Source: Bolinopsis microptera (lineage: Eukaryota > Ctenophora > Tentaculata > Lobata > Bolinopsidae). Taken from it: a stretch of DNA of 64,000 nucleotides. The stretch covers positions 20,736,837 through 20,800,836 of the forward strand of contig NC_087073.1 of NCBI RefSeq assembly GCF_026151205.1. Direction: 5' to 3'. The notes under the pieces are model-generated. The model was not told where the DNA came from, did not search any database, and saw only the letters and a program-made list of their open reading frames with translations. The translations under genes were made by a program, and so were the position numbers. Within the stretch, counting starts at the first letter, position 1. Each line of letters starts with the position of its first letter. Of this stretch, positions 1-64,000 are shown one piece after another.

Positions 1-810
1 CGCGGCTCCCCTGTATCGGAAATACGATAAAGGTGGTATAAGTAAAACAACAATGGTGGTACGTCACAATGTGATACAAGATTTAATCATTTAAAAATGT
101 TTGGTTTGATAACTTTGACAATAAGCAACAATTATAATATTTGTTTTATTCTGAATTAAAATTACAACAATAATTATTTAAAACTGAAAATATGATTTCT
201 GTATAAAAAAATTACCTGGCATGCACTTCTCGCGCATGTAAGAGAAGCAATAAAAGTTTTAAATTTGCAAGCTAGGTTATCAAATTCCGGGCCCAGAATT
301 ATTTTTCAGCCTAGTATGTAGTAGCCGTTCATTTATGACGTGACTCGGCTCTTAAAGCAAATTAAATGAAGGCGAAGTTTATATCTCCGCCTAAAGCACA
401 TTCCCCAAATTGCATTGCACGCGCATTACTGTAATTTCTTTCAAATTTCGTAAATCGAGATAAATTATTTTGCAATGCATTCAGAGTTAATATATGCACT
501 TATACAAATCACTTGCAATACTTTTGAGAGAGAATAACAAGCTCAAAAACTCTATTGACTTATTTCTCCATAAAAAGCACAATAGCGTTACAAGTAGATT
601 TTGTCGAGGTGCCTCGAAAGTTTTCTAAAACGATTCCCTGTTCAATTTTGATCTGACAATGCCAACTTATATTAGTGCATAATCAAGGAAGTTTCGTACG
701 TTGGATGTGCTTTTGGCGGAGATATAACGTGTGCCTTAAATGAAACACGCAGGTCATAAATTAAAAAAAACTTAAGTTATCTTTGATCTTGCAGCATAAT
801 GGCCTAGTCC
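1..810. other. No gene recognised
   Basis: AT-rich DNA without a convincing exon, RNA gene or element boundary. It lies beyond the 3' end of the adjacent minus-strand LINE. Confidence 0.5.
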
Positions 811-2933
811 CTAAAGTAAAAGTAAAGTAAAGTAAAATGTATGACATCACATCATCACACATGTCTACAAACTATCATCGCACTGTGTGAAAAAATATAT
901 AATAAATATTTCCCCACCAACATTAATTAATTATCAAATACAATATTTAAAAACAATTTCATCAAAAACATTATCCTATTTTAAAAACTTCCCAGTGGAA
1001 TAAAGATTTATAAAACGCTTCTTTGCCACATAAGGATGGAACCAAAGATAATTGTTATGTTTCTCTTTATTACTGACATAACTGGCTCCCTCAATTCTCA
1101 CTAAAACTTCATTAGAAACATTCCAAAAAAAGCAATCATTTGTGATACTTTTAGAAATCATATCTATCTTATATCCTTCTAATTTAATTTTAAAACCTAA
1201 AACTGTCACAGAGTTCTTGACGTCCGGAGGGAGTTTGTTCCAATATGGAATAACTCGCTCCGGGAGAAAAGACTTCTGGATATTCTTGACCTTTGTCACA
1301 CTTTTACTACATCTATTGGATGAAACCAGATTAAGACCTGATCTGCTTGGTCTGAACAAGTCTGTACCATAATCAGTCATACCATTAATAACCTTAAAAG
1401 CTTCAATAAGGTCCCCACGTATTCGCCGCTCTGCCAGCGTTGTCAAATTGAGGATTTCCAGTCTACGGCTGTAAGGAAGAGTACCCACCTCATCAATCAG
1501 ACGGGTAAACCGCCTCTGGACGCTCTCCAGCTCCAAAACAGTCCCCCAACTTCCATGAGCCGCAGGTGGATTCCACAATTGGACACAATACTCAAGATGA
1601 GGTCTTATTAAAGCTTTATATATAGCAATCATAACAGCCTTTTCTCTAATAACTAAATTCCTTACAATCCAACAAATCATACGATTTGCCTTAGCGATAC
1701 ATGCTTTGATCTGTTCGTTCCAAAGCAGGGAGCTATGGGTAATAACCCCCAAATCTTTTTCCTGTGCAGATACTTCAAGTTCTATACCATTTACCTTATA
1801 ATTTAAATTAGGATTGTTGTTAAAATTAATGTGCACTACTTTGCACTTGGCAGGATTAAATTGTAAAAGCCAAATACTTTCCCAAACTTCTAATTCTTCG
1901 ATATCTTCAGCAACACTACCGTGGTTAGCTGCATTACCAATTAATTTAAGATCATCAGCAAATAACTTTATCTTATTTTTTACAAGGTCAGGCAAATCAT
2001 TAATATACAGAATGAATAGGAGAGGGCCTAGAACTGACCCCTGAGGAACACCAGTTAAAACATGTTTAACCTCGGACCATTGTCCTTCTACAGAAACCCT
2101 CATAGTCCTGTCTGTCAGAAAATCTTTAATAACATCTAAAACCTTTCCTTTGACACCAAAGCCTTCCAATTTAGACAGAAGTCTAAAGTGGGGGACTGTG
2201 TCGAATGCCTTACTAAAATCAAAGTATAGAAGATCAACCGGGGCACCTTCATCTAAAATGTCAAGAATGTCATCAAATGTCTCTAAAAGATTAGATAAAC
2301 ACGATTTACCCTTAACAAATCCATGCTGATGCTTCGAAATTCGATGTTCTAGAAAATGTAATACATGTGCTCTCACCAACTTTTCATACACTTTGCACAA
2401 AATACAAGTTAATGAAACTGGTCTATAATTTAAGGGGTCCGATTTAATACCCTTTTTAAACAATGCTACAACAGATGCAGATTTCCACACTGCAGGTAAA
2501 GATCCTGTATCTGAACACTTTTGAAATAATAAATAGTCAATGCTTCAACAAAATTGTTGTCATAAGCTAGCGATTTCAACAACTTCGGATGAACACCATC
2601 CGGACCAGAACTCTTAAAAATGTTAAGCTTTAAAAGTTGCTTTTTTATATCAGAACTACTGACTTCCATATCATCACTATCATCAATACTCTCATTGTCA
2701 GGTCTTAAATTCTCAGTTTTAGGGAGAGGGCCAGGTGGTTCACGCACAAAAACAGAGCTAAAGGCACTTGCGAGTACCTCAGCTGACTCAGTCGAACTAT
2801 CTGTGCGTGTACCATCTCCTCTATCTAAAGAAACCACACTAGATTTAATTTGACGTTTATTTCGTAAATAAGAGTAAAAAGACTTACAATTCTGCTTCAG
2901 ATTAGATGTAATTTTCTTTTCATAGCTAACTTT
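811..2933 (-). mobile_element. CR1-type LINE, 3' half (reverse transcriptase and 3' end)
   Basis: This is the 3' half of a minus-strand non-LTR retrotransposon. The Copia element at 2934-8769 separates it from its endonuclease half (8770-9667). The right edge is exact, because the Copia target duplication ACTTT occurs at 2929-2933 and again at 8770-8774. The left edge is inferred from a short AAAGTAAAAGTAAAG-type microsatellite near 811-840. Such a tail would fit a CR1-type 3' end. The LINE was already resident when Copia inserted. Confidence 0.8.
976..2933 (-). pseudogene. LINE ORF2, reverse transcriptase part (frameshifted)
   Basis: In two overlapping frames (about 2933 to 2466, then 2490 to 976), this encodes the linker and reverse transcriptase of a CR1/jockey-like LINE. 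Visible RT motifs are the fingers segment NYRPVSLTCILCKVYEK, motif A DFSKAFDTV, the motif B region GVPQGSVLGPLLFILYINDL, and the catalytic motif FADDLKLIG, where FADD replaces YADD. A C-terminal region of about 200 residues follows. The frame changes near 2500-2535, where short homopolymers lie. It could be a decayed copy or a consensus indel. The 5' part of the same ORF is the endonuclease at 8770-9641. Confidence 0.85.
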
Positions 2934-3245
2934 TGTCATATATCCTTTTCTCTAGATTTCCTATATTAGGATATAATATCTTTATGTAACCCCATGTTTT
3001 CCTTAAGCATGGTTGTTTTATATGACAGACTCTAGAGACCTACTAGAGCTTACGATCCTTGACGGAGCTTTCTTGGTGAGTTACTTTCTCTCCGTCAAGT
3101 GTTTATGGGTTTATCCCTTTTACTCTTTATAGAAGTATTGTGAGTTATTCAGATTGACTAAAGGTATTATTTACTATACATTGATATAGATCATTTCAGC
3201 TTGGTTATACGATTACTGGGTTTCATTGCTTATTACCTACAAACA
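2934..3245 (+). repeat. Copia 5' LTR
   Basis: A 312-bp direct repeat with TG...CA ends, matching 8458-8769. The 5' edge follows ACTTT (2929-2933). The PBS starts one base downstream. Confidence 0.95.
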
Positions 3246-3246
3246 T

Positions 3247-3256
3247 TGGTAGCAGG
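3247..3256 (+). promoter_or_regulatory. Copia primer-binding site (initiator tRNA-Met type)
   Basis: TTGGTAGCAG lies directly after the 5' LTR. TGGTAGCAG is the complement of the 3' end of metazoan initiator tRNA-Met (CTGCTACCA), the usual minus-strand primer. Confidence 0.75.
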
Positions 3257-3279
3257 AAGACAGCAGACTACACTCAACG

Positions 3280-3840
3280 ATGAAGAACAAAGTTCCATCC
3301 TTCAGTGGGAAGGCCAGTGAGTACAGCAAATGGAAGAAGCTAGTCACCATGTGGGCGACAGTTTGTGAAGAGGATGACACTAAGAAACAGGGTGTCTTAC
3401 TTATCATGAACATGGCTGACAAGGCGTCAGATTTACTAATTGATGAAGCAGACACTAGCGTAGCTGTAATCATTAAAAAATTGGACTGTATTTATGAAAG
3501 CGACAATGATCTTATGGACCAATTTGATCAATTTTACAGATTTAGACGCAGTAAAGATCAAACTATGAAAGAGTATATTCACTTTTACGAAAGCAAGGTT
3601 GCTAAACTGAAAACTGGTGGACTTGAAATTCCAGATTTAATTCTTTCATATCTAATTATTGAAGGAGCGCAGCTCAGTGAAAGTGACAAGCGCATCGCTA
3701 ATGCAACATGTACTAATAAAACTATGAGTGACTCCAAAAAAGCACTGTTGCGATTAACTGATTCACATGTTAACACCCCCTTAATCACGTCTCTTCCAAG
3801 ATTCAGATTAGACCCGTTGTTAAAGAGGAGCAAGAGATAA
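3280..3840 (+). CDS. Copia Gag, N-terminal part
   Basis: This 186-codon open frame starts 34 bases after the LTR and encodes the Gag of the Copia element. The start has the family-typical pattern of a short N-terminus followed by a W-containing helix (SGKASEYSKWKKLVTMW). The rest resembles the UBN2-type Gag domain (QFYRFRRSKDQTMKEYIHFYE). It stops at 3840 after an apparent one-base frame change near the CCCCC run around 3776-3780. The remaining Gag, including the zinc knuckle at about 3951-3992 (CYGCGDLNHMIRDC, CX2CX4HX4C), continues in the next frame together with Pol. Confidence 0.85.
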   Translation: MKNKVPSFSGKASEYSKWKKLVTMWATVCEEDDTKKQGVLLIMNMADKASDLLIDEADTSVAVIIKKLDCIYESDNDLMDQFDQFYRFRRSKDQTMKEYIHFYESKVAKLKTGGLEIPDLILSYLIIEGAQLSESDKRIANATCTNKTMSDSKKALLRLTDSHVNTPLITSLPRFRLDPLLKRSKR

Positions 3841-6659
3841 ACTTCTATGGGAGTCATCAAGAAGAAGAGGAGGTACTGTACAACAGAGACAGAAGAAATC
3901 AAAGACCCCCATTTAACAGAGATCAAAGAAACACGACCTACAGCCGCGAGTGTTATGGATGTGGTGACCTGAACCATATGATTAGAGACTGCCCTCATGT
4001 ACGTGAATTGCGGCAAAGAATGACTGGATCCAACAACAGATCCAACAATAATAGCAGATCCAACAATAGCAGATCCAACAACAATAGCAGAGGCTATAAT
4101 AATTATTTATGTTCTGAAGAAGCTAGCTATGATGATCAGTTTTATGAGAGCCAACAGAGCTCATCTGATGTAAGTGGGATACCTATATTCTTCCAATCTA
4201 ATATTGGAAGCGAGATTGAGACTATAATTTTAGTTGACGAAACAATCAATCAAGCAGTTCTTGATTGCGGAGCCAGTCGTACCGTATGTGGCACAGAATG
4301 GTACACAATTTACCTAGACTCACTCCCTGAAAAGGTTAGAGAACAAGTGACTGAATACCCTTCCGACACCATGTTCAGGTTTGGGGTCGGCACTATGAGA
4401 GCATCAAAGAGAGTTCTTATCCCAGTGACAATATGCAAACGTGACATCAGATTAGAAGTAGATGTGGTAGCCACGGATATTCCCCTCCTCATATCACTAC
4501 AGACTATGAAAGCTTTAGGAATGAATATTGATTTTGAGACCGATGAAGCTAAGATTGATGGTAATTCATTCTCCTTAACAACAACAAGTACAGGACATTA
4601 TGCCTTACCACTAGCAAAAGAGAGAGACCCATCCTATGTCAAAAATGTCACTTGTGAGATTATGATTGCCAATGAAGATCATACAGGCTTACTTGAAGCT
4701 AAGAAGAAAGCCCTTAAACTTCATAAGCGCTTTGCACATGCAGGTTCAGGGAGAGTAATTAAACTTCTGAAGAATGCAGATATGTCCAATAAAGAAGTTG
4801 AGAGAGAGCTGATAGTTTTAGATACCTCTTGTGACTACTGCCTTAAACATAAACGTGCTCATCTAAGACCCACAGTTGCTTTACCTCTTGCATACCAATT
4901 CAATGAATTAGTAACTATGGATCTCAAGCAGATAAATGGAACTTGGATCCTTCATTGCTGTGACTATGTAACCCGTTTCTCATCTGCACACGTCCTGATG
5001 AGCAAAGACTCAGATGAGGTGATGGAGAAACTTTTTGAATGTTGGATTTCAGTATTCGGGCCACCGGAAAAGATTCTTACAGACAACGGCGGAGAATTTG
5101 TCAATGACAAATGGCAGTCAATGTTTGCAGCTTTCAACATACTACACAAAGACACTGCTTCAGAAGCACCATTCCAGAACGGTATTTGCGAACGTCACAA
5201 TGACTTGATTGGTCACATGACTCAAAAGGTAATGGAGGATGTTAAATGCAAGATTGAAATTGCTCTTATGTGGGCTATACACGCTAAAAATTCTCTTATT
5301 AGCGTACTAGGTTTCTCACCGTACCAGTTAGTCTTTGGGAAGAATCCAAACATTCCAGGAAATAGTACCAATAAATTACCAGCAATGTCATCGTACACAT
5401 CCAGTCAAACTGTTGCAAATCACCTAAACAGCTTGAGAATGTCTAGAGAAGCTTACATCAAAGCAGAGAATGCAGAAAGAGTGGCTCGTGCGATGAGAGG
5501 ACGAGTTTATGCTGGAACACACCAAAGGTTCTTCAGTGGGGATATTGTATATTACAAGAAGAGAGACTTAAAACAATGGCAAGGACCAGGAAAAGTACTT
5601 GGACAAGATGGAGCGCAGGTATTGGTCAAAACAGGAGCCAGAACCTTAATAAAAGTCCATCCTTGTAAGCTAATCTTAAAGCAAACTGCTGAAAAACAGA
5701 TGAACTCACCAGATCAGACACAAGCAGAAGAAATTGAACAGACTAATAAGAGTCCTGAGAAACAGACAATCCCTGATAACACCGACAGTGATTCTGATGA
5801 TGATGAACCTAGACCAGTCATTCCTCCATTAGAACAGGTAACAGAAGACACTGCTGCAAGCACAGAGCATAACAACATCGAAGTTGACGCAGAGAAAGAA
5901 AATGTGCAAAATGAGACACCAGAAATACAGCCTGAGTCTATGGAGATAGAAGCAACAGTCGAGGAACCAGTCAACACAGAGGAATTCTTTGATGCTGAGG
6001 ATTCCATAGATGAGGCAAAGGACAATGGAATATCTTCCAGACTTAGATCACGCTCATCGACTCAAATGACAAAAGGAGATGTCATCTACATTAAGAACAT
6101 TGAATTCAACACATGGGTGTCATGCAGCCTAATTGAAAAAGAAGGACTGGCAGGTGAACGATGGAAAGTTGTCAACAATTCAGGTGAACGCTTCATTGTT
6201 GACCTAGAATTGGTCGAATGGTTACGAACCAAAGAGATGCCTGCTAAAAATGATGATGCAGGATTATTTGCTGATGCAATTGGAGACGAAAAGATTTGGT
6301 TAAACATAGCTAGACCATCATCCAACGAAGAAGAAATTGCAATGGAAAAGGAAATGCAACAATGGCAGAAGTTCGACGTCTACGAAGAAGTTGATAAAAT
6401 AAAATTTCCAAATCAAGAAGTGTTATCATGTCGTTGGGTTATAAATCAAAAGGAGAAACCAGAGGGTTTATGCACCAAAGCTCGCCTTGTGATAAGAGGA
6501 TTCCAGGAGTCCAATCCTCAGGTAGCTGACTCACCTACAGCTGGTAAATGTGTCACAAGAACATTCATCATGCTAGCTAACATGATATGTTTGAGTACAA
6601 ACTATTGTGCATTGACGTACGTGCTGCCTTTTTGCAGTCCAAGCCTTTGGATAGGTTGA
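3801..6659 (+). CDS. Copia Gag C-terminus, protease, integrase and start of RT
   Basis: One open frame covers the end of Gag and most of Pol. It opens with a short acidic linker and the zinc knuckle (about 3951-3992). The retropepsin active site is LDCGAS near 4263, with Cys where many Copia proteases have Ser or Thr. Next come the HHCC zinc finger of integrase (about 4725-4860) and the DDE core: MDLKQI near 4918, TDNGGEF near 5083 and NGICERHND near 5190. An acidic linker follows, then the beginning of RT (SCRWVINQKEKPEG, KARLVIRGFQE). The frame is lost about 6590 and continues in the next CDS. The first ATG in this frame is at 3978, inside the knuckle, so it is not a real start. Confidence 0.88.
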   Translation: MQIRPVVKEEQEINFYGSHQEEEEVLYNRDRRNQRPPFNRDQRNTTYSRECYGCGDLNHMIRDCPHVRELRQRMTGSNNRSNNNSRSNNSRSNNNSRGYNNYLCSEEASYDDQFYESQQSSSDVSGIPIFFQSNIGSEIETIILVDETINQAVLDCGASRTVCGTEWYTIYLDSLPEKVREQVTEYPSDTMFRFGVGTMRASKRVLIPVTICKRDIRLEVDVVATDIPLLISLQTMKALGMNIDFETDEAKIDGNSFSLTTTSTGHYALPLAKERDPSYVKNVTCEIMIANEDHTGLLEAKKKALKLHKRFAHAGSGRVIKLLKNADMSNKEVERELIVLDTSCDYCLKHKRAHLRPTVALPLAYQFNELVTMDLKQINGTWILHCCDYVTRFSSAHVLMSKDSDEVMEKLFECWISVFGPPEKILTDNGGEFVNDKWQSMFAAFNILHKDTASEAPFQNGICERHNDLIGHMTQKVMEDVKCKIEIALMWAIHAKNSLISVLGFSPYQLVFGKNPNIPGNSTNKLPAMSSYTSSQTVANHLNSLRMSREAYIKAENAERVARAMRGRVYAGTHQRFFSGDIVYYKKRDLKQWQGPGKVLGQDGAQVLVKTGARTLIKVHPCKLILKQTAEKQMNSPDQTQAEEIEQTNKSPEKQTIPDNTDSDSDDDEPRPVIPPLEQVTEDTAASTEHNNIEVDAEKENVQNETPEIQPESMEIEATVEEPVNTEEFFDAEDSIDEAKDNGISSRLRSRSSTQMTKGDVIYIKNIEFNTWVSCSLIEKEGLAGERWKVVNNSGERFIVDLELVEWLRTKEMPAKNDDAGLFADAIGDEKIWLNIARPSSNEEEIAMEKEMQQWQKFDVYEEVDKIKFPNQEVLSCRWVINQKEKPEGLCTKARLVIRGFQESNPQVADSPTAGKCVTRTFIMLANMICLSTNYCALTYVLPFCSPSLWIG

Positions 6660-7858
6660 TATTGGTTAAACCCCCAAAGGAGAAGAGAACTGATAACAAC
6701 ATGGTTTGGAGACTCAAGAAGCCTGTATATGGCCTGAATGATGCTGCCAGGGCATGGTATATGACGGTGAAAGAAGAGCTTATTCTTTATGGTTGTGTTC
6801 AGATGCCACTTGACAAGTCAGTTTTTGTGTACCAACCCAATGAAGAATTCTCGGGTTTCCTAAATGTGCATGTGGACGATTTCTTAGCGGCGGGAAATAA
6901 GGACTTCCATGAAAAAGTTTTAAGGAGATTGAAAGAGAAGTTTCAGATTGGAACAGAGGAGTACGGTGACTTCACCTATGTTGGTTGGAACATAAAACAA
7001 TCTGCTGTATCTAATAATACCGTGACTATTGATCAAATAGATTACCAAGAAACTAAAATTAGCCCTGTAAGTATAAGCTCAGGAAGGAGAAATCAACCTG
7101 ATTATGAACTGAGCGATCTTGAGAAGACTGAGTTTCAACAACTACTAGGCAAGCTTCAGTGGATAACATCTCAAAGCCGCCCTGACCTACGCTACAAAGT
7201 CCTCGAAAGCAGTATGAAAGCAGCAAAGCCTAGAGTTTCTGATTTAATAAATCTAAATGCTATTGTCAAGAAATTAAAGAAGCAAACGGTAACCATAATG
7301 CTTCCATCCTTGTCTAAAGACATCTCTCAATTAAAGATCTATGCTTATGCTGATGCTTCGCTTAATATGCTCCCTGGTAGGACATCAAGTGCACGCGGGC
7401 ACGCTATATTTCTCGTTAGTGGAGACAGTGCAGGAATTTTATCATGGTGCTCAAGAAAGATCAAAAAAGTTACCAAGACCATCAGTTATGCAGAAGCCAT
7501 GGCTCTTGGTGAATGTTTGGATGAAGCTTATCTGATACGAGAGACTATCATCACCGCTCTATGTCTATCTCAAAATAAGACAAAAGACACTGTTCCTATC
7601 ATTGGTTTAACTGACAATTTATCTGTAAAAGAGAACATCTACTCTACTAATCCATCTGTTGACTTAAAGATGAGAGTACAAGTTGCATATCTCAGAAAGA
7701 TTATAGACGATGAGGAGATAAACAAGGTTGTATGGATTCCTGATCCTCAGCAACTAGCTGACTGTCTTACCAAAAGTCCAAAAAATAAAGATCCAGTGGA
7801 AAATTTACTGGCTGTTATTCAGACTGGGAAGCTGAATATTCATCCTATTCAACACTAA
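6587..7858 (+). CDS. Copia reverse transcriptase (remainder) and RNase H
   Basis: This continues the RT in a shifted frame. Motif A is CIDVRAAFLQ; KPVYGLNDAARAWY is the hallmark Copia RT block; VHVDDFLAAG is the catalytic DD motif. RNase H follows from about 7335: AYADAS carries the first Asp, then SYAEAMAL with the Glu, LTDNLSV with the second Asp, and the C-terminal WIPDPQQLADCLTK. The stop is at 7858, about 600 bases before the 3' LTR. The overlap with the upstream frame reflects a one-base difference near 6590. Either this copy is defective or the consensus has an indel. Confidence 0.88.
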   Translation: MFEYKLLCIDVRAAFLQSKPLDRLILVKPPKEKRTDNNMVWRLKKPVYGLNDAARAWYMTVKEELILYGCVQMPLDKSVFVYQPNEEFSGFLNVHVDDFLAAGNKDFHEKVLRRLKEKFQIGTEEYGDFTYVGWNIKQSAVSNNTVTIDQIDYQETKISPVSISSGRRNQPDYELSDLEKTEFQQLLGKLQWITSQSRPDLRYKVLESSMKAAKPRVSDLINLNAIVKKLKKQTVTIMLPSLSKDISQLKIYAYADASLNMLPGRTSSARGHAIFLVSGDSAGILSWCSRKIKKVTKTISYAEAMALGECLDEAYLIRETIITALCLSQNKTKDTVPIIGLTDNLSVKENIYSTNPSVDLKMRVQVAYLRKIIDDEEINKVVWIPDPQQLADCLTKSPKNKDPVENLLAVIQTGKLNIHPIQH

Positions 7859-8457
7859 TTCTTCCTGGTTATGCCTGGTCCTATTCTAAACCGGTGTTTT
7901 GACTGTTGGCGTGTTGAGTAGAGAGGGTGTTGTCTTTCCCAGAAAAAAACTTGAGTTAACCTTCTTATTGGACAGTTGGGCTTGTTTAAGGTGCCCGATG
8001 ATCTGAAGTGAGTCATCTGGTGTGTATGATGGCTGAAGTGTCTTGCTCTTCTCTCCTGCTGTAAGTTTTCTTTGTGTATGCTTCTGGTGGATGATTCTCT
8101 CTACTCTACTACTCTGCTATCTTCAAAACTGAATTGGCCATGGACTTTTGTATTGTATTGTAAAAGACATTTATTGTAAGAGATGCTGTGTTTTAATTGG
8201 CATTGGTGACTACTTGAGATTTATTTATTATATTTGATGAACTTATAATTTGCGGGGTTTTTATTCTACTTATTTGATAATATTATGAGAGTGTACTTTT
8301 AATAATGCTTTTATATTTGTTAGAGTTTATAGTGAGAGATATTGAGTATCTCATTTTAATATTTTAATCAAGCAAGAATGCTTTGTCTTTCCTCTGGGTG
8401 ATTTAATCGTTTCTAGTTTTCTAACTTTGTTAGGCGGGATATTGTTAGGCGGGATAT
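7859..8457 (+). other. Copia 3' untranslated region with duplicated polypurine-tract segment
   Basis: Non-coding region between RNase H and the 3' LTR. It ends with two tandem copies of TTAGGCGGGATATTG (8430-8444 and 8445-8459). The second copy overlaps the first bases of the LTR. The purine-rich GGCGGGATA is the likely plus-strand primer. Confidence 0.7.
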
Positions 8458-8769
8458 TGTCATATATCCTTTTCTCTAGATTTCCTATATTAGGATATAA
8501 TATCTTTATGTAACCCCATGTTTTCCTTAAGCATGGTTGTTTTATATGACAGACTCTAGAGACCTACTAGAGCTTACGATCCTTGACGGAGCTTTCTTGG
8601 TGAGTTACTTTCTCTCCGTCAAGTGTTTATGGGTTTATCCCTTTTACTCTTTATAGAAGTATTGTGAGTTATTCAGATTGACTAAAGGTATTATTTACTA
8701 TACATTGATATAGATCATTTCAGCTTGGTTATACGATTACTGGGTTTCATTGCTTATTACCTACAAACA
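8458..8769 (+). repeat. Copia 3' LTR
   Basis: A 312-bp copy of the 5' LTR, no differences seen by eye. It is followed directly by the target duplication ACTTT (8770-8774). Confidence 0.95.
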
Positions 8770-9641
8770 ACTTTAGCTTTAATCTCTGCTACTTCATAAG
8801 TATGTTGTTTGCTACTTGCATAACTAAAATTAACATCAGATGGATTAATATCAAACTCAGCCCATGCTTTATCTTTATTCTTTCTCATTCGTTTAAGTGC
8901 AGATGTACTCCATGGCAACTTGACAGGTCTGTTGTCGAGATAAACCGAAGCAGTCGGAACAGCTGCAGCAACAGTCTCCAGTTTACCATGTAATTCAGCC
9001 CACATATCTTGAACATCATTGGTAGAACTATAATCCCAGTCGATATTTTTCAAACTAAAATTTAATAACTCTTCAGAGGAAATCTTACCCCATATAGGTT
9101 TGATAATCTTCTCTTTTAAACATTTGCTAGTATCCGGCGAAACAACTAGTTCGACAAGTATCCCAACATGATCACTCTTACCAAGCGGAGAAACGATCTT
9201 ACAACCGTTGACAAGAGCATCATTTGTATACAGGACCTGATCAAGAAGACTCTCCTGGAGAGTATCCTTCACAAGCCGTCTTCTAGTTGTCTCGTTGGTG
9301 AAATACCAAGTTAAACCACTGTCATTGAAAACATCCATGAATTTCTGTTGAGTAACTAAAAACTGGTTCTTGCTAGCAATATTACTATTTATGCTACCAG
9401 TTTCCCATAAAACATTTGGTAAATTAAAATCTCCTAAAAGGAGTGTTTCAAAATCATTCCTTTCACTACAGATGCTCTTGATACAAGATATTAACGCATT
9501 ATTCTGTTCTAAATTCAATGAAGTGGATCTGTAAATACAACAAATACTAATCAGTCCACCTGATGTGTTGATATTAACAGCTAAAGAATCCGGTGCCTTT
9601 AAAAAAGAGTTCAAGCAATTTTTGAACCGTTTAGCAAACAT
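8770..9641 (-). pseudogene. LINE apurinic-type endonuclease fragment and linker
   Basis: The minus-strand frame encodes about 290 residues of LINE ORF2. Exonuclease-endonuclease-phosphatase motifs are visible: LLLGDFNLPNVLWE (catalytic Asp-Phe-Asn) and, near the domain's end, PLGKSDHVGI with the SDH catalytic triplet. LLDQVLYTND is the Asp-Gln block typical of these endonucleases. The following linker runs up to the Copia insertion and is continued by the first codons of the RT half at 2933. The first third of the domain is absent, so the copy cannot be active. Confidence 0.8.
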
Positions 9642-9667
9642 AACATTTGCATATGAAGGATTTTGTT
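8770..9667 (-). mobile_element. CR1-type LINE, 5' half (endonuclease), truncated
   Basis: This is the 5' portion of the LINE split by Copia. It encodes the C-terminal two-thirds of an APE-like endonuclease on the minus strand. The N-terminal endonuclease motifs are missing and the frame meets a stop just upstream at about 9665. The LINE is therefore 5'-truncated, as is usual for dead-on-arrival copies. Confidence 0.75.
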
Positions 9668-10417
9668 AGTTCCAAAACTAAAAACGTGGTTGGTGGTGAT
9701 CCTGGCTTTTACTATTATATTATATTTGCTCTATCCAGAGCCCCTGCGCTTGCAGTGGTGCGCGGTGCCTTCTGGCCGGCGCTTGTGAAACAAGCGAAAG
9801 CACATGGTTAGGTGAAATATTATATACAAGTTTATAATTTTTAAATAGTTTCATCATTACATCCAACTTCATCATTAGAAAATGTATCACCACTGGTAGT
9901 AGTCAGAATTTCACCTTGCACACTCACAAACCATTGTATTGGTGGCCCGAATCCTGCCACTTAAAGCATTTGGTGCGGACAGCTGTTCAACAGGCTTCAC
10001 ATTCCAGTAAGGATTGCCCAATGTTGATGGGCTTTGAGCATGGCGCACAGACCTGCTTAATCAATTCGTTATCATGATAATGTGTCAGTTAGGTCAGACC
10101 CGTAGATCCAACCCTCTGTGCTTACTCCTTGTAGGTTGATAACCTACCTAGACACGCACCGAGTAGGACTCGTCGATGGTCTTGTAACAAATAGTTTACA
10201 AGTATCACCTATTATCTTTCTCCTTACTAAAAACTTTTTCCCTTAATTATTTTCCCTCAAAAAAATACAGTTCTTCATGTGGCTTACAAATTCAGCTAAA
10301 CCCTTGCTTCCTAAGTTAATGTTATCGTTACCTCTAGTTAATTTAACAGATAGTCAATTTTTTTTAACTGTACGAACCCTGAAACCAGATATTGGGAAAA
10401 TATTTTGTCCTGAACTA
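9668..10417. other. No gene; repetitive DNA with a variant GTAGGTT palindrome
   Basis: No exon seen. The stretch 10131-10147 (GTAGGTTGATAACCTAC) with nearby ACTCGTCGATGG is a diverged member of the palindromic repeat found also at 34226-34325, 37050-37160 and 37668-37765. Confidence 0.5.
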
Positions 10418-11142
10418 CCTTACTCGGGATTATTATGACCGGGATAAAGTGGTGGGTTTAGGGTAATTTCGCCATATTTTTCCCAAACCACATTTTCACC
10501 GGTCGTTAATAAACCCGCCTACTCAGCTTTTAGGGTTCCCAAGGGGTATGGGTGCTCATATTTTAATCGTTGTCTTATATTCACTGAAGAAGACTATTGG
10601 GACACTTGTTGTAGGTTTTTGATTTAAATAGGCCAATTTTTAATTTCTTAGGTATTGACTATCTCTACATAATGAAATAGGACTCAAAGTAAAAGTAACA
10701 GTTAAATTAAAACCTGAATTAATTAAAACTGATGAAAGGGATGATCCAGATGAAGATAACGAAGATGATTACAACTTATTGGGAGACTAAACAGCTCTCC
10801 CTTTATCTTAATATCGATCGGGTTGTTACGCTTCAAATGTTAAAAATTATTTTCCATCTAGTTTGATTAACCACGAGTCATTATTTCTGTCTACTTTCAA
10901 CAATTATTGATAATTCGACTTGTTTCACAAGTTTTAGCAATGCGAAAATTTCTAAACTTGCTTATCTCTAATAAGGAAATTTACATCTGAGACAAAATTT
11001 TTGAATCTAAAATTGAAAGGTTGGACACCGGTAAAATGGCGACCGGGAAAATGTGGTGGGTTTTGAGCAATTTTGCCATATTTTCCCCGAACCATATTTT
11101 AACCGGTCGTTAATAAACCCGTCGTAATAATCCCGAGTAAGG
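10418..11142. mobile_element. 725-bp MITE-like element with TIRs and TA duplication
   Basis: The ends are inverted copies of CCTTACTCGGGATTATTA with one nearby mismatch, each flanked by TA. Just inside each end lies a direct repeat of about 80 bp (about 10440-10520 and 11045-11122). The repeat shares TGGTGGGTTT and ACCGGTCGTTAATAAACCCG. No transposase is visible. Between the ends is a short acidic open frame on the plus strand (about 10684-10790) finishing NEDDYNLLGD and a stop, preceded by an AG. This could be a captured exon or chance. Confidence 0.7.
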
Positions 11143-11480
11143 TAGGTTAATAATAAGCATAATTTTTTCATTCATTTTAGGAAGTTTTCTTGCACACAGG
11201 TACAAGAAAACTTTTTGTTTGTGTTGACGTATTTCATGTACTTTATCATTCGGCTGAGACACAGTTTGATGAATATCCAAAACATTCTTTGCACTATCAC
11301 AATGTAGATCATTAGTTCTATACATGTGACAAAAGCGTTTGAATAACCAGCACACAGGTGTCCAGTCACTCTGGCAGCCTTGTCTCGTTGAAACTAAAAA
11401 CAGAACCATGAATTGCTTTTCCAGCATTTGTGTACCGTCTTTATCATTAAACTGACTGCTGAACTTACTTATTTGTTAGC

Positions 11481-14315
11481 ATGGGAGAGCAGCCAGACAA
11501 TGTGTCTGAAAGTGCAAATGAAGAAACCACCTCACCGGCAGCAATCAGTGTGGATACAATGGAAAGGCTGAAGACATGTCCTGGGTTTGTTGAAGTTGAC
11601 CCAAGGTTATTGCAAGTTTTTGCTGACTCAATAACCATGAACAATGATGTTGGTTATTTCCTGAAGGATATAGCTTGCCAGACTGAGGAGAGTTCAATTA
11701 CAGATTTGAATGACATGATCAAGATCATCCAGGTTACCACCAACTTAATTACACTATTTGTCCTCATTATTATATATATATTTTTGGATTCAGGTGGGGA
11801 GGTGAACCAACTTTTTTGGCAACATGATTGTGGTTCTTGAGTTTGATCAGACAATTCTGGAAGCTGATTAGTTAATTAATTGCTGTCACGTGTCAACAGA
11901 ATTGTTTTGATGACTCCTCTTTGGTTTATATTATTATTACAGTTCTCACTTTTTGACTTACAGTAATAAGATTCAAAAAGCTCCACATTTACAGTATAAG
12001 TAACATCTTTCAGAATCTGCTCAAAGAGATAACTGTTGTCAAGCGCAACTTGCTATTTGCGAAACAGCTACTACATGCAGATTATGATGCAAAAGTTGGA
12101 GGTCGGGCAATGGATCTATACTGTTCAATCAATGATAGGTATTGTATTGTACTGTACTGGGGTTTTTTAGTAAAACAATTTTGGAAACAAAAATCTGGAG
12201 ACGTTATATTTTTAGGCTTGGATAAAGTTCAAGGCACAACTGCAACTGCAGCTTATAGATGTATTTGTTGTATCATGCACAATAACTAATAAAAATGTTT
12301 TTGAAATTTTCAGATTAGCTGAGCTGGAAAAATTGTATGAGGAAAGGATGAGAGTAGCTAGAAGATCTTACAAAACTCAGATGGCAGATGCATGTAAGAA
12401 GATCGCAGGTGACTATAAACGTTACTACATGAAGATGCTAGAGTTAGAAACAGGTCAGAGTGGGTCTGTGCTGCAAGAGCTCAGAGACACTATCTCAAAA
12501 CAAGGAAAGATGTTGAAGCTGCAGGAACAGAATATGTCAGCCCTGCGAACCCAGCTTCTTGAGGCAGAAAATAGGGTCCTGGATGAACATTTCTCAGTAG
12601 AGGACAGTGAGGCCAGCCTCAAGGCTGAGACTCCTCCACCTCCTCCTGAGCCTGACTTTCTTACCAACGCTATTGATCCTGATGAGCATAAAAAGGTAAA
12701 CTTTACTGAGTCTTTTTAACTTTTGAAAATTAATTACTACAAATTTTTCTTTAAATTACATAATTTCGAATTTAAACTGTTAAAATAGCCAGAATAACAA
12801 GTGTTGTTCCTTACCAAGGTTGTTGAAGAAAAAGAAAAGTTAGAAAAACGATGCTCTAGACTAGCTGATGAGGTGACTGATGTGCAGAGCAAACACAAGA
12901 GAATTGAAGCCAGGCTGAAACTTGTCAGAACTGAAGCAGAGGAAGAGAAAACAGCTTTAGAGCATGAAATCAAAGGGCTGAAAGAAGAAACTAATACTTT
13001 GAAAGATGAGAATGAGAAATTGGTGCTGAAGAGCCAGCAAGTGAAGAAGGTGGCCTTTGTGGACAGTTCTGCGTCCCCCACTCCTCCTGTCTCGCCTGCT
13101 CCAGTAGTACCAGTAGTACAGGGCAACACTGCAACTTCTGCTGAGGTTAGTTTTCTTTACTTAGAAATATTTTACCGCATGAAAATTCATTGAGCATGTT
13201 CTTTGGCTGTGTCTCAACTCTTTGTGAATGATTGTTTAGGGCCCTCTGATAAAAATTTTGAGATTGTTTAGATCAAATTATTATTGAATTTCATTTGAAG
13301 GTTATGTCTAAAACGAGCAATGTTGAGGTTAGTTTTCTTACGGAATTTCGATAGTCATAGAAAGCATGTTTGATTGTATGGTTTCTTTCTGATTTGATAA
13401 TATTGTATCTTGAGATAATTTCATTCAGTTCAATCGATTTGTTAACAATACATAATACTCTTTCGAAGTGTTGCTTTATTAACTTCAAGATTTACGAGTA
13501 ATTACATCAGATCGAAGCCCGCATTAAAGATGAGGTCCAGAAAGCTCGAACCGAAATGATGATAAAATTCAAGAAGGAAAACGAGCTCATTGCTGCACAA
13601 AGCAAAGATAGCCTCAAGGTACACATATTTTTATATTTATTTAAATGAGCTATTTGAATTATTCGCTTAAAGTATAACATATTTGTCATACGGAAAGTCT
13701 GAAATAAAAAGCTTATAATATAAGCTATATTAATTAATCTCCAATTGATAGCAATCATTTATAAATACAGGCAGAGCAAGAGAAACGACAGTATGCAGAG
13801 CGTCTTCTTCAGTCCCAACAGGATCTCAGTTCTCGGGATAGTGGCAAACTTGCCCTCAGACATTTACAGCAACTCGAGGTTATTTAAACATGAATTTGTA
13901 AATATTTGAGACTTACGTGGTATGCAATTGGTCATTAGATTACAAGATATTTTAACCATTTAATTAAAGTTTCTACTGACTAACAATATCCAACTAAAAT
14001 CAGGAAGAGCAGAGAACGGAAATAGCTCGGCTAAACAAGGAGCTGGACCGTACTACCTGTATCTACGAGAAGAAACTGTCAGTCCTGCACAGCACTATGA
14101 TAAACCTGAAGAATGAAGTGTTCATGAGGAATTTGCTGCACCGCCAAGCTGCGCAGCTCCACCACGCAACTCTATCATACGCGTCAGATTCGCCCGCAAT
14201 GACTGCGTACCTCGCACCTCACGAACACAGTCACAAGAAGTTTCCAGAGAGACTGGCTCCTTTTAAGTCTCATCCTCGTCCTCCAACCGCTTTCACAGAG
14301 GTTTGTCAGGAGTGA
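11481..14315 (+). CDS. Coiled-coil protein resembling C10orf67 (DUF4709-like)
   Basis: Seven exons were assembled by frame and GT-AG sites: 11481-11732, 12014-12138, 12314-12695, 12819-13145, 13511-13618, 13771-13878 and 14004 onward. The phases agree at every junction. The product is about 537 residues if it ends at the stop at 14313-14315, or about 566 if exon 7 splices at 14300 to 19036-19137. The N-terminus (SVDTMERLKTCPGFVEVDPR) precedes long charged heptad-rich helices (EELEK, KEKLEKRCSRLADEV, ARIKDEVQKARTEMM) and a Pro-rich insert (PPPPPEPDF). Overall length and layout fit vertebrate C10orf67, but I recognise the family only tentatively. No transmembrane or catalytic motif is seen. It is probably a structural or scaffold protein. 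Confidence 0.7.
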
Positions 14316-14443
14316 GGGGTGAGGGGTGAGGGTGAGGGTGAGGGTGAGGGGTGAGGGGTGAGGGGTGAGGGGTGAGGGGTGAGGGGTGAGGGGTGAGGGG
14401 TGAGGGTGAGGGGAGAGGGGTGAGGGGTGAGGGGTGAGGGGTG
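14313..14443. repeat. GTGAGGG minisatellite
   Basis: About 130 bp of GTGAGGG/GGTGAGG tandem units start immediately after exon 7 of the coiled-coil gene. They lie within the putative 14301-19035 intron. Confidence 0.95.
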
Positions 14444-14610
14444 ATTACAATCTGTTGACCAGTATTCGAAATTTAGTCCGTTTTAAACTATACAAACCAA
14501 AATCAGCGGATAATCTTATGGTCCTCCCTGTTCTGCTCAACTGATTCCTCATTTCTCCTTTCCTCCGGTTTTTTCATTTCCCATTTTTCCCTCTTCAGCC
14601 TAATCCTCTC

Positions 14611-15172
14611 CTATTTTTTCTGCAGTGGTGGCTTCACTGGGCTGAAACCCTCTTTGATATCGACACCAAGCTTACTAGCAATTTCCATCAATAATGCATC
14701 CGCCTGTTTCACAATCTTCTGCCTGTTTTTCTGTCCTTGGGTCTTCAGGCCTCTAAAGTCGATCCACAGTTTACCCGCAGTAAGGACCCCCAACCAACCA
14801 CTCGCTTTATACTGACCCCCGTTCCTAGACTCATCCTGTAACATACAAGGAACTATAACAACTTGGCGATCTTTAGCGTAGTTCAGCTCTAACTCACAGG
14901 ACTCGGAGCTCTCGTAGTCCTCTGTCATGAAGGGGCATATAACCATAGCACCCTCCACACCCTTAGCCATCGCTGCGTTAATGTTCCCTGTAACTCCTCC
15001 CTTGACGTCCATCCAAACAGGAACCCCCAGACTCTCCGCATATTCGTACGTGATCCTTACTAGATTCTTTTGTACATTCCAGCTGTATGACAACATTATG
15101 TGCTTTCCTTCCAGCTTTTTGATGAGTTTTGCGGTTATTTCTGGAGTCAGGTCCATGGTTATGTCGTCAATC
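14611..15172 (-). CDS. TIR-domain protein, terminal exon
   Basis: The minus-strand exon begins after a good acceptor (TTTGTGCAG at 15173) and ends at the stop at 14611. From the internal Met at 15156 it encodes 181 residues; upstream exons were not found. Residues 18-135 form a TIR-like fold: box 1 is HIMLSYSW (19-26), then GVPVWMD (44-50), ICPFMTEDY (73-81), and SESCELEL (84-91) with Cys87-x-x-Glu90 where TIR NADases carry the catalytic Glu. VVIVPCML (99-106) and the late GKLWIDFRG complete it. The C-terminal tail is Lys/Pro-rich. It resembles the TIR_2-type proteins expanded in invertebrates. The role may be immune signalling or NAD+ cleavage; which one is inference. It lies in the putative last intron of the coiled-coil gene, antisense. 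Confidence 0.8.
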
Positions 15173-15448
15173 CTGCACAAATATTCTATCATCACGCTGA
15201 CACAATAATTTAGTTCATGATAATACATACATGCTAATAATCTATAACTGTACACCGAACATGTATAATCTGCAATAGCAAAACTGTATATTATATGAAA
15301 TGCATTGCCGACAAACAGACAGCTTTAATTCTTTCAAACTGCAAATATAACATAAGTTGAAACATCTCGATTGGCTAACCGATATTCCTGCTGGGTTCCA
15401 TGTATAATTATTTGAAAAAAGGGGGAATAGTGACAGGAAATCAGAAAT

Positions 15449-15476
15449 TACCTTAAATATAAACTACTAAACATCT
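15449..15476 (+). repeat. Left 28-bp direct repeat
   Basis: Exact match to 18422-18449. It flanks a 2.9-kb segment that has its own inverted ends. Confidence 0.85.
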
Positions 15477-16255
15477 ATAAATTCTTTTTATCCGGGGGGG
15501 GGGTGCCACGTCCGCTTGTCTCATAGAACCCAAAAAGGACCAGACCGGACAGGACAATACAGGACATAGGCGGACATAGGTGGACATAGGCGGACATTGG
15601 CGGACAAAAGTGGGCATTAGCGGACAAAAATGGACAGCAAAATTAGCTAAACTTTGTTACATTTGGTTAAATTTTGTTAAATTTTGTTAAATTTTGTTGA
15701 AATTTGCTAATGAGGCAGGGTGGTACTTTTTCAAAAAGTTTTATGTGGTTCACCCTATGGATCCTGTTTTAAATGTATTTTGAGGTGCGAAGTGAGATGT
15801 CAAGGACTGTTGTACTTGGATACAAGATCTAGAAATACATGCGCTACATCGGTATCACGTGATCTACAAACACATGGAGCGGTTCTGCGCTTGACAGGGC
15901 TGTTGGCAAGCAGCCACTGTCTGGACTCTGGAACAGTGATATTCACTGTCTATAACTGAGTCACTGTCTAGAGCCCAGTATGGAGCCACGTGACTTGATA
16001 TCCGTCGCCCGTACATATTATATTTAATTGTACATATTTTTTATGAAAATCTTTTCAAAATTTACATACAATATAACATGTGGCGCAAAATAAAATCAAA
16101 ATATAACTGATTGCGATCTCTAAAGGACAGATGTATGTAAATTTCAAAGGGAAACCAGAACGCAGTAAAATTGTAGTCGAAACCACACCGCACAAGCCTA
16201 GTCCCTGGTAAATGAAAATCAATCAAATAATATGTTGATAAAAAATCATATCCCA

Positions 16256-17002
16256 TCAGTCCTTCTCGGAGCTTACGATCTTATTGTTCCTTATAACATG
16301 AACTCGCTGAGGCTCCAATTCCCGTTTCTGCTTAACTTCAAGAACTAACTTCCTGAAGGCAGCTCTCTGCTCGGCTGATCGGTCGGGGCTGATGTACACT
16401 GAGTCATACCCCTCCACTTCTCTTAGTTTTCTCGCTTTGCTCAACACTTGCCGCACATGATCTGAGCCGCTGAGAGTGAACTTGATAGGTTTAACGGCTG
16501 GTCCTCCATCTGATACAGTTCTCCCCATCCTACAGCAAGAAACGATTCGAGGTTTCTCATCTATGTTTTCTAGTACCTCAAGCACTCTCTTTTCCAGGAT
16601 TTCTTCACTCTTTTCTGGTAGACCGTAGATGACCAGATTTTGACTACGATCCTATTCCTCAGAGGCACGTTTCAGAGCAGCTTTCATTTTCTTAGGCACT
16701 AGCGCCTTGCTGCATGAATTCTTCACAACTGACGACCAGGCTTTGAGTTCGCTTTTCACTGTCGTCTGAACAGAGGTCAAATCTTCACTTTTCTTCTCAA
16801 GCAATTGTCCTTGCAGTTTAATCACAGTGTTCTGATCTGCAATCTTTTCGTCCTTCAGTTGGTCGATTTCATCTTGTAGTTTGGTGGCTGAAAACAACAG
16901 CGGTGAACAATAACTGTCGAGAATGTCGATAAAAGTTTCCATCCAATCACACAGAATAGCCTTGGTGATCTGAGGCTTGTTGAGCGTTTCTTTACGTAAC
17001 AC
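16256..17002 (-). pseudogene. LINE-type ORF1 (coiled coil plus RRM-like domain), one in-frame stop
   Basis: One frame runs from 17002 to 16256 with a single TAG at 16652-16654. The N-terminal part is helical (KLQDEIDQLKDEKIADQN, EKKSEDLTSVQTTVKSEL). The C-terminal part has the usual ORF1p pattern: NLVIYGLPEK just after the TAG, then CRMGR, VKPIKFTLSG, VRQVLSKARKLR, VYISPDRSAEQRAAFRKLV and VHVIRNNKIV. Known ORF1 proteins of this type bind the LINE RNA. No RT follows downstream, so it is an orphan ORF1, either a 5' fragment or a non-autonomous element. Confidence 0.75.
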
Positions 17003-17548
17003 ATTGGATTTCTGAACACCTGCCGCTTTATATTTATATATTTAATTATATCTAAAAAATTGCTATTTTATGTGTTTTAAGTGTGTAAGTGGGGTAGTAT
17101 AACTATAAAATGAGTAAATACTGTCATCGAGATCTACTCAGTGGTCAGACTGTAAAGACAATAAAATTGAAAAGGTTGAATAGAAGAAATATATTTGCTT
17201 GGCTGCAACTTGACACTTAAAACTAAACTATGTTGGCTTTGTTTAAGGTTAGGGTTAGTTAATACATACTACATAGGTTATTCTGAACAAAAGGTGATAA
17301 ATTCCCTAAAAGGAATAAGAGCGATCATGCCCAACCTGTCTGTGAGATAAACGCGACATAACAGATGCTAAACAGATGCTGAACAAATGCTAAACTGAAT
17401 AATAGATACAGAAATTAGTCAGTTGAGGCATAGAGGCGTGACGAATGAACAAGCACAATGCTGGTTGAAGAGGGAATAAGTTGCGAAGTTCAGGAATCAG
17501 GATCAAGTCAGGGGTGTAGGAAGCGGGGGAGGGGGGTATCGCCCCTAT

Positions 17549-17573
17549 CCCCCCCCCCCCCCCCCCCCCCCCC
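17549..17573. repeat. Poly(dC) tract, 25 bp
   Basis: An uninterrupted C run preceded by purine-rich GGGGGAGGGGGG. It is one of about ten such runs in the window. Confidence 0.95.
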
Positions 17574-17674
17574 TATTAAATCTGGACAAGAGGCCAAAAA
17601 GGGCCAACTTTTCTTATTTAGGTTTCTAAAAATTGAGGGAAAAAAACTCGAACCGAAGATTCTAAGATTAAAAT

Positions 17675-18200
17675 GGTTTTTAGAAAAACTTTGAAAATTT
17701 TGACTTAAAAAATTTTCGGTCCGAGTCATTCTCGATACGTACCTCCCGTATCGAGAGCTCCCGATTCTACGCTCGTGTTGCAAAGGGGAGGCCTGCCTTC
17801 CGAGATCGCATTAGCAGGGGGAACCCTCGAGTCCAAAATTGTGTATCGAAGATAGGGTGCGGACTTCGAAAATCGAAAAACTAGTTTCGGCTAATAATAA
17901 ACAGAGTTGCATGAAACGTGAACAAAATTAGTTTCCAGAAAAACTTTGAACAAATTTTGACTTAAAATAAATTTTCGGTCCGAGTTATATTCTTCGATTA
18001 TCAAAGTTCGCACCTACCCCTCGATACACAATTTTGGACTCGATGCTTCCCTCTGGTAATGCGATCTCGGAAGGCATGCCTCCCATTTGCAACACGAGCT
18101 CGGAATCGGGAGCTCTCGATACGAGTGGTACGTATCGAGAATGACTCGGACCGAAAATTTTCTAAGTCAAAATTTTTCAAAGTTTTTCTGAAAACCACTT
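17675..18200. repeat. Large imperfect inverted repeat (two arms of about 200 bp)
   Basis: The left arm (about 17675-17890) and right arm (about 17985-18200) are inverted copies. Shared blocks include TTTTCGGTCCGAGT, CGAGAATGACTCGG, GAGATCGCATTA and AATTGTGTATCG in complementary orientation. The centre is near 17935. It could fold into a long hairpin. Confidence 0.85.
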
Positions 18201-18421
18201 TTCTCCACCATCCACGTCTTATGGATTTACCCTGTTCATTATTAGCCGAAAATATTGTGTCTAAATCATGTGCGAAAAATTCTCAAAATTTTTGTCCGTC
18301 TATGTCCGTCCGAGCCCACCGATGTCCGTCAATGTCCGCTAATGTCCCAAAAACATGTCCGTTGTCTCATAGAATCGAAAAAGGACAGGACATTGGCGGA
18401 CATGTCACCCCTTCCTATATC

Positions 18422-18449
18422 TACCTTAAATATAAACTACTAAACATCT
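18422..18449 (+). repeat. Right 28-bp direct repeat
   Basis: Exact copy of 15449-15476, just right of the composite element. Confidence 0.85.
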
Positions 18450-19035
18450 CTATCGAGGATTGTATTAGCTGCTGAAGCTATAAAGATAACTGTTAAAAGC
18501 TCCCGAGAATAAAAATGTGGCTAATTATGTGTCTACTTTTAGAAATAGGACGAGAAATAGGGTACTCGACTATAAATTCGAAATATAATCTTTGAGCTTG
18601 TAATGAATCAGCGATTATCTCTCTTTATGCACCAGCTAGTCAGTAATCACTGGCAGTGGTGGTTTATAATTTTGTGACACGTGCTTGGAGGATCATAAAG
18701 CGTCTCAGTGCCGAAATTTTCAAAATTTACAGGCTCGTCCGTTTTTCTGGTTATCTTTTCGGCTTTAGATGGTGTCAATTTTGGTCATTCCAGACCAAAA
18801 TGTATGAGGTTCAGTTGGAATCGAGAATATTTGGAGTGTAAAAATGACATGCTGGGAGCAGGTGGTAAATTGGCTAGTATTTAAGTTATTAGGGTACGAT
18901 GAGCAGGTGCAAAATAATTATGCAATTTAACAGTCTTTTATCATTTATCTAACCTTACCACGTTACGGTTACTGTATATTCAACGATCTAATTAATCACA
19001 TAATTGAATTAACGCTGAGCAATTAGTCCTCTCAG
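18450..19035. other. No gene recognised
   Basis: AT-rich non-coding sequence, treated as the end of the putative last intron of the coiled-coil gene. The polypyrimidine/AG at 19027-19035 (GTCCTCTCAG) is a good splice acceptor. Confidence 0.5.
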
Positions 19036-19137
19036 GAAGGCAGCGATGATAAGCACATCAGCACATTCCTAACGGAGCACGCGACGGATGAGACTCGTAG
19101 CGACAATACTCTCAACATATCCACTATCGTCAAGTAG
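19036..19137 (+). CDS. Terminal exon, probably of the C10orf67-like gene
   Basis: Directly after the acceptor GTCCTCTCAG, an open frame of 33 codons (EGSDDKHISTFLTEH ... NISTIVK) runs to a TAG at 19135-19137. Its phase is 0. The upstream exon 7 of the coiled-coil gene can be cut after a GAG at 14300 (next bases GTTTGT), also phase 0, so the two join in frame. The composition (acidic, polar) suits a disordered C-terminus. The joining is inference; it could instead belong to a gene whose other exons I missed. Confidence 0.5.
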   Translation, partial: EGSDDKHISTFLTEHATDETRSDNTLNISTIVK

Positions 19138-19881
19138 AGTCTCCAGAAGGAGGGAGACTTTAACAGAGTTTTAGAGGCACACTGAACTGGAGTCAGTGCG
19201 TTATTGGGTGACATTTAAATGTGGTAAAATACTTGGGTTTCAAAGTGTTCAGGGTTGTGATTATTAATGGGTGTAATATCAACACGAGATATTATGTGCT
19301 ATTTATTTACCGTCACAGAATGGTGATTAATTAAGTTAAGTTAATTAAGTTCTATATTAAAACTGTTTATGTCTGAGAATATCAGAGATTTACACCGCGG
19401 CACACTGTAAATATGAGTTTACTTAGAACACAATATGATATATCTGTCCTTGTCGATCAGCCACAATTTTTGCAAAACATTAGCTTTATTTTCACAAGCA
19501 ATTTTTAAATTATCTCATATTTTTTGTTTTCTCTTATTTGCAGGGATGTAGAATTTTGTACATAATTGTCAGATACATCACAAAGTAGAGTCAGATTTTA
19601 GACTTGTATATACACAACATTGTAAAAACGATTTCATAATTCATGTTTATCTACCATCCGCGTGTTTTAATATCCATATTCATGCTTTGAAACCCAAAAG
19701 AACTTTGCAGAGAAAAATTACGACTCTTAAGCTCTGTTGAGTATTGGTAGGTATGATGACATTTCTTAACTTTAAACGAAATATCACATAAACCTTAATA
19801 ACCTTACCTTCTTTATCAAGCTAGTGACAGAATGAAGCCTGTAATCTGACTATGATAAGAGGTTAAAATTCTAGTGGACTG
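19138..19881. other. Intergenic, upstream of POLH
   Basis: No exon seen. It presumably contains the POLH promoter and 5' UTR, but no motif decides its position. Confidence 0.4.
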
Positions 19882-21868
19882 ATGGCCGAGCTAGAGCGGG
19901 GAAGTAATGAGGGAGATAGGATTATAGCTCTCATTGATATGGACTGTTTTTATTGCCAGGTAAGTGGTTATGTCTTATCTTTAGTTTCGGAGTTAGCTAA
20001 TAGAGCGCGATTAATGACTATAGATTCAATAATTCGTTTGTCAATTCATAATTTTGATTCGCCATGGCATCAACAATATTTGGGTTCCAATTTCATTGTG
20101 TCCATTTTCCCAGGTATTTGTGAGACAGCAGCCAGAACTTAAAGGTAAACCATTAGCCGTCCTCCAATACAGCGACGCCATTGATGGTGGCAGCAGTGCC
20201 ATCGCCGTCAGCTACGAGGCGCGCAAACTCGGAATAAAACGGGGAATGCGGAAGAAAGACATGATGGCAATAAACCCTGATGTTAAAACTGTAGTGATGC
20301 CTCACCACCGCAAGAAAGCGGATCTGACTATGATGAGAGCGGCTAGCAGCGAAGTCATGGCTATCCTTTCTAAACATGCTACCATTTTCGAGCGTGCTAG
20401 TATTGATGAGGCGTTCATTGATATCACAGCTAATGTGAAGAGGATGATTGGGTTACCGATCAACAAGTCCAAGCTGCACAAAACGTTTGTGGCAGGATAT
20501 GAGGGCACCCAGGATGAGCAAATAGATAAATGGTCTGATCACGTGTCATCACTTGATCACCATAGTTACGATTACAAGATCACCCTGGCAGCCGTGTACG
20601 TGAACATGATCCGGGATCAGATCTTATCAGAAACTCAGTTTACATGCTCGGGAGGGATTGGAGCTAACAAGATAGTTGCTAAACTGGCTGCTGGAACCCA
20701 CAAACCAGACTCCCAAACCATGATAACTCCAGATAACATCCCTGCACTGTATCAAACCATAAACTTTACTAAGATCAGAAACTTTGGAGGCAAACTTGGG
20801 TCCGCGATGCAGCAGGAATTAGGGATAGAGTGGGCAAGTGAGCTGGTTAATTTCTCTCAAGGAGAGCTCATCGCAACATATGGGGATAAAACTGGACAGT
20901 GGATCTACAATATTGCCCGTGGAATAGATAACGAACCGGTCAAACAGCGATCTTTGGTTAAACAATCTGCTTGTTCTAAAAACTTTCCTCAAGGAATCAA
21001 GCTTGTCAGTGAATTGAATAAATGGGTGTTGGATCTTGCCGAGGAATTAGAAGAACGTATGGCATTTGAGGTAACAGATAACAAGAGAATAGCCACTCAG
21101 TTCACCACACATATGAGACTGAAGGTAGGGGGCAGCACATCCACTCAGATGCCTCTAGTCAAGTGTGATTTGGGTCATTTAGTTGCCAGTGCCAACAAGT
21201 GTATTAATAAAAAACTGAGCTCAAAAGATGGAGCTTATAGCGATGTTGTTTTTATGTTATCAATCTGTGCTGGCAAGTTTGTACCTGCCCCAGAAAAGAA
21301 CAATATTTTCACAATGTTAGGAAATAAAGAGCCTCATAGTTCCAGTAAACATGTTGAGGATAAGGAGTCCATTACCCAATCGAAATGGAGTTCTATCGAT
21401 GTTAAATCTGAGAGCGACAAGAAGCCCACTCTCGGTGGATTCTTCGAGAAACTACGATGCGATGTTCCTTCGTCGTCTAGCGCTGTCACATTAGACCAAC
21501 CTGCAGCTCCACCTGTGAAATCTGAAGAATCTCCGGAATCAGAGGAATGTGTTAAAGAAAACAACAGGAACTCCTGGAATTCTTTATCTGAGGAGGATGC
21601 TAAGTTGATGATGCAGCCCATCGAGGGCTCCAAAACACGCTGCCCCGTGTGCAACAAACCTGTTCAGGAGATAAAGCTGGCTGAACACTTGGATTTCCAT
21701 ACAGCTCTCACTTTACAACGACAAATCGAATCAGAGTTGAGATCGCAAGACAGTGCCTCTTCCGGGCCCTCCCCTAAGAGGAAGATGCCTCAACCAAAAA
21801 AGGGCAATAAAAAACAGAAGGTTTCAGTTCAAAGTAAAAATATAGCGTCATTTTTCAAAAAAATATAG
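19882..21868 (+). CDS. POLH: DNA polymerase eta (translesion Y-family polymerase)
   Basis: Two exons, 19882-19959 and 20114-21868, phase 0, give 610 residues (human: 713). Pol eta inserts nucleotides opposite UV photoproducts at stalled forks in the nucleus. The first exon carries IALIDMDCFYCQ with catalytic Asp19 and the Asp21-Cys-Phe-Tyr motif. ASIDEAFID holds catalytic Asp124 and Glu125. CSGGIGANKIVAKLA is the helix-hairpin-helix DNA-binding segment. The little finger follows. Then come a PCNA-binding-like TLGGFF, a ubiquitin-binding UBZ zinc finger (Cys536, Cys539, His551, His555 in CPVC...EHLDFH), a basic nuclear signal (KKGNKKQK) and a C-terminal PIP-like SKNIASFF with Ser replacing the usual Gln. 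All domains are present and in order. No polyadenylation signal was pinned down. Confidence 0.97.
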
Positions 21869-22821
21869 GAGATAGAAGTTTACCCCTCAATGACCATTTT
21901 GATTTTTAATATTTCTGACCTTCTTGACCTTTGTTTTAGAATTCTTGAAAACATATTTGATTGCTGATATATGCTGATTGTTCAATACATTAGATCTTCA
22001 GTTGATTGACTTGGATTGATTTATCTTTATCAGTATTGGTACCTTGAGGTCTGATACAATCAACAGCGTGAAAGTCACTGTAAGTGGACCATCTGAATTC
22101 CAAAACAACTGAATTCCAAAAATTGTATTAGATCTTATTCTTCAAACTTTTGTTGAAAGATTGCCAGAATGCTATTTTGTCTATGTTGTTTTACAAATAC
22201 GCGTGTGACGATGTGACATTGTGACAAAGGGTCTCCGTACTACGGGAAAACTCTCAAGACTGTCGGTTATGGAAGGCGCGATTAATATTTTGTAGTAACT
22301 TTTCATGGAAAACGTGCTTCCGCCTCTTCCACAGCCAAGCGCGCGCCTTGACGACCGGCTAAGGATTTAAGACGCGCAGTTACCGACATAACACGCCTCT
22401 TCCACATGTTCACAATAATACTACCCGCCAAAGTTTGGCTACATGATAGCTACGTGTATTAGTATATCTCTATTAGTATATCTTTAATAGTTCCAACATG
22501 CAAGAACTTACACGCTGTAATTACTCAAAATGTCATTGCATAAATTGGATCACATCCAAAGAAAATAATATATAATTAATTTGATCGTGTAACTTTCTGT
22601 AACAGAAAGTGGAAGGGAAGGACTCTGGAGTCCAGCTACAAAAACAGCTATGAACAATTTAAATGGTCATACGTGGCAACCGAAACTTTGATTTGTAGTT
22701 TGAGAAAATGCCAAAAGTCTGTACGAATTAAAATTTTCTGCCAAGGAAGGTGCGTTACTTCATTTCTAAAATACGACTCGTATTTAGAAGTCCGGTATGG
22801 TTACAAAAAGGTGAAGTGACG
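21869..22821. other. Intergenic between POLH and LRRC43
   Basis: POLH 3' UTR and the LRRC43 upstream region. No exon or repeat unit was recognised. Confidence 0.4.
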
Positions 22822-25800
22822 ATGGCAAAACTTTTGGAAACTTTCTATGGCGATCTCAACAAGTTGAAGCTCGACCAGTTCCCATGCGGTGTTGGAAGCT
22901 GGGTTAGTTCACTGTTTCATACCTTTCTGATATTTTTTCCAGTTATTCGTTGTCCGGCTTATATTTGGGTACTCGCTTACTGGTTATTTTGACAATTGAA
23001 ATGAAAGTGATTTTATCAATACCCTAACCCAAACTAGATATTTAATTACAGCGGTTAGAAGATGACCCTGGCTACGTCGATAAAGGTTGGTACCTGTGAG
23101 TGTTGTCATAATTGTTCTGAATATGATATTTCTACACTTCTAAATTATCCTGTTAACAGTTATTATCATTCGTCATTACTGTGCCAAAGTTTACCATTTT
23201 GTCATCAAACTTTGAGTATTTATGATGTCGTTCATATCGTAAATCTTTGATCTAGTAGCTTTAAATAAAGTTTAATATCTGAAATTGCGCTGTACCTCCC
23301 TGATCTGAGTCTGTGTTAGGAGAAGATATACCAAATCCAGATACCAGACACTAGACACCAGTTTGTATATCACTCTTCAATCTTTGGATTTAATGCTTGA
23401 GCTTAAAAAAATATGCCCATATTTGGGCATACGCTTTTGCCCAAATTCGCTTTTGCCAAATTCGATAAAATTTCACTATTTTTTAATAAGACTAACTCTA
23501 TGTGAAAGATATAACTCAGTGTTTGTTGAATATAGTGGATACTAAGTAAAAAGACCTCCATGAACAAAATTGGGAAAATTGCACATAATATCTCGGTTCG
23601 GAATACTAGCCAAAATGACTTCATTAAAATTGAAATAACTCCATCAGTTTTCAATATTTTTTCAAGAACTTTTTGGAATCGATTAAGAATTGCATCAAGC
23701 TTATTTTGGGCAACAATTTTTGATGTAGGCTTCCAAGGAGATAGGGATATATTAAAGTATATTGTAGGTATATTAAAGTATATTAAAGTATATCCCCGGG
23801 TCAAAATCGGGAAAAATCCTACATTTTAATATACTTTAATATGGTTGCCCCCCCCCCCCCCCCCCCAAAGTTAACAATTTTCTACTGTTTATATTAGAGG
23901 AGCACACATTTAGAACTCCTTCCATACTCCTTCATGACTAAATTGACGATTTAGAGAATTTTACCTGTATAAGAAACGCCATAAAAATGGGTGTGGCCCA
24001 AGGCGACATTATCCGAAACACTAGAGTCAAACAAATTATTTTGGTTGTTCCTGACCCTATAGAGCAACTAATAAGATAGGGTCCCTAATTATTTGAACAA
24101 CTTTTGGTAAAATGAACCGGTCTAATACACCTAGCTCTGTGTGACAAGTCCAACTATTGTCAAAGCCACTAAGCGACTGTCTAAAGTGTAGTATGTATTT
24201 CTTGCAGGGTATTATAAACAAGCGCATACCGTTCAGATATATTAATGTCACAAGCAGCTACCATACACGACCAAAGCGCTCAGGTCGACCACCCTGATTA
24301 CTATTGCAACTCTACGCTGTACTTCGGCGTTCATTTTTATGCTTCACCAACATTTCCATTGTCCTCATTGGTTAATTGGTTATGATACTGTTGTTTTTTG
24401 TGTTAGCTCATCCTGCATTAGAATTTTTGGAGGGCTGTGATTTTATACCAAGCTGGCTGAGTCAATTGAAAATTGTGTGATCTTAAGTTATATGTTTTCA
24501 GCAGTATATTATGTAGCATATGGAAAAATGTGGTAAATATATTAAAGTCCGAACTGCAAAGGTGCACTGTGGAAAATGTGTCGAGAAACACGCGTTTTTC
24601 TGTATCAGTATATTTTCATATGAGTAGAGGTGGAATGTTTGCTTCCAACTATGGTATTGACCACGACCAGCTTAGCTTTAAATATTAAAGTTGCTCGACC
24701 ACATCAGCCTCTGATCTATTTTGTCATTTTTAAATAGTTCAAATATAAGAACGTAGCCGTAAGGTGGTTTCCTTTATTTTTCCGCCGAGTAACTTATCTT
24801 CAACAAGCACGCTATGTTAAACTAAGCATTGTATTATTTCTGCATAATGAAATATTCTTGTTTAGTAACTCTTGTCTGCTCCAGTATCTACCTTTGATTT
24901 CTGCAAGTTGTCTCCGGTTTTTGTTACATTATGAAGAACAAGGAGCCGGTTTCTTGTTCAAGTGCTGTCCGGGCCCTCTCCAGGCAGACGTTTCCTGTTC
25001 TTAGTTTGAAAGGTAGTGGGATTTTCCGCTGATAATTTGTTGATAATAAGTGGTCCAAACCTTTTTGAATTTGTCATTGGCAAATAATTTAGAATACAGT
25101 CGTACAAGCTTTCGTAGTACCGGAATCCTGCCGACTAGACCTTTTCATAGCAGAGAGCATGATGTAGTTGGGATGCGGCTGATAATAACGGTGGCTGAAC
25201 TAAATCTGTGTAGTTAACAAATGTTTGCCCAGGAGAAGTGAACCAGGAGACGCTCTTCTCGCTGGAGGAGCTGGCACACAGCGAGGTATTCAACGTTAAA
25301 TGTGACTGGAGCGACAACATCACATCTCTCCGGCAACTTGCCGTTCAGAAGCCGCAAGTTATTTCTGAGGCTTTTATCTTCCAGCACTTCACCACTCTTA
25401 GACTCGTTGATCGTAATGTAAGTACTATTAACATAATATGGTATAAGTATGATAATGGGAATAATGCGTTTCAGCGTTAGAAGAAGTGTCCCTGTTGTTA
25501 CTACTTTACTAGTCGGCGTAATCAGTTTTTATCTGTCATTCTGTCTGATTTGGGGGCTTACAGTAAGAAGCTTTTCCTTGTTAAAGAACCAACTAAAACT
25601 TCGTTTCAGATTAATGAGGTTGACAGAGGGCTGCTCAAGTTTACCAATCTACAGGAGCTCAGTTTGACTGGGAACTGTCTGACTTCCGTTGTGGGAGCTC
25701 ACCTTCCAAAATCCCTCACGGTAATACTATCCAAGCGTTATTTATTTTACATTCTCATTGTTTGCAAACATATTTGTGAAGAGACGAAAAAGTTCGGTTG

Positions 25801-28800
25801 AGGTTTTTGTTTGTTTATTTGTTTATGGAGCGTACTTGCCATAAAGGTCCATGTGGCATGATAATATCATAATCATGGGGTCTGATTATCTAAATCTTTC
25901 TTGCTATCTAATCCTCTCATGGGCCCTTTCGTCCCGTAAGTCTAAAAAGGAATTATGTATAAAATTCTTGAATTCACAAAATTTGGCCCGGTTGATAATT
26001 TGATAGGAGAAATGATGAAGGCAGTTAAACAAGTAAAGTGAAAATAATTGGCGGGCAATTTGGCCGGTATCCAATTTATGAAGAAAATTTATGCTCTGGT
26101 GTAATGGAACGGTACCGCGACAATTGACCCCCCGACAATTGACCCCCCGACAATTGACCCCCCGACAATTGACCCCCGTTAGGGTTAGGGTTAGGGTTAG
26201 GGTTAGGGTTAGAGTTAAGGTTAGGGTTAGGGTTAGGGTTAGGGTTAGGGTTAGGGTTAGGGTTAGGGTTAGGGTTAGGGTTAGGGTCCTGGGTCAGGGT
26301 CCTGGGTTAGGGTTAGGGTCAGGGTCCTGGGTCAGGGTCAGGGTTAGGGTTAGGGTTAGGGTTAGGGTTAGGGTTAGGGTTAGGGTTAGTGTTAGGGTTA
26401 GGGTTAGGGTTAGGGTCCTGGGTCAGGGTCAGGGTCAGGGTTAATTGTATTAAATTATATTGTCGGGGGGTCAATTGTCGGGGGGTTAATTGTCGGGGGG
26501 TCAATTGTCGGGGGTCAATTGTCGGGGGGTCAATTGTCGGGGGGTCAATTGTCGCCAACCCTTTAGAACATTCAGTTCATATTTGGTGGTTTAGCCTAAA
26601 ACTTACCTGGTAATCATCAAACAATAAATGTATACATTTCCCTACTGAAATCTTCTTTTACCTAGTATGTTCATTGTTCATACCTTCTCAGTAGTATCAC
26701 TAACGAACCCTCAGGTGTTACAGCTGTTTGCCAACAAGTTTACAGATTTGACAGACCTGGCTATAAGCCCGCCTCCTAACCTGCAGCACTTGGGGGTGGG
26801 GTACAATCAGCTCACTGACCTCTCTTCCTACATGTCTCCTTACTTCTGGTGGGTTCACCTCCTTCCTCATCTGTTCTTATTTAAATGTCAGACATAGATG
26901 ATGTATTTGTTGACAACTGTACTGTTCTTAGTCGTAATTTTTAAGACAGCTTATTTATTTGTCGATAACAAACAGCCAGGGTATCAAACCAATAAGTTGA
27001 AATCTTGTTGAAATGGCCAACGAAACATAACAATTGTAACTCTATTTCAGGCCGAACTTGTTGTCGCTGGATTTATCACACAACAGGATCGGTCACGTGA
27101 TTCCTACTTTACAGAGCCTGTCTCAACTTATATCTCTCCGAAACCTATCTCTCATCTCTAACCCTATCACAGTTAGTCGCACCTTCGCACCTATTTCTGA
27201 GTAGCATAGTTGGAAAATTCATTCATTTTAGTACTTTCAGTTTCTTGGGAGTTCTGAGCGGGCCTGGTTTTCTAGTTGGATTTATTTACTTTGTAAGGGT
27301 TCTGATCGGGCCAGGTTTCCTGATTTTAACTATGTTGATTGTTGACCCCTAAACTCGTATAAACAGTCAGACAGCGAATTTAAAAAAGTAGTTAATAAAC
27401 CCTACTGCTACATTGAAACTGTGAATATATAATAACTAGTGTAACCCGGCCTTCGGCCGGGATTTCACTGCCGCAGTTAAAAAGGGTAGGAGTAATTACC
27501 CGCTGAGTCAAAACCCGGATTAGGCGAGCAATTCTATTCGGAGTGCCCTCACGTATCCGATAGTATCATTAAAAGATAGTATCTTAAACAATAATCAATA
27601 GAAACTAACCCTTAACACCATGCACCACACCCGCCTATCATATTTGTGAACATGCATTACATTGTCGTATGAAAGTATGAAATCTCTCTACAGTCCAAAC
27701 AGACCGTTTGAGCTCTCCCTCCCCTAATAAGTTTATAGTACAGGGTGGCCCATAAGTGACTACCCACACGCAACCTTTTAATAACTCACGTAATTCGTCT
27801 TCAAATTGCACCAAAATTTCAGAGATTATAGATATGGGTCCAACTTAGATTTCCTGAAAGTTTTGTAAGCCACGCCCAATTACAGTGGGCGTGGCGTGAC
27901 ACTCCCTCTTTTTCACTATTGTCTTCATAAAATGAGAACGCTTTAAGCTAAGAACTCCAAATTTTTTGCACACATTTGGCTTGATAATTTAAAACTTTTC
28001 CCAAAGTTTCAAGTTCATTGTTTAAAATTTGGCTGAGTTATGACCATTTCAAAATTCATCGGATACGTGATCCGAGCACTCAGTCAGTGATCTCTGCACT
28101 TGGTTAATGGCCTGTTTGGCTCACATGCGCCGCTTGATTGGTTGCAGGGCTTGTTAGCCCTGCTAGTCACAGGTTCGTTCCTTACAATCGATAAAAAGGA
28201 ATGAACTATCCATTGAATCATCGAAAATGGTTCACTATCCTCCCTATACTGCGGAACAACGATTGTTTGTCTACCTGAACAAAGAGAATGGGGAGTTCTG
28301 CCCTCAGCTTAAACGACAATTTCAAATGAAATTCAACCGACCATCCCCTTGCCGGAAAAGCTGCTTTGATTTGCATCACAAGATCAAGTTTACTTTTTCT
28401 GCAAAAGACGAACTGCGAGGACCGAAGAAAACATCACCATGGTTGTTTGTGACGTGATGGATACACCTAAAATTGGCACCCGAAAACGAGCTCCTGCCTT
28501 AGACCTCAGCAGAACATCCCTTCAACGAATCCTAAAGCGAGATCTTTCTAACCGGGCCTATCGGATTACAAAGAAACACCAACTTTTAGACCGTGATTCC
28601 TGATTTTCCTGAAAAGGTCACGATCTGGTGCGCCATCAGTTCTCGTGGAATCCTAGGACCTTACTTTTACGAAGAATTTGGTGTTTTCCTGTCTAGCAAA
28701 GTCATTATCGGTATCCAATCAATCATGATCAGGTCGTCATCTCCTCAGTATGTTTGGTAAAGCCTAATGAACCTCATTAATACACGCTAACGCCTTACTC

Positions 28801-29490
28801 TTGATCAGATTGGGTGACGAGATCACTGATTGAGTGCAGAGATCACTGACTGAGTGCTCGGATCACGTATCCGATGAATTTTGAAATGGTCATAACTCAG
28901 CCAAATTTTAAACAATGAACTTGAAACTTCGGGAAAAGTTTTAAATTATCAAGCCAAATGTGTGCAAAAAATTTGGAGTTCTTAGCTTAAAGCGTTCTCA
29001 TTTTATGAAGACAATAGTGAAAAAGAGGGAGTGTCACGCCACGCCCACTGTAATTGGGCGTGGCTTACAAAACTTTCAGGAAATCTAAGTTGGACCCATA
29101 TCTATAATCTCTGAAATTTTGGTGCAATTTGAAGATGAATTACGTGAGTTATTAAAAGGTTGCGTGTGGGTAGTCACTTATGGGCCACCCTGTATTACCA
29201 TGATTACATGACCATGTAATATATACGCCATGTAATATATACGCTACATAGTACATAATATTATGCAGAGAGAGAGAGAGAGAGCTAGCCCCGTAACTCT
29301 TGCCGTTCTGCTAAGTCCATTTTATGTAACATATTTTGTGGTACAAAACCATCAATTAAACCACTTACCACCGGTCGATTTTTATAAAATTTGCTTATTG
29401 GCTTCGTCAGAGTTTTGTCGGCACTATACCGAAAAAACCAGTCCCGTAACTCTTACCGTTTTTTTTTGTATAACCGTTCGGAAATTTCAA

Positions 29491-29521
<31 letters not shown>

Positions 29522-31527
29522 GATTTCTTGGTATTATTAAGATTGATATAATAATAATATCATGTTCATGTTTACTGTTTGCTGTTTTGTGACTTAACCT
29601 TGATCTAATTTGCAGTTGGCTCCGGGTTACAGGGGATGCACGCTAGACATGATCCCCCAGCTGCAGATACTGGACGACGTCTCCATCAGTGATGACGACA
29701 GACTCCACTTCACCAACATCTCCAGAGAACCTGTCCAGTGGGACCAGGCTATATTCACTGTGCTGTTTCCTATCCTGGAGAACCTACGACAACCACCAGA
29801 GAACGAGGTTAGAACTTGCAACCAGGTTCAATTTAATTTGAATTCATTTAGTGGTACCAGTATTTAAACTCATTATTAGGTATATATATACAAATTACAA
29901 ACTACTGATGGTGTTTGAAATTAATGTTGATGCGGTGAATACCTCTTATCTTTGAGTTCGATTTTTCTGATTTTATGCGTTTTTGAACCGTTGACATAAT
30001 GATGTCTGCAGGCGTTGGACGAAGCAAATTGCCACTATCCTATACAAAAGAAGTACTCTTACCTCATCAGATTCCATTTCGTGAGTGACTCCTCGCCCGA
30101 TGACGGCACCACTTCAGTGGCCCAAACTACCAGCGGTATAATACCCCAAACCAGTGAAGATGGGGCTTCTCCCACAGTGCAAGTAACCCTAACTCCAGCA
30201 GCAACATCAGAGGACCACCTTCCTCCCCTCTCTCCTGGTTCTGAGGAGATTGAGGGAGCTGGAGCATCACCAGTTGGTTTGTTACATAGGGTTTGATATC
30301 CTGTATTTTTATGTAAAGTGATCTACCAGGTTCCCTAAAATTCGTCAGCCAAAGCTTTGGTCTCAATAAATTAGAAACCCAAAAATTTGAGAGGAAGTTT
30401 TGGACTAGTTTATTTGTCATTAATCTAATTTGCCATTATTGAATTTATTTGTCATTATATAAGATAATAGTGTAACCCGGCCTTCGGCGTATCCAATAGT
30501 ATCTCAAACTATCTTTCTCGTGGGTAATGAAGTCATTATTAGGCACCACATTCCATGATCAAAAGGTCCGAACACCGACTATTACACCTCATCACTCCCG
30601 TCTTGAACCACTTTCCATTTTTATTTAAATCGTTTTAGAAATTAACCCTTGTTAACTCCTCACACACCTGCCTATTATATTTGAAAACACGCATACATTG
30701 TCGTAGGAATTAAACAGGAATTAAACAGGAATTAAACAGGAATTAAACAGGAATTAAATAGGAATTGTCGTATAAAAGTATGAATTCTCTCTGCAGTCCA
30801 AACAGACCCTGCAAACAGTGCCCCCTCCCCTAATAAGATTATAGTATAAAAGGACAGGGAATCTTACCCCGCTAACCTAATTATGGTTACTAGCAGGAAC
30901 CCGTCTAACCCTAAAATGGTGTCAAGACTCAAGAGACTAAAACAATTATTACCTATTTAATTCGCGTTTTTGACACCACTTGGGGTACCAAATTTTGGGC
31001 TCTAAAACTCCTATTTCTTGGCCAATTTTTTATTTTTTCATGCTGATTTGAAGGCCATTAAAGCATTTGACCCAGTCAAAAAAGTTTCAGTTGTATATCT
31101 TTGACGGTTTTTGCAGAAATTCGCGTTAGAGTTGATGCCGTGGTGTCAGTAAAATGGCACGGATAAATATATATATATTTGAGACATTCAGTGAAACAGT
31201 AAAACACGAAATTCACATTAAGCTATCGATTGTGTAATCTTTACATATATATATATCGTCTCGCTTTATATATAGTAAGATTACTTATAGTTATACAGCT
31301 ACATATTGCATATGCAGAGAGAGCAAGCCCCGTAACTCTTACCGTTTTCTTAATTATGCTGCTCAAGCCATTTTATGTCACATTAGTGGTACAAAACCAT
31401 CAATTAAACCACTTACCACCGGCCGATTAAAAAATGCTTCAGAGTTTTGTCGGCACTATACCGAAAAAACCAGTCCCGTAACTCTTACCGTTTTTTTAAA
31501 TATCACCGCTCGGAAATTTCCCGCATC

Positions 31528-31565
<38 letters not shown>

Positions 31566-33202
31566 TTTCTTGGGATTAAGAAGGTGATTCTAAATCTGTA
31601 AACGAATTGGCCATCCTGAAGCTCTTAAAAAGTTAAAATCATTCTGGATTTCAATGTTACTAATATGAACTATCTGAATGCGATAGATTTGGGCGAGATT
31701 TTTGGAAATTAATGTATTCTGTCCGTATTTTAAATGATCTCTGATTATTCAGATCTAATTCAATGACTGTTCTGAGTTGAAATTACTGCTCTATGAGAAT
31801 CGTACTGTTTTCAGGTGAAAATGAGGAATATGTTCCAGTGGGAGCCGTGTTCGAAACAGAGGCTGTACCTTGGGAGATCAATTCGGAGTTTTTAAAGCCA
31901 GTCATAGTCAGGTACGTAGTTACCAATATTGAGATCATTTTCATGTTGGATATTTGTACGTTCTATTCAACTAATCTTAGATTTTGACATCACATTCAAA
32001 TTGGATAAGATGAATAGTTTGTAACACCCTGCTCGCAGGTGTTCAGATTTAACATTGTTGGAGAAATTCCTGGGTGGTGAAGTGCAGTTCACTGTAATTG
32101 AGAAGGTAATAGAGAGTTTTACTGCTATAGCACCACCTGACCCCACCTCTCCCACTCCTACATCTGGGCAAAAGAAAAAAGGTGATGCTTGGATCCTAAT
32201 ATTCCTAATTGTTGGCATATACTTCAATAATCAATATGTGCCATATTGTTATGCTGTAAATAGTGTTTAATTCCCTATCTGTAGTGTTATCACTATCAGT
32301 GGTGATCAGAAAATGATGGTTACCCATTTAAAATAGGAGGAAAAGATGAGAAGAAGGGCAAGAAAGTGGATACATCCTCGAAACCTCTAAAGGATAAAGA
32401 CGGTAATATCCTCAAGTGGGTGGACAACCCTGCGACCTACAACGAGATAGCAAACATCAGAGTTGACTTGAAGCCTCTCTTGTCTAGTTAGTCATATGTT
32501 TACAACACAGCACTCAAATAAAATTTGTGGTCAGAAAAACTTGTGGTCAGAAAATCATGCTGTCCCAAATTCTGTCCCATTTTCAGTTTTTGAAGATGAA
32601 ATTTCTATGTCCAGGACCGAAATTTTACAGTTTTGACGGAATTTTTCACTTGCAACCAATTAGTAAGTCAACTATAGATGGAATATGAGCTTACTGCACA
32701 AAAATTAACAAAACGAAAATTCACATTTTCCAATTTCTGTCCCATTTTTAAATATGAAAATTTCTGAACACAAATTTGGCAGATTGGATAGATTTTTCGC
32801 CTAGAGACCAGTTAGTCAGTTAATTGGTGATGATGATATTAAACCAAATTGAGGTACTGGAGGGTAATATTTTACCTAAACCTTGATATTACAGATGGAG
32901 TAACCAGTGATAAGACACAGTGTACCGTAACAGAAAAGCCGCCCCCTGAAACCCCTCAACCAGACGACGGTAGAGCCAGCGCGACCAGTGGTAAAGGAGG
33001 CAAGAAAGGAGGTAACAAAGGAGCTGGAAACAAGAAGAAAGTACCCACCCCAGTGCCCGTAACCCCACCGGAACCACTGAGACTGGAGTATAAGATGGAG
33101 AGAGTAAAGTGGAACAGTTTCCAGGACTGCCGAGCGTGGAGTCAGACATCAGCTGAAGTATCTGTTACAGCAAATCATAGTATCACTACTGCTCCCTTGT
33201 AG
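22822..33202 (+). CDS. LRRC43: LRRC43, leucine-rich repeat protein 43
   Basis: Twelve exons were assembled with consistent phases: 22822-22902, 24937-25012, 25233-25417, 25610-25720, 26715-26848, 27051-27171, 29616-29807, 30012-30276, 31815-31911, 32039-32181, 32337-32486 and 32895-33202. The product is about 620 residues (human: 656). The N-terminus LKLDQFPCGVGSW matches the family signature before the LRRs. The repeats read FTNLQELSLTGNCLTSV, SLTVLQLFANKFTDL, NLQHLGVGYNQLTDL, LLSLDLSHNRIG and LRNLSLISNPIT, followed by the LRR cap (YRGCTLDMIPQLQILDDVSI). The C-terminal half has a Lys/Gly-rich linker (GKGGKKGGNKGAGNKKK). Human LRRC43 is associated with motile cilia. The first intron and the 27172-29615 and 30277-31814 introns hold large repeats. 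AATAAA at 33571 is a candidate polyadenylation signal. Confidence 0.9.
23848..23866. repeat. Poly(dC) tract, 19 bp
   Basis: A C homopolymer in LRRC43 intron 1, adjacent to repeated TTAAAGTATAT units (23750-23790). Confidence 0.95.
26118..26554. mobile_element. Telomere-repeat element bounded by inverted CGACAATTGACCCCC boxes (copy 1)
   Basis: Four perfect 15-bp units CGACAATTGACCCCC (26118-26177) are followed by about 265 bp of TTAGGG repeats with TCAGGG and GGTCCTGGG variants (26178-26442). A spacer containing GTATTAAATTATAT comes next, then about seven inverted units (GGGGGGTCAATTGTCG) ending at 26554. Outer bases GGTACCG and CCAACCC extend the inverted ends. No open frame is meaningful. 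It lies in the LRRC43 intron between exons 4 and 5. A related copy lies at 48008-48575 in the opposite orientation. Confidence 0.85.
27741..29192 (+). mobile_element. Mariner-like DNA transposon derivative with about 360-bp TIRs
   Basis: The ends CAGGGTGGCCCATAAGTGAC are flanked by TA on both sides, as for Tc1/mariner. Unusually long inverted repeats span about 27741-28101 and 28832-29192. Between them are remnants of a transposase on the plus strand. It is inserted inside the dispersed repeat copy 1 within the LRRC43 intron 27172-29615. Confidence 0.92.
28227..28770 (+). pseudogene. Mariner-type transposase remnant
   Basis: The frame starts ATGGTTCACTATCC and encodes an N-terminal helix-turn-helix-like stretch (YTAEQRLFVYLNKENG, FNRPSPCRKSCFDLHHK). 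It stops at 28457. Another frame then shows SLQRILKRDLSNRAYRITKK, typical of the second helix-turn-helix. A later frame has VTIWCAISSRGILGPYFYE, the block around the second catalytic Asp region. The catalytic middle (first DE block) is missing, so there is internal deletion plus frame breaks. Confidence 0.75.
29616..29807 (+). other. LRRC43 exon 7 isolated between two repeat copies
   Basis: This phase-0 exon encodes the LRR C-cap (LAPGYRGCTLDMIPQ). It sits between dispersed repeat copy 1 and, one exon later, copy 2. Confidence 0.85.
30468..31583 (+). repeat. Dispersed repeat, copy 2
   Basis: Homologous to 27437-29545 without the mariner insertion. It starts TAGTGTAACCCGGCCTTCGG, contains five tandem GGAATTAAACA units (about 30710-30770), and ends in (AC)n plus GGATTTCTTGG. 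It lies in the LRRC43 intron 30277-31814. Confidence 0.8.
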
Positions 33203-33570
33203 ATGATCATTGATCAGCTGTCGGCTCATGCTATATTTATAAACTTATTATAAGAGGTGTGGCAGATGTTTTTATCCTTGTATAGTTGTACATAAACTTG
33301 GAGCGTTTGTTAACTAAGTGAGATATATTTTACCGCTAGTAACTTATTAAGTCATCCCACCACATTAAGTCAACCTATGACCACAGAAGAACCACGATTT
33401 TAGCGAGTTGTAAATACTGTTAATAAGATTTGTTAATAAGCCAGATAGAAAAACATTATATTATAGCAATTCATTTTCAAATTAGTGTTTTATTTGTATG
33501 TTGAGCAACAACTATATTTATATCCTTACTGAGGAAACTCAGACTGTATTTTTTCAACGAAAGATCTGAA

Positions 33571-33576
33571 AATAAA
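33571..33576 (+). terminator. Candidate polyadenylation signal of LRRC43
   Basis: AATAAA lies 369 bases after the LRRC43 stop codon. Confidence 0.5.
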
Positions 33577-33900
33577 ACAGAATTTGCTTAAAATTTAATT
33601 TAATCTACAGTCTAAATGTTGTAGATGTTCAATTGAATTATCGAAAAAAACTGGGCTTCTGGAAAACAAGGTCACAGCACTTGCACAGGGAAAAGTTGAG
33701 TTTTTTAGCTGAACACGGCATTGAACTGAGCAGTAACGTAGTACTAGTCCTCTGGGTAACTCCCAATTTCCATAGCAGGCGTAAGAGAGCGTGACAGTGT
33801 GCAGTGCAGTGGTTGGAGGACTTCGCCGCTTCGACGCGCCGCGCAAACTAGCATTCTTGCTTCGCATCGAACGATCGGGTTGATTGACGGTGTCAATCCA

Positions 33901-33929
33901 TCGTTGCTCTGCTTCGCAGAGCAACGATC
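33901..33929. repeat. Perfect hairpin, 13-bp arms
   Basis: ATCGTTGCTCTGC and GCAGAGCAACGAT are exact complements separated by three bases. They are nested within a wider imperfect palindrome containing GGTTGATTGACGGTGTCAA and TTGACACGGTCAATCAA. Confidence 0.9.
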
Positions 33930-34225
33930 TCGATGGCTTGACACGGTCAATCAATGCAATGGTAGCTTGTCTGACTCCTGACTCCTCCTATTCTAAATAT
34001 GTTTTACAACTTTCCAGTTCCCATATCCACTTTGATCGTCTGTCCGGTGCTCGTCTCGAATTGGAACATGTCTGATGTTGTCAAGACAAAGTCGAATGCT
34101 CCTAAGGTCACTCAAATCGGAATCGTACTCACTACCTTGGAAGCCGTAGATTTCATACCAAGATCCATCGAGGTAGAATGTGCAAATGCTATAGTATAAA
34201 AATAGAACGTGTCTTCCCTGGCTAC

Positions 34226-34325
34226 GAAACACTTAACGGGTGATACTCTTAAAATATCTGTTCCATATACCGTCGACGAGTCCAACTCGGCGCGCGTCCT
34301 GGTAGGTTGTAAACCTACAACGAAA
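34226..34325. repeat. Dispersed palindromic repeat, member 1
   Basis: Contains CTTAACGGGTGATACTC, TAAAATATCTGTTCCATAT, CGTCGACGAGTCCAACTCGG and the palindrome GTAGGTTGTAAACCTAC (34302-34318). Other members are at 37050-37160 and 37668-37765, with a diverged one at 10131-10190. Confidence 0.85.
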
Positions 34326-34559
34326 CACAGCTCATTTTGCATTTGAGAACGGTTATTCAAATTAATATCAGCTTCTTTTGTTCGGGAAAGGGAGACACTG
34401 CACTGGCAGCGGTCCTCCCTTCATGATTATAATTATATTTATAATATTATATTATTATGGGTTTTGGTAAAATATTTATTAACAAATTATAACACAAAAT
34501 GACTATAAACATGTTATAAATGTATGCTACAATTTTATTAGTATTACATCTCACATAAC

Positions 34560-35862
34560 TTACTTGATACTTGATAAGGTCTCCTCAATCATTCGAGTGG
34601 CCTGCACCAAGGAATTGCCGCTTATGTCGTATCATCTCTCTCCAGTGCTTTCGGTTTCGATCCTGCCAACTCTCGGACCTTATCAAATACAATGTCTGGA
34701 TCTCCTGTGAATGTTACTGCGTCTTCTAGGACACAGGTTCGCCAATTCTTTCTTGGCCGCCCACGTGATCTTCGGCCGTGAGCAGGTGTCCAATCAAAAA
34801 GATACTTTGGTAGCCTGGTGTCCGGCATTCTAGAAACATGTCCAAACCAGCGAAGACGGTTGGCACTGATGTAGGTTATAACGTTATAACCGGGTTTATT
34901 CTTGCCCGCTCCAACACTTGAACATTGCTCGTCCGGTGGAACCACTTAATTCGAAGGATTCTCCTCAAACAGTTTTGATGAAAAACTTCGAAGCGATGTA
35001 GTTGCTTTGAAGTAGTGTTCCAGACTTCGCTTCCATAAAGTAATATTGTTAGAACCGCTGCAACATATATCCGCATTTTGGTGTTAGTTTGGATATTGCG
35101 ATTCTTCCAAATATTACCGAGCTGATTGAATGCTCCTGAGGCTTTCTGGATCCGTGCAGACAAGTCCCGGTCAATAGTCCCATCACTTGATTATTGATAT
35201 AATCGACCCAAGGTAAGTGAAGTTGCTGACTTGCTGGATAGCCGTGTCTCCTACTGTAATGTCCACTGTTGATGCTTCAGTATATGGCCTCTGTGATGTA
35301 TTCTTGCCGATGGCCATAACCTCTGTTTTCTTCGCATTGATTCTGAGGCCAGCCTGAGCCGCATACTTGCATAAAAGATCAGTCGTCTCCTGGAGACCGT
35401 CCTTGGTGTTGTCCATGATAGCCAAATCATCTGCATAGTCAGTATCCAGGACGACTGTATCCTGACCAGAGCTGGTGGTAGCTCTCTGCAGCACTGCCCC
35501 GTGTGACAACACTTTGTTATCCTCAGCCCGCTGCGCAGGCAGGTTGATGCAAACATTAAAGATAGGTGGACCCTGAATATCCCCCTGCCCAGAACCAGAT
35601 GTAACGTCAAACCACTCAGAGAGCTCGCCATTATGTCTGACAGCGCTGACGGTGCCGCAAAAGAATGCTTGCATTATGCGAATGTATTTACAAGGCAAGC
35701 CATAATGACATTGACTGAAAGCTTTCCAGATAAACTCCCGATTAAGTGAATCGAATGCCGCTTTAAAGTCAACAAAATTTATGTAAAGGGGGAGATTAAA
35801 CTCAATGCTGTTGTGAATAATAGTACGGAGCGAATAAATCTGATCTATGCAAGACCTGTTTT
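34560..35862 (-). mobile_element. 5'-truncated LINE with RT (RTE-like / endonuclease-RT type)
   Basis: A minus-strand LINE remnant covers RT motif A through the C-terminus in three frames. It begins abruptly near 35862, with no endonuclease. It is not the same family as the CR1 element at the left of the window. Confidence 0.8.
34622..35862 (-). pseudogene. LINE reverse transcriptase fragment, frame-broken
   Basis: Motif A is FVDFKAAFDSLNR (about 35770), then SGSGQGDIQGPPIFNVCIN as motif B, the catalytic DYADDLAIM, GLRINAKKTEVM and NFTYLGSIIS. After a break near 35180 a second frame has YGSEVWNTTSKQLHRFEVFH. After another near 34900 the third has RLRWFGHVSRMPD and GRPRKNW. Frame changes show it is dead. 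The YADD core is intact, but the N-terminal RT and the endonuclease are absent. Confidence 0.85.
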
Positions 35863-35915
35863 TTCACATAAAGGTTATCAAATTCAGTGAACATGCTAGA
35901 TAGCACGGTTTTTAT

Positions 35916-36095
35916 TAATTCGCTCGCCTTGAAATTATCACGTGACTTTGGTTTTTATGGTTTCGCAGCCTAACCACAACCCTATACGGATACCCATAAC
36001 TCTCCAGGGAAGCATTTATAAATATACCGATCTAGATCAGTTAGTACATTTACATGCCCTCAGAAGATTTTTAAAAATGAGGTGAGCGATTAAGT
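35916..36095. mobile_element. MITE with ACTAATTCGCTCGCCC-type TIRs, short copy
   Basis: The left end TTAATTCGCTCGCC and right end GGTGAGCGATTAAG are inverted. Inside are TCACGTGACTTTGGTTTTTA and CTCTCCAGGGAAGCATTT, shared with copies at 37375-37648 and 54988-55277. Confidence 0.7.
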
Positions 36096-36299
36096 GAAAG
36101 CGAGATAGCACACCAACTTTCTACTTTCGAAATCGCTAACCACATTGGAATTAGAAATCTAGTCGTACACTTTATATAATATAGGATTTGCTCCTTTCTC
36201 AGGTTTTTCTGTTATCATGCCTTCGGAGGCGCGCGCTTCGCGCGCGAAAAGGGGCATGCAACGTATGTCAATCCTCGTGCTTAACCTTGAAGGGATGAT

Positions 36300-36660
36300 G
36301 ATTAATCACTCTACACTCGACTGTCACGTGACTTTTTCAACCCATTCTCTAGCTGGTTCTGAACGACTTTTTGAAACCCTAACCCTCTAATCTGATCCCA
36401 ACCCTAACCCTAACCCAATCCTTAACAATAACATATGCTGAAACCCTAACCCTAACGAGAAATTAGACTAACTTCCTTATACGGTCATATCACGTGATCG
36501 AGACAGTTTTTCGCCAATATCTCGTCAGGGGAGCATTTTAACCCTATGTCATGGGGGTGATTCGGAATCAGCGTCCGAAAATACATCGATTGAAGTTGGT
36601 TACAACCGTCGGGGGCCCTTTTAGAACAATCTCGAAGATCGACTGTAGAGTGATTTAGCA
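36300..36660. mobile_element. Related MITE with CTAACCC-rich core and variant TIRs
   Basis: Ends are TTAATCACTCTACACTCGA and, inverted, TCGACTGTAGAGTGATTTAG. The core carries several ACCCTAACCCTAACCC-like units and ATTTTAACCCTATGTCATGG followed by GTGATTCGGAATCAGCGTCC. The same core occurs in the other copies, so the TIRs differ while the interior is shared. Confidence 0.7.
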
Positions 36661-37049
36661 CGCTCGACCTTGAAGCAGTACAAAAGATAGACTCATGAAC
36701 AATGAACAACAACCGTCAACCCCAGTATTCCAGTTGACCAGCCAAATGAAGCGTACACGGAGCAACGAATCCCGAGACAGTTGTGCCGATATAAAAGACG
36801 CCCACAGGGAAGGCAGCACAGTAAAGAAAAATCAGCGAGTTAACCACCCAAGTATAGGGAGATGGCCTTGGTGACTAGAGCGGTACACATTTAACATGAC
36901 CGGCAGTCGCAGAGCAGAGATACAGTTTACAGCAAGTTCCAGGATGGCAAGAGAGGTGAATAGTTGTGTTCTGGAGGGAGAGAGAAAGGACAGGGGGGGG
37001 GGGGGGAGGGGTCCCAGTCCCACACAGACATACACAGCTGGCAGGCTCA

Positions 37050-37160
37050 CACTTAACGGGTGATACTCGTAAAATATCTGTTCCATATATTGGACCGTCG
37101 ACGAGTCCAACTCGGCGCGCGTCCTGGTTGCTGGTAGTGGTAGGTTGTAAACCTACAAGC
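37050..37160. repeat. Dispersed palindromic repeat, member 2
   Basis: Same blocks as 34226-34325, with the palindrome GTAGGTTGTAAACCTAC at 37140-37156. Confidence 0.85.
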
Positions 37161-37374
37161 TTGCACACTTGGTCTTGATGCTAGCAAAATTTTACAGTGG
37201 GGAGGAAATGCGGAACACAGCTGTGCTGACAAGTTGAACTGTTCCGGACCAGACTACGTCAGCTTCGAACATGTGGTCTGCTTGCACTGAGACTGAGAGC
37301 AGAGGCATGTGGTAGGTTAAGAGGATCTGGCGAAATTCCAAATGCCAAAGAGAAAACAAGGGCTTTTATGTTTT

Positions 37375-37648
37375 ACTAATTCGCTCGCCCAAAAATTTCA
37401 CGTGACTATGGTTTTTCAGCTATTTACAAAACCCAACCCTGAGCATAACCCCGAAGCTATCCATAACCCTTACCACAACCCTAACCAATAACCAGAGCCC
37501 TACACAATCGAATTCATTTTAACCCTACGTCATGGGGGGTGATTCGGAATCAGTGATCAGCGTCCAAAAATACACAGATTTAGACCAATTTCACAACCAA
37601 AGTGCCTTTTCACAAGAATTTTCTTAAAATTTGGGTGAGCGATTTAGT
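37375..37648. mobile_element. MITE with ACTAATTCGCTCGCCC TIRs and telomere-like core
   Basis: The left end ACTAATTCGCTCGCCC and right end GGGTGAGCGATTTAGT are inverted. The interior has CACGTGACTATGGTTTTT, degenerate CATAACCC/CCTAACC units, TTTTAACCCTACGTCATGGG and GTGATTCGGAATCAG. No coding capacity. Confidence 0.8.
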
Positions 37649-37667
37649 AAGAGCGATAACCAGGACG

Positions 37668-37765
37668 TTGTAGGTTTACAACCTACCAGGACGCGCGCCT
37701 ATGGAACAGATATTTTAAGACTAGTATCACCCGTTAACCAGGACGCGCCGACGGTCCTATATTAA
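37668..37765. repeat. Dispersed palindromic repeat, member 3 (inverted)
   Basis: GTAGGTTTACAACCTAC at 37670-37686 followed by GGACGCGCGCC, ATGGAACAGATATTTTA and GTATCACCCGTTAA. The order and orientation are the reverse of member 1. Confidence 0.8.
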
Positions 37766-39207
37766 TATATATATATATATTAATATAGTATATAATAGTA
37801 ATATAACTGTCACCAAGATGTAAATTCAAAGTTGAAATTTTCTAAATATCAAACTGGAATGATGTCAAGTCCGCGTATTTATATGTTTCACTCGATCTCA
37901 TGTTACCGAAAAGTTGGTGTTTAATTTAAGTCTAAAAATCAAAATAAATTCTGATAATCTATCGGTTTAAATTGAGGCATAAAATACGAGAAATCCCGGC
38001 AAAAATTGACAAAAAGCCGGGCTGGGATTGGGGGCCTCTGGCCGGGATTTTGAAAATTGTTTTGCCGGGGCCGGGGAAAAAACACAAGTCCCGGCCGTAT
38101 CCGGGGCCGGGATCCCGGTCGATCACTGTTCTAGAGTTCAGAAAAAGAATAAAATAAATAATTAAAAAATCACCAAAATTTTCTGGAAATGTTTGTGTGT
38201 TGGGCGGTCATGAGAGTGGAAAATTATGTCCGATTAAGTTAGACAATTTAAGTCTTTCGGTGTTTATTGTTGATTGTTGATGCTGAAATTGACTGTCGAG
38301 CCCCTGGATAAATTTCAAAATGAAATCACAAATTGTTTATGAAATAAAATTTAAGTTTGATACGATACTTTTCAACTATTAAAAAACGCGTGTGTCGTAA
38401 GTTGTTGGTATCAAAATTCAAATATGATCATGATTTTCAGCATTCATTGCTACATAATCACATGATTGATTGATTATCTTTCAAAGATAAGAGATTTTAT
38501 TAATTAAAACCACCGACACTTCAGGTCTCTTAACACAATTTCACTACCTTCACTATAAGTATATCATAATTTAACTAACTACCTTGCGAGACATATTTAT
38601 GTTAGTCATAATAAGTTAGTCATAAATGATTTCGGGACGAAAATGTGGGAATTTTTTCCGAAAACCGCCACATTTCGTACCCCAAACTAAATAATGGTAC
38701 TTGGGGATTGTTTTAATCTCCTTTAATTTTCCAAAAATGAACCCAAATATTTCAGCAGTTTCATCTTGTAAACAATTTCTCCGGAGCCGTTGAAAGATAG
38801 CCTTAACTTAACTTATAATCCCCCAGATGGTATAGGCTTATAGGAGACCGACAGTATTTCGTTATCTTCTGCACTATATAGTAGTGACAGAGCTTGCTAT
38901 GTGTTAATGGAACGCGTCCAAAATCATTTTTAAAGCAATTAATGATCAAATACTAGTGATCATTAATTGTTTGATGAATCATATTTTATATATCTTACTA
39001 CACTGACAAGTTGATAGTAATCGATTAAGTCATAATTAAGGAAAATACGTGAAAAATAATTTGGGGAAAATAACGATGACCTAAATTTTGGTAGTCCGAA
39101 AATATGGTGTTTTTTCGAAAAACCACCGACTTTCGTACCATTTAAATGTCTTGTATTAGGTAACCTAAATATAATTCCTTTTCTGGCAACAGATATCTGT
39201 CTGCTGT
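37766..39207. other. No gene; AT-rich DNA with CCGGG-rich stretch and a 13-bp hairpin
   Basis: Contains a GC-rich segment of CCGGG/GGCCGGGA motifs (about 38000-38125). A perfect inverted repeat CAATTAATGATCA/TGATCATTAATTG spans 38936-38969. Two related stretches, ACCGCCACATTTCGTACC (about 38665) and ACCACCGACTTTCGTACC (about 39122), also occur. No exon seen. Confidence 0.5.
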
Positions 39208-42200
39208 CTAGTTTCCCAGCGAGGAAGTGCCTTGACTGGCCGGATCCGGCTGATTAAGTACAGGCAAAGTGGCTGAGCTGGCGGCAGAATGTGGCTTCTC
39301 GGCAGTAGGGAAACCGGCACCTGTCTGCGAGCGGAGATTCGGCGAGAAGTAAGAGTTCTGGTAGAAAGGTTGGTAGAATGCCAGTGGTACACTCCTTCCA
39401 TACGAAAATGGAGTTGTAAATCCGTATGCAGGTGACCGTACTCCTGAAATAATATCACGTTATACTAGTGAACCATGGTGAAACACAAAACTTTAAGCTG
39501 AATCTTGAAGTAAAACTAAGGTTTTAGACTGCACAGCGTGAGTGCAAGTTGAAAGATTATCACAGATTCGTGAAGAAAGCCGTGGAATCCAGTAAGAGTT
39601 TAACAGTGCACGACACCTACCTTGAGTAAAGTTAGGAGAGTAGGGAGGGAAAAACTCGGAGAGGGGGGTTGAGGGTAAGCTATGGTACTGGTAGTCTGAG
39701 AAGGGTGTAGAGGGTTGGCTGTGGTACTGGTAACCTGGAGGGTAGAGAGGCGTTGAGGGTTGACTGGGGATGAAGTAGGATGGAGAGTACATGTTGCAAG
39801 GTGCTGCATGGTTAGCTTCCGTAACTTGCTCCTGTGAGTAGGCAGTGGTGATCTTGATATCAATAATGATAACAATATAAAATAGTGTTGAGCTGTATAA
39901 AATAGGTTAAAAGGCAATGTGCTTACAAATATGATGGGTACTTGGTATCTTACCAGATTGAGATTAAGTCTGAGCTTATTTACTCCACGATCCGACAGCA
40001 AACTCTGGGTTCTGTCACCCTCTGGTGGTTCGGGATACATAGTTGTGGAAGTTGATTTAGTGACAACTGGTGTAGGAGTGTGGTCTTGGGACGGGTAACC
40101 CCTACTGGCCAGATCTGGGGAGGCGCTGAACTCTAGAGCATGGCTGGCAGTTGGCTGTTGTTTCACCACCAGTACCTGGGTTAATATCATTAATTGAAAC
40201 GCTTACAAAAATATGGAATATTTATATAGACCGATCTGATGATAGCTTGACTCTTAAAGCGGTTTTTTAGGCCTTTAAGATAAGTATAAGTTATACTTAT
40301 CTTTAAAGGCTCAAAAAGGAAACAATTTGAACTTCTTATGCCTCAGCCAAAATAAAATCGGTTGTATCATTTGAAGTCATTGTGTGAGCCTTGCTGGGAT
40401 TTCGCACAGCAAGCAGAGCAGTCACCCTCCCAGCGAGAAAGAGAAGGCTTGCTCTTTATAAAAATACCCGTGCGAGCCGTTCAGTTGACCCAGTGTCATC
40501 CAGAATAAGTACAAAACCACAGCAACCACGGTTATAATAGTACTAACCTCTTTTCTTCGTATGCGAATGGCAGGTTTGATCAGCAACTTTCTACCGAACT
40601 TGGATTCAATGTTCTCCTGAGGGTGATGGGAGTTTAGAGACCCTATTTATTTTCTTTGAATCATCAGTTTGGAAAGAATATAATAATGGATGAGATGACG
40701 ACAGGTTAGGTGAGGGCTGAGCGGTAAGCTTCGGAGAAATGTATGGAGTACATGTAAGTATATATCTAACAAAATGAGTACAAGTTAACACTATGAGTAC
40801 ATGTTAATAATATAAATACAAGTTAATAATATGAGCACAGAAGGTAGTGGTGCGAGTACATAACAATATCAGTATAAGTTTTAAATAAGACTATAAGTTA
40901 TAAACGTTTATAACATTTATTGAATTTCATGAAAATAAAAGTAAACTAGAAACCTGAGCTAGCAGTCTCTTAGCTTCATTTTCGCTTCTAAAATCCACGA
41001 AACAATATCCCTTACTGCACCCATTAACGTCCCGTATTACCTGAAACAAGTGTTATTATAATAACTAAATCTTTACAGCACTGATTGTAGTTATCAGTTA
41101 TGCTAGCAAGTCTCTGCTATCGCGATTAGTTATAAACTTAATGAAACACTACCAGCCGTTACACGCTATACAGTCTATAATATTCTCAGTGTCCTCATAT
41201 AAAGTCAAGCAATAAAACAGGTTCAACAATCAAGCCATCTTTTCTAATTACGAACAGCAGAATGTTCAAAATTATCATCGCCAAAATTCCATGCATTTTC
41301 AACCGGACCTAAATTCAGTAAAAACTTTCAGTTCTATGATTATTGATTTCTCATTTAAGATTATAAAGTTACAAATACAAGTGTACTACTACTACTATGT
41401 CGGAGCTAAGTCCGATCTACGCCAGAAAACCCCCTCCATATATCCCTGTCCCGCATCAGGGTTCGCAGTTCCTCTTTAGAGTTTGTCCCAACTTCCTTCA
41501 GTAACATAGACAAGTAGCTTTGTCTTGGTCGGCCTTGCTGTGCTCTACCGTGCGTAGGTTCCCATAAGACTAAATCACTGGCAAGTAGCTCAGGATGTCG
41601 GATGCAGTGTCCCGCCATTTTTAATCTCCTGCTTCGTAACTTGTTTGACAGCCTTGGGAGGCTACCATACAAAGTTATATTGCTGACCTTGTCCTTCCAT
41701 GAGATACCCAGCACCATACGCAACATCTTTGTGTATGTCCCGTCCAAACTTTTCTCTTGAGCCTTTGTCAGTGTCCAGGTTTCTGATCCGTAGAGCAGTA
41801 CTGATTCACAAGCCGCTATGAACAATCTAATCTTTAGGCTCTTTGAGAGTTTGGATTTCCAGATATCCTTCAGTCTATGTAGGGCACCCCACGCTTTTCC
41901 CTTTCTAACCCTTATCTCCCTATCTGTGCTCTCAATCCAGGAGCCTAAGTAGATGAAATCATCTACATTTTCTATGGCTTCCCCGGATCGACTTTGTAGG
42001 TCGCTAGATCGATCCTCCATATTCAGTGTCATGACCTTGGTCTTGCCTTCGTTTATGTGTAGTCCCACGCTTGCTGCCGCCGATTCTACTCTGAGCAGGA
42101 ACTCGTTAGCCTTGTCCATGTCCTCAGATATAAGTGCTATATCATCTGCAAAGTCCACATCGGTGATGATCTTGGGCCCCACCTTGGACTTTTCACGTTC

Positions 42201-45200
42201 GGTGAGAAGCCTCGAATCCGTATGGGCTATACAGTAGCATGACACATGCATAGAGTAAGATTAAGGAATATGAAAACACTCGAAGGGGTTATCGTACAAT
42301 TACGGTTTATTCCGTTGGAAGTTAGAGGGTTGGCATTGTCTTTACTCAGGAGGTAGAGAGCGCTTGATTTTGACTGGGGAAATGGCTGAAGTTCAGGAAT
42401 CTGTTTGCATGTTTCCCTACGCTTGTAGCACTGTGAAGCTTGTAAGTCATAAATTCAAAAGTGATTGACTCTTGAAACTTATAAAGGCGTCTCATACAAT
42501 ATGATGGTATTGTGACCTTCCGTGAGATTAGTTGAATTATTCTCACGATTCTGACAGAATTGGTCTCGATGTGTTCGGCTTCAATGGGTTTTAGGAAACT
42601 TGTGATGTCTTGACGACTTGGCCAACTGGGGAGCCTACAGAATTCGCCAGATTAGTTTCATTGGTTATCTAATTGCCCTTCTTGGAATATTATATGACGT
42701 TAATGATTGACCATTAAGCGGTTTTTCTACCTTTAAATAAGTAAAGTTTACACTTAAAGCTCAAGGAACAATTTGATCAAGGTCGCCATTCGGTTTATCA
42801 TTGAAGTATTGGGGCTATGTTGATCGTACAGCACATGCTTTCTCCTCACAGATAATGAAGGCTTGCTTTCTGTACTATCCAACGTAAACGGTTCAGTTGC
42901 CAGTTCGTCCAATATATCAAACACACAACCACGGTATATGTACACCTCGTTGTAGCGAGAAGGCAGTGATCAAACCTTCTACCATTGATTCAATGCCTTT
43001 CCGTGGTGAGGAGTTTGCCCTTATTTTGCATAATATGATGGAGCGACCTTGGTGACTCGATTTGGATAGGGTCCAGTTACATAGCATGCTGGCCTCCATG
43101 CTTCCAAACACCCGACCCCCTCGCAAGGTGTCGAGTTTTGGCTGGCCGGGCTAAGATGCCTCGTATTGTTTTCCTCTTGAACATGACTCTTCGGTTTTGT
43201 TGGGTAGACTCAGAAGTGGAAAAAAAAAAAGAGACTAAAACCCTCAGCTTGACACCGAGAATCCAACACCGGGAGTCGCTGAGATTTTATCATCGGCACG
43301 TCTGTTCTCCTTTACAGGTTATAATAAAAATCGAAAAAGTTACACTATGATCAATTATAAGATTGTAATATTCCATGTGGTCGATCTAAGTAACTATCAG
43401 TAAGTAATGGACAAAGTAAACGGTTTTAAACTTATTGAGTTCTGTAAGCTAATCAGCTTTTGAGTTTATGAAATCCAGAACCGAGCACGTCTCTAGCTTG
43501 CATTTCCGTTAAGACTAAGCTTTACCCTTACTGACCGACTTAACTCTGTATACCGACCAAGTGTTAAACTTACATATAGCTTGCGAGACGTTATATGACG
43601 GATTCCGGCCATTTTCTTCCGGCAAATGATGAACGCGATTTGCAAAATAACATATACAACTGAAGATTTTGCGTCAAGCTTTACCTTCATTCGCTGAAAT
43701 TGTGTTTGGATATATTTTAGGTGCCCAACAGATTATCCTCTAGGCGTCAAAACCAATTTAGGTTTTACTGACCCGTTTGCACATAGGTGTAGCAGGTTCC
43801 TGCTGAATAACAATCATTATCAGCCTACAACATAGTAGCAAGTTTGTATCGGCGATTAATATAGACTAAATGAACACAAGGCTAGTCGTAGTTTAGTTAT
43901 ATTTCGTCAGTCGCCCTCTTGCTATAAGTAAAGCAATAACAACGGTTCCACATCAAATTTTCTACATTCGAACTCCTGTCATGTAGTATACCCAAATCCT
44001 GATTTTGAATACGGACCTTATTTCCAAAACATATCACCAATCCCTTTCCAGACGACAATACAAGTGTAGACATAGAGTAGAATCAACGCAGCGATGATGG
44101 TTCAACAACAATAATTAAAACGAAGAACAACGAATAGAAAACCGTTTAGTCACAGTCATCCATCTGTCTTACGGATATTCTCTTTCAAAGATTTCGTAGA
44201 AATTTATGTGATTTCATTGTTTGGATACTTATTGCGCTGTTTATGCATACGGCTGATACGGTCTTCAGGAAACAAGCTCAAGAAGATTAAAATTGGACTT
44301 TGTCGGTCGCTGACTCGCTTGGACTACTAAATATCTTGAATATGTTCGTAAATCCGTTCGCTGTACACATTCTCCCCCATTTGTAACGCAGGTGACACTT
44401 GGCAACAACAATCCTCGTCTGCAGACAATTCTTCTTCATCTTCACTTCATACTTCCTGTTCACCAGCTCCCCCCATCAAATCATTCAACTCAACATCCAC
44501 TTGAATCCCCTCCTACTGTTCCTTTTAATAACCTGAATTTGCACTGCAGACCGCGGAGGAGCTGTTTAAAAACGTCTCGCTTTGAGTACCCGAAGAAGAG
44601 CAGAACCGCAGTGAATACCGCTCCAAAGTAGCTTGCAGAGGAACATTCCATTGTTCATTCCAACAGACTGGTCGGCAACAACTTCTCCACTATCATCGCC
44701 ATCGTCAGCATTTCCTGTTTGTATTTATAAATATGTTTCTTCTACCTAAATCAAATTGAGTAGTCCTGAGCAAGTTCGACTGGTGTCTGCCTACTCTACC
44801 CTTTTTAGTACCCTGACTCTCTACTGCAAAGTGTAATGCAAGCTGTGCAGCCCGTTAATACTTTAATAGTAATACAAGAGTGTAAATTAGCAATGAATTA
44901 AAACTTAAATTACTAATTATTAATTATAAAAGCAAATATTAGCTTTTGAGGTCAATTTATTTCTGTGAACAGTCACTAGTCAGTCCTATGTAACGAATAC
45001 TCGGATAGTCGACTTATAGAATAACCACCACTTCTTACTTATAATTCAAAGAATTATTCTGTATAAAAATAATAATAATAATGATTGATTTTGGACACGA
45101 AGGGAAACACACAAATTGATAATAATAATTAAAATTAATAATTATGTACGACCGCCCACGTGCAAATCAACCGAAAAATATGAATTTGCGTAGTAACCAT

Positions 45201-47288
45201 GGTGACGAGGGTTATTACGCGCACGTGCACGTGCAATGATTGTTTTAACGTCATTTTGATCGGTTTTATTGATATTACGCTGTGTTTAAGTGTTTAGTAC
45301 GACTACGAGCAGCATAGTTGGCTGTATCCTCAGTTGTGTACTTTTGTAGGATATTTTTGACACGATTTAAACTTACTAACAAAAATACTATTAGCTTCCT
45401 CCCTGTGACCACGGGTTTTCTAGTCTATATTATAATTCAAAGAATTATTTCTGTATAAGGTCTTTAACTATCTTCTGCACTGGATCCCAAAGCATGGTAA
45501 AAGGTCAAGAGGTAGACCTCGGAAAAACTAGTTGCCATGTGTCCGGGAGGATGCAGCAATCTTCACAGGTGTCGATAACATCACGATAAAAGATGCAGAA
45601 CAACAAGCTACAGACAGGGTTCACTGGAGAGGTCTAATACACCGTTACTATGTGGTGCAGGCCACTCCAACGACTAGGAGGAGACCTTTTCAAGTACAAG
45701 TATAAGGTCTGTATGTACGACCGCCCACGTGCAAATTAGACAAGAAATAGGAATTTGCAAAGTAAACATGGTAACGGTGTTAAAAGTGCACACGCAAAGA
45801 TTTGTGAGAGGCATTTTTATCGTTTTTTGTTATTACGTGGTGTTTAGTCATTAGTGCGAGCAACATTTTAATCGGCTGTATCTTCGGTTGTGTAGGATAT
45901 TTTTTGATGCTATAAAAACTTACTTACAAAAAATACTATTATTATAGCTTCCTCCCTGTGACCACGGGTTTTCTAGTATGAATATAAACCTAAACTAAAA
46001 ATACACTAGCACAATTGTAACTGCAGTTTTCAGTTTTACAGAACTCTCAATGCTTAATAGCTTAATGAATACACTTGCAGGTACCACCCGTATTCAATTT
46101 AGATTACTAAAAGTATTGAGTTTAGTCATTTTCTAATACGAGGCCATATCAGGCCATGAAAAATATTGATAAAATTCAAACCTTATCGATAAATTGACAT
46201 AATATTGACAAGATTCGACATTTACATTGGAGGCCATTTTTGATTTTCCCGAAAAAAGCTATTTTCCAGATAGAATGAGTTATACAGTATACACTAATGT
46301 CAGTAAATACCTTTATGTCCTCTGGGTAGAATTTGTAATGTCTCATGATCGTACACACGTCGTATTCCGCCATCTGACGATGTAAAAGGTACGTTATATA
46401 ATAATAACAACAAAGTATTTATATCCCGCTCATATTAGCAACTAGTAACCAAGAATGGTACTAGCTACTAATGTCAGAGCCGCACTCCTAACAAAGATAC
46501 AACTATAATGATTTAGAATTCTCCAACAAAAAATTCTCATTTTCCTTTAAACTGCTTATTGGTAACACTAACGTCTAAAAACTATATACGACAGACATGC
46601 TGGTACAATCAGACATCAGATGGAATAAATTATAAGAGAAAAATAATAATCTCGACACATATTGGTTACCTTTATTCAAAAGAATTTAATTAATTAAACT
46701 TCATTATACACTCTTCTTTATTTTTAGATCAAAACAACAAACACAAACTGAGGCCTGCATCCCCGTCAATACCACACAATCATTTAATGAGTAGCTCAAA
46801 GGTAGTAGACCAGGCCGACGGATCCCCAGTCCGATTTCTCTGAGTATTATCGCACCCAATTAAGGGAACTTGCACACTACATCACCCTGTACCCAACAGC
46901 TTGCAAGCAAGCTGCCGTTCACCAACCGGTTCACTGAGGTACAGGTAGATTGCCGAAGCATGTGCTACCAACTCTGCAATCATGTGGTACCGGCCAAGGA
47001 TACAGGTTATAAAAATAAAAAATAAAAACAAGCCAGGGCATGGCAAATGGCAGTCTAGTCTCTCTGTGTAAGTGTAACTATACACACAACTCATGGCAGT
47101 TAAAAAATCCCATGGAATAATCTACAAACTAAGGCCAGGTTCTAGGAACGTGATAAAATTCTGATATCAACTGTCGATTTAAAGGTTATTTGTTAGAAAC
47201 TTTTTATTAAGATAATCATTAATCTTACCCGTGTGTGAAGGTTGCCAATGAAGACTCTGTTAGAGTATTGCACCCCTGTCTTTACAAC
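39208..47288 (-). CDS. RRM RNA-binding protein, DAZ/BOULE-like
   Basis: Minus-strand exons join with matching phases: 47288-47229, 46373-46311, 41040-40954, 40616-40548, 40175-39954, 39831-39621 and 39443-39208. They encode at least 315 residues; the start exon was not found. The first four exons build one RRM. RNP2 is VFIGNL in exon 1, helix 1 is AEYDVCTIMRHY, RNP1 is KGYCFVDF in exon 3, and the domain ends KLLIKPAIR. The PAIR ending after strand 4 is typical of the DAZ family, whose members bind 3' UTRs in germ cells. The C-terminal half is low complexity, rich in Pro, Ser and Tyr, with iterated PSTP units (SQPSTPLY, SQPSTPFSDYQYH, SLPSTPLS), loosely like DAZ repeats. It ends SSLGN. Another RRM family is possible. 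Confidence 0.75.
40250..40540. repeat. Dispersed repeat, copy A, in an intron of the RRM gene
   Basis: Shares AAAGCGGTTTTT, ACAATTTGA and the CCGTTCAGTTG ... ACCACGG end with 42705-42935. Confidence 0.5.
41406..42251 (-). pseudogene. LINE reverse transcriptase C-terminal fragment
   Basis: A 281-codon minus-strand frame starts in the RT palm. The catalytic motif is VDFADDIALIS, followed by LHINEGKTKVM, FIYLGSWIE, LLYGSETWTLTK and the C-terminal GRPRQSYLSMLL. The 5' part (fingers, motif A, endonuclease) is missing. On the minus strand the 3' end runs into a short (TAG)n tail (about 41384-41399), as expected for a LINE 3' end. It lies inside the 5.3-kb intron of the RRM gene, same strand. Its frame is intact over its length, suggesting a fairly recent, truncated insertion. 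Confidence 0.85.
42705..42935. repeat. Dispersed repeat, copy B
   Basis: Similar to 40250-40540 in order and orientation, so the open frame across it on the minus strand is not taken as an exon. Confidence 0.45.
42936..44391. other. Intron sequence with coding-like scraps, no gene assigned
   Basis: Plus-strand scraps near 42970-43140 look codon-like but are broken by stops. I could not relate them to a family. Confidence 0.3.
44392..44631 (+). CDS. Possible terminal exon of an unrecognised plus-strand gene
   Basis: A strong acceptor (CTCCCCCATTTGTAACGCAG, ending 44391) is followed by an open frame of 79 codons to a TAG. The product is rich in His, Pro, Ser and Asn and ends in a basic stretch (CRPRRSCLKTSRFEYPKKS). 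There is no ATG near the start, so it would be an internal or last exon. It lies antisense in the RRM gene's long intron. I recognise no domain. It may be a decayed fragment. Confidence 0.25.
   Translation: MTLGNNNPRLQTILLHLHFILPVHQLPPSNHSTQHPLESPPTVPFNNLNLHCRPRRSCLKTSRFEYPKKSRTAVNTAPK
45142..45424 (+). repeat. 280-bp repeat, unit 1
   Basis: Starts TATGTACGACCGCCCACGTG and ends CCTGTGACCACGGGTTTTCT. It is diverged from unit 2 (45712-45977). Both are preceded by AATTCAAAGAATTAT-type sequence. Confidence 0.85.
45464..45699 (+). mobile_element. Short 3' LINE fragment with 11-bp target duplication
   Basis: GTATAAGGTCT occurs at 45453-45463 and 45700-45710. Between them is the 3' end of a LINE related to the one at 34560-35862. 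Plus-strand coding traces include RSRGRPRKN and, after a stop, REDAAIFTG. The tail ends CAAGTACAAG. Confidence 0.8.
45712..45977 (+). repeat. 280-bp repeat, unit 2
   Basis: Same start and end blocks as unit 1 with many substitutions and small indels. Confidence 0.85.
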
Positions 47289-48007
47289 CTGAGAGATTCA
47301 TTCTGTTAGATGCTGCTCGGGAAATAATACGAAGTCTTGAGAAGCAGTAATTGATAATGAAATTACACAGACGGGCTCCTTCTTGATAAGTGAAAAGAAA
47401 GAGTTGTGGGTTAAGGGTTTCCGTTGAAAACTGAAAAGTGAAAAGACCATATAATTTAAGAGGGCTGGGTTCAAGTGCATATTTTATGCATTATGACAGT
47501 AATTTTGGAGTGAGACATTTCTTAGTGTTAAATGTATCTTTCAGTTTCAGATTATTTTTAACCATGGATCATTTATTTTCCTGACAAAAACAAGGCCAAT
47601 CCGCAATCACTACACTTTTAACTTTTGAGTTTACTCATTACTGTCTACTGATTATTGATAAAAGTAAGGCAACTGTCAACTTGATAATCCACCGACCGAC
47701 GGTTCACGCACAGTAATTGGCACACGCTGGCCCGTCCCTTATGTCTCAGCTGCAGTGGCGAAACGACCGCCCCGCTTTTTTTTTCTTTTTTTAAGGATCA
47801 ATAAAATTTGGGGGGTGGCAAGAGAATTTACGGGGGGGGGGGGGGGGGGGGGGCACACGTGTATCCTGTCTGTTCCACTGAAATGGTAGATGATGCTGCC
47901 ACATTCATTTTAGTAACGAAGCGATCAGGGAATCTTATCAGGTAATCTGACTTTATAAACTGAGATTTGAGCACCCTCCTATGACCTATGTAGATTGTAG
48001 GGGTGGG
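47289..48007. other. No gene assigned upstream of the first visible RRM exon
   Basis: The start exon of the RRM gene should lie here or further right, but no ATG-bearing exon with a matching phase-0 donor is convincing. It contains a 22-bp poly-G run at 47832-47853. Confidence 0.4.
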
Positions 48008-48575
48008 CGACAATCGACCCCCCGAAAATTGACCCCTGACCATATAATTTAATACAAATCACCCTGACCCTGACCCAGGACCGTAACCCTAACTCTAACC
48101 CAAACCCTGACCCTGACCCAGGACTCTGACTCTGACCCTGACCCTGACCCTGACCCTGACGCTGACCCTGACCCTGACCCTGACCCTGACCCTGACCCTG
48201 ACCCTGACACTGACCCGATCAATTGACCCCAGTGTAATTACATGAGGATCAATTGTCGGAGGGTCAATTGTCGTACTATTACTAAGTCCTAGATTTCGCG
48301 ACAATTGACCCCAGTGTAATTACTAGGGGGTCAATTGTCGGGGGGTCAACTGTCGGGGGTCAATTGTCGGGGGGGGGGGGGGGGGGGGGGGGGGGGGTCA
48401 ACTGTCGGGGGGTCAACTGTCGGGGGGTCAACTGTCGGGGGGTCAATTGTCGGGGGGTCAACTGTCGGGGGTCAATTGTCGGGGGGGTCAGCTGTCGGGG
48501 GGTCAACTGTCGGGGGGTCAACTGTCGGGGGGTCAATAATTGTCGGGGGGTCAACTGTCGGGGGGTCAATTGTCG
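48008..48575. mobile_element. Telomere-like element bounded by inverted CAATTG boxes (copy 2)
   Basis: Inverted orientation relative to 26118-26554. It begins GGGTGGGCGACAATCGACCC, contains ATATAATTTAATAC as in copy 1, then about 150 bp of CCCTGA repeats (TCAGGG on the other strand). A partial internal duplication (GACCCCAGTGTAATTAC twice) follows, then about a dozen GGGGGGTCAACTGTC/GGGTCAATTGTC boxes with a 29-bp G run (48369-48397). Flanking TA on both sides (GTA|GGGG and CCC|TA) is a possible target duplication. Confidence 0.85.
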
Positions 48576-49341
48576 CTGTACCCTATAGTATCTAACGTAC
48601 AGTACGTATACTACACAACTTGAACTAACCTGTGTGATGATATAAAAACAACAATAATAATCGTGCTGCTTTTATGTTTAAAGCTTAATTAATATTAATA
48701 ACCTCATTAAGTTTAACTTTTTTTAACCAACCTGTTGGTCGTAATCTGACATCATAACGAAACCTCAGAAGGAGAAGTAAAAACGGTAAAAGGAGCAAAG
48801 AATGTGCAATAAGTCCGATGTAAATGGCAAAAGGGGCCGGGTGTAGATGGGGTCAAATTAAAAAGGAGATATAGTAACGGGCGATAGTTGAAAACTAGTC
48901 GGAATGTAAACTCACAGGTTAATTGTCTTAAAGGGTATCAAATATGTTACCTCGGCAGGATATCATGCGAAAGTTGCCGGTTAGCTCTGTGATCGGCCAG
49001 TTTGTAGGACACGTGACCATGGCAACACACTGCAGATATCAGATTGTCTAGACAGATCACGCGTGTATATAAAAATACCGTGGGAAACCCTGAAATTGGA
49101 AACGGGCTCGATTATAGATAGTAATATTGATGCAGTCGGCCTTTATCAGTTTATGTAAGACTATATATAAGTGCGCGTTACGCCGCACGTGTGTGTAGCT
49201 CAGCTAAAATGAAATTATGTTGCTATTTTGGCATGTATGTCATATGTGATGTATTTGTTCTTAATACACTCAGTTAATGTTAACGTGAGAGAATATCTTA
49301 ATTTTCCAAGTTCAAGCTACTCATTATTTGTGAAGGGTTAA

Positions 49342-49385
<44 letters not shown>
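49342..49385. repeat. Poly(dG) tract, about 44 bp
   Basis: An uninterrupted G run, the longest in the window. It lies 20 bases before the hairpin at 49405. Confidence 0.95.
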
Positions 49386-49387
<2 letters not shown>

Positions 49388-49404
49388 CAACCGCCCCTTT
49401 TCAC

Positions 49405-49460
49405 AAGTTTCACAAAAAAATCAGGGTGAACCGTTCACCCTGATTTTTTTTGTGAAACTT
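49405..49460. repeat. Near-perfect hairpin, 27/28-bp arms, one-base loop
   Basis: AAGTTTCACAAAAAAATC... and its complement ...GATTTTTTTTGTGAAACTT match throughout, except for one extra A:T pair in the right arm. The centre is GGTGAACCGTTCACC. Confidence 0.95.
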
Positions 49461-50634
49461 AGTTTCGAGATAGCCAGTTGACCAACAAACTAGGACCGGT
49501 GACCAAACTTTTGAGGGGGTCCCGGACCCCAACCGCCAAACGGTGCCTGCGGGGCAGCCACGCCCATATTTGCTCCAAATTAGGCCCAATTTATATATTG
49601 AAACCAACTTTATATGAAAGGTAAGCCTATACTACACAAAACTTATTTCGCTAAAAACAATAGAAGTAGAACTGATCAATAGGGTTTTAATATTTGTTCA
49701 TGAAATTTTCAGAATCAACGTAGAATCGCATTTCGACCTTAAGTTTTCATATGGAATTTTGATTCAGGCCTTTTAAAAAATTTGGCGACCAAATTCTGAG
49801 AAATGCCCGGTAAATTTTAGAACAGGAACGCAAGGTCAGATTTTGATCCGGTTTTTTCCCTTCTTGTTCGTCTCCAGCAGCTATTATCAAATATGTGAAA
49901 ACTAGAAAGGTGCCATTAACCCCCCCCCCCCTCTGGCCTTAGGCTCACAAAACAGGATTTAAAGATTGATGGGGGGATTTCAATATTGATTGGGCTTGGC
50001 ATTATCATGTATATGATCAACCAGTTTTTTAAATGGTTTTGATTCGTTATCTTCCCATGGTAGCTAGATCTAGATTGGGCGCAACTGTATTATAAAGAGC
50101 TTATTCATTACACGGTCATGTGATTGGTGATGTCGCTATCATGATAAGATTATCCAATCAATTTTGCTAACGAGATAAACAAATCGCTTGATAACTTCGT
50201 CATTTAAAATCTGCACGATCTTTTCAGATCATATTCCGGATTTAATGACCTATTGCAATAATATGTTACAATAGAGTTTCTAACATGTTCACAAACACAA
50301 GTATAAGCAATTTAATTTTGATTGGGTGTGGCCCCTAAAAATCTAATTTTTTAATTTTGGCGACGGAATCCCTGCAAAGTTGCAAGTCTCAACTATAAAA
50401 CATGGCTATTAATTATGCTTTTCATACAAAGTTACAACATAGTCTTCATGTTATGTATCCTGGGTTTTTGACAGGATATTACCCGCTTAAAATATTTCCA
50501 TCGTGTTACATAATACTCAATAAATGTAATAGATTTGTAGAGTTGTAATTAGTTACAAGACCCATGAACGTATGAGTATTGACTAATGCCTCCTCCCTCT
50601 CCCTGTATGTGAACTGAGATTAAAAAAAGGATCT
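49461..50634. other. No gene recognised
   Basis: AT-rich DNA with a short poly-C run at 49921-49931. No exon or repeat unit identified. Confidence 0.5.
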
Positions 50635-51078
50635 CGCTCACGCTTACGTACGATTCTTTAGGAGGGGAGCTCTTTTTTTTGGACCATTGCATTGTTGTTA
50701 TTCAAATTTGTTTATTTATTCGAAGAATAAATAAAATATCTAAAAAAAGTGAGATAAAATATACAGTGCACTCAGCACATCAAAATGATAATAAAATTTT
50801 TTGAGCGAGGGCAGCACAATTTATTCAAACCAGTGGCATGTTATTTATCGTATTTTATTTCACGCTCACGCTTACGTACGATTCTTTAGGAGGGGAGCTC
50901 TTTTTTGGACCATTGCATTGTTGTTATTCAAATTTGTTTATTTATTCGAAGAATAAATAAAATATCTAAAATAAGTGAGATAAAATATACAGTGCACTCA
51001 GCGCATCAAAATGATAATAATATTTCTTGAGCGAGGGCAGCACAATTTATTCAAACCAGTATTTATCGTATTTTATTT
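50635..51078 (+). repeat. Tandem duplication of about 220 bp upstream of the receptor gene
   Basis: Unit 1 (50635-50862) and unit 2 (50863-51078) both run from CGCTCACGCTTACGTACG to ATTTATCGTATTTTATTT. They differ by a few substitutions and by short indels (the T run, and GCATGTT missing in unit 2). Unit 2 ends about 55 bp before the receptor start codon. Confidence 0.95.
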
Positions 51079-51133
51079 GTTCGAATGCACAGCAGGTTAC
51101 TATCGACTAGGTGGTGTCGGTCCTAGTTGTGCT

Positions 51134-53380
51134 ATGAGGGAGAGACGATTCGGAACTGTTCTATTGCTCACATTATTCACCACCACCCAACTCACCGTGA
51201 TAACCACCCAGTTGAGAGACCTATCAGATAATGAAGAGGATCTTGACTCGAAAGCTGCAGATAAGGATTTTTTAGAAAAAGAAAATTTACCTGATCATTG
51301 TTTTGGGCAGACAATGTTTAATTTAAATCCTCTGAATCCTGACTTCCTAGAAATCACAGACGATCGTGTCAAGGGTGACAATCTAATTTGTGATTTCAAT
51401 TTTGATTTTATCTATTTTAAAACAAGAGATTCGGCAGAATTTTCAGATTCTAGAGTACCGCCTGCTTTTCGAGACAAGGACGCTTGGTTCAAATGCAAGC
51501 TACAGGACACCTCCCAGATCTGTGACGGATATTCCCAATGCTTAACCGACGAATGCAATTGTCTTGATAACAAATCGCCTGTTTTCTACTGTGCAGACGG
51601 TTCGGGCTGTGTCGCAATGGATAATCTCTGTAACAAAATTCAGGATTGTACTGATGGTTCTGATGAGTGCTTCTGTGCCGGTTACTTTGTACTTTCTTCT
51701 GTTTCAGGAACCGCTGGCAAGATCTGCGTTCCAGAAGATGAGTATTGCCAGGATAGTGCTTACCGTTCATCCAAGTACTCCATTGAGATAGGTAATCCCA
51801 GTTTATGTGCTGCTGAAAAGCAAGCTTTTGCTGAGCAGTTAAGCCCTCTTCATACATGTTTACAAATGTATTCAGTCCATCTACATCATCTAACGATTGC
51901 GGAATTTTGCCGACTCAACTGCAGACACGTCGACGGATTTGAAGACGGCTGGGCGAAGTACTGTGACCATATCTGGACAGGATATCCTGTACCTATGGTG
52001 TTTCGCTGCAACCTAAGCGATTACACGGAAACTTATTCCCTGCACTACCTATGTGACGGAGAGGTTCAATGCGGCAACCAAGCGGATGAGATTGGGTGTC
52101 CAGGACGGTTTTATTGCAGTCCTAACACGACAATTGAGTGGGTGGAAGAGAGACAGGTTTGTGATAACGTGAAGGATTGTATCAATGGAGCTGATGAATG
52201 TGGAACATGCCAGTTTTCAAAGCTGTCTTCCTCTGATTTTCTGATCAAATCGAGGGTGGTCCTCGCTGCAACGATCACCATGGGTATCTTGATAGTGAAA
52301 ATGAACATGGAAGAAGGCTACAAGTGTTGGAATATGAAGTGCAACTCTAAAGTAAAACAGGTTGACAACGTGTTTTTGATGCAAATTTTCTTCCATGATA
52401 CCCTCATGGGAATATATTTGTTTTGTATAGTAATAGCCGCTTTCGTCCTCGATCGTAAAGGCGAGTACTGTCAGCTGGAAGAAGGGTGGAGAGCCAGCCC
52501 ATTCTGTGCTATTCTTGGAGTCCTATTTTCCTTCTCGTCTCACGGCTCACTTATGTTGATAGCTTCTATAAGCATCACCAGGTTCTTGTCATGCCACAGC
52601 ATAGTGGTTGATATTAGAACGAGAGCTATCGTCATATGGGTCACATTTCTGAACATGCTCAATTTTCTACACTCGGTTCTTCCTTTGATGCCAGTCTCGG
52701 CAATTAAAGATATTTTCAGAACGAAAATATTCTTTAGTCACTTGGATGAAAATCCTTTCTTCGGCACAAATCCCATTAACCGGTCTCGTCTTGCTATGTT
52801 ACACAAGGGAATGCTCCACAGAGATGATGATGATATATATAGAATGATCAGCGACCTGAGTAATGTCACATCAGATAGGGAGATCTTTGATGTCACGGAG
52901 ATTAGCTACTACGGGAATACAGGCTTTTGTGTCCATAACATATTTAAATCACAGGAATCCTACCAGATCTACATAATCCTCTACTGCACAAGTATTGTGG
53001 TCCTACTTTGTATTGTCATCACCGCATACATTAAGATCATCCTAAAACAGAGGAAATCAAATGAGGCGGTAGCTCAAAAGGGTAAGGAAGGGCAAAACTC
53101 CGTCCGAGTCCAGCTAACTTTAAAGGTGGCTCTGATGGTGGGATCACAGCTTATCTGCTGGACTCCCTTCATTCTCACCGTCCTGTATTTCCAATACATC
53201 TCCAAGGAGCCAGCTTCTACGACGGTATTTGAGATCTTTGCACTCGTGGTGATCCCGATTAACAGCTTCCTGAATCCTGTGTTCCACAGTGAGCTCTACA
53301 AGACAGCATCGCTAGCAGTCTGGAAGAAGTGGAGACAGTTTGTAAATTGCGTAACACCCATGGAAGGACAAGGTACCTAA
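51134..53380 (+). CDS. LDLa-containing rhodopsin-family G-protein-coupled receptor
   Basis: Single-exon frame. I choose the ATG at 51134 over 51011 because it gives a signal peptide (RRFGTVLLLTLFTTTQL) and 51011 lies inside a duplicated upstream segment. The product is 748 residues. The ectodomain carries about four LDLa-like modules, with CNKIQDCTDGSDEC the clearest and CDGEVQCGNQADEIGC and CDNVKDCINGADEC following. From about residue 374 come seven helices. Helix 3 ends SISITRF, so the usual Glu/Asp of (E/D)RY is Thr. Helix 6 has CWTP and helix 7 has NSFLNPVF (NPxxF instead of NPxxY). This architecture resembles relaxin-receptor and GRL101-type receptors but lacks leucine-rich repeats. The ligand is unknown. 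Confidence 0.9.
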   Translation: MRERRFGTVLLLTLFTTTQLTVITTQLRDLSDNEEDLDSKAADKDFLEKENLPDHCFGQTMFNLNPLNPDFLEITDDRVKGDNLICDFNFDFIYFKTRDSAEFSDSRVPPAFRDKDAWFKCKLQDTSQICDGYSQCLTDECNCLDNKSPVFYCADGSGCVAMDNLCNKIQDCTDGSDECFCAGYFVLSSVSGTAGKICVPEDEYCQDSAYRSSKYSIEIGNPSLCAAEKQAFAEQLSPLHTCLQMYSVHLHHLTIAEFCRLNCRHVDGFEDGWAKYCDHIWTGYPVPMVFRCNLSDYTETYSLHYLCDGEVQCGNQADEIGCPGRFYCSPNTTIEWVEERQVCDNVKDCINGADECGTCQFSKLSSSDFLIKSRVVLAATITMGILIVKMNMEEGYKCWNMKCNSKVKQVDNVFLMQIFFHDTLMGIYLFCIVIAAFVLDRKGEYCQLEEGWRASPFCAILGVLFSFSSHGSLMLIASISITRFLSCHSIVVDIRTRAIVIWVTFLNMLNFLHSVLPLMPVSAIKDIFRTKIFFSHLDENPFFGTNPINRSRLAMLHKGMLHRDDDDIYRMISDLSNVTSDREIFDVTEISYYGNTGFCVHNIFKSQESYQIYIILYCTSIVVLLCIVITAYIKIILKQRKSNEAVAQKGKEGQNSVRVQLTLKVALMVGSQLICWTPFILTVLYFQYISKEPASTTVFEIFALVVIPINSFLNPVFHSELYKTASLAVWKKWRQFVNCVTPMEGQGT

Positions 53381-53647
53381 CAAAACGCAACATCTTTTGG
53401 AGCTTGTTTTTTGGAAAGCCCTCAGGTCGAGATATTAAGCTGAGGGAAGGACTAGATCTGGACAGTTATAAATCAGATGAGGAAAAACATAATATAATCT
53501 GACACAAAATAGAAAAAGGACAAAAAAGTTCTGAGGATAAATAGACCCAAGACTCCAAATATGTCACCTTTGGTCCCACATCCAGAAAGTTTTGAATTTC
53601 CTCACAGATGCAGATTAATGTTCCCACTAAAAATTTTCTTGCACCCT

Positions 53648-53653
53648 AATAAA
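53648..53653 (+). terminator. Candidate polyadenylation signal of the receptor gene
   Basis: AATAAA lies 268 bases after the stop codon. Confidence 0.5.
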
Positions 53654-53862
53654 GTCAGGTCTTTTGAAAATTTCCTTGTTGACACAAAATTGCCTCCAAA
53701 ATTCAAAATTTCTCGCATATTATCTGCCAAGCTGCCGGCAGCTGCCGTTTTTCTGGATGTGGGCTCTTGTTAACTTGAGATTTTAAACAAACCTTTGGCC
53801 TGGGACATTGGGCCTTTTTTTTTTGTTTGGTCACTGCACTAGTAACTATTAGTGATATTTTA

Positions 53863-54301
53863 TTTTATCTTATCTTATCTTATCTTATCTTATCTTATCT
53901 TATGAGGATTCGTTGCGACGCAACAAGGCCATCGAATGAGTCGACCACCTTTGTTATTTTACTTCGGCATTACCTGCATTACAATGTAAACCAGCACTTT
54001 CAAGGAAGAGCTTTACAAGAAGCCGAAGGATCGTTCCTAAGGCCAGCAACGGTTAAGGCACTATGCCACACTTTCTTCGCCCGAGGCTTCGCTGTGTTGA
54101 TCAAGCACAGCTCCTCATTTAACCCTCACACCCGATTTCTCGAGCATTCGGCTGAGTGAACCGTGGGGCTACATAGACCACTCGGGATCCTTAGCAGAGC
54201 GTCAACGACGCTCACCCCACGACTAGGCAGGCAGTGGGATTCGAACTCGCAATCTTACGATTACAAATCCGATGATCAACCAACTACGCTACCTGGCTAC
54301 C
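53863..54301 (-). mobile_element. tRNA-derived SINE
   Basis: Read on the minus strand, it begins GGTAGCCAGGTAGCGTAGTTGG (A box) and has GCGAGTTCGAATCCC (B box) about 50 bases on. A tRNA-unrelated body follows, with a tail of GATAA repeats (TTATC on the plus strand, 53863-53902). The tRNA-like head has a loop TTTGTAA, suggesting a Thr(UGU)-type ancestor, though this is uncertain. Confidence 0.85.
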
Positions 54302-54987
54302 TTTTAGCTGAATTAGTTTGGGTGAACTTTCATTATTAACGTAGTGGAGGGTTGAGGTGGCATCAAATAATAAACTCTGGTTACTCTCAAACTCTCCGAT
54401 AAGCATTGACTTTCACCACTTTTGCTGATTAAGATAATTGGAATGAATACTGTTATATAATTTCGCTGCATAATTATAAGGTTTAGAACATTGAATCACC
54501 ATATTTTGTATTCTTTGATTGTGCTGTGCCATACAAAATAATTAATTGTTAAATGGAGTCGATTGTATTATTTTTCCCTAAAGATACGAAATAAATTCAC
54601 GTCGTCCTACACCGGAATTTCGTGCTCATCATTTCGAAAATTCGTTGTAACCGTATTGAAAAACTGTGATGATATATTGTTAACATTTACTAGATCGGCT
54701 GATGATCTGATTAAAACGGATTTAAAATCCAAACAATGTTTAGACTAAATAGAAGTGAGATAACAAAAAGACTAAAATACGCTACAGGGTTTAATAGTAA
54801 GTACATACTGAACAGCATGGCATCTCCCCAATCAAATATGGAAAAGGTCGAGAGAGAAATTACGTCGTTGATTCTGCAATGTAAATGGTCACTGATCCCT
54901 AGCTTTTTACTGTTATTGGGCAGAGTTAGACAGTCTATTATTACTCACCAAGGCGACAATGTTCAGTTAAGATATCTGTGCGCTCCT
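54302..54987. other. No gene recognised
   Basis: AT-rich sequence between the SINE and the next MITE. No exon identified. Confidence 0.45.
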
Positions 54988-55277
54988 ACTAAATCGCTCG
55001 CCCAAATTTTAAGAAAATTCTTGTGAAAAGGCCCTTTGGGCATGAAAGTGATCTGATTCAGTGTATTTTTGGACGCTGATTCCGAATCACCCCCCATGAC
55101 GTAGGGTTAAAATGCTTCCCTGGAGAGTTATGGGCAAAAAACCGTTTTGGTCACGTGACAGGCTAGTAAAATGCGAATTCGATTGTTTAGGGCCCGGGTT
55201 AGGGTTAGGGTTGTGGTAAGGGTTATGGTTAGCTAAAAACCAAAGTCACGTGAAATTTTTGGGCGAGCGAATTAGTA
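54988..55277. mobile_element. MITE with ACTAAATCGCTCGCCC TIRs and TTAGGG core (inverted copy)
   Basis: The ends ACTAAATCGCTCGCCC and GGGCGAGCGAATTAGT are inverted. The interior includes CCATGACGTAGGGTTAAAAT, CTTCCCTGGAGAGTTATGGG, GGTCACGTGAC, GGGTTAGGGTTAGGGTTGTG and CACGTGAAATTTTTGGGC. It is the best-preserved of the copies. Confidence 0.85.
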
Positions 55278-55458
55278 AGAGCCACCAAGTGCTGGTTATT
55301 ATTCGAACTCATTAGATGTTTACAAGTAAGAAGTAAACAAATTATCAATTATTAAATGGTAGGTTTAGATAACCACAAGATTTGCTTAACTCCAATTTCC
55401 TCCAACCTTGACTGATCTTGCTCATTCCAGATGTCGTATGTATTACCATCGACAGCTT

Positions 55459-56061
55459 TTATTTCTCAGCTGTACAATAGGCGGCAGATCCACCATATTC
55501 TGCTTCCGATTGGTAGTCATCAATCTGACTTGCTAACGCTTTAGCTGCTATGTTGTTATATGATATTCCTGAAAATATTGATTAGCGATCATTTCAAAAG
55601 TCTTTATAAATATATAGTTGAACAGTCATTTTGAAATGTATATTCGATGATTCCCACGTTGAACTTGAAATGATTTTAATATAAAATAGATCTATCATAA
55701 TTAAAGAACACAGCGTAAAGACTATGAAACAATAACCATACCTTTATCATCAGCGCCATAAACCTCGACTTCTCTGAGCTGCAAATACGAAACGCTCCCA
55801 TTGATATATGATAAGTATCTCCCGACCAAACATATCAATATCTCTAAAAGTGATAGGATCAGTGAACTCTAGATACGCAGCTATCCCAACTACTACTACT
55901 ACTAGAACATGATCGATATGAACTCTAACTCCCTCAATTCGGCTCATAAACTCGTCTTGTCTGTTGAACAGTCTGATTGCTGATATGTATAGGGTTGTTT
56001 TGAAGGTCAATCTCCATCAAGCTTCAGGCCCAGCTGTGTGGACGTCATCGCTATAGAATTC
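55459..56061 (-). pseudogene. F-type lectin (fucolectin) domain, decayed
   Basis: Two minus-strand exons, 56061-55742 and 55568-55459. The first encodes FYSDDVHTAGPEA, then a TGA (56017-56019) exactly where the family has WW, then WRL...LYISAIRLFNRQDE and RIEGVRVHID, typical of the fucolectin core. A GTA microsatellite inserts a Val run, and near 55805 the frame changes before the conserved end SVSYLQLREVEVYG. The second exon encodes a 36-residue tail to a TAA. Known F-type lectins bind fucose and act in invertebrate immunity. The premature stop, microsatellite expansion and frameshift suggest loss of function. Confidence 0.7.
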
Positions 56062-56339
56062 CTGGGGGAGGCGACTGTTACGTGTTAGTGCTGAATTAGC
56101 CCATATATTAACACACGTCTCGAATTTAGTGTTTTTCGAGGATCAAAGTTGATCGAACTTAAAATTATTCCAGTTGAGTTAATTGGAAACATAATAGTCT
56201 GATCACACAATATTACTTATATCAATATGGACACGTTCATTGAAGTTTGAGGATATCGGTAAATATTAGTGACCCTACTGATATAAAATTTGTCATACTA
56301 TGAAACTATATAAGCCCTCTATGCCTAGGATATTCGTTT

Positions 56340-57770
56340 CATCCTCTAGATAAACTTTGTCGCATAACGATATCTTTATCAGACGATAAGATATCGCTTA
56401 AATGCGGCCGGCAGTGAGTTGTAAACTTTGTCACACTATAAAAACATACAGAGTTTATATGGACCCCTTGTTGCCGTGTATGACCAAATTTTCGAATTTC
56501 CAATTTATAGGATAGTTGCATATGATTATGACTATTATCTACATATTTAGCGACTTTTTTCGTTAAATGGTAGCACATTACATGTAAACTCCATCACACA
56601 TTTAAGAAATTTATATGAGGGATGTTTATGACATCCTGACAAGAAATGCCGAATAGTCTAGCATTATTTTGTGAGCTGAATGTGTTTGGAATTGTTCACA
56701 TATTTCATTGTTATAGGCAAATACAAATACAGAAGGCAGAAATAGGTAAACTTTGTCACATACATTTGTATGATATCTCAACAGGTATGAAATTGAGTAA
56801 ATATTAGTATACCAACTATAAACACCCTATATTACGTACTATGGATCAATTAACAATATTTCAACCACACACCGGTCATATAAATTATTATATGGCAGTG
56901 ATATGTTAACATTGGCAAAATTTCAACACCTGAACATGGTAAAAATTTGTAAATTTCGTCACAAAAAAATATGATAACTTTATTTGCTATTTGTTGGCAA
57001 AGTAACTAGTTTATCGACATAGGTATGGTGATAAAGTAACATTATATCCTAATCGAGGTATGATTCTTCAAAATAGGGGGCAAGAAATGTAAATTTCGTC
57101 ACATCAGCCATTGCATTAGTTAGATAGATTTTCTTTCGTCACATACGTCATTTAAAAATGTAGATTTCATGCCAATAGTCCTTATTATAGTCGGAATGGA
57201 TTTATACAAGAAATGTAGAAACCCATGCCAATTTTTCATCACATTGAAATTATACTGTTGGGGCAGGAAAAGTTAATTTTGTCACATTTCAGTAACTTAG
57301 TAAAATTAAACTCAGCATTGTTAAACTTGAGTTCTAATTTGCTGAACAATAACCAACCAATAACTCCAGGAAGAAAATTGAATTCTAACCGAGGTATGGT
57401 TCTTCAAAATAGGGCCAAGAAATGTAAATTTCGTCACATACATACCACATACGTCATTTTAAAATTTAGATAGATTTTCTTTCATATCAATAGTCCTTAT
57501 TATAGTTGGAATGGATTTATACAAGAAATGTAGAAACCCATGCCAATTTTTCGTCACATTGAAATTATACTGTTGGGGCAGAAAAAGTGAATTTTGTCAC
57601 ATTTCAGTAACTTAGTCAATTAAACTCAGCATTGTTAAACTTGAGATCTAATTTGCTGAACAATAACCAACCAATAATTCCTGGAAGAACATTGAATTCT
57701 AACCGAGGTATGGTTCTTTAAAATAGGGTCAAGAAATGTAAATTTCGTCACATAAACGTACGTCATTGTA
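56340..57770. repeat. Degenerate array of AAnTTYGTCACA motifs
   Basis: The motif (for example AAATTTCGTCACAT or AACTTTGTCACAC) recurs about 13 times, often 40-200 bp apart. Within it, a longer unit of about 315-336 bp starts AACCGAGGTATGGTTCTTC-like at 57051, 57387 and 57701. These units are two nearly full tandem copies and a partial third. Confidence 0.85.
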
Positions 57771-58125
57771 AAATTGAGATGCAATTTCTTTCACGTGAAC
57801 AGTCCTAATTACAGTCTGAAATGATTAATACATGAGAGGAAATATAAAAAACTGCCCTGGCCCTATACTTGAATCAACTGTATCCGTGTATCGTCCTTAT
57901 ATAGAGTTTTCCCGTAAAATTTAACCTATTTATGATGTCTTATCATTTTGTGACGATGTTTACATCAACTGCCCTATAATACTTGTATCATAATTGTTAG
58001 ATTGACCTAATCTACTATATTTTAGACCAAAAATCCTAATTGTGACATTTTTTACATTATAGTGCCTAAAAGCAATACATTTTATTTCTGAGCAGTGCAT
58101 ATAATGGGAGTATGGGTCACGGGCC

Positions 58126-58159
<34 letters not shown>

Positions 58160-59637
58160 TTACAAGTTACAAGGGGACTGCTTCTAAGATTAGGCTGCAT
58201 CTTTTGTCGTGTAGCGCAGTACCAGCTAGTATAGCACATGAAATAAGAAGAAAGACATCATATTCATGACAATGAAATTTCAATCGTGGAAGTCGGGAGT
58301 TTCCAATAAATAAAACGTCGGATCTAAAAATCGTTACATCGCGCCTGTGAAAATAAGTTTGAAAATTTTTTGAATCGTACACTGAGGTATCATACGTACT
58401 TTTCAAAATAAAGTACAAGTACGTACTTTTCGCCCGGTATCATACATACTTCTCATCTTAGCCCCCCCCCCCCCCCCCCCCCCCCTTAACTGGGGTCTAG
58501 GAGTCTCCAGACTATGATTTGTGGATATACTTTAAACCAATCCAATCTCACCATGATATCAAGAGGACACACTTTCTACCAGTTGTTTTTACCGAACAGC
58601 GTACGTACGGATTAGGACCTGTTTATTAAGATTGAATTACTTTAGCTGATATCGTGTACTAAACAATGTGAATGATTGTGGACGAAAGTCATCGCATCGG
58701 CCGGCGGGTTGTTTAGCTCGCTGATATGTTAGGGGGGACGATTTAGCGTGTCCAGTGGGCCAGGAATTGGGCTGAGATAAACAGGTATTTAGTGAAGTAC
58801 ATGTCACTTTTCAGTTTGTTTACGGGGAACAGGGTGAGGGAGGTTCTCATGGGAGATTGCAGTGGTTATTATATACACAACCCCCCCCCCCCCCCGACAT
58901 ACACTAAACAATTATACGAGGTCTTCGTCTTGTATCAGAAATTAAAATAATACTTTAATTTTCACAAAAGTAGTTATATTTAACAAAAATGTGCTCAAAA
59001 CATTCATTTTGCAAAACATGTACAGTAGACTGCTGTAGGAGGAAAATGTATTATTGAAGTCATAAACTCGCTCTTAATCATAATCAGCCCTAGTTATTGA
59101 GACTTGATGGATGGTATTCAGGAATCGAGAGACCATTCCGGCATTCCAGAGAATAAGATTGTAGTAACAGTTAGAACTAGTTACGAAATCACAATGTTAA
59201 TAAATTATTATATTGCAATCAGAAATTTGTCCGTGAAATATAAAGAATTTTAAATCATCAATATTCATTCGTTAATAAGCTATGCCTACAGTAAAAAAAT
59301 CTGTCCTTATTTCCTACAGCATTCTACTGAAGAATTCCTATGCTTTAAAATTATCATCACTCATAGCAGTGCCCGGTACTTCATCATTTTGACCGTATAT
59401 GGTGGTCAAATTCCGACACCATTGCTCCAGCAAATCGCATTTCTTTAAAAAGCAACGGCTCACTCTCAGTCCCCCTCTCTCTCTCTTCTACGTCACAAAG
59501 TGTAGTACAGCAATTTAATACAGACTTGTAACAGATAAATCTTGACATTATCTTCGGCAGTACCCAATCATATTTTCTAGTGCAAGCTGGACCATTCACA
59601 GATGTGATTTCAAAACGTGGAAATAAATATTACACTT
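57771..59637. other. No gene; poly-C runs
   Basis: Contains C runs at 58129-58158 (30), 58462-58485 (24) and 58881-58895 (15). The sequence GTACGTACTTTT is repeated beside the second. No exon seen. Confidence 0.5.
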
Positions 59638-61659
59638 TTACAATATTACACAACACTTTCTAGATTTTTTGTTCTCCCCAGCAGCAGTTCCGTTTTGGTC
59701 GGTGTTGGGAGGATCGTCCTGACCTCCGCTCAACGAACCAGCGTGGGTTGCCATGGAGTTCTCCGGTACTGAACTGGCGTCCGTCTGAGAGGGAGCGGCA
59801 CTTTTTCCGGCATCTCCGTTGGGATCCGTCCAGGTGGTGTCTATTGATTTCTTCTCCTGAAATAGGGAACAATTTTTAACGTGAGTTGTCTAGGATGAGA
59901 TTAGAATCAACATGACCAACCAGTTCTTGTTGTTATTTTCAGCTAAATTAGAGACCTTATTGGACATGACTTTGAGGTAAAATAGAGACAAACCTTGGGA
60001 GAGGCAGGCACAGTAACGAGACAAGAGTTGGTGACGTACAAGAGTTGGTGACGTCACCGGAGGATTGGACAGAGTTGGTTAATGTGTCCTCTTCCGCTGA
60101 GCTCTGCTTACTTACCGACGCTGCGGATGTTAAATCATTAAACAATCAATAACTTAAACTTGTCATATTACGCAATTAATAATTTTATCGAACAATGTAA
60201 GAAGGGAAGAGCACTTACATCCGGCTTTCTTTCTGTTTTTGTAAGCTGTCTTGTTGTTGGAGGGTTTGGGTGAGTAGCGGGGGTTGCTTTCTTCCATGTT
60301 GTCTCTGAAGGAGTAGTACCGCTTTACATGCCCCGTGGCTCGTGGAACGTTGTTGTGCACTAACGATGTGGACCTGAGATTTGTTTGAAAATTTAAAATG
60401 ACAAATCACATAAAATTGTATAAAAGCTGCACTGGTTCAAACCATCCATTGACTGAACAATGAACACTCCATCTTATTATCATAGTTACGATTAGAAATT
60501 TATGGATGACAAACATAGGATCTTTACGTCTATTTTAATATGTGGTCGGGGCTTGGTCGACTTGTATGTGGTAAGTTAAAAACATCCTTTCCATAAATCT
60601 GAAATTCAGACTCCCTATTCATATGGTACATTTTACAGTCTGACAGACATTTGCTTGACTGCACAATTGAGATCCCAGTAACATTTTACTGGAGACAAAT
60701 TATAACGTTAAAGAGCGTAACTTTTAAATGGAGAAGTCGAGTGCCTCCCTTTAATGACAGCTGTCACCATTGAAGTGAGTATCATATCTAGAGGTATGAC
60801 TCCACATTGCATTATTGTTGGAGTTTTATCGATGCCTTCATGTCCAGCAGTGTTAAAGGCTGTCAAGATCGATGTGTCAAAGTAACTTTTTCTGTACAGG
60901 CGCCAAGACTCTAGTTCTAGATTATACGCTGCAAAACTTCGGAATGCAAGGTATTTCTGTAGATCTAGAGCATATATATATATAGGTACCTTGACTTTTC
61001 GATCGATTGGTTTTAACTTTGAAAGAAGTAAAATCCGAGTAATCGGATAGTGTTTAAAACATAAATTACTAACATTGAAAGCAATACCGCTCTTTATATT
61101 GCCTACCTGAGCAAAAGAAAAAGCAAGTCCAGCTAGAATAAAACACGGCAATTAAGCTTTTTCCTGCACCCTTGCCCAGCCATAACTTGGCTAATTAATA
61201 TGCAAGGACGGAATCGCTCCATGCAGCAAATCAAAGGGCCCTTCGATAATTTGAAATGCAGCCATGGCATAACACATGACATGTGAAAACATGACACTTT
61301 CTCGCAAACTTCAGCGAGTCATCAGGCTAGACAACTAACAACCGACAAAAACTAAAAAGAAATATTTAACTTTATTACTAACAACGTACCACTACCACGA
61401 ATACTTGGAGTTGGATAGTAGACCGTCAAAGTTTTCTGAAATAACCCCGCTCACATAAAACAAGGATCTGCACAGTAAACAAGTAAAAGGTACCTGGAGA
61501 GAGGCTGGTGCTGGGCAGCGGAGGTGACAGAGGAGGCTCCTTTGAAGTCCTGCTCGTTCGAGCTGACCAGGTCATCAAAACTCTTCTCCTTCCTCATGTT
61601 GGAGGACTTGTTAACACACACAACACTGTCCTGAGGTTTTGTAATTGTAATGTTTTGCA
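59638..61659 (-). CDS. Unrecognised protein with C-terminal CaaX box, frame broken by a 17-bp duplication
   Basis: Exons on the minus strand: 61659-61494, 60373-60219, 60120-59994 and 59856-59638, with upstream exons unseen. The encoded part is polar and probably disordered, with a few conserved-looking stretches (MRKEKSFDDLVSS, HVKRYYSFRDNMEES). It ends NKKSRKCCVIL: a polybasic stretch followed by the CaaX box CVIL, whose final Leu favours geranylgeranylation, so the product is probably membrane-attached. Exon 3 carries a 17-bp tandem duplication (60021-60054). With it the phase into the last exon is wrong; with one copy all junctions agree. I do not recognise the family. Confidence 0.65.
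60021..60054. repeat. 17-bp tandem duplication inside a coding exon
   Basis: Two exact copies of ACAAGAGTTGGTGACGT. The length is not a multiple of three, so it shifts the reading frame of the CaaX gene. Confidence 0.97.
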
Positions 61660-62628
61660 CTGGTCAGTGGTCAGGACACAGGGTGAGGTTAGAGTTGATA
61701 ATATTCCATTGTGAGTTGAAAACCCCAGTAAGATGGAGATATTGGTACATTACATTATTTTGTTTATACATAGTGCGCTTCAGTTATTTATTAATAAGTC
61801 GACAGTTGCACGATAACCTATCTTAGCTGAGCAATAACTAAGGTACCAACATTTTAGCTCTCAATGAAGCTTTCTTAGAGGTGCGTCATGCTGAGCGACA
61901 TCATGGTAGATATTTTAGAGGGACAATCTGCACGGAGAGTTATAAAGACGTGTTTAGCTTTCGCACGGTACTCATGTGGTAACCATGGCAACATTCCTAG
62001 CATTCCTGAGTCAATGATGCCAGTGTGCTACGATCTGCCATTGACCTAACCGTGTTAATTTTTTGTTTACTTCTAAGTCAGGCTCATTACGTAACTGCTA
62101 CTAAAGCAATACATGAAAAGGGCGTGGACATCAGATGTACCCCCTAAAACAATGATCCTTGTGAGTCTAGTTTACTTCACTGGCACACTGCCTGAAGAGG
62201 TATAATAGGATGTCGTTAGTATCAATAATGGGAGGCGGCACGTCCGATATGGTGACGTGATAAATTACAATTAAACTAAGTTAGCTTGTAGCTGTAATAT
62301 ATTTAGTCAAGCTGTTGGCTGTCTAAATCTGTGTTTATCTTGGCTCCAAAATTTTGAGGTTCACATTTAGGATGGATATTTATGAATAAAACAAAACTTG
62401 ATTCAAAACGTATAATTGAATTATTGAATTAATAGATGTACTGATTTTCATATCACTGAAAGTAAGATAAACTTGATCAACAAAGGAAAATAAAAAATGT
62501 TTGATCTTGATCAATGGATGGTAACATTAGTTAATTGATAAAATATCGCACACATTTTAAATGCATGTCTCCTTAATCTTGGAAAATCAAAACACGGAGA
62601 GAAAAGTCACATTTTTCAAAATTTACTT
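61660..62628. other. No gene assigned between CaaX gene and legumain
   Basis: May hold upstream exons of the CaaX gene and the 3' UTR of legumain. No convincing exon seen. Confidence 0.4.
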
Positions 62629-63945
62629 TCAAGATAACATTTTAAGTCTATTGCAGTTGTCGATCACAACATCGACGATTTTCTTTACATTGTTCCCACT
62701 GCAGAGGTTGGTGAGACGATAGAGATATTTGGTGATGTAAGGGTGGTTCTGCATCTTGTAGCACTGGCTGAAGAAAGCACTCAGCACACCTTTGTTGCAC
62801 TCCGTATCCGTTATGGTTTGAGCATATCTCGAGACCGTGATAGAGCCAGTAACTTGGCGAGAGATCTGATCCAATATCTCCTGGACCTTACCCTCGGTTA
62901 AAGTGTGATACTTGATCTCCTGATCCAATCTGTCTGCTTCCTTCTTGTTGTTGCATCTCCCCCTTTTCCTCTCCAGATGATACATCATCACATCAGGAGT
63001 AGCTGTTGACTGGTACCTGTATTTCCTGGCAGGAGGAGGCAGTGGTTCGGTCTCTGTCTTCTTTCTGTTATGTCCCATGAAAAAGGAGATTGGCTCTTTG
63101 TAAATAAGCGTCAAATCACCAAAAATTTCAGTATGACTTTCGAAAGTCATATTCTTGACAGCTAAGTACTGCTGTTCCACCGTTTCCTCTACCAAGTTAG
63201 GGAAGAACTGCTCAGTGTTATTCATCCAGTTGAGACTCCAGCAGTCCCCCAGATAAACCCCGATATCATCATCCCAAGTACACGCCCAGGAGCTCTCGCT
63301 CTCGTTAGCAGCCGTGTGAGCTGTGATGTTCATGTTAGGGTCCAGCGTGTTGAACATGGAGCCGGAAAAGCAGGCCTCCACGTACCACAACATCTGCTTG
63401 TATTTCTGTTGACTGTGCATGGCATCAAGGACCTTAGTAAGATCTGCCAAGTAAAGTTCGTCTCTGGGGAATCCAAGAACACCAGGGGCTCCGTGATCGA
63501 CAAAGTTTACGAAGACCTTGTCCTTTGGTCCACTCAAGAGCGTCTTACGACTGCCAACATCCATTTCTTTACCCAGCAAGACGTCTAAGAAATTTTGTGG
63601 GGTTACGTCTATCCCCATGTAATCTATCATGACACCTTCATACACATCTTTACCAGAGAGAGCATTGATAATGTATCCTCGATTCGGGTTTTCCCCGTTG
63701 AAGGCAATGTCGTTGACCATAAACGTAATGACATTCCGTCTAGGAATCCCATGTTTCTTGGTTAGCAAATGGTAGGCATGACAAACATCAGACTGGTGCC
63801 GATAGTTGAACCAGTTGGAGGACCCAGCAATTAACACTGCCCATATCTCTCCTCCTCCTTCAGGCTGCTGGAGGAGTTCCTCATCAAGATGATATCCCTG
63901 CACTGCAAGCAAGAAACACGCCGCAATCAGGGCGATCCTAAACAT
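62629..63945 (-). CDS. LGMN: Legumain (asparaginyl endopeptidase, peptidase family C13)
   Basis: An uninterrupted frame of 438 residues (human legumain: 433) with no introns. The N-terminus FRIALIAACFLLAVQG is a signal peptide. The peptidase domain starts WAVLIAGSSNWFNYRHQSD. The catalytic His is in VDHGAPG (His151) and the catalytic Cys in YVEACFSGSMF (Cys192). DVTPQNFLDVLLG is the conserved block between them. The C-terminal third matches the legumain prodomain. The enzyme cleaves after Asn in lysosomes and the secretory route. The start ATG at 63945 is followed by the signal peptide, so it is secure. Vertebrate EACESGS reads EACFSGS here. Family assignment is certain. Confidence 0.97.
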   Translation of the reverse strand: MFRIALIAACFLLAVQGYHLDEELLQQPEGGGEIWAVLIAGSSNWFNYRHQSDVCHAYHLLTKKHGIPRRNVITFMVNDIAFNGENPNRGYIINALSGKDVYEGVMIDYMGIDVTPQNFLDVLLGKEMDVGSRKTLLSGPKDKVFVNFVDHGAPGVLGFPRDELYLADLTKVLDAMHSQQKYKQMLWYVEACFSGSMFNTLDPNMNITAHTAANESESSWACTWDDDIGVYLGDCWSLNWMNNTEQFFPNLVEETVEQQYLAVKNMTFESHTEIFGDLTLIYKEPISFFMGHNRKKTETEPLPPPARKYRYQSTATPDVMMYHLERKRGRCNNKKEADRLDQEIKYHTLTEGKVQEILDQISRQVTGSITVSRYAQTITDTECNKGVLSAFFSQCYKMQNHPYITKYLYRLTNLCSGNNVKKIVDVVIDNCNRLKMLS

Positions 63946-64000
63946 GTCTTCTTTTTGGAGCAGAGCAAAGGAAACGAGAAAATAAAAATTGCACGATTTC

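Follow-up and report, generated by a model that had tools for sequence, protein, structure and literature searches.

The box-bounded, telomere-like unit at 26111-26561 of the window (the whole 64-kb stretch of DNA analysed here), which we call copy 1, belongs with a probability of roughly 0.88 to a foldback-type DNA transposon family of the Mutator superfamily (MULE), as one of its non-autonomous copies. The box-bounded units form a dispersed family of mobile DNA, and their mobile nature is well supported by common boundaries and target site duplications (TSDs) across copies, as the sequence-only reading of this DNA had supposed. The family itself is of a known kind; its telomere-type core is a new cargo.

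Box-bounded units in the window and across the genome

Searching the window for the 15-bp box with at most 2 mismatches we found 29 matches, while 0.05 are expected from dinucleotide shuffles and 29 were reached in 0 of 100 shuffles. All 29 boxes fall into two units, whose features are listed below.

26111-26561: copy 1, whole unit with ends, arms and core
26111..26117, + strand: left terminus GGTACCG of copy 1; copies that retain an intact TSD show the identical 7 bp beside it
26118..26177, + strand: left arm of copy 1, four exact 15-bp boxes CGACAATTGACCCCC
26178..26440, + strand: core array of copy 1, TTAGGG, TCAGGG and TCCTGGG units
26441..26465, + strand: right AT spacer TTAATTGTATTAAATTATATTGTCG of copy 1, common to the transposase-bearing copy
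26466..26554, - strand: right arm of copy 1, six inverted boxes spaced 14-15 bp (five exact, one with 1 mismatch)
26555..26561, + strand: right terminus CCAACCC of copy 1 (usual form CCCACCC)
48001..48582, - strand: copy 2, more diverged and reversed relative to copy 1

For copy 1 an order of boxes, array, AT spacer and inverted boxes had been described from the letters of the sequence, and this order is present, including the four exact forward boxes at its left. The right arm had been credited with about seven inverted boxes, but we counted six, and the CAATTG said to be the box centre lies inside every box but off-centre. The boxes and the array do fall within the limits first proposed (26118..26554), but the true unit extends 7 bp further on each side. 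Similarly, the description of the core as a telomere-repeat array holds insofar as TTAGGG and TCAGGG units are present in copy 1 (29 and 7 of 40 units), but with 4 TCCTGGG units it is a mixture and an impure telomere repeat. The inner left-arm modules (ATGTAATTACAC... and CGAAATCTAGGG...TAGTA), which are present in most sampled regions, are missing from the left arm of copy 1. Copy 2 starts with GGGTGGG at 48001, followed by boxes, a CCCTGA array (48061-48216), the left-arm modules and CTGTACC at 48576-48582. At copy 1 we observed no clear TSD (the flanks agree at 5 of 8 bases) and at copy 2 no convincing one (1 of 8 bases, or 5 of 9 at 9 bp), and since neither copy has a clear TSD, both are probably old or rearranged. 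By eye, copy 1 is flanked by leucine-rich-repeat exons at about 25.2-25.8 kb and 26.65-27.2 kb and therefore probably lies in an intron.

We then searched the genome (264.65 Mb) for the parts of the unit. The exact box has 2,670 matches, the left-end 16-mer GGTACCGCGACAATTG has 224 exact matches, the right-end 16-mer CAATTGTCGCCCACCC has 222, and the right AT spacer, allowing at most 1 mismatch, has 138; the reversed control of each gave 0 matches. With at most 2 mismatches the left-end 16-mer has 470 matches, compared to 102 for its control. These genome-wide counts of box, ends and spacer suggest a family of a few hundred copies. Individual positions cover about the first 100 matches of a search and thus only the first contigs. 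To describe the copies we used 62 sampled regions (after merging; 280,907 bp), all of which except the window were picked for a box, a left end or the spacer. The ends of the family are asymmetric motifs of 7 bp, GGTACCG on the left and CCCACCC on the right, and adjoin the TSDs. From the left, the general plan is GGTACCG, boxes, modules, ATGTAATTACACTGGGGTCAATTGATCGGG, array, in many copies the spacer, reverse boxes and CCCACCC. Many copies hold at least one left-arm module composed of TATGTAATTACAC, a reverse box and CGAAATCTAGGGTTTAGTA; this module was found in 52 of the 62 sampled regions and the spacer in 40 (reversed controls 0). The boxes are spaced by 15 bp in 297 cases, by 14 bp in 63 and by 16 bp in 15, and their number per arm varies among copies, so the arms are long, inverted series of a short repeat, which is the foldback arrangement.

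Some copies were multiplied as passengers of other repeats. We found copies riding in a repeat R1 at 12 loci, which are about 93-100% alike over the longer matched pieces and show a sharp left edge CTTCACATAGCCATG in all 9 loci listed, and in a repeat R2 at 6 loci; a third carrier is a hAT composite (loci L041 and L043). A Penelope-like reverse transcriptase read by eye in R1 was not supported by Pfam. Because of these carriers we counted TSDs by distinct site instead of by copy.

In a first pass over 29 copies with both ends, an exact TSD of 8 bp was observed in 14 copies and one of 9 bp in 3, while lengths of 4-7 and 10-12 bp occurred in none; the swapped-flank control at 8 bp gave 0 of 812. 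A second pass with looser ends yielded 51 copies, whose 15-bp left flanks distinguish 30 sites, and 16 of these 30 sites were exact at 8 or 9 bp (swapped-flank control 0 of 870). Two copies, L022 and L042, were mispaired in the second pass but exact in the first, which results in exact TSDs at 18 of the 30 distinct sites (8 bp long at 16 sites and 9 bp at 2); at the other 12 sites an exact TSD is missing. The TSD sequences are each different and mostly AT-rich. Two of the 30 sites (the L054 group and L056) resemble one duplicated site. The two ends are also paired in the genome: among 99 exact left ends listed on contigs C1-C5, 55 are followed within 10 kb by an exact right end of the same strand, compared to 0 for right ends on the opposite strand and 1 for right ends lying upstream. 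The paired units span 54 to 6,568 bp with a median of 641 bp; three of them measure only 54-60 bp, and the longest lies at C3:17234097-17240664. The sequence-only reading had proposed that consensus ends and target duplications be derived and an autonomous partner be looked for; ends, duplications and a transposase-bearing partner were found, the last on contig C3.

A transposase-bearing relative and the candidate movers

The partner carries a MULE domain (PF10551, 57.8 bits, E 2.8e-13) in a 499-aa open frame at C3:14096309-14096587 (minus strand). It was read as two pieces of 1,031 and 281 bp, with 14096311-14097419 (the middle of the open frame) and the left terminus with the left TSD lying outside them. 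The frame stops near 14095750, and about 220 bp further on we found a spacer ATTATTGTATTAAATTACATTGTCG, 11 boxes (10 exact and 1 with one mismatch) and CCCACCC, beyond which the right flank opens with ATAAAAAC. The partner spacer is identical to that of the array copies at 22 of 25 bases. The upstream piece (14097420-14097700) holds AATTACACTGGGGTCAATTGTCGCGAAATATAGGGCTTAGTA, two exact boxes and GATGTAATTTCACTG, followed on the gene side by sequence without boxes; in a direct comparison AATTACACTGGGGTCAATTGTCGCGAAATATAGGGCTTAGTA differs from the left-arm module at 1 position in 42, with the piece starting inside the module. Two or more adjacent TNNGGG units were found in neither partner piece, and a Pfam search with the 186-aa C-terminal piece of the frame returned no family. 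Since the partner shares modules, boxes, spacer and right terminus with the array copies, what lies between these common arms is either a MULE gene or an array. The MULE frame lies between the family's own arm parts, and from this we can infer that the family belongs to the Mutator superfamily and is of the foldback type; we regard the superfamily assignment as well supported. Adjacency of MULE matches to family ends is weak on its own: the genome contains 88 MULE matches, and of the 38 on contigs C1-C5 only 1 has a listed end at 5 kb or less (chance would give 0.46, P 0.37), so the argument is carried by the spacer and arms in common. For a right end on the same strand at 1,003 bp or less, the chance expectation is 0.015, a value computed post hoc.

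Other transposases have to be weighed against the MULE enzyme. One alternative class is Merlin, with copy 1 as a Merlin-type MITE whose ends both start with GG, whose TSDs measure 8 or 9 bp and which would be mobilised by the Merlin transposases of the genome. The GGTACCG and GGGTGGG ends and the TSDs of 8 and 9 bp do agree with Merlin as far as its description in PMC8101967 goes, and the Merlin domain (PF12762) has 58 genome matches, several of them with open frames of 318-337 aa. However, none of the 28 matches on contigs C1-C5 has a listed end at 10 kb or less, the 3' flanks of four Merlin copies (about 690 bp) contain neither a box nor such a terminus, and the same arms belong to the MULE copy. 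By these three observations the Merlin assignment is largely refuted, and we consider it very improbable. A foldback unit mobilised by a hAT transposase, which makes an 8-bp TSD, is more improbable still, although hAT matches do lie close to the family: in a genome search that gave 150 scored matches out of 365 candidates, 5 of the 61 on contigs C1-C5 have a listed end at 5 kb or less, where chance would give 0.77 (P 0.0015). Two of these five sites, L041 and L043, turned out to be one old insertion into a hAT gene, where the surrounding hAT has its own ends (CAGGGGTCGACC and GGTCGACCCTTG) and its own 8-bp TSDs (CTTATGAG and TTTGTAAG) and the box unit inside it bears a separate TSD CTATCCGA. 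In these sites hAT surrounds the unit, and the family ends, which start with GG, are not hAT-type, as hAT ends start with CA; we therefore rejected hAT as the mover. For the P element and KDZ (Zisupton) domains PF21787 and PF18758 no genome match was found, but the controls of that search were equally silent.

The telomere-like core

The sampled short copies carry TTAGGG, TCAGGG, TCCTGGG, TTGGGG or TCGGGG units. Of 66 clusters in the sample 54 contain boxes and an array, 12 contain boxes only and 0 an array only, in a sample that was chosen on boxes or ends. The 12 box-only clusters are not equal to array-less copies, since four of them consist of just one box-like match, one is a fragment of the L022 copy, and two more (L017 and L023) do contain TTAGGG-like units, though too few to reach the threshold of 3 units. 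Nevertheless, array-less copies exist: L042 has boxes and modules without an array and an exact TSD, and L048, also without an array, has an imperfect one, from which it follows that the array is dispensable for the layout. In the 54 clusters the G-rich strand of the array always reads away from GGTACCG and towards CCCACCC (54 of 54), although these cases are not all independent, as 18 copies sit in the two amplified repeats. The units in the 54 clusters sum up to 1939 TCAGGG, 363 TTAGGG, 202 TCCTGGG, 78 TTGGGG and 44 TCGGGG. TCAGGG is the commonest unit in 45 clusters and TTAGGG in 5; TTAGGG makes up the majority in only 2 (L022 and copy 1 of the window) and is absent from 7. By these numbers the array is not strictly telomeric. 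The longest pure tracts in the sample comprise 318 units of TCAGGG, 23 of TTGGGG, 22 of TCCTGGG, 20 of TCGGGG and 19 of TTAGGG.

For the core alone, we weighed an origin by capture from chromosome ends or by telomerase synthesis, after which the transposon would have carried the array. We regard this account as unlikely. It agrees with a pure TTAGGG tract of 77 units (C2:17218402-17218863) that lies inside a copy (C2:17217525-17219179), between the left end and the right spacer, with the predominance of TTAGGG in copy 1, and with the left junction, which is most often followed by TTAGGG (in 20 of 47 matches to the junction, a set that contains box modules besides array starts). However, long pure tracts are formed by the other units as well, TCAGGG prevails in most clusters, and the variety of units together with the constant polarity favours one inherited core over repeated telomere capture. 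As to the chromosome ends examined, a TTAGGG tract of 10 units was found at neither end of C1 nor at the start of C2, and one of 33 units at none of the ends of C1 and C2 nor at the start of C3. A long TTAGGG tract does extend from C3:21176767 onwards, about 107 kb from the end of C3. Finally, a telomere fusion, an insertion during break repair or ordinary satellite DNA might be proposed for the whole unit. Two TTAGGG arrays, at C1:17115161 and C2:2365638, lack a box in the roughly 120 bp downstream of them, the side that was examined, so ordinary interstitial arrays probably occur in this genome too. For the box-bounded units, the common ends, the duplications, the spread over many contigs and the coding relative refute this explanation, which retains practically no probability; the claim that copy 1 is neither a fusion nor a repair scar was borne out.

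Returning to the MULE family, the simplest account of the array would be slippage and unequal exchange acting on one inherited core, and the array itself is most readily understood as a passenger prone to slippage. According to the mechanism we propose, MULE transposase supplied by full copies would bind the iterated boxes of both arms. In Galileo the repeats of the long arms are described as transposase-binding sites (PMC3688188); Galileo is a P-type element, so for the present boxes this is an analogy only. The transposase would cut at the 7-bp ends, and the unit would insert with the target duplication of 8 bp, sometimes 9 bp, that is observed at the sites described above. In most sampled copies the TNNGGG-type array occupies, between the common arm modules, the position that the gene has in the MULE copy, as is seen on the readable parts. 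The array is fixed in polarity; slippage and unequal exchange probably lengthen and alter it, and it would be carried passively, so that telomere-like DNA would be seeded at internal sites. Some copies did multiply further once they had landed in other repeats, a hAT transposon among them.

Related elements and significance

The closest counterpart we found is Tm1 of root-knot nematodes (Meloidogyne), a Mutator/Foldback element described in PMC3169594. As far as that account goes, Tm1 is bounded by asymmetric motifs of 7 bp that lie beyond the inverted repeat (A1 CGGTTAA and A2 CCTACCC), its arms are built of 13-15-bp tandem repeats in varying number, and its TSDs measure 8-10 bp. Many of its copies are MITE-like and few encode the transposase, a 496-aa MULE protein assigned to the Phantom subclass. 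The asymmetric 7-bp motifs, the iterated-repeat arms, the TSD range and the MITE-like majority are all shared by the present family, and the 496-aa transposase is comparable to our 499-aa open frame. A2 is identical to CCCACCC at 6 of 7 bases, whereas A1 and our left motif are dissimilar (5-6 of 7 bases differ). The repeat unit of Tm1 is CGATTCAGTATCCGC compared to CGACAATTGACCCCC here, its TSD is mostly 9 bp instead of mostly 8 bp, and its copies number 39 and 22 compared to several hundred here. A telomere-type core, which the present family has, does not figure in that description of Tm1. More generally, the Phantom subclass of Mutator combines a MULE transposase with foldback-like arms in some members, as here, according to the same source; a FLYWCH zinc finger would be a further mark of kinship with Tm1 and Phantom. 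The sequence-only reading had known no described family with such a layout; on the published description, that of Tm1 fits. The present family agrees with the Tm1 plan on every testable point, and the likeness is one of layout.

TU elements of the sea urchin are foldback elements with short tandem repeats in their arms and 8-bp duplications, features that the present family has as well. Helentrons, to our knowledge, have neither a TIR-type transposase nor a TSD of the kind observed here. The Cg_HINE Helentrons of the oyster are non-autonomous DNA elements centred on a tandem array, as are our copies, but they belong to another class and their array is not termed telomere-like in the abstract of PMC7492417. 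Tetris, a foldback element of Drosophila virilis, shares the arms, TSDs of 8-10 bp, a variable non-coding middle and a link to satellite DNA; it differs in that the relevant portions of PMC4079207 describe no telomere-type middle and report no transposase copy. MoTeR elements are mobile DNA with telomere-like variant repeats, TTCGGG(TTTGGG)n, but according to the account in PMC7367193 they are retrotransposons inserted in telomeres, whereas the present family is a DNA transposon at internal sites. In a literature search limited to open-licence papers we found no published element of the same kind.

Reviews have proposed that transposable elements spread interstitial telomeric repeats, as stated in parts of PMC6410037 and PMC9693754. 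The present family is a defined DNA transposon, with ends, TSDs and a transposase-bearing relative, that carries telomere-like arrays in a single polarity in every sampled array copy. A bolder reading, to which we assign a small probability, is that a MULE family swapped its transposase gene for genuine telomeric DNA and that the derivatives are a standing vehicle planting polarised repeats at hundreds of internal sites. If this were true, the planted repeats may bind telomere proteins or telomerase, form fragile sites or seed new chromosome ends, and selection may keep the array because of some benefit to the element, such as one from G-quadruplexes or late replication. Whatever the source of its core, the MULE foldback family offers a testable route to interstitial telomere-like DNA besides fusion or break repair, and it presents a naturally occurring range of variants of the unit (TTAGGG, TCAGGG, TTGGGG, TCGGGG and TCCTGGG) in one setting. 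In such genomes interstitial arrays should be checked for box arms before they are called fusion scars.

Repeats and retroelement-like frames in the window

Besides the box units (copies of the Mutator/foldback-type transposon), we observed the following frames and repeats in the window.

3253-7858: Copia-like gag-pol frames, recognized by eye
976-2544, 35183-35863 and 41406-42260: LINE-like reverse transcriptase frames
50635-51060: tandem repeat with a period of 226 bp, 1.9 copies
57165-57832: tandem repeat with a period of 315 bp, 2.1 copies
17549-17573, 47832-47853, 48369-48397, 49342-49385 and 58129-58158: pure runs of G or C, 22-44 bases long

The run at 48369-48397 falls within the left-arm boxes of the second box unit of the window (48001-48582, reversed). 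At 14308-14444 the G-rich heptamer AGGGGTG is repeated about 20 times without box arms.

Size range of the box units and arrays beyond their arms

Among the exact ends listed on contigs C1-C5, the longest unit with both exact ends spans 6568 bp (C3:17234097-17240664), and no Merlin, hAT or MULE transposase match among the matches listed lies inside it. The smallest units, of 54-60 bp, consist of both exact ends and little else (C4:14234139, C5:5706672 and C3:19164579). Long pure TTAGGG arrays were found at C1:17115161 and C2:2365638 with no boxes within about 120 bp on the downstream side (flanking regions L093 and L094), which suggests that interstitial telomere-like arrays of the ordinary kind occur alongside those carried by the transposon. 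A very long pure TTAGGG tract occupies C3:21176767-21177210 and beyond, about 107 kb short of the end of this contig.

In one box unit (region L022, C1:5113729) we recognized a second, MITE-like unit nested in the left arm. It has the ends GGGGGTGATGCA and TGCATCACCCCC and iterated TGTCAATTAA motifs, and is bordered on either side by GTAATAAC (8 bp); its GTCAATT motif is similar to the box of the host transposon family. Iterated repeats, TGCCCGAGG-like and TGTTGTCTTAA-like, were also observed downstream of Merlin genes, in the 3' flanks L090 and L092, so several transposon classes of the Bolinopsis microptera genome may have iterated arms in common.

Box units carried within other repeats

The hAT transposon found in regions L041 and L043 has CCGAGG repeats in subterminal position and is flanked by 8-bp target site duplications of its own; its transposase gene is broken by an inserted box unit. 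A common start at profile position 31 in 16 PF05699 matches suggests about 16 copies of this composite.

The large repeat R1 carries a box unit at 12 loci (L013, L028, L044, L068, L070, L074, L076, L080, L081, L083, L085 and L087), which goes back to a single old insertion with the target site duplication GTCATTTA. A stretch of R1 that by eye resembled a reverse transcriptase received no support from Pfam. The R1 copies are elsewhere up to 99.9% alike, yet the length of the array varies between them, and this variation provides a natural test of array instability.
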